64,000 nucleotides of DNA from Hyalangium ruber (lineage in GTDB: Bacteria > Myxococcota > Myxococcia > Myxococcales > Myxococcaceae), in NCBI RefSeq assembly GCF_034259325.1, contig NZ_JAXIVS010000006.1:1-64000 (forward strand). Reading direction: 5' to 3'. The translations under genes and the position numbers were made by a program. The notes beneath the pieces are model-generated. The model was given only the letters and a program-made list of their open reading frames with translations, did no database searches and was not told where the DNA came from. This document shows, piece after piece, positions 1 through 64,000 of this stretch. Position 1 is the stretch's first letter; each line of letters starts with the position of its first letter.

Positions 1-46
1 GCTGCGCTTCCTGACGGAACTGCTCCAATTCCTTCTCCAACTCCAT
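1..46 (-). CDS. 5' end of an unidentified gene (partial)
   Basis: Only the first 15 codons lie in the window; the gene runs off the left edge. The start is well supported: an AGGGAGG ribosome site sits 6 nt before the ATG on the minus strand. The visible residues (MELEKELEQFRQEAQ) are Glu/Gln-rich and look like the start of a charged helix or coiled coil. It is divergent from the excisionase and integrase genes, so it may belong to the same mobile element. No function can be assigned. Confidence 0.55.
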   Translation of the reverse strand, partial: MELEKELEQFRQEAQ

Positions 47-60
47 GGACCACCTCCCTG

Positions 61-447
61 GCGTGTGGCCAAGGGAGGTCTCATGAGAGGCCGGAGCCCG
101 TCACGACGGGGCACGGCGAGGTCTTACGACAGCACCCGCAGCGCAACGTTCCCCCTCCGCCCCCCGGACGCGCTCGGGTTGCCGCACAGCTTCGAGCTGG
201 GCGGCTCCTCTCTCCTCACGGCATGGCGCCGCGCGTCCTGGCTACGGGTGCGCAGCGTCGGTCACTCGGCAGCCGGGAGCGTTTCACCCATGCAGGGGCA
301 ACACGGAGCACACAACCATTACCCACAGGCCAGCGCTGAGGAACGGCGGGAACCTCACGCGTCCGTGGCCAAGAGGCGCGGCATTCTCAGGAGTGCGGCC
401 CTTCCTCGAACCGAGAGAGCAGCGCCAGTGCGGGAGGGGAGCCAGCC
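61..447. other. non-coding gap between divergent genes
   Basis: About 390 bases with no convincing gene on either strand; the open frames here lack coherent composition and ribosome sites. It should hold the promoters of the leftward partial gene and of the excisionase/integrase pair. The only structure I see is a perfect 10-bp palindrome, TCTCATGAGA, at 79-88. Confidence 0.5.
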
Positions 448-672
448 ATGAGCACGCCCCTCGTTGCTGCCGACACGGCGCCTGCGTTCCTCACGGTGGA
501 GGAAGCCGCCGAATTGCTCCGCGTGAATCGAAAGACTCTCTACGAAGCGATCCGGCTGGAGCAAATCCCCGGCGTTGCTCGCATCGGCAAAACCCTACGC
601 ATCCGCCGCGCTGCCTTGCTAGAGTGGACAGCCGGTAAGGGCCGTGATTCTGCGCTTGGGAGTCGCAAATGA
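448..672 (+). CDS. excisionase-like helix-turn-helix protein
   Basis: A 74-residue small DNA-binding protein of the excisionase (MerR-like winged helix) type. Residues 14-60 carry the signature FLTVEEAAELLRVNRKTLYE followed by an IPGVARIGKTLRIRR wing, the pattern of directionality factors and plasmid or phage regulators. It is preceded by a GGGAGGGGAG ribosome site and overlaps the integrase start by 4 bp (ATGA), so the two are co-translated. By family knowledge it should bend att-site DNA to favour excision, or regulate int. The DNA site is not known. Confidence 0.85.
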   Translation: MSTPLVAADTAPAFLTVEEAAELLRVNRKTLYEAIRLEQIPGVARIGKTLRIRRAALLEWTAGKGRDSALGSRK

Positions 673-1892
673 GCGTCAGAATGCGGAAGTGGCAGAACAA
701 GGCAGGGAAGGCTGAGGAGGCTTGGCAAGTGGATTTCATCTTCCACCACCCGGACGGACGGCGGCAGCGAGTCGTGAAGTTCTCGCCTGTGCAGACGCGC
801 CGGGGTGCCGAGCAGTACGAGCGCGAACTCCGCGCCTCTCTCCTCAATGGGACCTTCGGAAAGGAGAACACAGGGGAGCGCCCTATGACGTTGGCGGATT
901 TTGCGCCGCGATTCCTCACCTACAGCGAGAACAACAACAAGCATTCAAGCGTCGTCACCAAGCGGCACCTGCTGGATGATCACTTGCTCCCGTTCTTCGG
1001 TCAGATGGCGCTGTCTGCCATTGGTCCGGCACAGATCGAGGACTTCAAAGCGCACATGCGCAAGAAGAAGTCCGCAGCGCGCGCCCGCAAGGAGGCCCCC
1101 ACGAGGGCCGCCCTTCTTAAGCGCAGCGACGTGGAGCCAAAGCCCTTGAGCCTCAAGACGATCAACAACGTGCTCTCGGCGTTGAGCAAGCTGCTGGCAC
1201 TGGCGCAGGAACAAGGGGAGATCGCGCAGGCTCCGCGCGTGAAGCTGTTCGGCAAGCTGCCCAAGCCCACGTTCGATTTCCTCAGCTTCGAGGAAGCCGC
1301 GCGGCTGATCGACGCAGCCGAGCCGGAGTGGCGGGCGCTGCTGCTGGTGGCGCTGAAGACGGGGCTTCGCCAGGGAGAACTGATCGGACTCCAGTGGAGC
1401 GATCTGGATTTGGCACAAGCACGGCTCAACGTGCGGCGTACCATCTGGCGCGGGGTGACGGACTTGCCCAAGGGCGGACGTGAAAGGACCGTGGACCTGC
1501 CCGCGTCGGCGGTGGATGCGCTCAAGGCGCACCGTCACCTGAGGGGCCGCTACGTGTTCTGCCAAGAGGATGGCCAGCCGCTTACTGAGGGCAAGATGAA
1601 GCAACCGCTTCGCCGCGCGCTCAGCCGGGCGGGCATCAGCCGTGAGGAGGGGCGGATCGGCTGGCATGATCTCCGCCACACCTACGCCAGCCACCTCGCC
1701 ATGCGGGGCGTTCCGCTCAAGGTGATCCAGGAGTTGATGGGACACGTCACGATCGAGATGACCGAGCGCTACGCCCACCTGAGCCCCGACACGCGGCGAG
1801 AGGCGGTCGGTGTTCTTGACCGGCCCCTGCCGCTTGCGCCCGCATGCGACATACGTGCAACACGGATGGAGGAAGCCGCTAACCATCTGTAA
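669..1892 (+). CDS. tyrosine recombinase / integrase
   Basis: A 407-residue site-specific recombinase. The N-terminal part (about 10-60) is an arm-binding-like region, about 70-190 is a SAM-like core-binding domain, and 200-380 is the catalytic domain. The catalytic set is complete: R234 (TGLRQGE), H333-x-x-R336 (WHDLRH), H359 (MGH) and nucleophile Y368 (ERYAHLS). The gene overlaps the excisionase-like gene and ends 17 bp before a tRNA 3'-end-like sequence, the usual arrangement of an integrase beside its attachment site. It probably mobilises the element extending left out of the window, or the toxin/immunity islet to the right. It appears intact. Confidence 0.95.
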   Translation: MSVRMRKWQNKAGKAEEAWQVDFIFHHPDGRRQRVVKFSPVQTRRGAEQYERELRASLLNGTFGKENTGERPMTLADFAPRFLTYSENNNKHSSVVTKRHLLDDHLLPFFGQMALSAIGPAQIEDFKAHMRKKKSAARARKEAPTRAALLKRSDVEPKPLSLKTINNVLSALSKLLALAQEQGEIAQAPRVKLFGKLPKPTFDFLSFEEAARLIDAAEPEWRALLLVALKTGLRQGELIGLQWSDLDLAQARLNVRRTIWRGVTDLPKGGRERTVDLPASAVDALKAHRHLRGRYVFCQEDGQPLTEGKMKQPLRRALSRAGISREEGRIGWHDLRHTYASHLAMRGVPLKVIQELMGHVTIEMTERYAHLSPDTRREAVGVLDRPLPLAPACDIRATRMEEAANHL

Positions 1893-1908
1893 AGACGTAC
1901 TAAAAAAG

Positions 1909-1937
1909 TGGAGGCGGCGGGAATCGAACCCGCCGCT
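1909..1937 (-). repeat. tRNA 3'-end-like sequence, candidate att site (copy 1)
   Basis: Read on the minus strand this 29-bp stretch gives a perfect T-stem and loop (GCGGG-TTCGATT-CCCGC), a CGCCTCC acceptor strand and a discriminator A, followed by a T-run. The upstream bases (to about 1995) do not fold into a normal tRNA: no pairing 5' acceptor strand and no U33 in the candidate anticodon loop. It is therefore a 3' fragment or a decayed tRNA. A second copy lies at 4070-4098 in the same orientation with 26 of 29 bases identical. The position just after int suggests attL/attR. Confidence 0.5.
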
Positions 1938-2055
1938 CGGAGCTTCGGACGAGCGCGATCCAACGCTCTCGCTGCTGGGGCATGCCGATACGCTCCAGCG
2001 GAGAACCGGCGTAGCCTTGACCCGCAGCACCTCGCTTGATTGAAAGGACGTGGCC

Positions 2056-2973
2056 ATGCGTGCGCGAACTTGCAGCGCTCCCCTGCTCCTGTTCCTGCTC
2101 TCGGCCTGCGCCACGATGGATCCGGGCCCGGGAGAGTTGGAGGACCCGAGTCCCCTGAGTCCGAGATTCGCCAACCTTCAGCGAGCGGCGCAGTACCCGT
2201 GGACGGATGATGGGAAATGCGTGGTGCGGGAAGCCTCCAACGAGTGGCCGATCCTTGCGGAGCGGTGCTTTCATGCTCTCGATCGCGACAGGGTCAGGTT
2301 TCGGGATGTCACCAAAAGATGCGCTGTCGCCTACGCGGATGCAGCCGCTCCCGCCGTCGTGGCCCTCTGTGTTTTCGCGGCACCCGAGATCGTCGTCGGT
2401 GCAGTGATTGTTATTGGCGCGGTGGTGGTAGCCGCCGCCATCCAGGAGGGGATTGATGCTTATCAACGGAACGCATCCCGCGAGCGCGTGAAGCCCAAGG
2501 CTCAAACGCAGACCGCTCAGGAACCGTTATCGAACCGAACGCCAAAGCCAAAGGGGTCACCCACCGGAGACATCTTCCCCCCTCCGCCAGAAACCACACC
2601 GCGCCGTCCGTCGTGCGAGCCCATCCCGGTGCCGCACGCGGGCGGAGATGTCCCGCATAACGAGTGCGCTGATAAGTTTCCGCCCAACCGTTATCCCGGC
2701 ATGGACGTATTCGTGGGCAGTGAGCGCTTCGATGCACTGCAAGTCGGTGTGCGCGTGCTGTGGGAGATCAAGACCCACCGGTTTGACACCTACCCTGACT
2801 TTATCCAGGAGCGGGAGCTTGATAAAGAGATCGCGCAATTGACTAAGGAACGCGACGCTGCGCGGGTCTGTGGATACGACTTCATCGTTGGGGTGAGCAC
2901 GCAAGCGCACAAAGATGCGCTGCTGCAACGGGATGAGTCCCTTAAGATCGTCGTCACGGGGTGTAAACGATGA
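2056..2973 (+). CDS. SitA-like polymorphic toxin lipoprotein with nuclease-like C-terminus
   Basis: A 305-residue exported lipoprotein: signal peptide with lipobox LSAC (lipidated C18), a hydrophobic Ala/Val segment at about 93-130, a Pro-rich linker (about 145-200) and a compact C-terminal domain. The architecture matches the myxobacterial SitA/DUF6310-type proteins, which are handed to neighbours by TraA-dependent outer-membrane exchange and kill cells lacking immunity. In the C-terminal domain D217 followed by E237-I-K239 (VLWEIKTHRF) fits a PD-(D/E)xK nuclease core; this is my inference. The ATG at 2056 is preferred over GTG 2050 because GAAAGGAC is correctly spaced. The next gene overlaps by 4 bp and should be the immunity gene. 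Confidence 0.75.
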   Translation: MRARTCSAPLLLFLLSACATMDPGPGELEDPSPLSPRFANLQRAAQYPWTDDGKCVVREASNEWPILAERCFHALDRDRVRFRDVTKRCAVAYADAAAPAVVALCVFAAPEIVVGAVIVIGAVVVAAAIQEGIDAYQRNASRERVKPKAQTQTAQEPLSNRTPKPKGSPTGDIFPPPPETTPRRPSCEPIPVPHAGGDVPHNECADKFPPNRYPGMDVFVGSERFDALQVGVRVLWEIKTHRFDTYPDFIQERELDKEIAQLTKERDAARVCGYDFIVGVSTQAHKDALLQRDESLKIVVTGCKR

Positions 2974-3728
2974 CTAGGCGTAGAGCCCTCAGCGTCAGAG
3001 TCTACGCGCCTGCGCTCGTGGGCAAAGACGGCCGCACGCTCGATGTCATCCATGGGATGGAAGCGGCACTTCCCGGTTTGCGCATGGCGTGGAGGATCTC
3101 CGAAGGCGGGCGCCCCATCGCCTTGCCGCATCGCGACGCGTGGCTCGCGGAGAGGACGCAGAACGGGGGGTTCCCTCTTCTGTGCAACGGGGACGAGAGT
3201 TACCCCGTGACGGTTTCGGGGAGGGGAACCTCGGCACTCTTCAGCCCGGGCGGTCAGTCCCTGTTTGAAGTGAACGCAAAACTGCCACTGGACGAGCCCG
3301 TCATCGTGGCAGCGGCGGCTATGCTTGAGGCCGTGGCGGAGGGGGCGCGCTCGTTCTGGGGGCGTGCGACGCCAGACGACGCTGCGCTGGACATCGCGTA
3401 TCAGACAGCACCCACGCAGGAAGGGCCGCCGTCCCCACGCCGGGGGCTGCCCGCACTGAAGCTCTCCCAGCACATCCGTTCGCCTGAGATTCCCTCCTAC
3501 CTCGGGTGGCTGAACTATTGGTCTGCCGCTGCCGGGCAGGCCATCGGCTTCCCGGATCCTGTCCGTGATGCCGAACTGCTTACGCGGGCGCGTCGCACCC
3601 CGTCGGGCGGTTGGGTTGTGAAGCTCACGAATGAGCCGCTCAATCTCGACAACCCCGCCCACCTGGACGCGCTCAAGCGGGCCTACGAGCGCTTCCCGGA
3701 GATCGGCGGGCGCGACTCTCCACGCTGA
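2970..3728 (+). CDS. cognate immunity protein (Imm52/DUF5953-like)
   Basis: A 252-residue cytosolic protein with no signal peptide. It opens with the strand RALSVRVYAPALVG, followed by DGRTLDVIHGMEAALPGLRM, a pattern I associate with the Imm52/DUF5953-like immunity proteins paired with SitA-type toxins in myxobacteria. It overlaps the toxin stop codon (ATGA), so toxin and immunity are translationally coupled, as expected for protection by stoichiometric binding. Assignment as immunity rests on context plus resemblance; no catalytic motif is visible. Confidence 0.7.
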   Translation: MTRRRALSVRVYAPALVGKDGRTLDVIHGMEAALPGLRMAWRISEGGRPIALPHRDAWLAERTQNGGFPLLCNGDESYPVTVSGRGTSALFSPGGQSLFEVNAKLPLDEPVIVAAAAMLEAVAEGARSFWGRATPDDAALDIAYQTAPTQEGPPSPRRGLPALKLSQHIRSPEIPSYLGWLNYWSAAAGQAIGFPDPVRDAELLTRARRTPSGGWVVKLTNEPLNLDNPAHLDALKRAYERFPEIGGRDSPR

Positions 3729-4069
3729 AGGAGGCTGCTGCGCGTCTCCTGCCACACTCCACCGGCCCGAGCTGGCACTGAGGGACGCGACCTGCGCCCG
3801 GGCCGAGCTGGCGCTATCTGACGCGCGCCACCATGGCGAGGTGGCGCTGTCCAACGCGCGCGCCCCCAGGCCGAGCTGGACGCGGCGACCCTGGCTGCCC
3901 GCCCTGACGAGGCCACTGTCCGACTCGGCCACCTGAGCGCGTGCCATGAGCCTTGGGGACTTGGACCTGGTCCTTTTTTTGGTCCCGAAAAATCGGATTT
4001 GGTCCCCACATGCGAGCCCCGACCCCGTTCTCAGAGGGCGGCGCCTTGAAAGCGGTGGGTTGCTCGGCT
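3729..4069. other. gene remnant with degenerate 33-36-bp repeats
   Basis: No intact gene. From 3766 to about 3885 there are four degenerate repeats, 33-36 bp apart, starting GAGCTGGCRCT. In one frame they read AELALxDAR-type units, typical of a charged helical repeat. The frame is open from 3631 to 3936 but overlaps the immunity gene and has no ribosome site, so it looks like the tail of a deleted coiled-coil gene. At 3961-4007 there is a T-run flanked by three GGTCC boxes of no obvious function. Confidence 0.4.
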
Positions 4070-4098
4070 TGGAAGCGACGGCAATCGAACCCGCCGCT
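4070..4098 (-). repeat. tRNA 3'-end-like sequence, candidate att site (copy 2)
   Basis: Direct repeat of the sequence at 1909-1937 (26 of 29 bases identical, 16 consecutive identical bases AATCGAACCCGCCGCT). The T-stem here has a mismatch, so it is not a working tRNA end. It sits 7 bp beyond the stop codon of the EamA gene, so the biosynthetic cluster starts right at this candidate junction. Together the copies bracket the toxin/immunity pair, about 2.16 kb apart. Confidence 0.45.
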
Positions 4099-4104
4099 TC
4101 GCTC

Positions 4105-5004
4105 TCACCGAGATGCAACGCTCAGGAACCCCTTCAGCCGCCCCTCGGCCAGCACGACGCCCGTGATGACCAGCCCCGCCCCGGCGAACAGCCTCCAGCT
4201 CAGGGGCTCGTCCAGGACGAGCACCCCCAGCGTGACAGCGACGATGGGGATGACGTAGGTGACCAGGGACGCGCTGGTGGCCCCGGTCTCCTCCACCAGC
4301 CGGTAGACGAGGAGGTAGGCGACGCCGGTGCCAATGGCGCCGAGGATTCCGACACTCCCGACCACGACCGGCGTGAGATTCATCTCGCCTCGTGCAATCC
4401 CTGGCGCTGCAATCCAGAGGAGGAGGGCCGCCAGGCTGATCTGCCCGGCCGAGAGCGCGACGGGCGCGAGGCGACGCCCCGTGATGAACTTCCGGGCGTA
4501 GACGAAGCTCACGCCATAGCAGACCGCAGCTCCGAGGCATGCGAGCTGTCCGGCGATGGAGTCCATGGCCTGGCCCGAGTGCCAGGGGTTGATGATCACC
4601 GCCACCCCGACGAACCCCAGCAGCAAGCCGCTGATCCGGGCGGAGGAGAAGCGCTCCTCCGGAAGGAACAACCCGGCCAGGATCATCGTGAAGAGGGGAG
4701 TGGTGGCGTTGAGCACCCCCGCCAGGCTCGAGGAGATCCGAAGCTGGCCCCATCCGAAGAGGAAGAAGGGGATGATGTTGGCCACCAGCGCCATCACCGT
4801 CAGGTGGAGCCAGAAGGTGGGCTCCCTCGGCAGGGTCTTTCGCTGGCTGAGCGCCACGATCAGGAGCACCACTGCCCCCGCCGTCAGCCGCCCGAGCACG
4901 ATCTGGATGGGACTCAGCCCGCCCAGGGCGAGCTTGATCAGGAGGAAGCTCGCGCCCCAGATGCACGCCAGGACGCCGAGCCGGATGAGGTTGCGACCGG
5001 ACAT
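4105..5004 (-). CDS. EamA/DMT-family exporter of the beta-lactam-type cluster
   Basis: About 299 residues with ten predicted membrane segments in two EamA repeats. The first opens with LGVLACIWGASFLLIKLAL and the second begins near residue 150. Family members are drug/metabolite permeases of the inner membrane. The gene follows the carbapenam-synthetase-like gene by 14 bp on the same strand, so it is probably co-transcribed and may export the product or a toxic intermediate (inference). I chose the ATG at 5004, preceded by GGAAG at good spacing. A GTG at 5025, overlapping the upstream stop codon, is possible but its GGAGG is too close. Confidence 0.85.
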   Translation of the reverse strand: MSGRNLIRLGVLACIWGASFLLIKLALGGLSPIQIVLGRLTAGAVVLLIVALSQRKTLPREPTFWLHLTVMALVANIIPFFLFGWGQLRISSSLAGVLNATTPLFTMILAGLFLPEERFSSARISGLLLGFVGVAVIINPWHSGQAMDSIAGQLACLGAAVCYGVSFVYARKFITGRRLAPVALSAGQISLAALLLWIAAPGIARGEMNLTPVVVGSVGILGAIGTGVAYLLVYRLVEETGATSASLVTYVIPIVAVTLGVLVLDEPLSWRLFAGAGLVITGVVLAEGRLKGFLSVASR

Positions 5005-5018
5005 GGAAGGACTTCCAC

Positions 5019-6593
5019 TTAGCACGCCTCCGCGCGCAGGCGGTCCAGGTCCAGCTCCTCCACCTCCCGGCGGCCGATGAAGAGCTCACGGAAGACCGCA
5101 TGGACGAAGCGGTCCTTCGCGCGGTAGTCGCGCACGTTGGAGAGCCCGAGGTAGCGGGCGAAGATGGCGTTGGCGCCGGAGCCCTCGTGGACTCCGATCT
5201 TCGTCCGGTACGCCACCTCGTGCGGAAGCCAGCCCTCTCGGAACGAAAGGTCCCGGAGGACCTTCTTGACCTCCTGGCCCTGAAGCTTCATGCGCCCCGG
5301 CACCGACAGCGCGAACGCCATCAGGCGGGAGTTCCAGTAGGGATTCCTCACCAGGAGCCCGAAGCGGGACGCGAGGAACGGGGAGAACTCCCCCGTCCAC
5401 AGGGTCCTGCTGACGAGGCCGAAGAGGTACGCGTTCGCCTGCTCGGGGCCGATCTCCGGTGGGCATACACCCGCGAAGAGGAGGTCGGCGCCGTACCCGG
5501 TGAGCAGGACGTCCGCGCGGCCCTCGATGCTCTGGTACAGCAGGTAGAGCGGAGAGGCGATCTCCGCGGAGAGGGAGTCGAACAGCTCGTTGTAGAAGAC
5601 GGCATTGACGATGCCGTGGATGATGGTGGCGGAGCGGACCTCGTGCTCCTGGTGCTCCGAGCCGGCGAACCGGGCCGCGACCCGTGCCTCCGGGAACTCG
5701 TTGGCCAGCTCCGTCCCGACCGAGAAGGTTCGCGTTCCCTTCTGCCGCCGCACCGCGAGCGAAGCCACGAGGCTCGAGTCCAGGCCGCCCGACAGCGACA
5801 CGCCCAGCTGGCCGCTCGCGCCCCATCCCTGGGTGCATTCGTCGAGGCTCTGCTCGACGAGCTGCTTGAGCCTGGCGCTCACCGCCTCGACGCTGCCGGT
5901 GAGCGAGCCCGGACGGTGGATGCGGAAGTATCGCCCCGCTCCCGTCTGGATACCCTTCACCGAGAACTCCACCCAGCCGCCCGGCGCGACCTTCCGCACG
6001 TTCTCGAACATGGAGAAGTCATCCGGGAGCTCAGCGCTCGAGTCGAACGCGGCCAAGGGCTTGAGCACCAGGGGGCCCAGGACGCCCGACCGGAAGGCCT
6101 TGGCCTCGGTGGTGAAGACGACCCCACCGGGCACGGCGAAGAACATCAGGGGCATGAGGCCGAGCGCGTCCCGGGCCGCCACCACTTTCCCCTGTCGCTT
6201 GTCGAAGACGAGCAGGGCGAAGCGCCCCTCCACCAGCTGGAGCGCCTCCAGGCCCAGGAAGTCCACGAGCGCGTGGACGAGCTCGAGGTCCGAGGCCTGT
6301 GCCAGGGACGGATTTCTCGCCATCAGCACGTAGGCCAGCTCTCGCCGGTTCAGCAACTCACCCGACCAGACGAAGACGCGCTCGCCGAAGTCCTGGACGT
6401 GCGCCTCCCATGAGTCGTCGACCGCGCCCGCGTTGAACCCCACCTGCAGGGCGCCAAAGGCGGAGCCTTTCCCCCCCGCGGCTTGGGGGCTGAGCTGAGC
6501 GGCCATCTCGAGGAGCGCCGGCTCGCGAGGTGAGCCAAGTGTCGCAACAAAGGAAGGAATCGGGAGCTTCGTCGGGGGAGTCGGGCGTCTCAT
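5019..6593 (-). CDS. carA: carbapenam / beta-lactam synthetase (CarA/ThnM-like)
   Basis: A 524-residue asparagine-synthetase-fold enzyme (CarA is about 500). The N-terminal amidotransferase-like domain lacks the Cys2 nucleophile of AsnB, as in CarA and BLS. The synthetase domain has the PP-loop SGGLDSS (268-274), Y367 (LTGYGADLLF), E402 (WTGEF) and K465 (YRTKIGVHEGS), the positions that form the catalytic Tyr-Glu dyad and Lys in CarA/BLS. Segments such as SVGTELANEF, NELFDSLSAEI and TKIGVHEGS closely match CarA as I remember it. Known reaction: ATP-dependent adenylation of carboxymethylproline and closure of the beta-lactam ring. It is divergent from the carB-like gene; start at the ATG with GAGGAG upstream. 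Confidence 0.93.
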   Translation of the reverse strand: MRRPTPPTKLPIPSFVATLGSPREPALLEMAAQLSPQAAGGKGSAFGALQVGFNAGAVDDSWEAHVQDFGERVFVWSGELLNRRELAYVLMARNPSLAQASDLELVHALVDFLGLEALQLVEGRFALLVFDKRQGKVVAARDALGLMPLMFFAVPGGVVFTTEAKAFRSGVLGPLVLKPLAAFDSSAELPDDFSMFENVRKVAPGGWVEFSVKGIQTGAGRYFRIHRPGSLTGSVEAVSARLKQLVEQSLDECTQGWGASGQLGVSLSGGLDSSLVASLAVRRQKGTRTFSVGTELANEFPEARVAARFAGSEHQEHEVRSATIIHGIVNAVFYNELFDSLSAEIASPLYLLYQSIEGRADVLLTGYGADLLFAGVCPPEIGPEQANAYLFGLVSRTLWTGEFSPFLASRFGLLVRNPYWNSRLMAFALSVPGRMKLQGQEVKKVLRDLSFREGWLPHEVAYRTKIGVHEGSGANAIFARYLGLSNVRDYRAKDRFVHAVFRELFIGRREVEELDLDRLRAEAC

Positions 6594-6631
6594 TTCGGCG
6601 CCGCGTTCTCCTCAATTGGTACGCTCGGGGA

Positions 6632-6651
6632 GATACCACTTTGGTGGTATC
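6632..6651. promoter_or_regulatory. perfect inverted repeat in the divergent promoter of the cluster
   Basis: GATACCAC and GTGGTATC form perfect 8-bp arms around TTTG, in the 128-bp space between the divergent carA-like and carB-like genes. The size and symmetry fit an operator for a dimeric repressor or activator controlling both directions. A second, smaller repeat (CTGAC-GTTT-GTCAG, 6688-6701) lies just before the carB-like start. No regulator gene is adjacent, so the binding protein is unknown. Confidence 0.55.
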
Positions 6652-6721
6652 GCTCGGCTCCAGCGCTCTCCCTAGCCTGCGCATCCTCTGACGTTTGTCA
6701 GGTGATCTGGCTGAGGAGTTC

Positions 6722-7582
6722 ATGGAGAGCATTCTGCGCGAAGAGTTGGACCAGGGCGTCCTGGTCCTTACCTTTCATAGCGCTGGCCCGCACAACCCTG
6801 TCAGTCGCGCCCTCGAGCGCGCGATCATCGCCGCGTGCAAGCGGGCCGAGGAGGACGAGTCCGTCCACGCCGTGGTCCTCTGGGGGGGGCCGGAGCGGTC
6901 CTTCAGCGCGGGGGGAGACTTCAACGAGGTGAAGAACCTCGCTGGAGGCCCCGAGGTCAAAGCGTGGATCGAGGGCACGCTGGAGCTCTACCGCTCCATC
7001 CTGGACCTCACCAAGCCCACCGTCGCGGCGGTGGATCGCTACGCCATCGGCATCGGCTTCCAGCTGGCGCTCACCTGTGACTGGCGGGTGGGCACCGAGC
7101 GGTGCCAGTTCATCATGCCGGAGCTGAAGCACGGCATCGCCTGCTCGCTGGGCAGCTACATGCTGGAGAAGAGCTTCGGACGGCTGGCGATGACCGAGCT
7201 CATCTATGGCGGTGAGCCGGTGGATGCCCCCACCGCGCGCCGGATGAGCCTCCTCAATGAGCTCAGCTCCGTTCCGGAGCTCCTCGCTACGGCCCGTGCG
7301 GCCGCCGCGCGGCTGGCGGGCTATCCGCAGCTTCCGCTCCGAAGGACCAAGCGCTTCGCCAACACGCGCTTCAGCGAGGGGCTGCGCGAGATCGCCAGTC
7401 AGTCGGTCGCCATCCACTCGGAGGCCTTTGCCCACAAGACGGCGCAGGCGCACTTCAAGGCGGTGCTCGGCGCGAAGTACGCGGCGGGGGCTTCTCCCGC
7501 CTCCGGTACGGCCGCCCAGGAAGCACCCGCCTCCCTGGAAACGAAGCACGCCGATGGAGCTTCCTTGAATGGCCACACCTGA
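6722..7582 (+). CDS. carB: carboxymethylproline synthase (CarB/ThnE-like crotonase)
   Basis: A 286-residue crotonase-superfamily protein. Very close to CarB as I recall it: PHNPVSRALE, RSFSAGGDFNEVK (59-71), KPTVAAVDRYAIGIGFQ (98-114), IMPELKHGIACSLG (131-144) and a C-terminal AHFKAVLGAKY. The oxyanion-hole glycines (about G65, G110), W82 and E134 match CarB's G62/G107, W79 and E131; CarB's M108 is Ile111 here. Known reaction: decarboxylation of malonyl-CoA and C-C bond formation with pyrroline-5-carboxylate/glutamate semialdehyde to give (2S,5S)-carboxymethylproline. A TTG at 6695 is an alternative start. An Ala/Ser-rich tail of about 35 residues follows the enzyme fold. Overlaps the next gene by 14 bp. 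Confidence 0.95.
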   Translation: MESILREELDQGVLVLTFHSAGPHNPVSRALERAIIAACKRAEEDESVHAVVLWGGPERSFSAGGDFNEVKNLAGGPEVKAWIEGTLELYRSILDLTKPTVAAVDRYAIGIGFQLALTCDWRVGTERCQFIMPELKHGIACSLGSYMLEKSFGRLAMTELIYGGEPVDAPTARRMSLLNELSSVPELLATARAAAARLAGYPQLPLRRTKRFANTRFSEGLREIASQSVAIHSEAFAHKTAQAHFKAVLGAKYAAGASPASGTAAQEAPASLETKHADGASLNGHT

Positions 7583-9008
7583 GCACAGCGGCCTGTCGCA
7601 CGGACCGAGCGAGCTGCGGCTTCCCTTCAAGGTGGGGGCTCGCACCCGCTTCAGCCATTCCAGCCGGGTGGTGAATGGCATTGGGGATCTCCGGCTCCAC
7701 CTCTCCCAGGCGCCACGGCTGGCCCAGGTCCAGATGGTGGAGCGGTCCCGTCAGGCGTTCGAGCACCTGCGGAAGCTCCCGGATGAGGAGTGGTTGGCAC
7801 TGCTGCGGGAGGTCGGGCGGCTCCTCGACGAGGAGTCCCTGCCCATCGGAGACACTCCCGTGGACCCGGAGACGCATGTGGATCTCGTGACGCGCGTGAC
7901 GGGCGTTCCCACGGTCCGGGTCCGGAGCGCGCTCAAGTCCCTGGTGACCGACCTCCAGCGGATGGAGACCATCCTCTCCACGCAGTCGCCGGATGGGACG
8001 GCCGCGGTGTTCCGGACTGGCAGGAGCGAACGGGCGGAGCACGCCTGGACGCTCGCGCCCCAGGGAGAGCAGCTGGCCGTGCGCGTCCCGGCCAACTCCC
8101 CGGCCATCAACATCACCTGGCTCATCGCCTTCGCCCTGCGGCGTCCTGTTCTCCTCGCCGCGTCCGCCTGGGAGCCCTTCACGCCGCTGCGCCTGATCGA
8201 AGCCATCTACAGGGCGGGCGCTCCGGATGGCGCGGCGTCCCTCGCCTTCGGCGACCTGCTGCCCTTCATGGAGATGGCCGACCAGGTGCTCTGGGCCGGT
8301 GACGTGGCTGATCAGCTCTTGTCTCGCGGCCGTCGACTGAAGACCTACCACCAGGGGCGCAGCAAGGCCGTGGTCGTGGGCGAGTTGACGCCCGAGCGGG
8401 TGGATGCGCTCACCCGCATGGCCCTCAGCGGCGCGGGCAGGCTGTGTACCAACCTGAGCGGTCTGCTGGTGGTGGGAGATGCCGAGCGCGCGGGCCTGAT
8501 GCTGGCGGAATCGCTGGCGAAGCTTCCCATCCTTCCTCTCACCCATCCCCACGCGGTCGTCCCTGCCTTCCCCAACCCCGCGATGGCCCGGGCCATCGAC
8601 GCGGAGATTCGTGCCGCCGAGGCGCGGGGCGCCATCGACCTCAGCGCGCGCTGCACCGCGCAGGAGCGGCTCGTGACCGTGGACGGCGTGAGCTTCCTGC
8701 GGCCCACGGTGCTGCTGGTGGACGGGGAGGACCGCTTCTTCGGTGCGGAGCTTCCCTTCCCGTTCGTGACGGTGGCACGGGCCCGCGCGGACGAACTCCC
8801 GGCGCGCTGCCGCAACTCCCTGATCATCTCCACCTTCAACGCGGACCGCGAGCTCGTGCGACGGCTGGCCCAGGAGCCGAGCGTCGACAAGGTCTTCCAG
8901 GATGACTTCGCCTCCCGGGGCTACGACTCCACCGACCCGCACGAAGGCTTCATGTCCGAGTTCCTCTTTCTCAAGAAGGCCATCTGGCCTTGTCCCGCCG
9001 AGGTTTGA
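7569..9008 (+). CDS. aldehyde-dehydrogenase-fold reductase (LuxC/ThnO-like)
   Basis: A 479-residue ALDH-superfamily protein, the length of LuxC acyl reductases. The nucleotide-binding part includes LAVRVPANSPAINITWLIAF (near 170-190); C293 in GAGRLCTNLSG sits where the ALDH/LuxC nucleophile lies. Its partner two bases downstream is an adenylating protein of LuxE size. LuxE activates a carboxylate and LuxC reduces the acyl-enzyme with NADPH to an aldehyde. In this cluster the pair could make glutamate semialdehyde (in equilibrium with pyrroline-5-carboxylate), the partner substrate of the CarB-like enzyme. The thienamycin cluster also has an ALDH/adenylating pair (ThnO/ThnN). The substrate is inference. 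Confidence 0.85.
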   Translation: MATPEHSGLSHGPSELRLPFKVGARTRFSHSSRVVNGIGDLRLHLSQAPRLAQVQMVERSRQAFEHLRKLPDEEWLALLREVGRLLDEESLPIGDTPVDPETHVDLVTRVTGVPTVRVRSALKSLVTDLQRMETILSTQSPDGTAAVFRTGRSERAEHAWTLAPQGEQLAVRVPANSPAINITWLIAFALRRPVLLAASAWEPFTPLRLIEAIYRAGAPDGAASLAFGDLLPFMEMADQVLWAGDVADQLLSRGRRLKTYHQGRSKAVVVGELTPERVDALTRMALSGAGRLCTNLSGLLVVGDAERAGLMLAESLAKLPILPLTHPHAVVPAFPNPAMARAIDAEIRAAEARGAIDLSARCTAQERLVTVDGVSFLRPTVLLVDGEDRFFGAELPFPFVTVARARADELPARCRNSLIISTFNADRELVRRLAQEPSVDKVFQDDFASRGYDSTDPHEGFMSEFLFLKKAIWPCPAEV

Positions 9009-9010
9009 AG

Positions 9011-10111
9011 ATGCCGTCCGGAAATCTCTACTTCCCTGACACGACTTTCCTCCGGAGGGTGATGCAGTCCCACTTCGAGCCGGAGACCGGGACACCGTAC
9101 TGGCTCCAGCGGGACCGGGCGCTCGAGGCCCAGGCGTTGGAGCGCGTACAGACCTTCGAGGACTTCAAGCGGCTCGTGGGCTTCCGGAACATGGAGGAGC
9201 AGCAGCGCTTCGAGCGTGACACGCGCTTCATGCCGCTGGAGACGTTCATCCCCCGAAGCGCGCTGCAGAAAGAGTCCTTCATCTGGGCCTCGCAGACGGG
9301 GGGGACGACCGGCGCGCCCAAGCATGGCACCTGGGGCTCCTCGTACTGGAAGTCGGTGCTCCAGTTCTCCGACGAGATGCTGGACGCACACGGCGTCCCC
9401 CGGGGCGTGAACTGGCTGTTCATCGGTCCCACGGGGCCGCACACGACGGGACGATGGGTCATCTCCATGGCGGAGCGTCGGGGAGGCCGATGCTTCTCCA
9501 TCGATCTCGATCCGCGCATCGTGAAGATCTTCGGCACGGAAGGGATGTGGTCGGCCTACGAGCGCTACGTCCGGCACATCTGGGAGCAGGTCGACCCCAT
9601 CCTCAAGCACCAGAACATCGGGGTCCTCTTCGCCACCTCCCGGCTCCTGGAGATGATTCCGGAGAAGGTGGGTCTGGCGCAGTTCAAGAAGCTGAAGGCC
9701 ATCGTGCATGCGGGGACGACGATGACGCGGGACACCCACCAGATGCTCCGTGAGGAGTGCTTCCCGGGCGTCCCCATCGTCGGCGTCTACGGCACGTCCA
9801 CCACCAGCGTCAGCTACCAGAAGCCGCCGGATCCGGACGATGACGGGCGGGTCATCTACATCCCGTCCTCGCCCCACGTGGTCATGGAGTGCGTGGACGA
9901 GCAGGGCCAGCTCGTGGAGTACGGGCGGGAGGGCCGCGTGGCCACGTACCGGTTCACCGAGGACTCCCTCATCCCCGGCTTCTGGGAGCGGGACATGGCC
10001 TTCCGGGTCAAGCCGTTCGGGCGCCATGCGGCGAAGTACCCCTGGGACTGGATCGAGGACCCCTACAGCCCGGAGTTCACGGTCGAGGGCAAGGTCGAGG
10101 GCGTTTACTGA
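9011..10111 (+). CDS. adenylate-forming enzyme, short form (LuxE/ThnN-like)
   Basis: A 366-residue member of the ANL superfamily, near PaaK and LuxE. The ATP-binding loop is SQTGGTTGAPK (94-104); VYGTSTTSVSYQ (about 257-268) looks like the second motif. At 366 residues it lacks the C-terminal lid domain of normal acyl-CoA synthetases (430 or more) but matches LuxE (about 370), supporting a role as partner of the preceding reductase rather than a stand-alone CoA ligase. The ATG at 9011, 2 bp after the previous stop, is preferred over an upstream in-frame start inside that gene. Confidence 0.85.
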   Translation: MPSGNLYFPDTTFLRRVMQSHFEPETGTPYWLQRDRALEAQALERVQTFEDFKRLVGFRNMEEQQRFERDTRFMPLETFIPRSALQKESFIWASQTGGTTGAPKHGTWGSSYWKSVLQFSDEMLDAHGVPRGVNWLFIGPTGPHTTGRWVISMAERRGGRCFSIDLDPRIVKIFGTEGMWSAYERYVRHIWEQVDPILKHQNIGVLFATSRLLEMIPEKVGLAQFKKLKAIVHAGTTMTRDTHQMLREECFPGVPIVGVYGTSTTSVSYQKPPDPDDDGRVIYIPSSPHVVMECVDEQGQLVEYGREGRVATYRFTEDSLIPGFWERDMAFRVKPFGRHAAKYPWDWIEDPYSPEFTVEGKVEGVY

Positions 10112-10125
10112 AAGGCGGCGGCGTC

Positions 10126-11559
10126 ATGAAAGTTCTTCTGGTCTGGCCTCGAAGCGAGTCGGTGGTGTTGAGCGACGAGCTGAGCTGCTGCGAGCCCCTT
10201 CCCCTGGAGTACCTCGCGGGAGCCCTCAAGGGACGCCACGAGGTGGAGATCCACGATTGCCGCCTCGATCCTCCGCTCGAGCAGCGCGCTCGAGAGGGCG
10301 CGGCCTATGACGTGGTGGGAGTGGCGGTTCCCTTCACGTGCTCGGCCCGTGCGGCGGTGCAGACCGCCCGTGAGGTGAAGCGACTGTGGCCTCGCGCGCT
10401 GCTGGTGCTGGGCGGCCACCACCCGACGGTCTCCAATGAGTGGTTCGCCGACTGCCCCGCCGACTACGTCATCCTCGGGGAGGGCGGAGATGCGCTCCGC
10501 GGCCTCTCCGATGCGCTGGAGCAGGGCACCCCCCTGAGCGACGTGGCCAACCTCGTGCCCTTCGAGCGGTTCCTCAAGGACGGACCACCGCCCGTGGGGG
10601 CGACGGCCAAGGATGTGAAGCACCTCGCGAAGCCGGACCGGAGCCTGCTCACCCGCCACGCCCAGCGGTACTTCCATTCCTATTACCGTCCCACCGCTCT
10701 CATCCGTTTCTCCGCGGGGTGCCCGTACCGCTGTGACTTCTGCATCCTGTGGAAGCTCACCGCCGGGCGCTATTTCACCAAGGCCGTCGACGGCGTCCTG
10801 GAGGAGCTCTCCGAGATCTCCTCCGAGAACATCTACGTCGTGGATGATGAGGCGTTCATCGTCGCCAAACGCATGCATGAGCTGGCGGACGCCATCGCCA
10901 CGGCGGGTTTCCGGAAGAAGTTCCACATGTACATCCGGGCCGACACCGCGGTGCGGAACCCCGCGCTGATGGAGAAGTGGCGCGGCGCGGGGCTGGACTC
11001 GGTGCTCATCGGGGCCGAGTCGCTGGAGGAGGACGAGCTCGATGCGTACAAGAAGGGCGCTGGGGCCTCGGAGACGGTGCAGGCCATGCGGCTCTTCCAC
11101 TCCCTCGGGGTGAAGGTGCGCGCGAACTTCATCGTGCGTCCGGACTTCGAGCGGAAGGACTTCGCCCGGGTGGCGGCCCAGGTGAAGACGCTCGGCGTGG
11201 ACCTGCCCAGCTTCTCCGTGCTCACCCCACTGCCCGGCACCAACCTCTACGAGCGCGTCCGCTCCGAGTTCTTCGTGGACGGTCCGGAGCTCTACGACTG
11301 CTACCACACGCTGCTCCGGACGAAGCTGCCCCTGGAGGAGTTCTACAGCGCCTTCGCCGACCTGATTCAGGGCACGGCCGCGCGCACCGACGTCCCCGGC
11401 GCCAGTCAGGCCCCCGTCTTCTATTACTCCACCGGCTCCGCCTTCACTCGGATGATCCAAGCAGTCCGAGATGGCCACAAGCTGGGGGAGCCCGTCTCCG
11501 GGACTCCGCACCTGCCACCCGCCGCTCCGGCGAGCTACCCGCTCCCGGTCGTGAGCTGA
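10126..11559 (+). CDS. cobalamin-binding radical SAM enzyme (ThnK/L/P-like class)
   Basis: A 477-residue class B radical SAM protein. Residues 1-130 form a B12-binding Rossmann domain (PLEYLAGALKG, GVAVPFTCSA, LGGHHPTVSNEW, ILGEGG). The radical SAM core starts near 190 with the cluster motif C199-x3-C203-x2-C206 (SAGCPYRCDFC). Enzymes of this class methylate unactivated carbons or make C-S bonds. The thienamycin cluster has three (ThnK, ThnL, ThnP), one of which, ThnK, builds the C6 ethyl group by successive methylations. Here there is only one, 14 bp after the adenylating gene. Alkylation at C6 or a C2 thioether are the obvious options, but neither can be read from sequence. Confidence 0.93.
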   Translation: MKVLLVWPRSESVVLSDELSCCEPLPLEYLAGALKGRHEVEIHDCRLDPPLEQRAREGAAYDVVGVAVPFTCSARAAVQTAREVKRLWPRALLVLGGHHPTVSNEWFADCPADYVILGEGGDALRGLSDALEQGTPLSDVANLVPFERFLKDGPPPVGATAKDVKHLAKPDRSLLTRHAQRYFHSYYRPTALIRFSAGCPYRCDFCILWKLTAGRYFTKAVDGVLEELSEISSENIYVVDDEAFIVAKRMHELADAIATAGFRKKFHMYIRADTAVRNPALMEKWRGAGLDSVLIGAESLEEDELDAYKKGAGASETVQAMRLFHSLGVKVRANFIVRPDFERKDFARVAAQVKTLGVDLPSFSVLTPLPGTNLYERVRSEFFVDGPELYDCYHTLLRTKLPLEEFYSAFADLIQGTAARTDVPGASQAPVFYYSTGSAFTRMIQAVRDGHKLGEPVSGTPHLPPAAPASYPLPVVS

Positions 11560-11604
11560 GGCCGGGCGGGATCGCTCCGAGCAGTGCCAGAGGGAACAGG
11601 ACGG

Positions 11605-12342
11605 ATGTGCACGGCAATCTTCGTGTTTCGTCCAGGGGAGGCCTGGCCTCTCCTGTGTTGTGGCACCCGGGATGAGGTACGCACCCGCCCCTGGCGTCCT
11701 CCCGGGGCGTGGTGGCCCGCACAGTCCCCTCGCGTTGTCGGAGGACTGGATGAGCAGGCGGGAGGTACCTGGCTGGCGGTGGACCCCCGCTCGGCCCGGG
11801 CCGCCGTCGTGTTGAACCGGTCGGAGCCGACCGGGGCAGAAGCCTCCCTCAGTCGGGGCAGGCTCCCACTCTGGGCTGTCTCCCAGCCAGACTTCAGCCT
11901 CTCCACGGCGGAGGCGGAGCTGTTCCCGCCTTTCAACCTCCTGCTCATGAGCCCGACGCGCTGCTCCTGGTGGAGGTGGGACGGCACCGGGCTTCGCTCA
12001 CGGAGTCTGGGCCCGGGCACGTACATCCTGACGTCCGCGGACCTCAACGACACGGAGGCCAGCCCGCGGCATCGAAGGTGGCTTCCCCGCTTTGTCGAGG
12101 CGGAGCTGCCAGAGCCCTCGCGGGAGGACTTCCTGGGGGCGTGGGGCGGCTGGCCGGAGCTTCTCGCCGACCCACACTCACCGTTCGACGACTGGACCGC
12201 GCTGAACGTCAAAGGCTTCTCGCACCTCCCAGGGTACGGGACGTCCTCCGCGGCGCTGGTCGCCCTGTCCGCCCAGGGGACTGCCCGATATGACTTCTGC
12301 CAGGGCCCTCCCCACTCTGGCACGTGGCGGCGCGTCCTGTGA
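11605..12342 (+). CDS. NRDE/TANGO2-family protein (Ntn-hydrolase-like)
   Basis: A 245-residue protein beginning MCTAIFVFRPGEAWPLL, with the family motif as TRDE (21-24; normally NRDE) and GGTWLAVD further on. TANGO2/NRDE proteins are predicted Ntn hydrolases with Cys2 as nucleophile after Met removal; their true substrates are poorly known. Start at 11605 places Cys at position 2. It is followed by a CoA-type Nudix hydrolase overlapping by 4 bp. In thienamycin synthesis CoA is cut by a Nudix enzyme (ThnR), a phosphatase and an Ntn-type amidase (ThnT). This protein could take the ThnT role with a different fold, which is a hypothesis. Confidence 0.8.
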   Translation: MCTAIFVFRPGEAWPLLCCGTRDEVRTRPWRPPGAWWPAQSPRVVGGLDEQAGGTWLAVDPRSARAAVVLNRSEPTGAEASLSRGRLPLWAVSQPDFSLSTAEAELFPPFNLLLMSPTRCSWWRWDGTGLRSRSLGPGTYILTSADLNDTEASPRHRRWLPRFVEAELPEPSREDFLGAWGGWPELLADPHSPFDDWTALNVKGFSHLPGYGTSSAALVALSAQGTARYDFCQGPPHSGTWRRVL

Positions 12343-12977
12343 GCAATGAGACGTGCGAGCTCCGAGGCCTCCTCGAGCGTGAGCTCCAGTCGAGGCCCAG
12401 GCGCTCGCTGGAGATTGCCGGCTTCCGGCGTGCGGCGGTCCTCGTCCCTCTCAGATGCGAGGGCGGAGCGCTGCGGACGACGCTGATCGTTCGTGCGGCG
12501 CGTGCGCCCACGCATGCAGGGGATGTGGCCTTTCCTGGGGGATTGGTCGCGCCGGGTGACCAGACCTCGGTGGACACCGCCTTGAGGGAGGCCGAGGAAG
12601 AGGTTCACCTCGCGCGCGCGTCGGTCAAGGTGCTCGGCCTGCTCGACGACACCCCAAGTGGCGCGGGCTTCATCATCACCCCGGTGGTCGGATGGGTGCT
12701 CGGGGATGCACACCTCGGACACGATGGCTGGGAGGTGTCCGAGTCCCTCGACGTCTCGGTCCAGGAACTCTCGGCGCCGGAGCGACTGACGCGAGCCGGA
12801 GTGCGCCAGATTGGCGGACAGCGCTACGCTGCGCTCGAGTATCGCCTGGAGCGGCACCGCATCTGGGGAGCCACTGCCCGGGTGGTGCAACAGCTGCTGG
12901 AGATCCTGGAGCGCGCGGCGACGTCGCAGGGAGGGGCATGTGAAGCAGAAGGCCTGCATCATCATCTACAGGAATGA
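12339..12977 (+). CDS. Nudix hydrolase, CoA-diphosphatase type (ThnR/NudL-like)
   Basis: About 212 residues with the CoA-pyrophosphatase signature: APTHAGDVAFPGGLV (56-70) ahead of the Nudix box with R83-E84-x-E86-E87-E88 (ALREAEEEVH). The helix and the following VLGLLDDTPSGAGF closely resemble E. coli NudL. Known reaction: CoA to 4'-phosphopantetheine plus 3',5'-ADP. In the thienamycin pathway ThnR does this to provide the cysteamine side chain. I prefer the GTG overlapping the previous stop (GTGA); GTG 12324 is also possible. It overlaps the next gene by 38 bp. As a housekeeping NudL it would be out of place inside this operon. Confidence 0.87.
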   Translation: MSNETCELRGLLERELQSRPRRSLEIAGFRRAAVLVPLRCEGGALRTTLIVRAARAPTHAGDVAFPGGLVAPGDQTSVDTALREAEEEVHLARASVKVLGLLDDTPSGAGFIITPVVGWVLGDAHLGHDGWEVSESLDVSVQELSAPERLTRAGVRQIGGQRYAALEYRLERHRIWGATARVVQQLLEILERAATSQGGACEAEGLHHHLQE

Positions 12978-14202
12978 CAATGCCTATCACCGCTCGAACC
13001 TCGCGGGGTTCATGCGTGCCATCCGGGAGGCAGGTGCCCTGGGCATCTGCCTGGCTCCACAAGGCGTGACCTTCGCCGATGGAGAAGTGGACCTGAGCCG
13101 CTCGTACCGCAGTGGTGGCACGCTGCTACTCGCGCCAGGCTCATCGGACGTGCCGGAACTCCGGCGGGAGGTGGGGTTTCTCTGCGAGAGCTTCGAGGTC
13201 CTGCGGATCTTCCCGTGTGTGGAGGATGACGTCTTCACCGCCGCGCTCTGCAGGAGGGACTTCCAGGTTCCGGGGCTGCTTCCCGAGGACGCCATCCACT
13301 TCCGCGACAAGAACGTGATGGCGCGCCGGGCGGAGGAGCTTGGCGTCCGGGTAGCGGGGTGGGGACTGCCCCTCACACTTCAGACGATCCAGGACTTCAT
13401 CCGCGACAACGGATTCCCGATCATCATCAAGCCCTTCGATGGACTGGCCGGGCGTGACACCTACAAGGTCTCGTCCGAAGCAGCGCTGGAGCGGGTCTGG
13501 ACGGCGGTGCGGGACACGCGGCACGACTACCGCGTCGAGAAGTTCGTCGTGGGCTCGCAGTACCACGTCGACATGCTGTTCCGAGAGGGCGAGCCCGTCT
13601 TCCAGGCGGTCTGTCGCTACACACATAACGTCCTGGAGTACCAGTCCAACAAACCTCTCGGGAGCGTGCTCCGGATGGACCTCTCCCATGCACCCGAGTC
13701 GGACATGGTGCGCGACTGCTGTACCCTGGTGCGCGGGTTTGGCCTTGGAACAGGCGTCATCCATGCGGAGTTTTTCCTGCCCGAGGACGGGCAGCCCGTT
13801 TTCGGGGAGGTCGCTGCCCGACTGCCGGGGGGCTACATCGTTCCCCTCTATGCCGAGGCCTTCGGCGTACACCTGGCCTACGAGTGGGCGCGTGCGGAGT
13901 TGGAGCCCGCCTACTCGCTGGTGCCTCCCAGGAGGCGTCCCATGGCAGCGGAGTTCATCACGACGTCGAAGCGGGGCAAGCTCGTGCAGGTCGCGGCCCC
14001 CGTGGAGCCGCAGGTGGCCAGCCACATCGCCGAGGTGAAGTTCACCCGAAAGCTCGGCGATGTCATCACCGATCCCCGCTTCGTCGCCCACGACACCCTG
14101 GGGTACTTCCTCGTCAGGGGTGACTCGGAGGAGGACGCCTTCCACGCGCTCTCCAGGGTCCGGGAGCACTTCACGATCGAGCTGGAGCCCACCCGGGGCT
14201 GA
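12940..14202 (+). CDS. ATP-grasp carboxylate-amine ligase
   Basis: A 420-residue ATP-grasp protein. About 1-120 is a pre-ATP-grasp domain, FPIIIKPFDGLAGRDTYKV holds the ATP-binding Lys, YRVEKFVVGSQYHVDM is the hinge, and HAEFF ... VFGEVAARLPGG carries the Mg-binding acidic residues. It resembles amino-acid ligases and carnosine-synthase-like enzymes, which join a carboxylate and an amine through an acyl phosphate. In this cluster it may couple an amino acid to the bicyclic acid or act in self-protection (inference). The GTG start at 12940 has AGGGAGGGGC just upstream; it lies inside the end of the Nudix gene. Confidence 0.85.
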   Translation: MKQKACIIIYRNDNAYHRSNLAGFMRAIREAGALGICLAPQGVTFADGEVDLSRSYRSGGTLLLAPGSSDVPELRREVGFLCESFEVLRIFPCVEDDVFTAALCRRDFQVPGLLPEDAIHFRDKNVMARRAEELGVRVAGWGLPLTLQTIQDFIRDNGFPIIIKPFDGLAGRDTYKVSSEAALERVWTAVRDTRHDYRVEKFVVGSQYHVDMLFREGEPVFQAVCRYTHNVLEYQSNKPLGSVLRMDLSHAPESDMVRDCCTLVRGFGLGTGVIHAEFFLPEDGQPVFGEVAARLPGGYIVPLYAEAFGVHLAYEWARAELEPAYSLVPPRRRPMAAEFITTSKRGKLVQVAAPVEPQVASHIAEVKFTRKLGDVITDPRFVAHDTLGYFLVRGDSEEDAFHALSRVREHFTIELEPTRG

Positions 14203-14262
14203 CGCCCCGTTCTCCTCTGCCCAACGTATCATCCGGAGGAGGCCGTACCTCATCCGAGGGAC

Positions 14263-15054
14263 ATGATGCGTGAAGCCACAGCTGGGTCGGACGAAAACCC
14301 TCGCCCCGGTGTCGTCTCGAGCCTCGGGCGATGGATGGTGGCCGCGCTCGTCACTGCTGGACTGATGACCGTCTCGAGCGTGGCGTACCCGTTCAGCAAG
14401 CAGGGTGCGTACCATCTGAGGAAGGTTTGGGGGCGAGCCCTGTTGCGGATCTTCGGGGTACGCCTGCGGGTGGAGGATCGGAACAGGGGAGCTTACGAGC
14501 GACCGCCGTACCTGTTCGTGTTGATGAACCAGACGAGTCTGTTGGAAGCGATCTCGATCTCCGCGGTTGCCCCGGTCCCGATGAACGCCTTCCTCAACAT
14601 CGAGTTCGGGCTGATCCCGTTCCTGGGCTGGGGAGTATGGCTGCAGGGTGGGGTCATGGTGGTGCGCCAATGGGCGGCTCAGGCGAAGCGCGCGGCTCAC
14701 AAGGCCAATCAACTGCTCCAGCGGGGAAACAGCTTTGCCATCTCCATCGAGGGGCGGAGGAGCCCGACCGGCGCGCTGCTCCCCTACAAGAAGGGCCCCG
14801 TGATCATGGCGCTGACCACGGGCGCGCGGATCGTCCCCTTGTACATGGTGGACGCGCGCCGGTTGTGGCCCTACGGCGAGTGGCGCGTGCGCCCGGGGGA
14901 GTTGACCGCCGTGCTCGGCACGCCCGTGTCGCTCGAGGGCCGCGCTCTTGAAGAGCGGGACATCATCGTTGCCGAGTTGGAGGCTCTGGCACGCGCGGAA
15001 CTCTCGCGCCAGGGCTACAGCGGCGTGGCGCCTCCGCACCCAGAGGGGAGGTGA
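14263..15054 (+). CDS. PlsC-like acyltransferase with altered active site
   Basis: A 263-residue protein of the lysophospholipid acyltransferase fold, with an N-terminal membrane segment (about 24-46) and the EGRRSPTG block (normally EGTRS). The catalytic HX4D motif is replaced: NHQSLLD-type sequence reads NQTSLLE, with Gln for His and Glu for Asp. Such a protein may be catalytically inactive or use another mechanism. It is 60 bp downstream of the ATP-grasp gene with a GAGGG site, probably still in the operon. A lipid-modifying or membrane-anchoring role for the product is possible but unproven. Confidence 0.75.
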   Translation: MMREATAGSDENPRPGVVSSLGRWMVAALVTAGLMTVSSVAYPFSKQGAYHLRKVWGRALLRIFGVRLRVEDRNRGAYERPPYLFVLMNQTSLLEAISISAVAPVPMNAFLNIEFGLIPFLGWGVWLQGGVMVVRQWAAQAKRAAHKANQLLQRGNSFAISIEGRRSPTGALLPYKKGPVIMALTTGARIVPLYMVDARRLWPYGEWRVRPGELTAVLGTPVSLEGRALEERDIIVAELEALARAELSRQGYSGVAPPHPEGR

Positions 15055-15149
15055 CGGTTGCCGCTCGGCCCGGTCGAGCTCGTCAGGCAGTGAGCGACGG
15101 TGCTCGGGAGCCATTTGGGGTGTGTCCGTCACGCTGGCACAATTCCCCC

Positions 15150-15887
15150 ATGGCTCCCGAATATCGCTTCTGGGTGGATGGGCGGATTCCCGTGCTCAAG
15201 GTGCATCACGAGCCCCGCCCATCCCCGGCGGTCATCGTTCTGCACGGACTCCGCTCCAAGGCGGATGACCAGCGCTACGATCTGGATCTGCTCGCCAACG
15301 CGGGGTTGACCGCCGTGGGCATCGACGCCCCGCATCACGGCGCACGGTGGGACGGGTGGGTGGAACGGATGGCCGACTGGGGCCCGTCGGCGTACCACGA
15401 GAACATTCTGCGCCTCGTCCTCGAAGCGGCACCGGATGTGAGCCGTGTCATCGATCATCTGAAGGACGAGGGCCACGGCCCCATCGGGGTCGTCGGTGTC
15501 TCCCTGGGTGCGTACACCGCGCTGACCGTGGCGACGTGGGACCCGCGGGTGGAGGCCACGGTCTCCATGCTGGGCTCTCCGGACTGGGCGCCTCGCGACG
15601 CGCCCATGACGCACGAAATCTACCAGCTCATGCAGCAGGCGCCGGTGCATCGCCCGGCGGACTGCGCGCGCAACCCGCTGCTGCTGATGAATGCGGGGCG
15701 GGACAACCTGGTGTCGCCCCACGGGTCTCGCGAGTTCGCGCGGAGAGCTTGGGACAACCACCCCTGGCTTGGCCGCTACGTCGAATATGTCGAGTACCCC
15801 GAGTCGGACCACTTCGTCCGCTCGGAGGACTGGTCGGACATGTGGAGCCGCGCACAGGGCTTTCTGCGCTGGCACCTTCGCGCCTGA
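15150..15887 (+). CDS. alpha/beta hydrolase (YjfP/YitV-like esterase)
   Basis: A 245-residue soluble hydrolase with VIVLHGLRSKADD (oxyanion), DAPHHGAR, nucleophile elbow GVSLGA, acid in NAGRDNLVSP and catalytic His in ESDHFVR. The order and spacing match small esterases such as YjfP. It is 95 bp after the PlsC-like gene with a weak ribosome site, so it may be the last gene of the cluster or an unrelated neighbour. A product-hydrolysing (resistance) role is conceivable; no serine beta-lactamase motif is present. Confidence 0.82.
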   Translation: MAPEYRFWVDGRIPVLKVHHEPRPSPAVIVLHGLRSKADDQRYDLDLLANAGLTAVGIDAPHHGARWDGWVERMADWGPSAYHENILRLVLEAAPDVSRVIDHLKDEGHGPIGVVGVSLGAYTALTVATWDPRVEATVSMLGSPDWAPRDAPMTHEIYQLMQQAPVHRPADCARNPLLLMNAGRDNLVSPHGSREFARRAWDNHPWLGRYVEYVEYPESDHFVRSEDWSDMWSRAQGFLRWHLRA

Positions 15888-15912
15888 CGACAGGCCTTAC
15901 CCCTGAGTCTCT

Positions 15913-16833
15913 TCAAATGCCCTGCGCTTTCAGGGCTTCGATTTCGAAGTCGCCATCGTCCACCAGTCGCTCCCAGCCTTCGAATTTGCCGAGTCCGAGC
16001 GAGCGGGCCATGGACAGCAGCAGGCTTTGGCCGGCCACGGTGCGGTCGGGCTGGAGCTGGTAGATGGGGTCGTTGAAGGCGGCTTGTGGCGTGGTGAGGG
16101 TCCAGCCCATCTGTTCGAATTGGGCAATCACATCGTCGAGCCACATCGCATTGATGAGGTTGTGGTGCAGCAGGATGACCTGCGGGATGTCCCTGCCCTG
16201 CAGCTTGTATGCGAGTTCGCGGTAGGCGATGGCGCGCTGCCGCACGTGCGCCAGATACGCGGCCTTGATGGGGGTGACGTCGGCCTTGGGGTTCTTCTTC
16301 AGGACCTCGATCAGCTTGTCGTTCAGGCGCCAGTCACTGGTGTCCAGTGAGACGTAGGCGTTGCGGTAGCCCTGCTCCTTCAGGAAGGCGCGCATGCCGT
16401 CGCGCTTTTCCAACGTGTCCCCTTCACGCAGGTACGTGAAGCGGAACCACTTCGTATAGCCGGGCAGCGTGGAGATGATGCGATCGCATTCGAGAATCTC
16501 CTGCTGGTACTGGGCCAGCGTGCTCTTGTGGAGGTCCGGATGCGACATCGTGTGGTTGCCGATGACGTGGCCGGCCTCGCCCCAGGCGCGCGCCAGGGCC
16601 AGGCCTTCAGGGCGGTTCGCGCCTCTGTTGGCGGTGACCATCAGCGCGGCCTTCGCCTTGTGTTTGGCCAGGGCGGCCAGCAGGGCCTGATTGCGCTGGG
16701 CGGCTGTCAACCGTGGGGTCTCTTCAAGGGAAGGGCCGTCGTCGAACGTGAATGCGACGGACTGTGCGAAGGCCGGAAAGGCGGCGAGCAGGAAGAAGGC
16801 GGCGGGGACGAGGTGACGAAAGGTCATCGGCAT
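15913..16833 (-). CDS. secreted polysaccharide deacetylase
   Basis: A 306-residue exported protein: signal peptide LVPAAFFLLAAFPAFA then a NodB-fold domain with FTFDDGPS (catalytic Asp pair) and NHTMSH (metal His pair). NodB enzymes remove N-acetyl groups from chitin, peptidoglycan or related glycans. Codon use differs from the surroundings: GAA, AAA and ATT are common here whereas neighbours use GAG, AAG and ATC almost exclusively. That suggests acquisition from a gammaproteobacterial-type source. It is convergent with the cluster above. Start chosen at the ATG nearest the signal peptide; no clear ribosome site. Confidence 0.85.
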   Translation of the reverse strand: MPMTFRHLVPAAFFLLAAFPAFAQSVAFTFDDGPSLEETPRLTAAQRNQALLAALAKHKAKAALMVTANRGANRPEGLALARAWGEAGHVIGNHTMSHPDLHKSTLAQYQQEILECDRIISTLPGYTKWFRFTYLREGDTLEKRDGMRAFLKEQGYRNAYVSLDTSDWRLNDKLIEVLKKNPKADVTPIKAAYLAHVRQRAIAYRELAYKLQGRDIPQVILLHHNLINAMWLDDVIAQFEQMGWTLTTPQAAFNDPIYQLQPDRTVAGQSLLLSMARSLGLGKFEGWERLVDDGDFEIEALKAQGI

Positions 16834-16975
16834 CGGAAAAGGAGGTTCAGGTTCGGGTGGCGGCCGAGACCTCGGCAAGCGGGATGCCTCCGGGCAACCA
16901 TCATGGCCCGGGGATCAAAGCCTGAGCCGCCGACGAGCCGCTGCCCCGGCTTCCTGGAGGTTACCGCACTCAACC

Positions 16976-16989
16976 GTTGTCACGACAAC
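16976..16989. promoter_or_regulatory. perfect inverted repeat in the divergent intergenic region
   Basis: GTTGTC-AC-GACAAC, 6-bp perfect arms, lies between the deacetylase and outer-membrane protein genes, about 95 bp before the latter. It is of the right size for a dimeric regulator site. No more can be said. Confidence 0.35.
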
Positions 16990-17061
16990 CCTCGGTGAAG
17001 TCCTCCGAACATTCGGACGAGAAAACCCGGGCGTGCCAGCGCGGACATGCGCATCAGGTGG

Positions 17062-17082
17062 GGCACTTCATAAGGAAGTGCC
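17062..17082 (+). promoter_or_regulatory. hairpin covering the ribosome binding site
   Basis: GGCACTTC-ATAAG-GAAGTGCC is a perfect 8-bp stem with a 5-nt loop ending at the base before the ATG of the outer-membrane protein gene. The AAGGAAG ribosome site lies in the loop and 3' arm, so folding of the mRNA would hide it. It could be a translational switch, a thermometer-like element or a DNA operator. Confidence 0.5.
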
Positions 17083-17937
17083 ATGAACCGACTCCCTCTC
17101 CTGATCCTGCTGCTGGGCCTATCCACCGCCGCATTCGCGCAGGAGCGCTCGCCCGACCCGAGCTTCCAGGCGAGCGTCATGAGCGAGCTGGGCTTCTTGA
17201 ACGTGCATGCCAACACCGTCCGTTATGGCCAGGGCGGCTCCCTCTTCCGCTTCACGGAGGAAGGAGGCCAGGACAATCTCTTCCTCTTCACCCGGCTGAG
17301 CGCGGAGCTCTCCTGGCGCGGGCGGCACACCGCCGTGCTGCTGTACCAGCCGATTGATCTCCGGGGCGAGACGCTGCTGTCGCGGGACATCACCTTCTTC
17401 GATGACATCACCTTCCCTGCGGGCACGCCCATGGATGTGCGCTATGGCTTCTCGTTCTGGCGGGCGAGCTACCTCTACGACTTCCTCGCGGGCCCGGAGT
17501 GGGAACTGGCCGTGGGCGCCTCGCTGCAACTGCGCAACGCCACGCTCACCTTCACCTCGACGGATGGCCTCCGGCGGTGGTCCAGCCGGGACGTGGGGCC
17601 CGTGCCCGCGCTCAAGGTGCGTGGGCGCTACAGCTTCACTTCCGGGATGTGGCTCGGGTTGGAGGCAGACGGCATCTATGCCTCCGGCGGCTTGCTGAAC
17701 CGGAACAATCGAGCGGATAGCTTCGACGCCGCGATCCTGGATGCCAGCGTGCGCGCGGGGATGCGAGTCACCCGCACGGTGGATGTGTTCCTCAACCTCC
17801 GCTACCTCGGTGGCGGCGCGCGCGGCACGGACGACGAGGAGGCCGCGAGGGGTCTTGGTGACGGCTACAGCAGCAACTGGTTGGACACCGCGAGTGTTAC
17901 CCTGGGATTCATCTATCGGTTGCCCACGGGAAGCTGA
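17083..17937 (+). CDS. exported outer-membrane beta-barrel protein, unknown role
   Basis: A 284-residue protein with a clear signal peptide (LLILLLGLSTAAFA|Q) and alternating hydrophobic/polar strands rich in Tyr, Phe, Arg and Gly through to a C-terminal strand (TASVTLGFIYRLPTGS). This suggests a small outer-membrane barrel of DUF-type family. I do not recognise a specific function. The start is fixed by the signal peptide; the hairpin over its ribosome site suggests post-transcriptional control. Confidence 0.75.
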   Translation: MNRLPLLILLLGLSTAAFAQERSPDPSFQASVMSELGFLNVHANTVRYGQGGSLFRFTEEGGQDNLFLFTRLSAELSWRGRHTAVLLYQPIDLRGETLLSRDITFFDDITFPAGTPMDVRYGFSFWRASYLYDFLAGPEWELAVGASLQLRNATLTFTSTDGLRRWSSRDVGPVPALKVRGRYSFTSGMWLGLEADGIYASGGLLNRNNRADSFDAAILDASVRAGMRVTRTVDVFLNLRYLGGGARGTDDEEAARGLGDGYSSNWLDTASVTLGFIYRLPTGS

Positions 17938-18001
17938 GCCTCCCGCTCTCCGCGCGCGGTGGGACCCGAGCCGCCTGCAAACGTGAGAGGATGGGCGCTT
18001 C

Positions 18002-19846
18002 ATGGCACGGCCTGTCTCTCGCCTCGAACCCGCGCCGCCCGCGCCTGCGGCGTCGATGCTGTTGCGCATCCCCGGTACGGACCCGCGGGAGGTGGACACC
18101 TTCTGGATTCGCGAGGTGTTTCGAGCGGATCGAGTGCCCCAGTTCACCCTTCGCGCGGTGCTGCTGGGGAGCGCGATGGGTGTCGTCGCCTGCGCCGTCA
18201 ACCTCTACGCGGGGCTGAAGACGGGCATCATTCCCGGCGTGGCGATCATGGCCGGGTTGATCACGTACGTGAGCCACGACGCGATGCGACGCCTGACTCG
18301 GGGCATGCCCTTGTCACCGCTGGAGACCTGCTGTGCGCAGGCGGTGGCCTCCGCGGCGGGGTATGCGACGGGCAGCGCGTTGGTGTCCTCTCAGGGCGCC
18401 TATCTTCTCCTCACGGGACACCATCCGCCGGGGTGGACGCTGCTGGCGTGGACGTTCGTCCTCTCCGCGCTCGGGGTCTTCTTCGCGGTGCCCCTCAAGC
18501 GCCAGTTCATCGATCGCGAGCAGCTCCCCTTCGCCACGGGCACCGCCGCCGCGCTCACGGTGCGCGCCCTGCATGACACGGACACCGAAGGCCGCCCTCG
18601 GCTGCGCAGCCTGGGGTTGGGTGTGCTGGTCTCCAGCCTCGTGACCACGGGGCGGGATGCGCTCCAGCTCATGGCCTATACGGTGTCCTTCCCCGGGAGG
18701 CAGGGCGGGGTGCCGCTGGAGCGCCTGGGCTTCGGGCTGGACTTGAGCTTGATGCTCATGGGCAGCGGCGCGCTCCTCGGGCTGCGCATCACCGCCTCGG
18801 CCCTGCTCGGAGGGCTGCTGATGTACGGAGGGGTGGCGCCGCGCCTGGTCGCCGCCGGCATCCTGCCGCCCGATGCGGAGCTGAGCACCTTCCGCGAATG
18901 GAGCATGTGGCCTGCCGCCGCCGTCTTCATCTCCGCCGCGTTGCTGCGGCTGGTACTCCAAGGGCCGGCACTGTTCCGCGCCCTGCGAAGCCTTGCTTCC
19001 TCCCGTGACGCCTCCGCGCCACATCCCGTGGACGCGCTGCAGATCCCTCAGCGCTGGTGGGTGGGAGGAGTGGTGGTGCTGGTTCCCGCCACCGTGGCGC
19101 TGGCGAAGGTGGGCTTCGGCGTGCCGGTGCTCCACGCCACGCTCTCCGTGGCGCTCTCCTTCATCCTGGCGCTCATCGCAGGCCGCATCACGGGAGAGAC
19201 GGATGTGACACCCGCGGATGCGCTCGGTTCGGTGACGCAGCTCACCTCGAACCTGCTCCAGCCACGAGACGCGGCGGCTGGCCTCGTCACCGCGGGCATC
19301 ACCGTCAACACGGCCTGCTCCGCGGCGGACCTGCTGAGCGACTTGAAGACGGGACACCTCCTGGGCGCCCACCCACGCTGGCAGTTCCTCGCACAGCTGC
19401 TCGGCTCCGCGGTGGGGGCCGCCGCCGTGGTGCCGCTCTTCTATCTGTTGGTGCCAAGCCCCTCCGCGCTGGGCGGTGAGCAGTTCCCCGCCCCAGGCGT
19501 CACCGCCGCCGCGAAGCTGGCCCAGGTGCTCTCCACCGGCTTGGGCTCGCTGCCTCCCTCGCTCCTCGTGGCGTCGGGGTGTGCCGCGCTCCTCGCCGTG
19601 CTCCTCACCGGGGTGGAGCACCTGCTGCCGGAACGTGCCCGGCGCTGGGTTCCCTCGCCGGTGGGCCTGGGACTTGGGTTCCTCCTGCCCCTCTCCGCCA
19701 CGATCAGCATCTGGCTGGGCGGGCTGGTCGCGGAGGGTGTGCGGCGCACGCGCCCCGTGGCTTGGGAGAGGCGCTTCCTCCCGCTGGCCACGGGCTTCAT
19801 CGCGGGCGAGGGGCTCATGGGGGTCGCCCTGCTGCTGCTGGGATGA
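18002..19846 (+). CDS. OPT-family transporter
   Basis: A 614-residue integral membrane protein with about 14 hydrophobic segments. Features include LYAGLKTGIIPGVAIMAGLI near the N-terminus, QLPFATGTAAALTVRALH and a late SDLKTGHLLGAHPRWQF, typical of the oligopeptide transporter (OPT/YSL) superfamily, which import peptides or metal-siderophore-like chelates with protons. It stands alone between the outer-membrane protein gene and the kinase block; the substrate is unknown. Confidence 0.9.
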   Translation: MARPVSRLEPAPPAPAASMLLRIPGTDPREVDTFWIREVFRADRVPQFTLRAVLLGSAMGVVACAVNLYAGLKTGIIPGVAIMAGLITYVSHDAMRRLTRGMPLSPLETCCAQAVASAAGYATGSALVSSQGAYLLLTGHHPPGWTLLAWTFVLSALGVFFAVPLKRQFIDREQLPFATGTAAALTVRALHDTDTEGRPRLRSLGLGVLVSSLVTTGRDALQLMAYTVSFPGRQGGVPLERLGFGLDLSLMLMGSGALLGLRITASALLGGLLMYGGVAPRLVAAGILPPDAELSTFREWSMWPAAAVFISAALLRLVLQGPALFRALRSLASSRDASAPHPVDALQIPQRWWVGGVVVLVPATVALAKVGFGVPVLHATLSVALSFILALIAGRITGETDVTPADALGSVTQLTSNLLQPRDAAAGLVTAGITVNTACSAADLLSDLKTGHLLGAHPRWQFLAQLLGSAVGAAAVVPLFYLLVPSPSALGGEQFPAPGVTAAAKLAQVLSTGLGSLPPSLLVASGCAALLAVLLTGVEHLLPERARRWVPSPVGLGLGFLLPLSATISIWLGGLVAEGVRRTRPVAWERRFLPLATGFIAGEGLMGVALLLLG

Positions 19847-19864
19847 GGCCGGTCTGATAGCGTC

Positions 19865-22800
19865 ATGGGGTCTCCCATGCGTTGTCCGACCTGCCACCGC
19901 CGGCTCGCGCTCGGGGCTACGTGCCCCGTGCATGCCCAGCGTTCCCAGCCGGCTCCGCTTCCTGAGCCGCTCCCCCCTCCGGATGTGCCAGGCCTGCGCG
20001 GCTTCGCCTTGCTGGGGACCGGGGGGTTCTCCCACGTCTTCACCGCATGGCGGGAAGCAGATGGGCGCGAGGTGGCATTCAAGGTGGGCCTTGGCCCACA
20101 CCGCCAGCGCTTCGCCCTGGAGGCCCTTGCGCTGAGCCGGGTGGGGCCTCCCACGGTGCCGGAGCTGCTTCAACATGGTACGGCGGGAGGGCGGCCCTTC
20201 CTCGTGCTGGAGGCCCTGCGTGGGCAGACGCTCGCCGCGTGGATGGCCACGCTCCCAGGGGCTGGGGCTGCCTCCTTGCTTAGGGTGCGAGAGCTGCTCG
20301 CCGGCGTGTGCGCGGCGCTGGAGCACGTTCACGCCGCCGGGCTGGCCCACCGCGATCTCAAGCCAGAGAACATCTTCCTACGGGAGGGAGGTGAGCTCAG
20401 CCTCCTCGACTTCGGGCTCGCGCGCTTCCTGGAAGCTCCCAGTGAAGGTTCGGGAGAGGGCGCGGTGGAACTCACCCGGGCGGGCGAGCGGCTCGGAACG
20501 CCCGTCTACATGGCGCCCGAGCAGTGCCTGGATGCGCGGGAGGCGGGGACCGCCGCTGACATCTATGCGCTTGGGGTTCTCCTCTTCGAGCTGCTGACGG
20601 GAGCGCCGCCCTTTACCGGGAGCGCCGATGAGATTCGCCACGGCCACGTCAGCCTTCGTCCGCCCAGCCTCTCGCGGCATGCCGAGCTGCCACCCGCGCT
20701 CGACGAGGTGCTGCGACGGTGTCTGGCCAAGTCTCCCGCCGAGCGCTTCGCCCGCGCCGCCGAGGTGCTCTCCGCCTTCGATGCCGCGTGCCGGCTCACC
20801 GGGAGCGCCGCGCCTGAGAAAGTCACCCGGGCCGCCGTTTCCGTGGGGCCCGGCTCCGGTGTCCGGTCCGTGGCGCTGTTGGGAGTCCAGACCCGAGCGC
20901 CCGTGGATGCGCTGCTCGCGGCGATCGAGCCGCACGGGGGTTCGCTCGCGCGCGCGGGAGTCGGGGGCTACCTCGTCGTCTTCCCCGAATCCCTCTCGGC
21001 CGAGGCAAGCCTGCGCGCCGCCGCCCTCGCCGCGTGGCGGCTGATCGAGGAACACGAGGCCGCCGCGGTCCTCCACCTGGCGGAGCTGCACGTCCGCCCC
21101 GGGGTGACCAGGACGCGCGTGGCGGGCCGCGCCCTGGAGTCCACGGAGGGCTGGTGGTCCCATGCGCTCCAAGCAGGGCAGGTGCGTGTCACCGCCGAGG
21201 CCACGGCGTGTCTCGACGCCGACGCAACAAAGGAGGGGCCCGGAGGCGTCCGGGTGCTGGTCCGTGGCACGGAAGCCTCGGCTCCCACGCCCGAGGCGCT
21301 CCCTCTGGTGGGGCGCGAGTCGCTATTGGAGGCGCTGAAGGAGGAGGCCACTCGCAGCCTCGGCCAGGGCGTGCCGGGACTCTGTGTCCTCACCGGAGAG
21401 ATCGGCTACGGGAAGACCCGGCTCCTGGACGCGCTGGCGGCGAGCTTGGAGGCAGATGGACGGACGCGAGTGCAGCGCCTGCGCGCTCTTCCCCCGGACA
21501 CCACCGTGCCACATGCGCTGCTCGATGCCCTGAGGGGAGCACCGGCCCCGAAGGGCGCCCCACGTCATGCCGCCGCGCGGGCCCTGGCAGAGCTTCTCCG
21601 TCAGCGTGCGCGGGAGGTGCCCCAGGTGCTGCTGCTGGATGACGCGCACCTGGCGGATCCCACCACCCTGGACACGCTGGAGATGGCCACGCTGGCCGGA
21701 ACCCAAGCGCCCCTGTGGATCTGCGTCGCCGCCCGTCCCACACTGCTGGGCCTGCGCCCCCACTTCGGCGAGCGGAGTGGCCACGTCTCCCGCCACGCGC
21801 TGCCGACCCTGTCGCCAGAGACCAGCCGCGCCCTGCTCCTTCAGTTGCTACGCCCGGTGGAGCACATCCCCGAGCCGGTGCTGGCGCGCCTGGAGCAACT
21901 CGCCCAGGGCGTGCCGCTGTCGCTGGTGGAGCTGGCGCGGGCGCTGAGGGCCGCCGGGGCGCTGCGCACGTCGCCCGGAGGAGGGTGGTACCTCGCCCCG
22001 GATGTGCTGTTGGACGTCTCGGTAACGCCCCTCTTCGAGCGGCTGGCCACGCGCGCCCTCCTCGCGTTGCCCGAGAGCTTCCAGGTGCTGGCACGGCTGT
22101 GCGCGGTGCTCGGCAACGAGGTGGACGCGGCTCGGGTGGACCTGGCGCTGCGGAATCTCGACCCACGGGAGGGCGGAGCGCGGGTCGCCTCGCTGGACGC
22201 TGGAGCGGGGTTGGCGCGGCTGGAGCGCGCCGGGCTGCTGCGCTCCTCCAGTCCCGGGCGCTTCGTCTTCCGGCACCCACTGTTGCGGGAGGTACTGGAG
22301 GCGACGCTGCCGCCGCCCACGCGTCGAGCCCTGCATGCCGCCGCCTTGCGCGCCCTGGGGGGAGAAGGCCTCGCCGAGCGACGCCGGCGTGCTCACCATG
22401 CCGCGGGCGCGGGCGCGCACGAAGAGGCCGCCACGGCCTTCTTGGGGCTCGCCGAGGAGGCCCGTCACGCCCACCTCCCCGTGGAGGCCGAGCAGCACTA
22501 CACCCGGGCTCTCGCGCTGCTACCGGAAGGGGGCACCGAGCGCCGCGCGCGGGCGCTGACAGGTCGCGGACGGGTTCGGCACCGCCTCCAGCGCTTTCGC
22601 GAGAGCCTCGAGGATCTGACGTCCGCGAGGGCCCTGGCCGAGGCCCGCGCGGACCACGCCCTGGCCGTGGACCTGCTGTTGGAGGAGGCCACCGTCCGGG
22701 ACTGGATGGAGGACGTGGAAGGCTCGGCGGAGCGCACGCGCGAGGCGATGGAGCGCATCGAGCAGCTGGATGATCCGCGCCTCTCGGTGCGCTGCACGCT

Positions 22801-23665
22801 GGCCCGTGGGCGACTGCACGTCCGGATGGGAGAGTGGGAGGCAGCTTCCCGGGTGTTGTCCTCCGCGGTGGAGGGGGCGATAGCGGCCCGGGACTCCGAG
22901 ACGCATCTGGTGGCCCTGGCGCTGTGGGGGGCGGCCCTGACCTTCCTGGACCGGCCGGAGGAGGCCGCCGCGCGCTTTGGGGAGGCGATCGCGCGCTGCG
23001 AGGAGGCGGGGGACGCCCTGCATCTGGCTGCTGCCTGCATCAACCGCGTGCTGCTGTGGCTCAAGCTCGGCGACGTGGGCCGGATGGAGGAGGACCTGCG
23101 CCGGGCTCGGGCGCTGGGACGCGAGCTGGGCCACGCGCAGGTGGAGCGCTGGTCCACCTTCAACCTCGCGGAGGTGCTGTACGTGCAGGGCCGTCTGGAG
23201 GAGTCACTGCCACTGGCCCGCCGCGCTCACGAGCTGGAGGTGCGCTTCTTCCGAGACCAGCCCGTGCCAGCGGAGGCCCTGCTGATCGCGCGCATCGCCG
23301 CGGCGCTGGGAGACATGGCGGAGGCGGCCCGGCAGCTCCGGTGGATCGAGGAGCACTGTCCCCCGCGTTCCCTGCCGCCAGCGGCCATCATGCGGCGATT
23401 GGTGGAGCTGCAGGTGCGGGAGGCGGAAGGCGGAGGTGTCTGGGACGCGGAGGCTTGGCGCACGCTGGCGGAAGAGGCCAGGGAGTTGGCCTCCTCGGAC
23501 GAGATGTCGGAGATCCTGCTTCAAGCGGCCCAGGGCGCGATGCGTCATGGGAACGCTGAGCAGGCACGGCAGTGGCTGGCCCAGGCGGCTCGGGCCGTGG
23601 AAGGTGCGCCCTTGTGGCGGACACGCTTGGAGCGCCTGCAAGGAGCCCATGTCACGGAACGATGA
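19865..23665 (+). CDS. Ser/Thr kinase - AAA ATPase - TPR signalling protein
   Basis: A 1266-residue multidomain regulator. It has an N-terminal zinc-ribbon-like CPTC...CPVH, then a Hanks-type kinase (about 38-310) with K73, HRDLKPEN (H162-D164) and DFG (D182). Next comes a degenerate class III cyclase-like region (about 330-455). An AAA/STAND ATPase follows, with Walker A GEIGYGKT (K517) and Walker B VLLLDDAH. TPR-type helical repeats run from about 860 to the end. The layout is that of PknK-like kinases of myxobacteria, which integrate ligand sensing and phosphorylation. It overlaps the next kinase gene by 17 bp, so the two are co-expressed. Confidence 0.92.
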   Translation: MGSPMRCPTCHRRLALGATCPVHAQRSQPAPLPEPLPPPDVPGLRGFALLGTGGFSHVFTAWREADGREVAFKVGLGPHRQRFALEALALSRVGPPTVPELLQHGTAGGRPFLVLEALRGQTLAAWMATLPGAGAASLLRVRELLAGVCAALEHVHAAGLAHRDLKPENIFLREGGELSLLDFGLARFLEAPSEGSGEGAVELTRAGERLGTPVYMAPEQCLDAREAGTAADIYALGVLLFELLTGAPPFTGSADEIRHGHVSLRPPSLSRHAELPPALDEVLRRCLAKSPAERFARAAEVLSAFDAACRLTGSAAPEKVTRAAVSVGPGSGVRSVALLGVQTRAPVDALLAAIEPHGGSLARAGVGGYLVVFPESLSAEASLRAAALAAWRLIEEHEAAAVLHLAELHVRPGVTRTRVAGRALESTEGWWSHALQAGQVRVTAEATACLDADATKEGPGGVRVLVRGTEASAPTPEALPLVGRESLLEALKEEATRSLGQGVPGLCVLTGEIGYGKTRLLDALAASLEADGRTRVQRLRALPPDTTVPHALLDALRGAPAPKGAPRHAAARALAELLRQRAREVPQVLLLDDAHLADPTTLDTLEMATLAGTQAPLWICVAARPTLLGLRPHFGERSGHVSRHALPTLSPETSRALLLQLLRPVEHIPEPVLARLEQLAQGVPLSLVELARALRAAGALRTSPGGGWYLAPDVLLDVSVTPLFERLATRALLALPESFQVLARLCAVLGNEVDAARVDLALRNLDPREGGARVASLDAGAGLARLERAGLLRSSSPGRFVFRHPLLREVLEATLPPPTRRALHAAALRALGGEGLAERRRRAHHAAGAGAHEEAATAFLGLAEEARHAHLPVEAEQHYTRALALLPEGGTERRARALTGRGRVRHRLQRFRESLEDLTSARALAEARADHALAVDLLLEEATVRDWMEDVEGSAERTREAMERIEQLDDPRLSVRCTLARGRLHVRMGEWEAASRVLSSAVEGAIAARDSETHLVALALWGAALTFLDRPEEAAARFGEAIARCEEAGDALHLAAACINRVLLWLKLGDVGRMEEDLRRARALGRELGHAQVERWSTFNLAEVLYVQGRLEESLPLARRAHELEVRFFRDQPVPAEALLIARIAAALGDMAEAARQLRWIEEHCPPRSLPPAAIMRRLVELQVREAEGGGVWDAEAWRTLAEEARELASSDEMSEILLQAAQGAMRHGNAEQARQWLAQAARAVEGAPLWRTRLERLQGAHVTER

Positions 23666-25040
23666 CGAGCAGCTCTACGGGGAAGTCCTGGCGGTGGGCG
23701 CCCAGGTGGGCTCCTGGGTCGTGGAGCGCGTCCACTATTCCGGTCCGGTCTCCATCCTCTACCGCGCGAGAGACATTCGCACCGGCACCCCAGCGGCGTT
23801 GAAGGTGATGCACGCACGGTTCTCCGCCGCCAGCACGGCGCTGCGCCGGTTCCGGCGCGAGGCGGCGACCCTCCAGCGGCTGCGCCATCCTCACATCGTG
23901 GGCATCCTCGAGCATGGCGCCCTTCCGGATGGGCGGCCCTTCATCGCCATGGAGTGGCTGGAGGGCGGGGATCTCGCCGCCGAGCTCGCCGCGCGCGGCC
24001 CGCTCTCCCCTGGCGAGGCGCTGGAGGTGCTGGAGCAGGTCGGCGCCGCGCTCCAGGCCGCGCACCAGGCGGGCGTGGTGCATCGTGACCTGAAGGCACA
24101 GAACGTGGTGCGGCTGGCCGGAGGAGGGGAGACGCCGCGCGTGAAGCTGGTGGACTTCGGCATCGCCAAGGGCTTGTTTCCAAGCTCCCCAGGAGCCTCC
24201 CCACTGACGCACACCGGCTCGGTCCTGGGCACGCCCCTGTCCATGGCGCCGGAGCAGATCCGCGGCGAGCCGCCGGATGTCCGCACGGACCTGTACGCGC
24301 TGGGCGTGCTCCTCTTCCAGCTCGTCACGGGACGGACACCCTTCCAGGGGAGCACGCAGCACGAGGTGGAGGAGCAACACCTGCATGCGCCACCTCCTGG
24401 GGCCAGCGAGTACGCCCCGGTGCCCACCGCGCTGGATGCGGTAGTGCGACGGTGTATGGAGAAGCGCCGCGAGGACCGCTACCCGGACGTGGAAGCGGTG
24501 CTCGAGGACCTGCGGCGCGGGGTGCGAGGCCTCTCCCCGTCGGTGCCGGTGGAGCAGGCGGTGGCGCTCTACCTGGAGGCGCGCGTGGACAGCGAGCCGG
24601 ATGACGCGGACCTGGAGCAGCTGGACCAGTTGCTGACGCACGCGGCCAAGAGGCTGGGGGAGCTGGGACTGGAAGTGCGGATGGAAGGCGTGGGCTGCCT
24701 GCTGGCCGTGGCTCCCCTGCGAGAGGACCCGGCCCCAACGCGTGCCCGGGTGCTGGAGGAGGCGCTGGCGCTCGTGGAGGACACCGGGGGGCTCCCGTTC
24801 CCAGGACGGGTAGGACTGACGGCCATGGTTCACGAGGGTGAGCTGACGCGAGAGCTGCTGCGCCTGCCGGCGTGGGTCGTGACCGTGCCGGAAGGAGGAC
24901 TGCTGGCGACCGAGGCGGTGCTGCGGGGAATGGGAGCCAGCTTCCTCTCGGAGCCCCTGTCGGGTGCGGCGGGCCTGAGGCGAGTAACGGGAAAGGCTAC
25001 AACCCACGCGCCGCTGTTGCCGCTCACGCCACACGAGTAG
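23649..25040 (+). CDS. Ser/Thr protein kinase with cyclase-like C-terminus
   Basis: A 463-residue Hanks-type kinase: K52 (AALKVMH), HRDLKAQN (H145-D147), DFG (D169) and [10 protein letters not shown] in the activation segment. The Gly-rich loop is unusual (VHYSGPVS). Residues about 300-450 resemble a degenerate nucleotidyl-cyclase domain, as in the upstream kinase. Start at ATG 23649 with AAGGAG upstream. Phospho-Thr made by this or the preceding kinase could be read by the FHA domain of the sigma-54 activator two genes away (inference from context). A regulatory element for the next gene lies in its last 50 bp. Confidence 0.92.
24995..25018 (+). promoter_or_regulatory. candidate upstream activator site (copy 1)
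   Basis: GGCTACAACCC followed by ACGC and GCCGCTGTT, inside the 3' end of the kinase gene, 65 bp before the -24 box of the lipoprotein gene. Nearly the same 24 bp recur at 30377-30400 and, inverted, at 28072-28093, each about 66 bp from a sigma-54 promoter. Half-sites ACAAC / G[CT]TGT have partial dyad symmetry, as expected for a Fis-type dimer. Confidence 0.7.
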
Positions 25041-25082
25041 AGGCGCGCGGTTTTCGACCCACGCAGGACGCCATGGCGGCGT

Positions 25083-25098
25083 TGGCCCGCAACGTGCT
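25083..25098 (+). promoter_or_regulatory. sigma-54 promoter of the lipoprotein gene
   Basis: TGGCCCGCAACGTGCT: the GG and GC dinucleotides are separated by exactly 10 bp, and it differs from consensus TGGCACG-N4-TTGCT at two positions. It lies 36 bp before the GTG start. The same TGGCC[CT]G-N4-GTGCT occurs before two other exported-protein genes in this region. Confidence 0.75.
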
Positions 25099-25134
25099 TC
25101 AGCGTGAGGCACGCAACATTTCCGGAGGAAGCTC

Positions 25135-26613
25135 GTGACGGTTCGTTCCCAGTCCAGGCTGCTGCGCACGCTCGCCCTTGGGGCCTTGGGGTTCACGCTC
25201 CTGGGGGGCTGTGAGCCCTACCCCGTGGATGACGCCGAGCCCATGCGGGCGAGCCAGGAGAGCGACATCAAGATCGCCAACTCCCTCTCCACGGCGGCGC
25301 TGGTCTTCAACGGCATCTCCACCAATGCTCAGGCCAACCTGTTGATGAGGACGAACGCGCTGAGCACGCTCTTCAACAACACCTCGACGGCGGACGGGAA
25401 CTTCATCCGCAACCAGCTCACGGACCCGAACGCGCGCCAGTTCATGAAGTACCTGGTGGGCTGCGCGCTGTCTTCCTCCCAGACGCTTCCCTGGCAGTCC
25501 TCTGGGGGGCATTCGGGCGTGTGGATGGGAGGAGCGGGGCTCTGTACGCAGTGGCGGGACATCCCCCCGAGCGCCGCCTGCATGAGGCAGGTGTCCGCCT
25601 GCATCCTGGCCCGGAACAACGCGGTCAACCGGCGTGTGGAGCTGTCCGTGCGTGGCGCTCACCTGGATGGGACGGCCTTCAGCCTGGAGGAGGCCCCCCT
25701 GCTCGTCGAATACGACCCGGACGTCCCCACGACCGACATGCCCATCCAGAGCTTCAACGCGTGCGCAACCCCGACCGTGGGCGGTGAGCGCGACTGCGGA
25801 TGGATCAAGGACCGTATCGGCACCTGCACGCCGAACTCATGGGTCCGCTTGGGCGCGGGAAGCATGGCCCAGGATACGAGCGGCCTCTGTACGGGACCTG
25901 TCCTCGGTAAGAACAAGGACATCCGGGCTGTGCTCCGGGTGTGCTCTGGCATCGCCGGCTGTGACGACGAAGGCCCCCGCTTCGTGGCGAAGAGCACGGG
26001 GGTCTGCAGCCCGGTGCAGAATCCCTCGGTGTCCTTCCAGTGTCCGGCCTCTGGCTACTTCAACGTGATGATGGCCCCCTGGAATTCCACGGAGTCGCTG
26101 GGGCTGCTGTACGTGGGCGAGGATTCCACGGCGCAGAACGCCGCGTATCCCGTGTCCGAGGCGCAGGCCTTCCGTATCCGCGAAGGCGCGTTCTACGGCA
26201 ATCTCTTCACGCGAGGGGTGGCGGCGGAAGTCACCGTCATCCCCAGCAAGACGGGGAGGGGAGATGGCGCGCGGGAGATCACGCATTCGCTGATGTCGGG
26301 CTCTGTGTATCCCCAGATGTACGTCTGCCATGATCCGGGCTGGGTGCAGGGGGCTGCCTATGCCACCCATCGCGTGTGCGCGATTCCCGACATGGGTGCC
26401 AATTGTGCCGCCAAGCTCGTGGGCTCATGCCAGGCGCCTACAACGGGGTGCGGCACGTTCGACGCGCCTCCCGTCACGGGCGATGGCGACTATGACGACT
26501 GCAAGGACCCGGATCTCACCACCTGGAGTGAGCCTGTCACCGTGTATCTCAACGGCCCGTGTGACTTGATGCCGGCAGGCCAGGTCAACCTGTGCAAGCG
26601 GCATTTCCCCTGA
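25135..26613 (+). CDS. exported lipoprotein of unknown function
   Basis: A 492-residue lipoprotein: lipobox LLGGC with lipidated C26, followed by a Cys-rich ectodomain with many paired cysteines. No recognised enzyme motif; it looks like a myxobacteria-restricted surface protein. Translation starts at GTG with GGAGG upstream (25122-25126). A well-formed sigma-54 promoter and upstream element precede it, so it should be controlled by an enhancer-binding protein, most simply the FHA-type activator encoded next to it on the other strand. Confidence 0.8.
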   Translation: MTVRSQSRLLRTLALGALGFTLLGGCEPYPVDDAEPMRASQESDIKIANSLSTAALVFNGISTNAQANLLMRTNALSTLFNNTSTADGNFIRNQLTDPNARQFMKYLVGCALSSSQTLPWQSSGGHSGVWMGGAGLCTQWRDIPPSAACMRQVSACILARNNAVNRRVELSVRGAHLDGTAFSLEEAPLLVEYDPDVPTTDMPIQSFNACATPTVGGERDCGWIKDRIGTCTPNSWVRLGAGSMAQDTSGLCTGPVLGKNKDIRAVLRVCSGIAGCDDEGPRFVAKSTGVCSPVQNPSVSFQCPASGYFNVMMAPWNSTESLGLLYVGEDSTAQNAAYPVSEAQAFRIREGAFYGNLFTRGVAAEVTVIPSKTGRGDGAREITHSLMSGSVYPQMYVCHDPGWVQGAAYATHRVCAIPDMGANCAAKLVGSCQAPTTGCGTFDAPPVTGDGDYDDCKDPDLTTWSEPVTVYLNGPCDLMPAGQVNLCKRHFP

Positions 26614-26632
26614 CCCGTACGGCCGCCGAGGC

Positions 26633-27994
26633 TCAGGGCTTGATGCCGTGGCGGCGCAGCAACCGGTAGAGGTGGACCCGGTCCACCCCCGCCGTGGTGG
26701 CCGCCTGGGCCACCTTGCCCTGGTGCTTCTCCAGCAACGCCCGGAGGTAGCGCCGCTCGAAGTCGTCTCCCACCCGGCGGCGCTGCTCGGCGTAGGGCTG
26801 GGTGGGATCCACCTCGAACGTGGCGCCCGGCTTGGCCTCCTCCTCGGAGAGGGCCAGCGCGTCCTCGAAGACGAGGCACCGCTCCAGGTAGTTGCGCAGC
26901 TCTCGCACATTGCCCGGCCACGCCGCGTGTTGGAGCCGCCCGAAGAACTCCGGGGTGCGCAGGGCCCCGGTGTGCTCCGGAGCCGCCTTCATCGAGGCGA
27001 GGAGCTTCTCCACCAGCAAGGGCAGGTCCTCGGGGCGCTGGCGGAGCGCGGGCAGCGGAATGCGCAGCACCGCCAGCCGGAAGAAGAGGTCCGAGCGGAA
27101 GCCGCCGGTGTTCACCTCGGCGCGCAGATCGCGGTGCGTGGCGGCGATGAGGCGGATGTCCACCGGCACGTAGGTGTTGCTGCCCACGCGGCGGATCTCC
27201 CGGGCCTCCAGCACGCGCAGCAGCTTGGGTTGGAGCTCGGTGGGCAGCTCGCCGATCTCATCCAGGAAGACGGTGCCGCCCTGGGCCTCCTCGAAGGCGC
27301 CCTCGCGCCGGGCCATCGCGCCGGTAAAAGAGCCCTTCTCGTGGCCGAACAGCTCGCTCTCCAGGAGGTTGGGCGGGATGGCGCCGCAGTCCACCACGAG
27401 GAAGGGCTTGTCGCGCCGGGCGCTGGCCTGGTGGATGGCCTGGGCCGCCTGGCTCTTGCCGGTCCCCGTCTCTCCCTCCAGCAGCACGGTGACATCGCGC
27501 GCCGCGGCGCGCTCCAGCAGCGCGAAGCACTCGCGCATGGCCACCGAGGTGCCCACCAGGGAGCCGAAGTGCGTCTGCTCGGAGATCTGGAGCCGGTTGG
27601 TCTCCGCGCTGAAGTCGAAGCGCAGCACGACGCGCCCCAACCGCAGCAGGCTGCCGCCCCGCAGGTAGCCCTCCACGACCTGCACGCCATCCACGATGAC
27701 GCCGTTGGTGCTGTTCAGGTCCTTCACCAGCGAGCCGCGGGGCCCGATGCGCACCTCGCAGTGGAAGCGCGAGACGGTGGAGTCATCCAGCGTGAAGTGG
27801 TTGAGCGGATGTGAGCCTATGGAGCACACGTCCGAGGCCGACTCCCAGATGGTGCCGGCGCCAGGGCCCTCCAGCACGGTGATGCGGAAGCGGCGCACGG
27901 TGGGCAGATCCCCCGGGCGGCGCGCGTGCTCGTACGGCAAGGTCTGGTGGAGCGGTTCGCTCTCGCTGGGCAGCTCCCGGTCTTGCTCAGGCAT
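26633..27994 (-). CDS. FHA-domain sigma-54 enhancer-binding activator
   Basis: A 453-residue transcription activator: FHA domain (about 35-127, with SRFHCE and LNSTNGV phosphothreonine-binding elements) and AAA+ sigma-54 domain (about 145-375). The AAA+ part has Walker A GETGTGKS (174-181), the sigma-54 loop GSFTGA (221-226; usually GAFTGA) and Walker B VFLDE. A Fis-type helix-turn-helix occupies 412-453. The FHA domain replaces the usual receiver domain, so activity should depend on a Ser/Thr kinase rather than a histidine kinase. Two kinases lie just upstream of the neighbouring lipoprotein gene. I chose the ATG before EQDREL; the longer frame would run into the promoter of the divergent protease. 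Confidence 0.95.
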
Positions 27995-28071
27995 GGGGGC
28001 AAAGTACCACGCACGCTCCGCGAAACGCGGGCTGTGTCCCACCCCCTCCGGTCCCTGTGACGCGAAAGGTG

Positions 28072-28093
28072 ACAACGGCGCGGGGTTGTAACC
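28072..28093. promoter_or_regulatory. candidate upstream activator site (copy 2, inverted)
   Basis: Contains the symmetric ACAAC-N8-GTTGT (28072-28089); on the minus strand it reads GGTTACAACCCC..., matching the elements at 24995 and 30377. It lies 66 bp before the -24 box of the subtilase gene and about 80 bp upstream of the activator gene itself, so it may also autoregulate the activator. Confidence 0.7.
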
Positions 28094-28158
28094 CGCGGCG
28101 CTACCCGCCCCCCGGGCCGCTTCTCCGTCTTCAGAGCGAGGGACGAGTCCCCGAGGCG

Positions 28159-28174
28159 TGGCCTGGTTCGTGCT
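28159..28174 (+). promoter_or_regulatory. sigma-54 promoter of the subtilase gene
   Basis: TGGCCTGGTTCGTGCT, with GG and GC 10 bp apart, 59 bp before the ATG. It shares TGGCC[CT]G-N4-GTGCT with the promoters at 25083 and 30466. Confidence 0.68.
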
Positions 28175-28233
28175 CTGGGGTGGAACTCCCTCGGTGAGTT
28201 CGGCCGGCGGGCCCGCTTCACAGGAGACACGCA

Positions 28234-30264
28234 ATGAAACTCAAACACGTGGTGTTCATGACGGCCGCGCTGCTGGGCGGCGTCGAGCAGGCGAACGCGG
28301 CATCCTCTCCCGCCTACGAGGCCCCACTGATTCGCGCGCAAGGGGAGGGCATCGAGGGCCAGTACATCGTCGTGCTGAACGAGGGCGCGGACCCCGGCAT
28401 CATGGCCCGGGGCGTCCAGATCGCGCCGCTGCATGTGTATAACCGCGCCCTGGTGGGCTTCGCCGCGAAGCTGTCCAGCGACCAGCTCAGCCAACTCCGG
28501 AAGGACAGCCGGGTGAAGTACCTCGAGCAGGATCAGGTCGTCCGGGCGGATGCCACTCAGCTGATGGACGCCAACGGCGATCCCTGGGGCCTGGACCGCA
28601 TCGATCAGCGCAACCTGCCGCTCAACGGCCAGTACACCTACACCAGCACGGCCCCCAGCGTGACGGCCTATGTCATCGACACGGGCATCCTGACCAGCCA
28701 CGTCGACTTTGGCGGCACGGCCACCAACGTCTTCGATGCCTTTGGCGGCACGGGCCAGGACTGTAACGGCCACGGCACCCACGTGGCGGCCACGATCGGC
28801 GGCGCGACGCACGGCGTGGCGAAGAACGTCAGCCTCCGGGGCGTCAAGGTACTGGACTGCAATGGCTCTGGCTCCTTCTCGGGGGTCATCGCGGGCATCA
28901 ACTTCGTGCAGGCCAACGCCGTGGCTCCCGCGGTCGCCAACCTGTCGCTCGGCGGTGGGTACTCGGCCGCCGTCAACGCGGCGGTGACGAGCCTCTCCAA
29001 CTCGGGAGTCTTCGTCGCCGTGGCCGCGGGCAACAACAACGCGAATGCCTGTAACTACTCTCCCGCGAGCACCCCCGAGGCCTACACCACCGCCGCCTCC
29101 ACCAAGACGGACGCCCGAGCCACGTACTCGAACTACGGCACCTGCGTGGACGGGTACGCGCCGGGAACCGCGATCAAGTCGGCCTGGCATACCACCAACA
29201 CCGCCACCAACATCATCAGTGGCACCTCGATGGCCTCGCCGCACGTGGCGGGGTGCGCGGCGCTCTACAAGCAGCAGTTCGGCAACCAGCCGTCGGCGAC
29301 AGTCGCCAGCGCCATCGCGGGCCTGTCCACGCCGAACAAGATCACCGGAAACCCCGCCGGGACGCCCAACAAGCTGCTCTTCTGCGGCGCCGACGTGTGG
29401 AGCAAGGACAAGCCCGTCGATACCGGCAATGAGCCCGACGCGGCCACGGCCAGCCTCAACATGTGGGAGAGCGATGACATCTGGAACTCGCTCTCGGCCT
29501 CGGGCCCCAGCCACCAGAACCCGGAGTTCGGCCAGAGCAACTACCTCCATGTCCGGCTGCGCAACCGCGGGCTGACGCAGGGCGGTGGCCCGGTGACGTT
29601 CTACTACGCCAACGCCTCCACGGGCCTGGGCTGGTCCGGAAGCTGGACGCCGATCGGCACCTTCAACACGCCTCCGATCAACCCCAACTCTTCCCCGCTC
29701 GAGGTGGTGATGCCGTGGACGCCTCCCGCCACCGGCCACTACTGCATCCTGGTGCGCTACACCGGCGAGCCCATGGCCTACGCCGAGACGGCGGACGTCA
29801 ACTACAACACGCGCCAGAACAACAACATCGTGTGGCGCAACATGAACATCGTGGATCTGGTGGCGGGTCCGCAGCTCGTGAAGTTCATCGTCCGCAACAT
29901 CCTGCGGCGGCCCTCCTCAATGTCGCTCCGGCTCCAGGACAGCCTGGTGGGTCAGGTGCCGTTCAGCCGCCACGGAGTGCTGACGGCCTACCTGCCGCCG
30001 GAGCTCCATGAGCGTTGGTTGGCCGGCGGGGGCCGGGCCATCGGCCTGAAGGACATGGGGCGCGGCTGGTTCCAGGTGGTGACGACGGATGCCGAGTTCC
30101 AGGGCATCGCGCTGGAGCCGGGTGAGGCCTTCACGGTGGAGCTGGAGTTCCGGGCCACCGTCCCCACCACGCAGGGCTTCAAGATCGACGCGATCCAGTT
30201 CGACAAGGAGCAGGTGGAGCCCATCGGCGGCGTCACCTACCAGGTGCGCATGCCGAGCAAGTAA
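28234..30264 (+). CDS. secreted subtilisin-like (S8, proteinase-K-type) protease
   Basis: A 676-residue exported protease: signal peptide, I9 inhibitor-type propeptide (about 40-105, [10 protein letters not shown]), catalytic domain with D in YVIDTGI (about 148), H in NGHGTHVAA (about 180) and S in [11 protein letters not shown] (about 331). An additional 270-residue C-terminal region follows, probably beta-rich and for attachment or secretion. Proteinase-K-like enzymes digest prey protein outside the cell. It is divergent from the FHA activator and has a sigma-54 promoter with an upstream element. A strong terminator follows. Confidence 0.95.
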
Positions 30265-30282
30265 GCCCTCCTCGAATGAAGC

Positions 30283-30341
30283 ACCGCTGACTTCAGCGGT
30301 CAGGGGCCCCATGCCGAGCTGGCGTGGGGCCCTTTCTTTTT
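30283..30341 (+). terminator. double-hairpin intrinsic terminator
   Basis: A 7-bp hairpin (ACCGCTG-ACTT-CAGCGGT) is followed by a 12-bp hairpin GGGCCCCATGCC-GAGCT-GGCGTGGGGCCC and TTTCTTTTT. It ends the subtilase transcript 20 bp after the stop codon and insulates the next sigma-54 promoter. Confidence 0.9.
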
Positions 30342-30376
30342 GTGCCTCTTCCTCGAACGGCGCCAGTTGCGCGCGA

Positions 30377-30400
30377 GGCTACAACCCGCGTGCCGCTGTT
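30377..30400 (+). promoter_or_regulatory. candidate upstream activator site (copy 3)
   Basis: GGCTACAACCC + GCGT + GCCGCTGTT, differing from copy 1 at two positions, 66 bp before the -24 box of the collagen-like gene. Confidence 0.7.
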
Positions 30401-30465
30401 TCGTTTCAGGTTACCCGGCAAGAGCCGCGAACCCTTCTCCGCTCCGAGAAGCACAGGGGTAGCGT

Positions 30466-30481
30466 TGGCCCGCTCCGTGCT
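30466..30481 (+). promoter_or_regulatory. sigma-54 promoter of the collagen-like lipoprotein gene
   Basis: TGGCCCGCTCCGTGCT, GG and GC 10 bp apart, 37 bp before the TTG start. Twelve of 16 positions are identical to the promoter at 25083, differing only in the N4 spacer. Confidence 0.75.
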
Positions 30482-30517
30482 TATGGGGCGCGTGATCAGC
30501 TGAGAAAGGAACACGAC

Positions 30518-31399
30518 TTGAAAACGAGATTGTTCGCGGTGCTGTTGGGACTGGTTGTTGCGTGTGAGCCCGGCTCTGTGGGAGAGGCGGGCCCGCCTGG
30601 GCCTCAGGGACCCGAAGGTCCAGCCGGCCCGCAAGGGCCTGCGGGCGCCCAGGGGCCTGCGGGTACACAGGGGCCTGCGGGGCCTCGAGGGCCTGCGGGT
30701 GAGCAGGGACTTGCTGGCGCCCAGGGCCCCGCCGGTGCCCAAGGGCCCGCCGGTGCCCAAGGGCCTGCTGGCGCTCAGGGATCTGTTGGACCTGCGGGTG
30801 CTCAAGGCCCCGCGGGCCCTCAAGGACCCGCGGGGCCTCCGGGACCCGTGGATTCCGCTAACGTCATCCTGAACACCACCTTCCCCCAGCCCGCCAACTT
30901 CAACATCACGGGGAACGGGAAGGTGGGCGGCGATATGAACGTTGGCGGAGAGATGATCGTCGACGGCGATCTGTCGGTCACCGGCCGGGTGTTCGGAGGG
31001 CAGACCGTCACCGGCTACCTCCAGCCACAGAACTGGACCTACTCGAAGGTCAGTCCGGTGACGACCTGGTGGCCGCTCTGGTCCGGGCAGATCTCCGTCG
31101 CACGCCCGTCGCTTCTCTGGCTCTCTCTGAACGGCTATTGGACGCCTGGCGCAGGTGAGTGCTACGCGACGATCCTCGTGGACGAGGTGCCGCTCGCGGC
31201 ACCGTGCGGGACGAACCAGGGCCAATGCTGGGGGGCCACCTACTCGAGTGGAAGCGGCGAGAGGTTTCCGCTCGGGTATACCGGCTTCGTCTCCGTCGCC
31301 GCGGGCACGCATACGCTGGCCGCCGCGGTGGTGCCAGGGGTAGGCGACACCTGCAGCATCATCGGTGCGCGCATCTTCTACGCGATCATTCCGCAATAA
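30518..31399 (+). CDS. collagen-like surface lipoprotein
   Basis: A 293-residue lipoprotein: lipobox VVAC (C16), then 30 uninterrupted Gly-X-Y triplets (22-111, mostly GPA/GPQ/GAQ), then a 180-residue beta-rich head. Bacterial collagen repeats form trimeric rods; the head may be a C1q/TNF-like trimerising or binding module (inference). Translation begins at TTG with GAAAGGA correctly placed. The repetitive DNA of the collagen part (30583-30850) is prone to length variation. Its regulatory region is the third copy of the sigma-54 promoter plus upstream-site arrangement. Confidence 0.88.
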
Positions 31400-31474
31400 G
31401 GCGCGCGGGCCGCGGCTTCATCGGCCCGAGGCCGGGAGAGACACCCCGGACTCGGGCCGAGCACGAGCCGCGAC

Positions 31475-33523
31475 TCAGGTGCAGACCAGCCAGCTGCACT
31501 TGCCCGAGAGGCACTCGCGGCCGGCGGTGCAGAGCGCACCCTTCGGCTGCTTGTTGCGGCACTGACCGAGGTTGAGGCCCACGCCGCAGTACTGGTTCGA
31601 GGCGCAGTCGTTGTCACCGTCGCAGATGCAGTTGCCAACAGTGCCGGAGCAGCCCTCGCTGGTGTTGCAGGCACCGCTGACGCACTCCTGGGCGAAGCGG
31701 CAGGTGTCGCCAATCTGCTTGGAGTTGGGGGCGTAGGCCTTGCCGCAGATGGCGGGGTACTGCGCCTCGCGGGTGGCCTTGGGCACGTAGGCCGCCACGC
31801 CGCTGGTATCGATGTCCGCCGCCGCGTCCGCCATGCCAGTGCGCGTGCTGTTTGCCCGCTCCCACATCAGGAGGAACTTCTCGGTCGAGCTCTCCAGGCC
31901 CGTGGTGTTGACGCCCAGGTTCTTCATGTCGCGCACCACGTCCGGCAGCAGGCCCACGTGGGCCAGGCCGAACTCGTCGAACTCCGTGCCCAGCCGCGCC
32001 GGGCCGGAGAGGCGCTGCTGGTTCATCTGCGCATCCGCCTCGGCCTTGAAGCCGGCCGAGCACGCCCCGTGGTTGCCGAAGCGCGGGCGGGTCTGCTGGA
32101 TGAAGCCGTTGAGGTCGGCGCCAAACGCCATGTTCACCTTCAGGCCCTGGCGGCCGAACTCATAGGCCTGGGCCAGCGAGCGGGTGGAGCCCTGGCAGCT
32201 GTTGGCCACGGTCGTCTTGGTGTAGGTGCGCGTCTCGTCATGCGCGGTGCGCAGGCCGAACATGCCGCCCGTCTGCCGCACGTAGCGAACCACCCACGCG
32301 GGCGTCGTCTTCTCGTTGGCCGCCAGATCCGGGTTCATCACCTCGCGGAAATGGCCGTGGGAAATCATCAGCGGGTAGTACGTCTTCGCCTGGGAGATGG
32401 CGAAGGCGTCCTGGATGCTGCGCTCGGACATGTGCGCGATGTCGATGATCATGCCCTTGTTCGTCATCTCCTGGACCAGGGCCTTGCCCTCGGCCGTCAG
32501 GCCCTTGACGTTGCGGCAGCTCGAATCCACGTCGAAGCCCAGCGTGAAGCCAGGGCCGGTGATGGCGCAGTCGGTGTCGATGTGGCAGTTCTCCAGGAAC
32601 TGGGCGGCCTGGAAGATGGCGTTGTGAGGCGCCGCGCCGCCGAAGCGGTTGTCCAGCTGATGCACCGGCTGGAGCGAGCGCACGCCGAGGCTGTAGACGC
32701 GGTTGAGCTCGGTGAGCCAGTTCTTGGTTCCGAACAGCTTGCTGGACTCGATGGAGAGCACCATGGCCAGCTTGCCGGAGGCGATGATCTGCCGGGCGTG
32801 CGCGGGCGACAGGGCGATCTCCGCCCAGCTCGTGCGGGCGTCGAAGTCGCGCGCCATCTGCAGCTGCACGTCGACGTCCATCATCTCGTCACAGGGGCGC
32901 TTGAGGTTCTGGTAGGGCAGCGCCTTGCAGAGGAACTCGTTGCTGACCAGCGAGATCATCACCAGGGACATGCCGCCCTGGTGCGCCTTCTGGAGCGAGC
33001 CCTCCCAGGACTGCTGGTGGGCGATGGTGTCCCAGCGCGGCCACTGGGTGTTCACGTTCATGCGGCCCAGGTGGATGCCCGTATCCCCCTCGGTGCCTTC
33101 GATCTTGCCGATGAACTCCGAGGCGGCGGCGCCGCCCACGCCGAAGAAGGCGGAGAGCAGGGGGACGCTGCCCAGGTTCACGTTGCCCGAGTTGGGGCAC
33201 AGGTTGAGCATGTTGCTCAGGTCCATGCGGACGCGGGCGTGGTCACTCTCGGGCATCCCTCCATCGCAGCTGGCCAGGGTGCCGGTGTGGCTGCCGTGGA
33301 ACCAACCGCCAGAGAACGCCTCCTCGGCGAACATGTGGTGGTGCAGCTCGGCGAAGCCCGGGGCGGCCAGCGCCTGGGCCACTTCACCCGAGGGCGCTTC
33401 GAGCTCAGCCTGGGCCTCCTGCTCGTCCTCCATCACCGGGTTGCAGCCCTGGTTCAGCGCCAGGACTGACAGGAAAGAGAGGGTTAGACAGCTCCACGAA
33501 CCGAGGCCAAGACGACTCCGCAT
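31475..33523 (-). CDS. M19 membrane-dipeptidase-like lipoprotein with Cys-rich tail
   Basis: A 682-residue exported lipoprotein (lipobox LNQGC, C27). The main domain resembles peptidase family M19: an early ELHHHM metal motif, GLTAEGKALVQEMTNKGMII, DIAHMSE and GADLNGF. Members hydrolyse dipeptides with zinc. The last 75 residues are Cys-rich with CVSGAC, CDGDNDC and CLSGKC units, EGF/dickkopf-like repeats frequent on myxobacterial surface proteins. I placed the start at the second ATG, preceded by GGAAGGAG, because the signal peptide begins there. Confidence 0.82.
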   Translation of the reverse strand: MRSRLGLGSWSCLTLSFLSVLALNQGCNPVMEDEQEAQAELEAPSGEVAQALAAPGFAELHHHMFAEEAFSGGWFHGSHTGTLASCDGGMPESDHARVRMDLSNMLNLCPNSGNVNLGSVPLLSAFFGVGGAAASEFIGKIEGTEGDTGIHLGRMNVNTQWPRWDTIAHQQSWEGSLQKAHQGGMSLVMISLVSNEFLCKALPYQNLKRPCDEMMDVDVQLQMARDFDARTSWAEIALSPAHARQIIASGKLAMVLSIESSKLFGTKNWLTELNRVYSLGVRSLQPVHQLDNRFGGAAPHNAIFQAAQFLENCHIDTDCAITGPGFTLGFDVDSSCRNVKGLTAEGKALVQEMTNKGMIIDIAHMSERSIQDAFAISQAKTYYPLMISHGHFREVMNPDLAANEKTTPAWVVRYVRQTGGMFGLRTAHDETRTYTKTTVANSCQGSTRSLAQAYEFGRQGLKVNMAFGADLNGFIQQTRPRFGNHGACSAGFKAEADAQMNQQRLSGPARLGTEFDEFGLAHVGLLPDVVRDMKNLGVNTTGLESSTEKFLLMWERANSTRTGMADAAADIDTSGVAAYVPKATREAQYPAICGKAYAPNSKQIGDTCRFAQECVSGACNTSEGCSGTVGNCICDGDNDCASNQYCGVGLNLGQCRNKQPKGALCTAGRECLSGKCSWLVCT

Positions 33524-33638
33524 GGGGGGCTCCTTCCAATTCAATGGAATGCGCACCAGGAAGTCTCAAAGTTCGGCCGTTTTTACAAGGTTTCCATAAT
33601 TTTCCTGCATCCCTACCAGACGGCATGTTTTGGAGGGC

Positions 33639-34367
33639 TCAGGCCGGGAGGTCTCCCACGTGGCGCAGCTCCTCGGCGAAGGAAGAGACCATGTTCGTGT
33701 ACTCCGTCACCACGGCGTCGAAGCGGGCCTGACGCTCAGCGAGATCCGGGACGTGCTTGTCCTGGAGCTCGGGCAGGTGGAGGCGGAGCTGGCTGCGCAG
33801 GCTCATGAGCATTCCGTCGAAGGAGAAGTCGGCCACTGCCTCCAGAGGCTTGACCACGTGCGTCTCGAGGAGGGCCCACTGCTTGAGGAGGCGCTTGCTC
33901 ACGAGCCGGGTCCTTGCCACGGCGCTGACCTCCACCAACCGTCCGTCCGTCAGCAGCCAGAGGTCGTGGCTGATGAGCATCCCGGTCTCACCCTCCTGGC
34001 TGTCCTTGGCGGCGCCGAGGAAGGGGCGGCTGCCATGGAGCCGTTGCCCCGGCACGTCGAGCCACTCGGCCTGGCGGTGCCGGGCAGGCTGGGTGCCCGC
34101 CAGGGTTTCCACCTCGCCCACCTCATCCTGGGAGGTGTAGTGGGCGCGGATGGTCCTGGCCCTGAGGCCCAGCTCGGGGAGCACGATGTCGATGAGCTCC
34201 TCGAGGACGATGGCCTCGGCACGTTGACGCTCGTCCAGGGCCACATAGAGCAGGGCGTCAGGCTCCGGGAGCGGGGCGCCGCCCGGGAGCTTCTCGCCCT
34301 TGATGATGCGCTCCAGCTCGTTGAGGGTCTGGAGCGCCTGCTCCTCGATATGCTTGCGGTTGGACAT
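33639..34367 (-). CDS. hypothetical cytosolic protein
   Basis: A 242-residue protein with no signal peptide, strongly helical and charged at both ends (MSNRKHIEEQALQTLNELER at the start). I do not recognise a family. It is divergent from the Imm53-like gene and could be linked to it, but nothing in the sequence proves that. Confidence 0.7.
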   Translation of the reverse strand: MSNRKHIEEQALQTLNELERIIKGEKLPGGAPLPEPDALLYVALDERQRAEAIVLEELIDIVLPELGLRARTIRAHYTSQDEVGEVETLAGTQPARHRQAEWLDVPGQRLHGSRPFLGAAKDSQEGETGMLISHDLWLLTDGRLVEVSAVARTRLVSKRLLKQWALLETHVVKPLEAVADFSFDGMLMSLRSQLRLHLPELQDKHVPDLAERQARFDAVVTEYTNMVSSFAEELRHVGDLPA

Positions 34368-34438
34368 GCGTCCAGCCTAGTTCAAGCGGGGGGATGGGCG
34401 GCCGGTCGTGAAGCGGGCTCACCCGGTGGGAGAAGGTC

Positions 34439-34762
34439 TTGGACGATCTGACGTGGCTCGAGCAGTGGTACTCGGCCCAGTGTCGCGGGGACTGGGCCAA
34501 CGACAGAGGTGTGACCATCCAATCCCTGGACAACCCGGGGTGGGTGGTGACGGTCGACCTGGAAGGCACCGAGCTGGAGGCGCGGATGGTGGATGCACTC
34601 GTCCTGCGCGCGGGCGAGCCACCGTCGGCGGAGAACGGCAATCTGGGAGGGCCTGACTGGCTCGAGTGTGCCGTCAAAGGCAAGCGGTTCATCGGGGCGG
34701 GTGACCCGGGGAAGCTGCGCGCCATCCTCCAGTGCTTCCGCGAGTGGGCGGAGTCGCGGTAG
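34439..34762 (+). CDS. Imm53-family immunity-like protein
   Basis: A 107-residue acidic protein whose start, LTWLEQWYSAQCRGDW, and LDNPGWVVTVDL match the Imm53 family as I recall it (WLxxWYxxQCdGDWEH ... LDNPGW). Imm53 proteins are predicted antidotes of polymorphic toxins. No toxin gene is beside it, so it may be an orphan immunity gene kept for defence against competitors. The TTG start has GGGAGAAGG upstream; start certainty is moderate. Confidence 0.75.
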   Translation: MDDLTWLEQWYSAQCRGDWANDRGVTIQSLDNPGWVVTVDLEGTELEARMVDALVLRAGEPPSAENGNLGGPDWLECAVKGKRFIGAGDPGKLRAILQCFREWAESR

Positions 34763-34800
34763 CAGACTCCGCCTTGTTCTCGAGGTCGCCGAAGCGTGCC

Positions 34801-53851: not shown

Positions 53852-55030
53852 ATGGAGACGGGCAAGTCGGAGTTCGGTCCCCCGGCGGCGGAGGAGATGT
53901 CGGTGGTGGCGGACATCCTCTCCCAGTCGTTCGCCACGTCGGCCCAGGAGAGCGCCGCGGCGCTGGAGAAGTCGGGACCGGCGAACCTTCGAGTGTTGCG
54001 CGAGGCGGGCGAGGTGGTGGGCACGGCGTTCCCCATCCCCATGGGCCAGTGGTACGGCGGGCGTCGGGTCGCCATGGCGGGCGTTGGCGGAGTCGGGGTG
54101 GCTCCGAGTGCTCGCGGGCGGGGCACGGCCACCCGGCTCATGCAGCAGGTGCTGCAGGAGTTGCGAGGCAAGGGCTTTCCCCTCTCCGTGCTCTATCCGT
54201 CCACCCAGGCGCTCTACCGGCGCGTGGGCTACGAGCAGGCCGGGAGCCGGTTCGAGCTCCGCGTGCAGGTCCAGGGGCTGGATTTCACGGAGCGGACCCT
54301 CTCGCTGCGGCCGGTGAAGGCCTCCGATCAGGCGGCCCTCCAAGAGGTCTACCGCCGCCATGCCTCGTCGCGGCCGGGCTACCTCGATCGGGGCCCCTAC
54401 AGTTGGGAGCGCATGAGCAACCCCCGAGGCGAGACAGCGCACGGGTTCCTCGTCGAAGGGGCTAGCGGCGTGGAGGGCTACGTCTACGTCGTGCGTCGCC
54501 GCCAACAGGGCTTCATGCAGGAGCTCTTCCTTACGGACTTCGTCGCGCTCACCCCTGCCGCGGCCCGGCGGCTGTTGAGCTTCTTGGGAGACCACCGCTC
54601 GCTGGCCACCGAGGTGGCGTGGACGGGCAGTTCGGCTGACCCGCTGCTCTTCCTCCTCCGGGAGCAGCGCTACCAGGCCAAGCTGCTGTTCCACTGGATG
54701 CTGCGCGTGCTGGACGTCCCCGCTGCCCTCGAGGCTCGGGGCTACCCGGCGGGGCTCTCCGGCGCGCTCCACCTGGAGGTGGAGGACGAGCTGTTCCCCG
54801 AGAACCGTGGGCGCTTCCTCCTCGAGGTGGAGGGAGGCCAGGGCCGAGTCCGGCGGGGCGGGGAAGGGCGGGTGAAGCTGGACATCCGCACGCTCGCGCC
54901 GCTCTACACGGGCTTCCTGTCCCCGGAGGCGCTCCGGTTGGCGGGGGCGCTGATGACGGATGACGCCTCCATGCCCGTGGCCGCGGCGATGTTCTCCGGG
55001 GCTCCGCCGTCCATGGCGGACATGTTCTGA
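53852..55030 (+). CDS. Eis-like GNAT acetyltransferase
   Basis: A 392-residue Eis-type protein: two GNAT domains (the first with SARGRGTATRLM acetyl-CoA loop) and a C-terminal SCP2-like sterol-carrier domain (about 290-390). Eis family members acetylate amines at several positions, including aminoglycosides. The ATG at 53852 is preferred because GGAGG is 8 nt upstream; ATG 53846 is too close. A start 11 codons earlier is less likely. Confidence 0.9.
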   Translation: METGKSEFGPPAAEEMSVVADILSQSFATSAQESAAALEKSGPANLRVLREAGEVVGTAFPIPMGQWYGGRRVAMAGVGGVGVAPSARGRGTATRLMQQVLQELRGKGFPLSVLYPSTQALYRRVGYEQAGSRFELRVQVQGLDFTERTLSLRPVKASDQAALQEVYRRHASSRPGYLDRGPYSWERMSNPRGETAHGFLVEGASGVEGYVYVVRRRQQGFMQELFLTDFVALTPAAARRLLSFLGDHRSLATEVAWTGSSADPLLFLLREQRYQAKLLFHWMLRVLDVPAALEARGYPAGLSGALHLEVEDELFPENRGRFLLEVEGGQGRVRRGGEGRVKLDIRTLAPLYTGFLSPEALRLAGALMTDDASMPVAAAMFSGAPPSMADMF

Positions 55031-55108
55031 CGGTGCCCACACGCGCCGGGTGGTGGCGGTGGCGCGCGAACGCTGGTAGGCGTGGAGCCTTCGACGAGGA
55101 GCAAGGTC

Positions 55109-56083
55109 ATGCGGGCGTTCGTCACCGGTGGTTCCGGATTCGTGGGCAAGCGGCTCATCGCGGCGCTTCGGGAGAAGGGGCACGCGGTGCGCGCCCTGGG
55201 GCGCTCCGTGGCGGCCCGCGGCGAGGTGGGCCAGCTCGGGGCCGAGCCCTGGGAGGGAGACCTCTCGAACGTGGAGGCGCTCAAGCAAGGCATGGACGGC
55301 TGCGAGCTCGTCTTCCACTCCGCGGCGTTGGTGAAGCCCTGGGGCGCGCGGGCCGAGTTCTTCGAGGCCAACGTGCGCGGCACGGAGAACGTGCTGGAGG
55401 CGGCGCGGGCGGCGGGCGTCAAGCGGCTGGTCCATGTCAGCACCGAGGCCGTGCTCGTGGACGGTACGCCGACGGCCAACATGGATGAGACGCGGCCCCT
55501 GCCGAGCAAACCCATTGGCCATTACTCGTCCACCAAGAACGCGGCGGAGCGGCTGGTGCTCTCGGTCAACTCGCCCGAGCTGACCACGGTCGTCGTGCGC
55601 CCTCGCTTCATCTGGGGCAAGGGGGACAATGCCGTCCTGCCCGCGATCATCGAGGCGGTGAAGTCCGGCAGGTTCCGCTGGGTGGACGGCGGTCACTACA
55701 AGACGTCTACCTGCCACGTGGTCAACTGCGTGGAGGGGATGCTGCTCGCGGCGGAGAAGGGCCAGGGAGGACAGGCGTATTTCCTCACCGACGGCGAGCC
55801 GGTCGACTTCCGCGAGTTCATCACCGCGCTGCTGAAGACGCAGGGGGTGGACCCGGGCCGCAAGACGATTCCCCGAGGGCTCGCCATGGGGGTGGCCACG
55901 GTGTCCGAGGCCCTCTGGAGCTTCCTGTCGCTGTCGAGTCCTCCGCCTCTCACCCGCTCGGAGCTGCTGCTGGTGGGCTGGGAAGTGACCGTGAACGACG
56001 AGAAGGCGCGGCGGGAGCTGGGCTACAAGGAGCGGGTCACCCGGCAGGAGGGGCTGCGCGAGCTGGAGCAGGCGAAGGCCTGA
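55109..56083 (+). CDS. NAD-dependent SDR (3beta-HSD/epimerase-like)
   Basis: A 324-residue extended short-chain dehydrogenase: TGGSGFVG nucleotide motif at the N-terminus, HSAALV, STEAV and the catalytic YSSTK. Resembles 3-beta-hydroxysteroid dehydrogenase/isomerases and sugar-nucleotide epimerases. It could act in the sterol or lipid metabolism known in some myxobacteria, but the substrate is not determinable. GAGGAGCAAGG precedes the ATG. Confidence 0.92.
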   Translation: MRAFVTGGSGFVGKRLIAALREKGHAVRALGRSVAARGEVGQLGAEPWEGDLSNVEALKQGMDGCELVFHSAALVKPWGARAEFFEANVRGTENVLEAARAAGVKRLVHVSTEAVLVDGTPTANMDETRPLPSKPIGHYSSTKNAAERLVLSVNSPELTTVVVRPRFIWGKGDNAVLPAIIEAVKSGRFRWVDGGHYKTSTCHVVNCVEGMLLAAEKGQGGQAYFLTDGEPVDFREFITALLKTQGVDPGRKTIPRGLAMGVATVSEALWSFLSLSSPPPLTRSELLLVGWEVTVNDEKARRELGYKERVTRQEGLRELEQAKA

Positions 56084-56137
56084 GCAGAAGCCCCGGCCCG
56101 TAGTAGCGTGAGCCACTCCAGCCCGGAGGTCCGTGTC

Positions 56138-57013
56138 ATGCGCAGGTTCGAGTTCGTCGAGGGCTCCAGCTCCAAGTTCTGGATTCCGGAGCTGGAGGGC
56201 AGCACCTTCATCGTGACGTACGGGCGGATTGGCACCGCGGGGCAGCGCAAGGAGAAGGCCTTCCCCGACGAGGAGAGCGCGCGGCGCGAGTACGAGCGCA
56301 AGGTCGCCGAGAAGGTGCGCGAGGGCTACAAGGAGGTGAGCGCCGAGGGCGAGGCGCCCGCTCCCGCGCCGGAGAAAAAGGAGAAGGCGCCACCGCCCAA
56401 GGCGGAGCTGCCCCGGCGGGTGCGCCCGGCAAAGCCCACGGCGGAGCAGGTGACGGCGGCCGCGCAGGCGCTCTCGGCGCTGGAGGGGCGACTCGGCAAG
56501 CGGAGCTGGCAGGTGCGCGTGCAGGCACGGCGGGCGCGGCGGGTGCTCCGGAGCCTTGGAGGCATCGACCCCGCAGCGCATGCCTCGCTGGGCCCGGCGT
56601 TCGACGCGTTGATGGCGCGGGTGGTGGCGCCCAAGGGCGAGGAGCGGCTGCCGCTGCGGCTTGCGATGATGCTGCTGGCGGAGCTGGATGTGGCGGCGTT
56701 CGTCCGGGCCACGCAGCTGTGGAAGCGCGCTCCGGCGGGAGCTCCGGCCTCCGCGAGCGCCGTGGCGTTGGCGAGCGAGGTGGAGGCGCTGGGCGAGCCG
56801 GAGCTGGCGCTGCGCGTGGGAGTGCTCCTGGCCGAGCGCCCCGAGCTCCGCGGAGGCTCCGAGCCGGGCTGGCAGCGGCGGTGGAGCTTGCTCAAGCCCC
56901 ACCTGGAGGCGCACTTCCAGCAGAAGGGCGGAACGCTCGAGGCGCACCTGCGCACCTTGGAGAAGGGGGGAGACCCCCACCTCGCGCAGCGTGCCTCCCG
57001 GATGGGGGCATGA
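56138..57013 (+). CDS. WGR-domain protein
   Basis: A 291-residue protein with a WGR-type domain at 1-70 (RRFEFVEGSSSKFWIPEL...YGRIGTAGQ), a Lys/Pro/Ala-rich linker (80-110) and a helical C-terminal half. WGR domains occur in PARPs and bacterial DNA-repair-linked proteins and contact DNA ends. GGAGG lies 8 nt before the ATG. No catalytic domain is present, so its role is unknown. Confidence 0.9.
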   Translation: MRRFEFVEGSSSKFWIPELEGSTFIVTYGRIGTAGQRKEKAFPDEESARREYERKVAEKVREGYKEVSAEGEAPAPAPEKKEKAPPPKAELPRRVRPAKPTAEQVTAAAQALSALEGRLGKRSWQVRVQARRARRVLRSLGGIDPAAHASLGPAFDALMARVVAPKGEERLPLRLAMMLLAELDVAAFVRATQLWKRAPAGAPASASAVALASEVEALGEPELALRVGVLLAERPELRGGSEPGWQRRWSLLKPHLEAHFQQKGGTLEAHLRTLEKGGDPHLAQRASRMGA

Positions 57014-57050
57014 GGCCCAGGAGCCCGGCTGGCCGAGCCCCGGGCCCGAG

Positions 57051-57833
57051 CTACTCCGCCTCTTCCTTCTTCTCGGCGCCCAGTCGATCAATCTCCTCGG
57101 CGGGGTAGGACTTCGCGGCCTCCAGGTAGCGCGAGGCCTGGATGCGGCGGCGATCCTTCTTGCTGATCGACTCCGGAATGACGAGCGTGGGGTCCGCGCC
57201 GGAGGGGGCCTCCACGGTCAGCCCATCGCAGAAGAGCCACCGCTTCTTGCCGTCGCTCTCCTGGCGGGCGAAGTACAGGTCGCCGCTGCCCACGGCCGTG
57301 CCCGCCTTGCAGAAGTCCTGCTTCGCGGTGGCCTCGCGCTTGGCCGAGTCCTCCTTCCACTTCTGCTCGGCGATGCGCGCGTCCGCGGCGGCAAGCACCT
57401 CGGGGGCCGCGTCCAGCCGGGCCTTGGCGCTGGTGAGCACCTCCTCGCCCTTCTTGGTGAGGTCCGGGAACGGCGGCTTGCGCTGGAAGTCGCATGCGCG
57501 CAGCCCCGCGATGTTCTTGCGGTGGGCGTCCACCACGGGCCCCAGCGACTGGGAACCCTCGCGCAGCAGCTCCACCTGCTCGGCCGTCGCCTCGGGCTGG
57601 GTGGCGGCCTCCGTGCCGGAGACGAACTCTTCCAGCAGCGTGTTGATCTTCGTCAGCTCATCGGAGAGCCGACGGGGATCCACGCCACAGATCGAGCCGC
57701 GTACCAGGCCATAGTCCCGGTACTCGATCTTGGTTCCGCCCAGGGTGTAGCTCTTCGAGGGAGGGGGCTTCTTTGCCCCGCACGCCATCAGGGTCAGGCA
57801 CAAGGCCGCGAGAAGGATGCGAAGTGTACTCAT
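57051..57833 (-). CDS. hypothetical lipoprotein
   Basis: About 260 residues, with lipobox LTLMAC at position 18 after a short signal peptide, then a long helical region rich in Glu/Ala/Lys (100-190). No family recognised. The ATG was chosen to place the signal peptide first; a longer upstream frame would start in the divergent promoter. It is convergent with the WGR gene. Confidence 0.75.
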   Translation of the reverse strand: MSTLRILLAALCLTLMACGAKKPPPSKSYTLGGTKIEYRDYGLVRGSICGVDPRRLSDELTKINTLLEEFVSGTEAATQPEATAEQVELLREGSQSLGPVVDAHRKNIAGLRACDFQRKPPFPDLTKKGEEVLTSAKARLDAAPEVLAAADARIAEQKWKEDSAKREATAKQDFCKAGTAVGSGDLYFARQESDGKKRWLFCDGLTVEAPSGADPTLVIPESISKKDRRRIQASRYLEAAKSYPAEEIDRLGAEKKEEAE

Positions 57834-58036
57834 GAGTCGTCTGAGCCTCCGACGTGACATTGCCGTGACAGGGGCGCAACGTCCAGGTGAGTTGAAGGTC
57901 CGGCCTTTTGTGGACTGGCCGTCGCGGGGGAGGAATATCACGATGCGTAAGAGCTATGTCGTCCGGATGGGAGAGACGGCAAGATCGGCTCTTCCGAGGA
58001 GCCCTTGAGGTCCTCCCGCGAGGCGCGCGTCACACC

Positions 58037-59233
58037 ATGAACTCCAGGGCACTGATCATCATTGGCCTCATCGCGGCGGTAGGAGGAGTCCTCTACCTGT
58101 CGCGAGATAGCGGTGATGCGGGCAGGGCGGTGAGCGGGCAGGAGCGCGGGCCGAGCAAGCCCGTGAAGTACCCGGAGGTGACGGAGATCTCCTTCCTCTA
58201 CAGCACGGAGAAGGAGGCGTGGATCGAGGAGGCGGCGATTGCGTTCCAGAAGGAGAACCCCTCCATCCAGGTGCGCCTGATGGGGCAGGGCTCGCTGGAT
58301 GCGGCCCAGGCCATCCTGGATGGGCGGGAGAAGCCCACGGTCTGGAGCCCGGCGGACAGCGCGGTGCTGAAGTTGCTGGAGTCGGACTGGGCGACGGAGC
58401 CCTCGCGCGGGCCGCTGTTCGCGCGGGAGGGAGAGGACGCACCGCGTCCGCTGGTGATGACACCGCTGGTGTTCGTGGTGTGGGAGGACCGGGCCCGGGT
58501 GCTGCTGAAGGCCAACGAGGGCAAGTCCATCTCCTGGAAGGTGATCCACAAGGCGGTGGCGAGTGACCAGGGCTGGCCAGCGATTGGGGGCCAGGCGGAC
58601 TGGGGCTTCGTGAAGCTGGGGCACACGGACCCAACGCGCTCGAACTCGGGGCTGCAGGCGATGCTGCTGGCCACGCTGGAGTACTACAACAAGCGCACGG
58701 GGCTGACGGTGGGGGACCTGTTGGATCCGAAGTACCAGGAGTGGATCCGGCAGTTGGAGAAGGGCGTCACGAGGCTCGAGGCGTCATCGGGCACGTTCAT
58801 GACGGACATGATCCGGTTCGGGCCCGCGAAGTACGACATCGCGGTGGTGTACGAGAACCTGGCGATCTCGAGGATCGCGAATGCGCAGGAGCGGTGGGGG
58901 AACCTGAAGGTGTACTACCCGCCGGTCACGCTCTGGAGCGACCACCCGGCGGCGGTGCTACAGGGGGAGTGGGTGACGCCGCAGCAGAAGGCGGCGGCGC
59001 GGCAATGGCTGGCGTACCTGCGGAGCCAGAAGGTGCAGGAGCGAGCGTTGGCGTTCGGCTTCCGGCCGGCGGATTCGGCGGTACACATCAAGACGCAGGA
59101 TGCCTCGAACCCATTCACGCGGCTGGCGGAGCACGGAATCCAGGTGGACGTGCCCCCAGCGGCGGAGGTGCCGGAGGGGGCGGTGGTTCGCAACCTGCTG
59201 ACGATGTGGTCGCGCGTGGTGGGCAACCGCTGA
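58037..59233 (+). CDS. extracellular solute-binding-like protein
   Basis: A 398-residue protein anchored by one N-terminal membrane helix (ALIIIGLIAAVGGVLYL), followed by a type II periplasmic-binding fold (FLYSTEKEAWIEEAAIAFQKENP, VVWEDRARVLL, LGHTDPTRSNSG). It resembles binding proteins for iron, molybdate or similar ions. No ABC permease genes are adjacent. It may act as a stand-alone sensor or in ligand capture. Confidence 0.85.
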   Translation: MNSRALIIIGLIAAVGGVLYLSRDSGDAGRAVSGQERGPSKPVKYPEVTEISFLYSTEKEAWIEEAAIAFQKENPSIQVRLMGQGSLDAAQAILDGREKPTVWSPADSAVLKLLESDWATEPSRGPLFAREGEDAPRPLVMTPLVFVVWEDRARVLLKANEGKSISWKVIHKAVASDQGWPAIGGQADWGFVKLGHTDPTRSNSGLQAMLLATLEYYNKRTGLTVGDLLDPKYQEWIRQLEKGVTRLEASSGTFMTDMIRFGPAKYDIAVVYENLAISRIANAQERWGNLKVYYPPVTLWSDHPAAVLQGEWVTPQQKAAARQWLAYLRSQKVQERALAFGFRPADSAVHIKTQDASNPFTRLAEHGIQVDVPPAAEVPEGAVVRNLLTMWSRVVGNR

Positions 59234-59250
59234 GGCGGAACCCCCAGGGT

Positions 59251-60132
59251 TCAAATCTGTCCGTCCCACCCGTGGTCGTTGCGCCGGAACGCGTCGCGGA
59301 TGTGATTGACGAGCTCCGGCGCCAATTGGCCGTGCTCCAGGGCGCGCACGTTGCGCATCAGGTTCTCCACCTTCGTGGTGCCCACGATGCAGGTGGCCAC
59401 GCCGGGGACGAAGGCTGCGAAGCGCAGCGCCAATTCGCTCCAGTCCAGGCCTCGCGGATCCAGCGCCATCTGGCGCATCCGGTCCCAGTAGAGCGCTACG
59501 TCCTGTGCTCCCGGGCGCTCCGAGAACCGCCACGGTGCATTCCCCAGGGGCCGCTTGGCGATGACCCCCACGCCGCGCTCCCGCGCGCGTGCGATTCCCC
59601 AGTCGATGGCGCGCTGGTCGAACAGGTTTACAGACACCTGGATCGAACCGAACCTGCCCATGTCCAGCGCGTGCGCCAGCGCGTGGTTGTCCCCGGAGTA
59701 CGCCGCCACGCGCACCTTGCCCTGCTCCACGGCCCGCGTGAGCGCGTCCACGACGCCGGGCCGCTCCAGGACATCGACGGGGCACGAGTGGAAGTGCATC
59801 ACGTCGATGACGTCCGTGCGCATCCGACGCAGCGCCAGCTCGATGCCCTGGGTGATGCACGGGCCCGTCCAGTCCTCCACGCCCGGCACGCCGTAGCCAC
59901 ACTTGGTGGAGAGCACGAACTCCCCGCGGCGCCCCTGCAGGTGCCGTCCGATGCGCTCCTCGGAGGCCCCATAGCTGGGCGCGGTGTCGATGAGGTTGAT
60001 CCCCGCATCCAAGACGCCGTGGAGCAGCGCCCCAGCCTCATCCTCGGACAGCGTCGCGTCCCCCACGGGCCCTGCCCCAAATCCAAGAACCGAGACCTGT
60101 AGGCCGGTGTTTCCCAGGGGACGGCGCTCCAT
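59251..60132 (-). CDS. aldo/keto reductase
   Basis: A 293-residue TIM-barrel oxidoreductase: LGNTGLQVSVLGFGAG, LIDTAPSYGASEERIG (catalytic Asp/Tyr), LSTKCGYG (Lys) and MHFHSC (His). Reduces aldehydes and ketones with NADPH. Its ATG overlaps the stop codon of the next gene upstream (TGATG), with GGAGG 6 nt before, so it is translationally coupled to the M14 peptidase. Confidence 0.94.
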   Translation of the reverse strand: MERRPLGNTGLQVSVLGFGAGPVGDATLSEDEAGALLHGVLDAGINLIDTAPSYGASEERIGRHLQGRRGEFVLSTKCGYGVPGVEDWTGPCITQGIELALRRMRTDVIDVMHFHSCPVDVLERPGVVDALTRAVEQGKVRVAAYSGDNHALAHALDMGRFGSIQVSVNLFDQRAIDWGIARARERGVGVIAKRPLGNAPWRFSERPGAQDVALYWDRMRQMALDPRGLDWSELALRFAAFVPGVATCIVGTTKVENLMRNVRALEHGQLAPELVNHIRDAFRRNDHGWDGQI

Positions 60133-60932
60133 CACGTTCCTCCACGCGCGGCCAGATCGATGAAGCCGCGAATCCAGATGAGATTGACTGCGTGGCAGGA
60201 AGCTAGCGGAGTGCGCGTGGTGGTCTCCAGCGCGGCGGCATAGGGCACGCCCTTGCGCAGGAAGTAGTCGGTCACGCTGCCGTCATGGGACTCGATGAGC
60301 CCATCGCCGTCCGTGTGGTTGTTCTCGTCCACCTTCTGGTTGCGGATGACGGAGACGTGGGCCGAGGCCGCCTCCATCATCGGCCGGTACGCTGCCTTGT
60401 CCCCGAACGTGTACGCGTACGTGGCGGGAGTCCCCAGGTAGTTGTCCTGGTGGATGTCGAGCGCGGCCGCGGGAGGCGGGAAGCGGTCGATGTCCGCCCG
60501 CACGGCGCGCGTCTCCTTGGGCCCCCCGTCATAGAGCGTCCACCGCAGGAAGGACTCGCCGCGACTCAGCTCTCCCTTCCAGGTGCCGGGCGACACCTCG
60601 TAGCGGAGGAAGTCGTTGTTCGGGCGCTCGCCGCTGCGGTTGTAGCGGGTGCCTACCTCGAAGCCGGAAGGATTGATGCACGGGTAGACGCGCAGCCCCA
60701 CGTCTCTCGCCCGGGCGTAGGCCACCACTTCCGCGAAGCTCTCCGCCAGCGTGAGGGGCCCGGCGGGCTCCTCTCCATGGAAACCGGAGGTGATGACGAG
60801 CCACCGCGAGCCGGGGACCGTCAGCCGGAAGAGGGGATATTCCTTCCCCGCCTCCAGCACGCGGCCGTACTCGGCCACCTCCGCGAGAGCGCCATGGGAC
60901 AGGATGCGGCGAGCGTAGTCCGTGTAATCCAC
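60132..60932 (-). CDS. M14-family metallocarboxypeptidase-like protein
   Basis: A 266-residue M14-type peptidase with zinc ligands H52-x-x-E55 (FHGEE) and H161 (LDIHQD), and putative catalytic E236 (AALETTTRTP). These short M14 proteins resemble succinylglutamate desuccinylase/aspartoacylase-like and D,L-carboxypeptidase-like members. No signal peptide. Forms a two-gene unit with the aldo/keto reductase. Confidence 0.88.
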   Translation of the reverse strand: MDYTDYARRILSHGALAEVAEYGRVLEAGKEYPLFRLTVPGSRWLVITSGFHGEEPAGPLTLAESFAEVVAYARARDVGLRVYPCINPSGFEVGTRYNRSGERPNNDFLRYEVSPGTWKGELSRGESFLRWTLYDGGPKETRAVRADIDRFPPPAAALDIHQDNYLGTPATYAYTFGDKAAYRPMMEAASAHVSVIRNQKVDENNHTDGDGLIESHDGSVTDYFLRKGVPYAAALETTTRTPLASCHAVNLIWIRGFIDLAARGGT

Positions 60933-61076
60933 GGCTCGAACATAGTGAGAGGCCCCCCCTCTGCCTATCTGCTCTCACCTCCGCCGTTCAGTGCGGCACT
61001 TCGGGCTGGTCCTCGGGCCCAGGGGTACCGGGCCCCCTCTCGGAGGGAGAGGGGACTTGCCGGGCCGACGCAGTGT

Positions 61077-61514
61077 TTACTTGATGCCCATCTTCTCGCG
61101 GTACTCGGTGGACAGCTCCTTGCGCTGGGCCGGAGTCAGGGTGCGATGCACCTCCAGCGCGGCATCCGTTACCTTGTGGGCAAACGCGCGGATCTCGTCG
61201 ATGCGAGTGTCCACCAGGGCGTGCAGCCGCTGCGCGTCCGGGGCATCCGACTCGAGCTGCGTCAGTACCTCCATGCGCGTGGCCTGGTGCTCCTCCGCCA
61301 GGCGCTTGCCGTCCTCGAACAGCCGGTCCTTCACGGCATGGACGGACTTCTTCTGCGCGTCGGTGGCGTCCAGGTCATCCAGCTTGTCGTCCAGCTTCCA
61401 GGTGACCATCTGCTTGATGCGCTCGGGGTCCCGGTTCCAGCCGCCGCCGCGGAAGCCGCTGAGCAGGACGACGGCGAGGACGGCGGAAGCGGCGATGGCG
61501 ATCTTCTTCTTCAT
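61077..61514 (-). CDS. Spy/CpxP-like periplasmic protein
   Basis: A 145-residue exported helical protein: signal peptide (IAIAASAVLAVVLLSGF), then long helices ending with the LTPAQRKEL motif typical of Spy/CpxP-type (LTxxQ) proteins. These act as periplasmic chaperones or metal-stress sensors. A hairpin (CCCCTCTC-GGAGG-GAGAGGGG) 35 bp downstream may end its transcript, though no T-run follows. Confidence 0.85.
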   Translation of the reverse strand: MKKKIAIAASAVLAVVLLSGFRGGGWNRDPERIKQMVTWKLDDKLDDLDATDAQKKSVHAVKDRLFEDGKRLAEEHQATRMEVLTQLESDAPDAQRLHALVDTRIDEIRAFAHKVTDAALEVHRTLTPAQRKELSTEYREKMGIK

Positions 61515-61646
61515 GGCGTGTTCTCCTGTGGGAGCCCCGGAGAGGGCCCGAGGTGTTGCTTCGCCTCAGTGGCGACGGTGCAGAAGATGCCCCCCGGGCA
61601 TTGCGAGCGCTTTGGCGCTTCGTAAAGAAGTGTGAAGCGTCCCCGC

Positions 61647-63752
61647 CTACCGGGCTCCGAGCCCCGTCGGACGCTCCCGGGCGAGCTGTTCCCTCAGGCG
61701 GGCCACCACGTCCGGGTGCTCGGCGGCCACCTCGCGCGTCTCCGCCGGGTCGGCGATGACGTCGTACAGCTCCACCTTCACCCCCTGGGGAGTCGGCAGC
61801 TCCAGCAGCTTCCAGCGCCCGAGGTACAGCCCTCGGTGCTTGGCGGCGTCCACCGTCTTCTCCCACTCCGGCTTCAGGGCGATGTCTCCCGAGGGCTCCA
61901 CCGTCGCCGTCTCGTAGACCCACGGATAGGGGATGCGTACCTGCTGGTACTGCTGGCCGTCTCGGTCGGAGAACCAGAAGTCCGTCTCGATGAGGGCGGG
62001 AGCCTCCGGCAGCTCGGGGACCTGCGCACCCGGCGCGACGAGCGGCGCGAGCGAGCGGCCCTGGAACGTCTCGGGCGCGGGTACTTCCAGCAGCTCGAGC
62101 AACGTGGGGGCCACATCGAGAGAGCGGGCGCGCAGTTCCACCGTGCGCCCCTCGGCCACTCGGCCCGGCAGACGTAGCGCGAAAGGAATCCGGAGCGCGG
62201 CGTTCCCCCACAGGTGCTCGCCATGTCCCAGCCCTCGGCCCTCGTCGGCGAGGTGCTCCCCATGGTCGGACAGCAGCACCACCAGCGTGGAGTCCGCCAG
62301 GCCTTTGCGTTCCAGCTCCGCCAGCAGCTCGCCCACCAGCGTGTCGAAGGCGAGCACCCCCGCGTCATAGTTGCCGACGAGCGCGGCGATGTCCTCGGGC
62401 GTGGGAGGCGTGGTGCCCGGAGGCACCTCCATCTGCGGCGTGGCGCCGAACCGCCACGGGCCGCGATAGCCCTCGGCGACGAAGCGGCCCTCATGAGGGT
62501 GGGGCGCGGCATAGGGAAAGTGCGTCGTGGAGGCGAAGACGAGCAGCGCGAAGGGCGCGTCCTCTCGAAAGTCCCCAAGGACACGCCGGGCCGCGTGGCG
62601 CAGGGGCGCGGGATCGGTCAACTCGGGCAACTGGCCGCGCTCGGGAAACAGCCCCGGGGCGAGCGCTGTCCACGGCAGCAGGGCCACATGGGTGACGAGC
62701 ATCCGTTGACGGATGAGGTCCGGAAAGTTGAAGGCGGGGGCCTCCACGTGTTGGAAGCCGAAGCGGAAGCGGGAGAACAGGTCCCCCGCGTAGTCGGACA
62801 CCACCGCCGTCTGCCAGCCTGCCGCACCCAAGGCGCTCGCGAGCGTGACGAAGGGCGTCTGGCGCACCTCGTGCCCCACCAGCGTGTGCCGTAACGGATG
62901 CTGCCCCACCCACTGCGAGGTGAGGATCGTCGCCCACGAGGGCGCGGTGCGCGGCATCTGCACCAGCGTCTCGCGGAAGCGGGTGCCCTCGCGCATCAGC
63001 CGATCGATGTTCGGAGACGTCGGCCGGTCATACCCGTTGCCCGAGAGGTGGTCTGGTCGGAGCCCATCCGCGGCGAGGATGAGGAGGTTGGGCCGCCCGG
63101 GACGTGACGACGCGGGCGCCTGCGCCCAGGCCTCCCAGCCCAGCCACCCGAGTCCCAGCAACACGGCCAGCGAGCCAGGCACATGCCCCCAGCGAGCCGG
63201 GCCCCGGAGCCCTCGTACCAGGAGCGCCAGTGGCACCAGCACCACGGGCGTGAGCGCCACCGCGCGCCAGAGCAGGGGAGAAGCGCCACTCATCGCGAGC
63301 AGCAGCGATTGAGTCCACCCCGCGCGCTCGTACAACGTGGCCGCGTACAGGTGCGGATGGTGTGCCAGGTCCGCCAGCACCAGGGGCACCTCCACCGCGA
63401 GGCACGCGAGCGCGCTCCCCCAGAAGAGGGCCCGGCGGCTGACGCCCACCGCCCACAGCCCGGCGCCCAGCCACGCTCCCAGTGCGAGCCCCATCACCGT
63501 GTACGCCAGGATGAGTCGTCCCACCTGTCCCAGCACCACGCCCCGGAACTCGCTCCACACCCACTCCTCCAGCAGGCGGCTCGCGTTGCCCTGGTAGCCG
63601 AGCTTCATGTTGAGGACAGCGCACAGTGTGTAGAGCGCCAGGAACACCAGCAGGCCCGCCCGGCAACCGAGCAGGAGGGCACGTCCCAACGAGACAGGCA
63701 CGGTCGGCTTTCGCGAATAGCGGGAGTTCAAGTGGAAATGACGCCGAATCAA
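61647..63752 (-). CDS. membrane-anchored sulfatase-fold enzyme (Thr at the nucleophile position)
   Basis: 701 residues: five or six membrane segments at the N-terminus (to about 205), then an alkaline-phosphatase/sulfatase-fold domain with metal motifs LLILAADGLRPDHL and VVLLSDHGEHLADEGRG. The position where sulfatases have Cys/Ser-x-Pro-x-Arg reads R-T269-A-P-S-W, so the nucleophile is Thr, as in LtaS and phosphoethanolamine transferases. A lipid or sugar phosphotransferase is therefore as likely as a sulfatase. The start is taken at the farthest ATG; a later start would still keep all membrane segments. Confidence 0.87.
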   Translation of the reverse strand: MIRRHFHLNSRYSRKPTVPVSLGRALLLGCRAGLLVFLALYTLCAVLNMKLGYQGNASRLLEEWVWSEFRGVVLGQVGRLILAYTVMGLALGAWLGAGLWAVGVSRRALFWGSALACLAVEVPLVLADLAHHPHLYAATLYERAGWTQSLLLAMSGASPLLWRAVALTPVVLVPLALLVRGLRGPARWGHVPGSLAVLLGLGWLGWEAWAQAPASSRPGRPNLLILAADGLRPDHLSGNGYDRPTSPNIDRLMREGTRFRETLVQMPRTAPSWATILTSQWVGQHPLRHTLVGHEVRQTPFVTLASALGAAGWQTAVVSDYAGDLFSRFRFGFQHVEAPAFNFPDLIRQRMLVTHVALLPWTALAPGLFPERGQLPELTDPAPLRHAARRVLGDFREDAPFALLVFASTTHFPYAAPHPHEGRFVAEGYRGPWRFGATPQMEVPPGTTPPTPEDIAALVGNYDAGVLAFDTLVGELLAELERKGLADSTLVVLLSDHGEHLADEGRGLGHGEHLWGNAALRIPFALRLPGRVAEGRTVELRARSLDVAPTLLELLEVPAPETFQGRSLAPLVAPGAQVPELPEAPALIETDFWFSDRDGQQYQQVRIPYPWVYETATVEPSGDIALKPEWEKTVDAAKHRGLYLGRWKLLELPTPQGVKVELYDVIADPAETREVAAEHPDVVARLREQLARERPTGLGAR

Positions 63753-63944
63753 CGGGAAGGAGGCATTCTTTCGAGCGCCAGCCGACCCTGGAAGTTACCT
63801 CTTCCAGCTCCAACGGTGGCATGGCACAAATCGTGCCGGAGGCCGACTTCTTGGCCTGGGCGCCTCCTCAGGTCGTACTAGCGGCCCGCTGTCTGGGGTC
63901 CTATCGTTCGCTCGCCTCTTCGCTCGCAGGACGTCACTACCGCC

Positions 63945-64000
63945 ATGTCTTTTACCCATCTCCACCTGCACACCCTCTACTCCCTCCTGGATGGCGCCAT
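63945..64000 (+). CDS. dnaE: DNA polymerase III alpha subunit, N-terminal end (partial)
   Basis: Eighteen codons before the window edge read FTHLHLHTLYSLLDGA, the unmistakable start of the DnaE PHP domain (HLHxHTxYSLLDGA). It is the replicative polymerase subunit, about 1180 residues when complete. Nothing more can be judged here. Confidence 0.93.
   Translation, partial: MSFTHLHLHTLYSLLDGA

Follow-up and report, generated by a model that had tools for sequence, protein, structure and literature searches.

The myxobacterium Hyalangium ruber carries an eight-gene carbapenem-type set at positions 5019-14202 of the window (the whole 64,000-nucleotide stretch of contig NZ_JAXIVS010000006.1, assembly GCF_034259325.1, that was analyzed), and all of the genes named here are open frames. 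They encode homologs of CarA, CarB, ThnO, ThnN, and ThnL together with a TANGO2-family protein, a CoA-type Nudix hydrolase, and an ATP-grasp ligase. We read this cassette, from its sequence, as a carbapenem-family pathway of mixed ancestry that would lead to a C2-thioether carbapenam with no substituent at C6 (probability roughly 0.6). A car-type core is joined here to thienamycin side-chain enzymes, but the known last-step enzymes are missing, so a novel compound related to the carbapenem antibiotics is the probable product; the TANGO2-type protein may trim it and the ligase may extend it. The features of the region are as follows.

4105-5025, minus strand: EamA-type exporter (Pfam EamA), a local addition overlapping carA by 7 bases
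5019-6593, minus strand: CarA-type beta-lactam synthetase, 524 aa (structure match, aligned residues, tree and AU test)
6632-6651, no strand: 20-base inverted repeat, a candidate operator in the carA-carB divergent promoter region
6722-7582, plus strand: CarB-type carboxymethylproline synthase, a crotonase (structure match, active-site residues)
7569-9008, plus strand: ThnO homolog, aldehyde-dehydrogenase-type reductase (Pfam Aldedh, S. cattleya thn match)
9011-10111, plus strand: ThnN homolog, AMP-forming carboxylate-activating enzyme (Pfam AMP-binding, S. cattleya thn match)
10126-11559, plus strand: ThnL ortholog, B12-binding radical SAM enzyme, predicted C2 thioether former (identity, clade)
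11605-12342, plus strand: TANGO2-family protein, candidate cysteine Ntn amidohydrolase (PF05742)
12324-12977, plus strand: CoA-type Nudix hydrolase, ThnR-like by family (structure match, Nudix box)
12940-14202, plus strand: ATP-grasp ligase of the L-amino-acid-ligase type (PF13535, PF18603 LAL_C2)
14263-15054: PlsC
15051-15887: alpha/beta hydrolase

The same eight genes occur in the same order, at 77-91% protein identity, in Corallococcus exercitus AB043A (contig NZ_RAVW01000105). The DNA common to that contig and the window is a sharply bounded block at 5022-14190, and dN/dS between the two species is 0.19-0.39 in each of the eight genes; the block is conserved and under purifying selection. 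The C. exercitus contig, where the locus has other flanks, lacks any match to the exporter, PlsC, or the alpha/beta hydrolase, which were for this reason rejected as core parts. Thus, of the range 4105-15887 proposed in a first-pass annotation, the eight genes are conserved, whereas the three outer genes are not, and the TANGO2 gene had been overlooked; its calls of an ALDH-type/adenylating pair, a B12 radical SAM enzyme, an ATP-grasp ligase, and an EamA exporter all agree with Pfam. Between carA and carB, C. exercitus has a longer divergent promoter region, the sequence of which is not conserved. No tRNA target for an integrase was found (the sole tRNA in the window is a tRNA-Trp at 32555), and no self-resistance gene was recognized within the cassette.

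A CarB ortholog was found in two of 195 genomes of the phylum, and ThnN matches at E ≤ 1e-40 likewise in two of 195. H. ruber is a predatory soil bacterium. Among 38 loci (36 CarA-like loci plus S. cattleya and Pantoea At-9b, each covered over its retrieved stretch only), matches at E 1e-4 were obtained for ThnO in five, ThnN in six, ThnL in six, and the Nudix enzyme in five, always in C. exercitus and thn-type loci, and for the TANGO2-type and ATP-grasp proteins in C. exercitus only. With both core proteins and thn-like accessory genes present, the proposal of a carbapenem-type cluster in a myxobacterium is supported. The statement of the first-pass annotation that it knew of no described myxobacterial carbapenem cluster needs one rider, as a biosynthetic gene cluster of C. 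exercitus AB043A was given the antiSMASH label “lantipeptide-beta-lactam” in 2018 (PMC6306037).

Among solved structures, the CarA-like protein matches CarA best (1q15, E 1.5e-63); beta-lactam synthetase comes second (2.5e-38), and asparagine synthetases follow at 4.5e-17 or weaker. Its residues Y367, E402, and K465 align with CarA Y345, E380, and K443, an SGGLDSS PP-loop is present, and the N-terminus reads MRR, without Cys2; the Tyr-Glu pair, the Lys, the PP-loop, and the missing N-terminal Cys are hallmarks of beta-lactam synthetases. The homology to CarA/ThnM claimed earlier, including these residues, is therefore borne out, and the outcome that had been named as telling against it, placement with ordinary AsnB, is ruled out by the structure ranking. 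The protein is 85% identical to its C. exercitus copy, and its identity with car-type and thn-type proteins is 29-38% (also 29-38% for car-type loci). In a tree with BLS as outgroup it falls in a car-type grouping (98/96), with the H. ruber/C. exercitus clade on a long stem, and the AU test rejects placing it together with ThnM (p 0.0046), so that on sequence grounds CarA is of the car type and lies off the ThnM branch. This tree leaves out L064 and L066 (short fragments), L070 (no CarA above 100 bits), and the near copies L039, L041, L046, L047, L048, L051, and L059.

The start of the CarB-like protein is likely the ATG at 6722, which is conserved and has GAGGAG upstream; the listed open frame begins at TTG 6695. 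Its best structure matches are CarB (2a7k, E 8.8e-62) and a CarB homolog (5o34, 4e-53), and the next crotonase follows at 2.7e-25. These matches, together with a tree rooted on nine of 18 unrelated crotonase loci (L011-L028), rule out an ordinary crotonase, and the asserted CarB/ThnE homology stands; a placement with fatty-acid enoyl-CoA hydratases, also named in advance as contrary evidence, did not emerge in either analysis. CarB residues G62, W79, Q111, E131, and H229, which count among its oxyanion-hole and catalytic residues, are kept as G74, W91, Q123, E143, and H241, whereas the Met108 position is Ile120. Roles for Gly62 and Met108 have been described (PMC6542682). Identity to the car and thn types is 38-48% (40-48% to car-type loci). 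The CarB tree leans to the car type, but the ThnE grouping, at AU p 0.07, falls short of rejection, and the placement suggested by these sequences is not decisive. CarB trees used the 29 of 38 loci with a CarB match of at least 100 bits and left out the other nine; the AU tree was also without L039, L041, L046, L047, L048, L051, L059, and L060.

The next three genes point to the thienamycin (thn) cluster of S. cattleya (NC_016113). The ThnO homolog has its best plasmid match in the thn region (41% over 99%), as does the ThnN homolog (likely start 9011; 57% over 99%, the next plasmid match by rank being 36%). The radical SAM protein, with a CPYRCDFC cluster motif, is 53% identical to ThnL (491 bits) versus 75 bits for ThnP and 35 bits for ThnK, and it sits in a seven-row ThnL clade supported at 100/100 in a tree whose ThnP/ThnK outgroup was not one clade (rows: six thn-type or C. 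exercitus loci, 10 other myxobacterial loci, L081-L090, and S. cattleya ThnP and ThnK); bit scores and clade together rule out ThnK or ThnP identity. ThnL is the thioether-forming enzyme in carbapenem biosynthesis (PMC13331322).

When 93 frames of at least 150 aa from the S. cattleya thn region were compared with the window at E 1e-6, those matching were ThnE, L, M, N, O, and R, ThnP weakly as a ThnL paralog, and overlapping or antisense frames of those genes. The two systems thus share a CoA-type Nudix hydrolase, a crotonase, and a beta-lactam synthetase besides ThnL, ThnN, and ThnO, and the order O-N-(M)-L is retained in H. ruber, the synthetase gene excepted. However, H. ruber has no ThnK counterpart, and the S. 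cattleya oxygenases, metallo-beta-lactamase, and other frames are unmatched in the window; none of the thn-type stretches compared has TANGO2-type and ATP-grasp genes of the H. ruber style. The carABC(DE) clusters of Pectobacterium, Photorhabdus, Pantoea, and Caballeronia provide the nearest CarA and CarB among the loci found, but their stretches are without ThnL, ThnN, and ThnO, H. ruber has no CarC match, and the C. exercitus locus stretch has no match to CarD. The earlier view that the gene set follows the thienamycin plan rather than carABC consequently holds for ThnN, ThnO, and ThnL, but not for CarA, nor, by its leaning, for CarB.

The remaining genes are assigned by family. The Nudix protein, as first annotated, is of the CoA type (best structure match CoA pyrophosphatase 1nqy, E 1.3e-23; REAEEE in the Nudix box), and its 33-36% identity to thn-type loci (36% to ThnR) is a family-level match, weak for orthology. 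The ATP-grasp protein (likely start 12940) best matches L-amino acid ligase 4wd3 (E 3.4e-14). The TANGO2-type protein scores above the cut-off for PF05742 (8.2e-18) and matches human TANGO2 (8sv7, E 7.6e-5); it has a Met-Cys N-terminus and the R-D-E of NRDE, with N replaced by T, and an AlphaFold model from two sequences has pLDDT 45, too low for the fold to be read from it. One further TANGO2 copy lies on another contig in each of the two genomes. By eye, against the human sequence, the TANGO2 Asn157 position is apparently Ser, which weakens the hydrolase step proposed below. TANGO2 has a Cys Ntn-hydrolase fold and binds acyl-CoA (PMC13044924, PMC11867700).

Late-step enzymes were sought in both the H. 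ruber and C. exercitus genomes. CarC finds no match at E 1e-5 and ThnK none at E 1e-10 in either; no ThnP ortholog was found in the two, the best match in each being the ThnL ortholog (58-61 bits), with a further 54-bit match in H. ruber (contig C8). The control for the CarC and ThnK genome searches is a separate tblastn only, in which the same queries find orthologs in other loci: CarC at 65-81% in 19 car-type loci, and ThnK, like ThnP, in three Streptomyces-type loci. Neither the window nor the C. exercitus contig matches any thn oxygenase frame (2OG ThnG/ThnQ) or the PhyH of L060. Since CarC, ThnK, and ThnP orthologs and any thn oxygenase counterpart are missing over these respective scopes, the end product is no less likely to be a carbapenam than a carbapenem.

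We consider it rather unlikely that the product is a true C2-thioether carbapenem antibiotic, epimerized and desaturated by enzymes encoded elsewhere or by the cassette's own. Four PhyH and two TauD oxygenases elsewhere in the H. ruber genome could act in trans, selection on the eight genes suggests a useful product, and a review with coverage to 2017 termed thienamycin desaturation and epimerization unclear (PMC6097109). Against this, no oxygenase lies in the block that H. ruber and C. exercitus share, and the C. exercitus genome, which also has PhyH genes elsewhere, yields no TauD match, in addition to the late-step searches above. It is improbable that the CarA and CarB homologs were recruited to another beta-amino acid or amide-forming task with a product that is not a bicyclic beta-lactam: their deep branches and the long CarA stem would fit such a change, but the checked catalytic residues are kept in both enzymes, the CarB Met108 position excepted, and the two occur alongside ThnL, an enzyme described as acting on a carbapenam. 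That the cluster is dead or decaying, or an artifact of assembly, is very improbable, for although the window begins at a contig end and the genome contamination estimate is 4.5%, the contig is 596 kb and eight intact genes under constraint recur in order in another species' assembly.

For the favored carbapenam pathway, ThnN and ThnO would supply pyrroline-5-carboxylate by activating and reducing a carboxylate, which is probably glutamate. CarB would condense this with malonyl-CoA to carboxymethylproline, and CarA with ATP would close the ring to (3S,5S)-carbapenam-3-carboxylate, both as suggested by homology and active-site residues. The Nudix enzyme, by its family, would convert CoA to phosphopantetheine, and the ThnL ortholog, as its orthology suggests, would form the C2-sulfur bond to pantetheine. 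More speculatively, the TANGO2-type protein might cleave the pantetheine amide, replacing ThnT, and the ATP-grasp enzyme might add an amino acid. ThnK is responsible for C6 methylation, and with no known C6 methylase, epimerase, or desaturase in the cassette a carbapenam unsubstituted at C6 is expected. The full proposal, that this is a third carbapenem-family branch, an old mosaic ending at a C2-thioether carbapenam that is not epimerized, desaturated, or methylated at C6, with a TANGO2-family protein acting as an N-terminal-cysteine amidase on the CoA-derived side chain to trim it, is a conjecture that we consider unlikely.

The cassette may yield a new beta-lactam scaffold, one that to our knowledge is not known as an end product. 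It separates the thioether step (ThnL with ThnN and ThnO) from the rest of thienamycin tailoring, so that the thienamycin step order and the role of ThnN/ThnO become testable in a small system. It also hints at a specific CoA-derived compound on which a TANGO2-family protein could act; the human member of this family causes disease, and the function of the family is still called unknown (PMC12782551). If the third-branch proposal were true, TANGO2 proteins would gain a reaction that can be assayed, and ThnL a minimal pathway occurring in nature.

The window makes up the first 64 kb of a contig of 596 kb, within a 10.8-Mb genome, and the eight-gene cassette lies close to the contig start, in the following setting:

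669-3728, where the contig begins: tyrosine recombinase with the paired genes DUF6310/DUF5953, adjoining the cassette
4105-5025: EamA exporter, overlapping carA by 7 bases
from 6593, reading leftwards: CarA
6722-14202, rightwards: CarB, ThnO-like, ThnN-like, ThnL-like, TANGO2-type, CoA-type Nudix and ATP-grasp genes

DUF6310 and DUF5953, which share the initial 3.7 kb with the recombinase, are families of unknown function. Neighbors among the seven rightward genes overlap or are 2-45 bases apart, and 6722-14202 is likely a single operon. The carA-carB interval contains a perfect inverted repeat at 6632-6651, GATACCAC-TTTG-GTGGTATC; the same interval in Corallococcus exercitus AB043A contains ATTGCCA-CTCCA-TGGCAAT, a candidate operator that is perhaps related.

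The C. exercitus copy stood out when CarB was searched in 195 genomes of the phylum (E 1e-20, at most 12 candidates scored per genome). Matches occurred in 121 genomes, led by the window's own (1.6e-194) and C. exercitus, a member of the same family (4.1e-159, 83%), and the best match in each of the other 119 was 2.5e-30 or weaker. At E 1e-40, ThnN was matched only in these two of the 195 genomes and ThnL in 15, with at least 90% for the two and at most 39% for the remainder. The second copy sits on NZ_RAVW01000105 (24,853 bases), and DNA homologous to it covers window positions 5022-14190 in three pieces of 84.7%-89.7% identity; over the 24 kb of the window compared, nothing beyond these limits aligned, and the unit therefore runs from carA to the ATP-grasp gene. 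Because dN/dS ranges from 0.185 (ThnL) to 0.394 (Nudix), at dS of 0.21-0.46, all eight genes are kept under selection. The carbapenem-type cluster proposed for a myxobacterium in the first-pass annotation is real and conserved. The unlike flanks in the two genomes fit horizontal transfer of the cassette, of which the integrase in the window is a suggestive sign only.

Both core enzymes are what they had been taken for. Among solved structures, the CarA/ThnM-like protein matches CarA best (E 1.5e-63), ahead of beta-lactam synthetase (2.5e-38) and asparagine synthetases (4.5e-17 and weaker), and in the tree it joins, with its C. exercitus counterpart, the simple carABC(DE) or car type (support 98/96). 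Y367, E402, K465, and the PP-loop are aligned and conserved, and the N-terminus reads MRR, without Cys2, all positions with functional roles in this enzyme family. The CarB/ThnE-like protein matches CarB (8.8e-62) and a CarB homologue (4e-53) best, and no other crotonase scores better than 2.7e-25. Its oxyanion-hole Gly is conserved and Met108 is replaced by the beta-branched Ile, at a position that has been shown to steer stereochemistry in CarB and ThnE variants (PMC6542682).

When 72,556 plasmid records were searched, ThnO (41% over 99%), ThnN (57% over 99%), and ThnL (53% over 96%) all found their top match in one region of the Streptomyces cattleya megaplasmid, represented by two records. 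The record used is unannotated in this thienamycin (thn) region, and we assigned gene names partly from gene order and family, and also from ThnE, ThnM, and three radical SAM matches. The window's ThnL is clearly separated from ThnP, which scores 75 bits, and from ThnK, at 35 bits. PMC13331322 describes ThnL as an enzyme that forms thioethers. In the tree, the window, C. exercitus, Streptomyces-type, and Acidobacteria ThnL form a seven-row clade (support 100/100), outside which fall the nearest other myxobacterial relatives (37%-39% identity). Enterobacterial car clusters carry CarD, a proline-dehydrogenase-type gene (annotated in Pantoea) that supplies pyrroline-5-carboxylate from proline. 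Among 36 CarA-like loci, CarD was matched at 15, ThnN at five, both at none, and neither at 16 (over 60 bits), a distribution that fits, by inference only, supply of pyrroline-5-carboxylate from glutamate via ThnN/ThnO.

These 36 loci came from a CarA-alignment scan (two short patterns) of 84,980 species genomes; the fetched stretches reach at most 10 kb from CarA (more for S. cattleya and Pantoea), so that absence of a gene holds for that stretch alone. Gamma- and betaproteobacteria contribute 22 loci, and CarA, CarB, and CarC matches co-occur at 19 of these; the thn type comprises three Streptomycetaceae loci and one Acidobacteria MAG. With S. cattleya and Pantoea sp. At-9b added (38 loci), ThnO (5), ThnN (6), ThnL (6), and Nudix (5) matches occur exclusively in C. 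exercitus and thn-type loci, and C. exercitus is the sole locus with TANGO2 and ATP-grasp matches. Beta-lactam-synthetase-like proteins from eight loci (L055, L056, L057, L058, L065, L067, L068, and L069) make up a clade of their own, with good support; the MAGs concerned are deltaproteobacterial, Myxococcales, planctomycete, Bdellovibrionales, and mycobacterial. Of these loci, three have a CarB-like crotonase on the stretch (L056, L067, and L069) and three a weak CarC/TauD match (L056, L068, and L069). The placement of L065 and L068 here means that these other Myxococcales MAGs hold CarA-like genes of another kind, as does the Kofleriaceae fragment L066 (outside the trees); none of the three has a CarB match on its fetched stretch.

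In L060 (Acidobacteria MAG JAGQSE010000418), which by gene content we assign to a thn-type cluster outside Actinobacteria, a 790-amino-acid open frame at 1782-4154 fuses a ThnL-type B12 radical SAM enzyme to a ThnE-like crotonase; next come ThnK (59%) and a gene for a PhyH oxygenase. L036 (Oxalobacteraceae BJB404) carries carA, carB, and then an ArgJ-family gene at 10001-14343; along the fetched stretch, no CarC match exceeds 60 bits. In Pantoea sp. At-9b (L032, 14758-16235), two CarA tblastn pieces are mutually out of frame, and CarA looks disrupted near its C-terminal end.

ThnK and CarC were found in neither H. ruber nor C. exercitus by queries that, in a separate search, find orthologues at other loci. 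A ThnP orthologue was likewise found in neither: the top match in both is the ThnL orthologue, with one further, weaker match in H. ruber on contig C8. When 93 thn-region frames were compared with the window and the C. exercitus contig as a set (not individually for ThnF, ThnH, ThnT, and others), matches were to E, L, M, N, O, R, weakly to ThnP, and to overlapping or antisense frames. Elsewhere H. ruber has four PhyH and two TauD genes, and C. exercitus four PhyH and no TauD genes, making late oxidation in trans possible.

The TANGO2-type protein begins Met-Cys and retains R-D-E of the NRDE motif; each genome has one other match, on a different contig, so the cassette gene looks like a specialized second copy. 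ThnT trims the pantetheinyl group once attached to the thienamycin core (PMC6097109), and that the TANGO2-type protein would replace it as an amidase is appealing, but only as a hypothesis. For human TANGO2, PMC13044924 gives a cysteine Ntn-hydrolase fold and proposes Cys2, Asp27, Asn157, and Lys166 as the active site; the human protein binds acyl-CoA via NRDE, with acyltransferase activity excluded (PMC11867700), and the accessible text of neither paper reports hydrolase activity. Structure prediction for the cassette protein gave no usable fold. Aligned by eye with what we take to be the human sequence around Asn157, it apparently has Ser there. The closest relatives of the ATP-grasp enzyme are L-amino acid ligases, and it may add an amino acid, which would go onto the freed amine or onto the carboxylate.

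The first-pass statement that no myxobacterial cluster had been described stands in part: no paper on one was among the matches listed by a literature search (subscription papers mostly outside its scope), but PMC6306037 gives an antiSMASH prediction of lantipeptide-beta-lactam for AB043A. A lanthionine-synthetase-like frame, read from translation, lies near carA on that contig. The portions seen of PMC9323933 and PMC8307915 mention neither "lactam" nor "carbapenem." As far as these searches show, the C. exercitus cluster has therefore had a class label since 2018 but no analysis.

The expectation of a thienamycin plan rather than carABC holds for ThnL, ThnN, and ThnO but not for CarA, since a tree constrained to group the latter with ThnM is worse by 19.5 log units (AU p 0.0046); CarB also joins the car type (91/90), with an unrejected alternative (AU p 0.07). 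By sequence, then, the beta-lactam synthetase belongs to the car lineage and the other three to the thn lineage, a mixed ancestry. The real, conserved, mosaic carbapenem-family cluster of these myxobacteria may be a fusion of two pathways, or it may be an ancient intermediate stage, the car type having afterwards lost the thioether genes.
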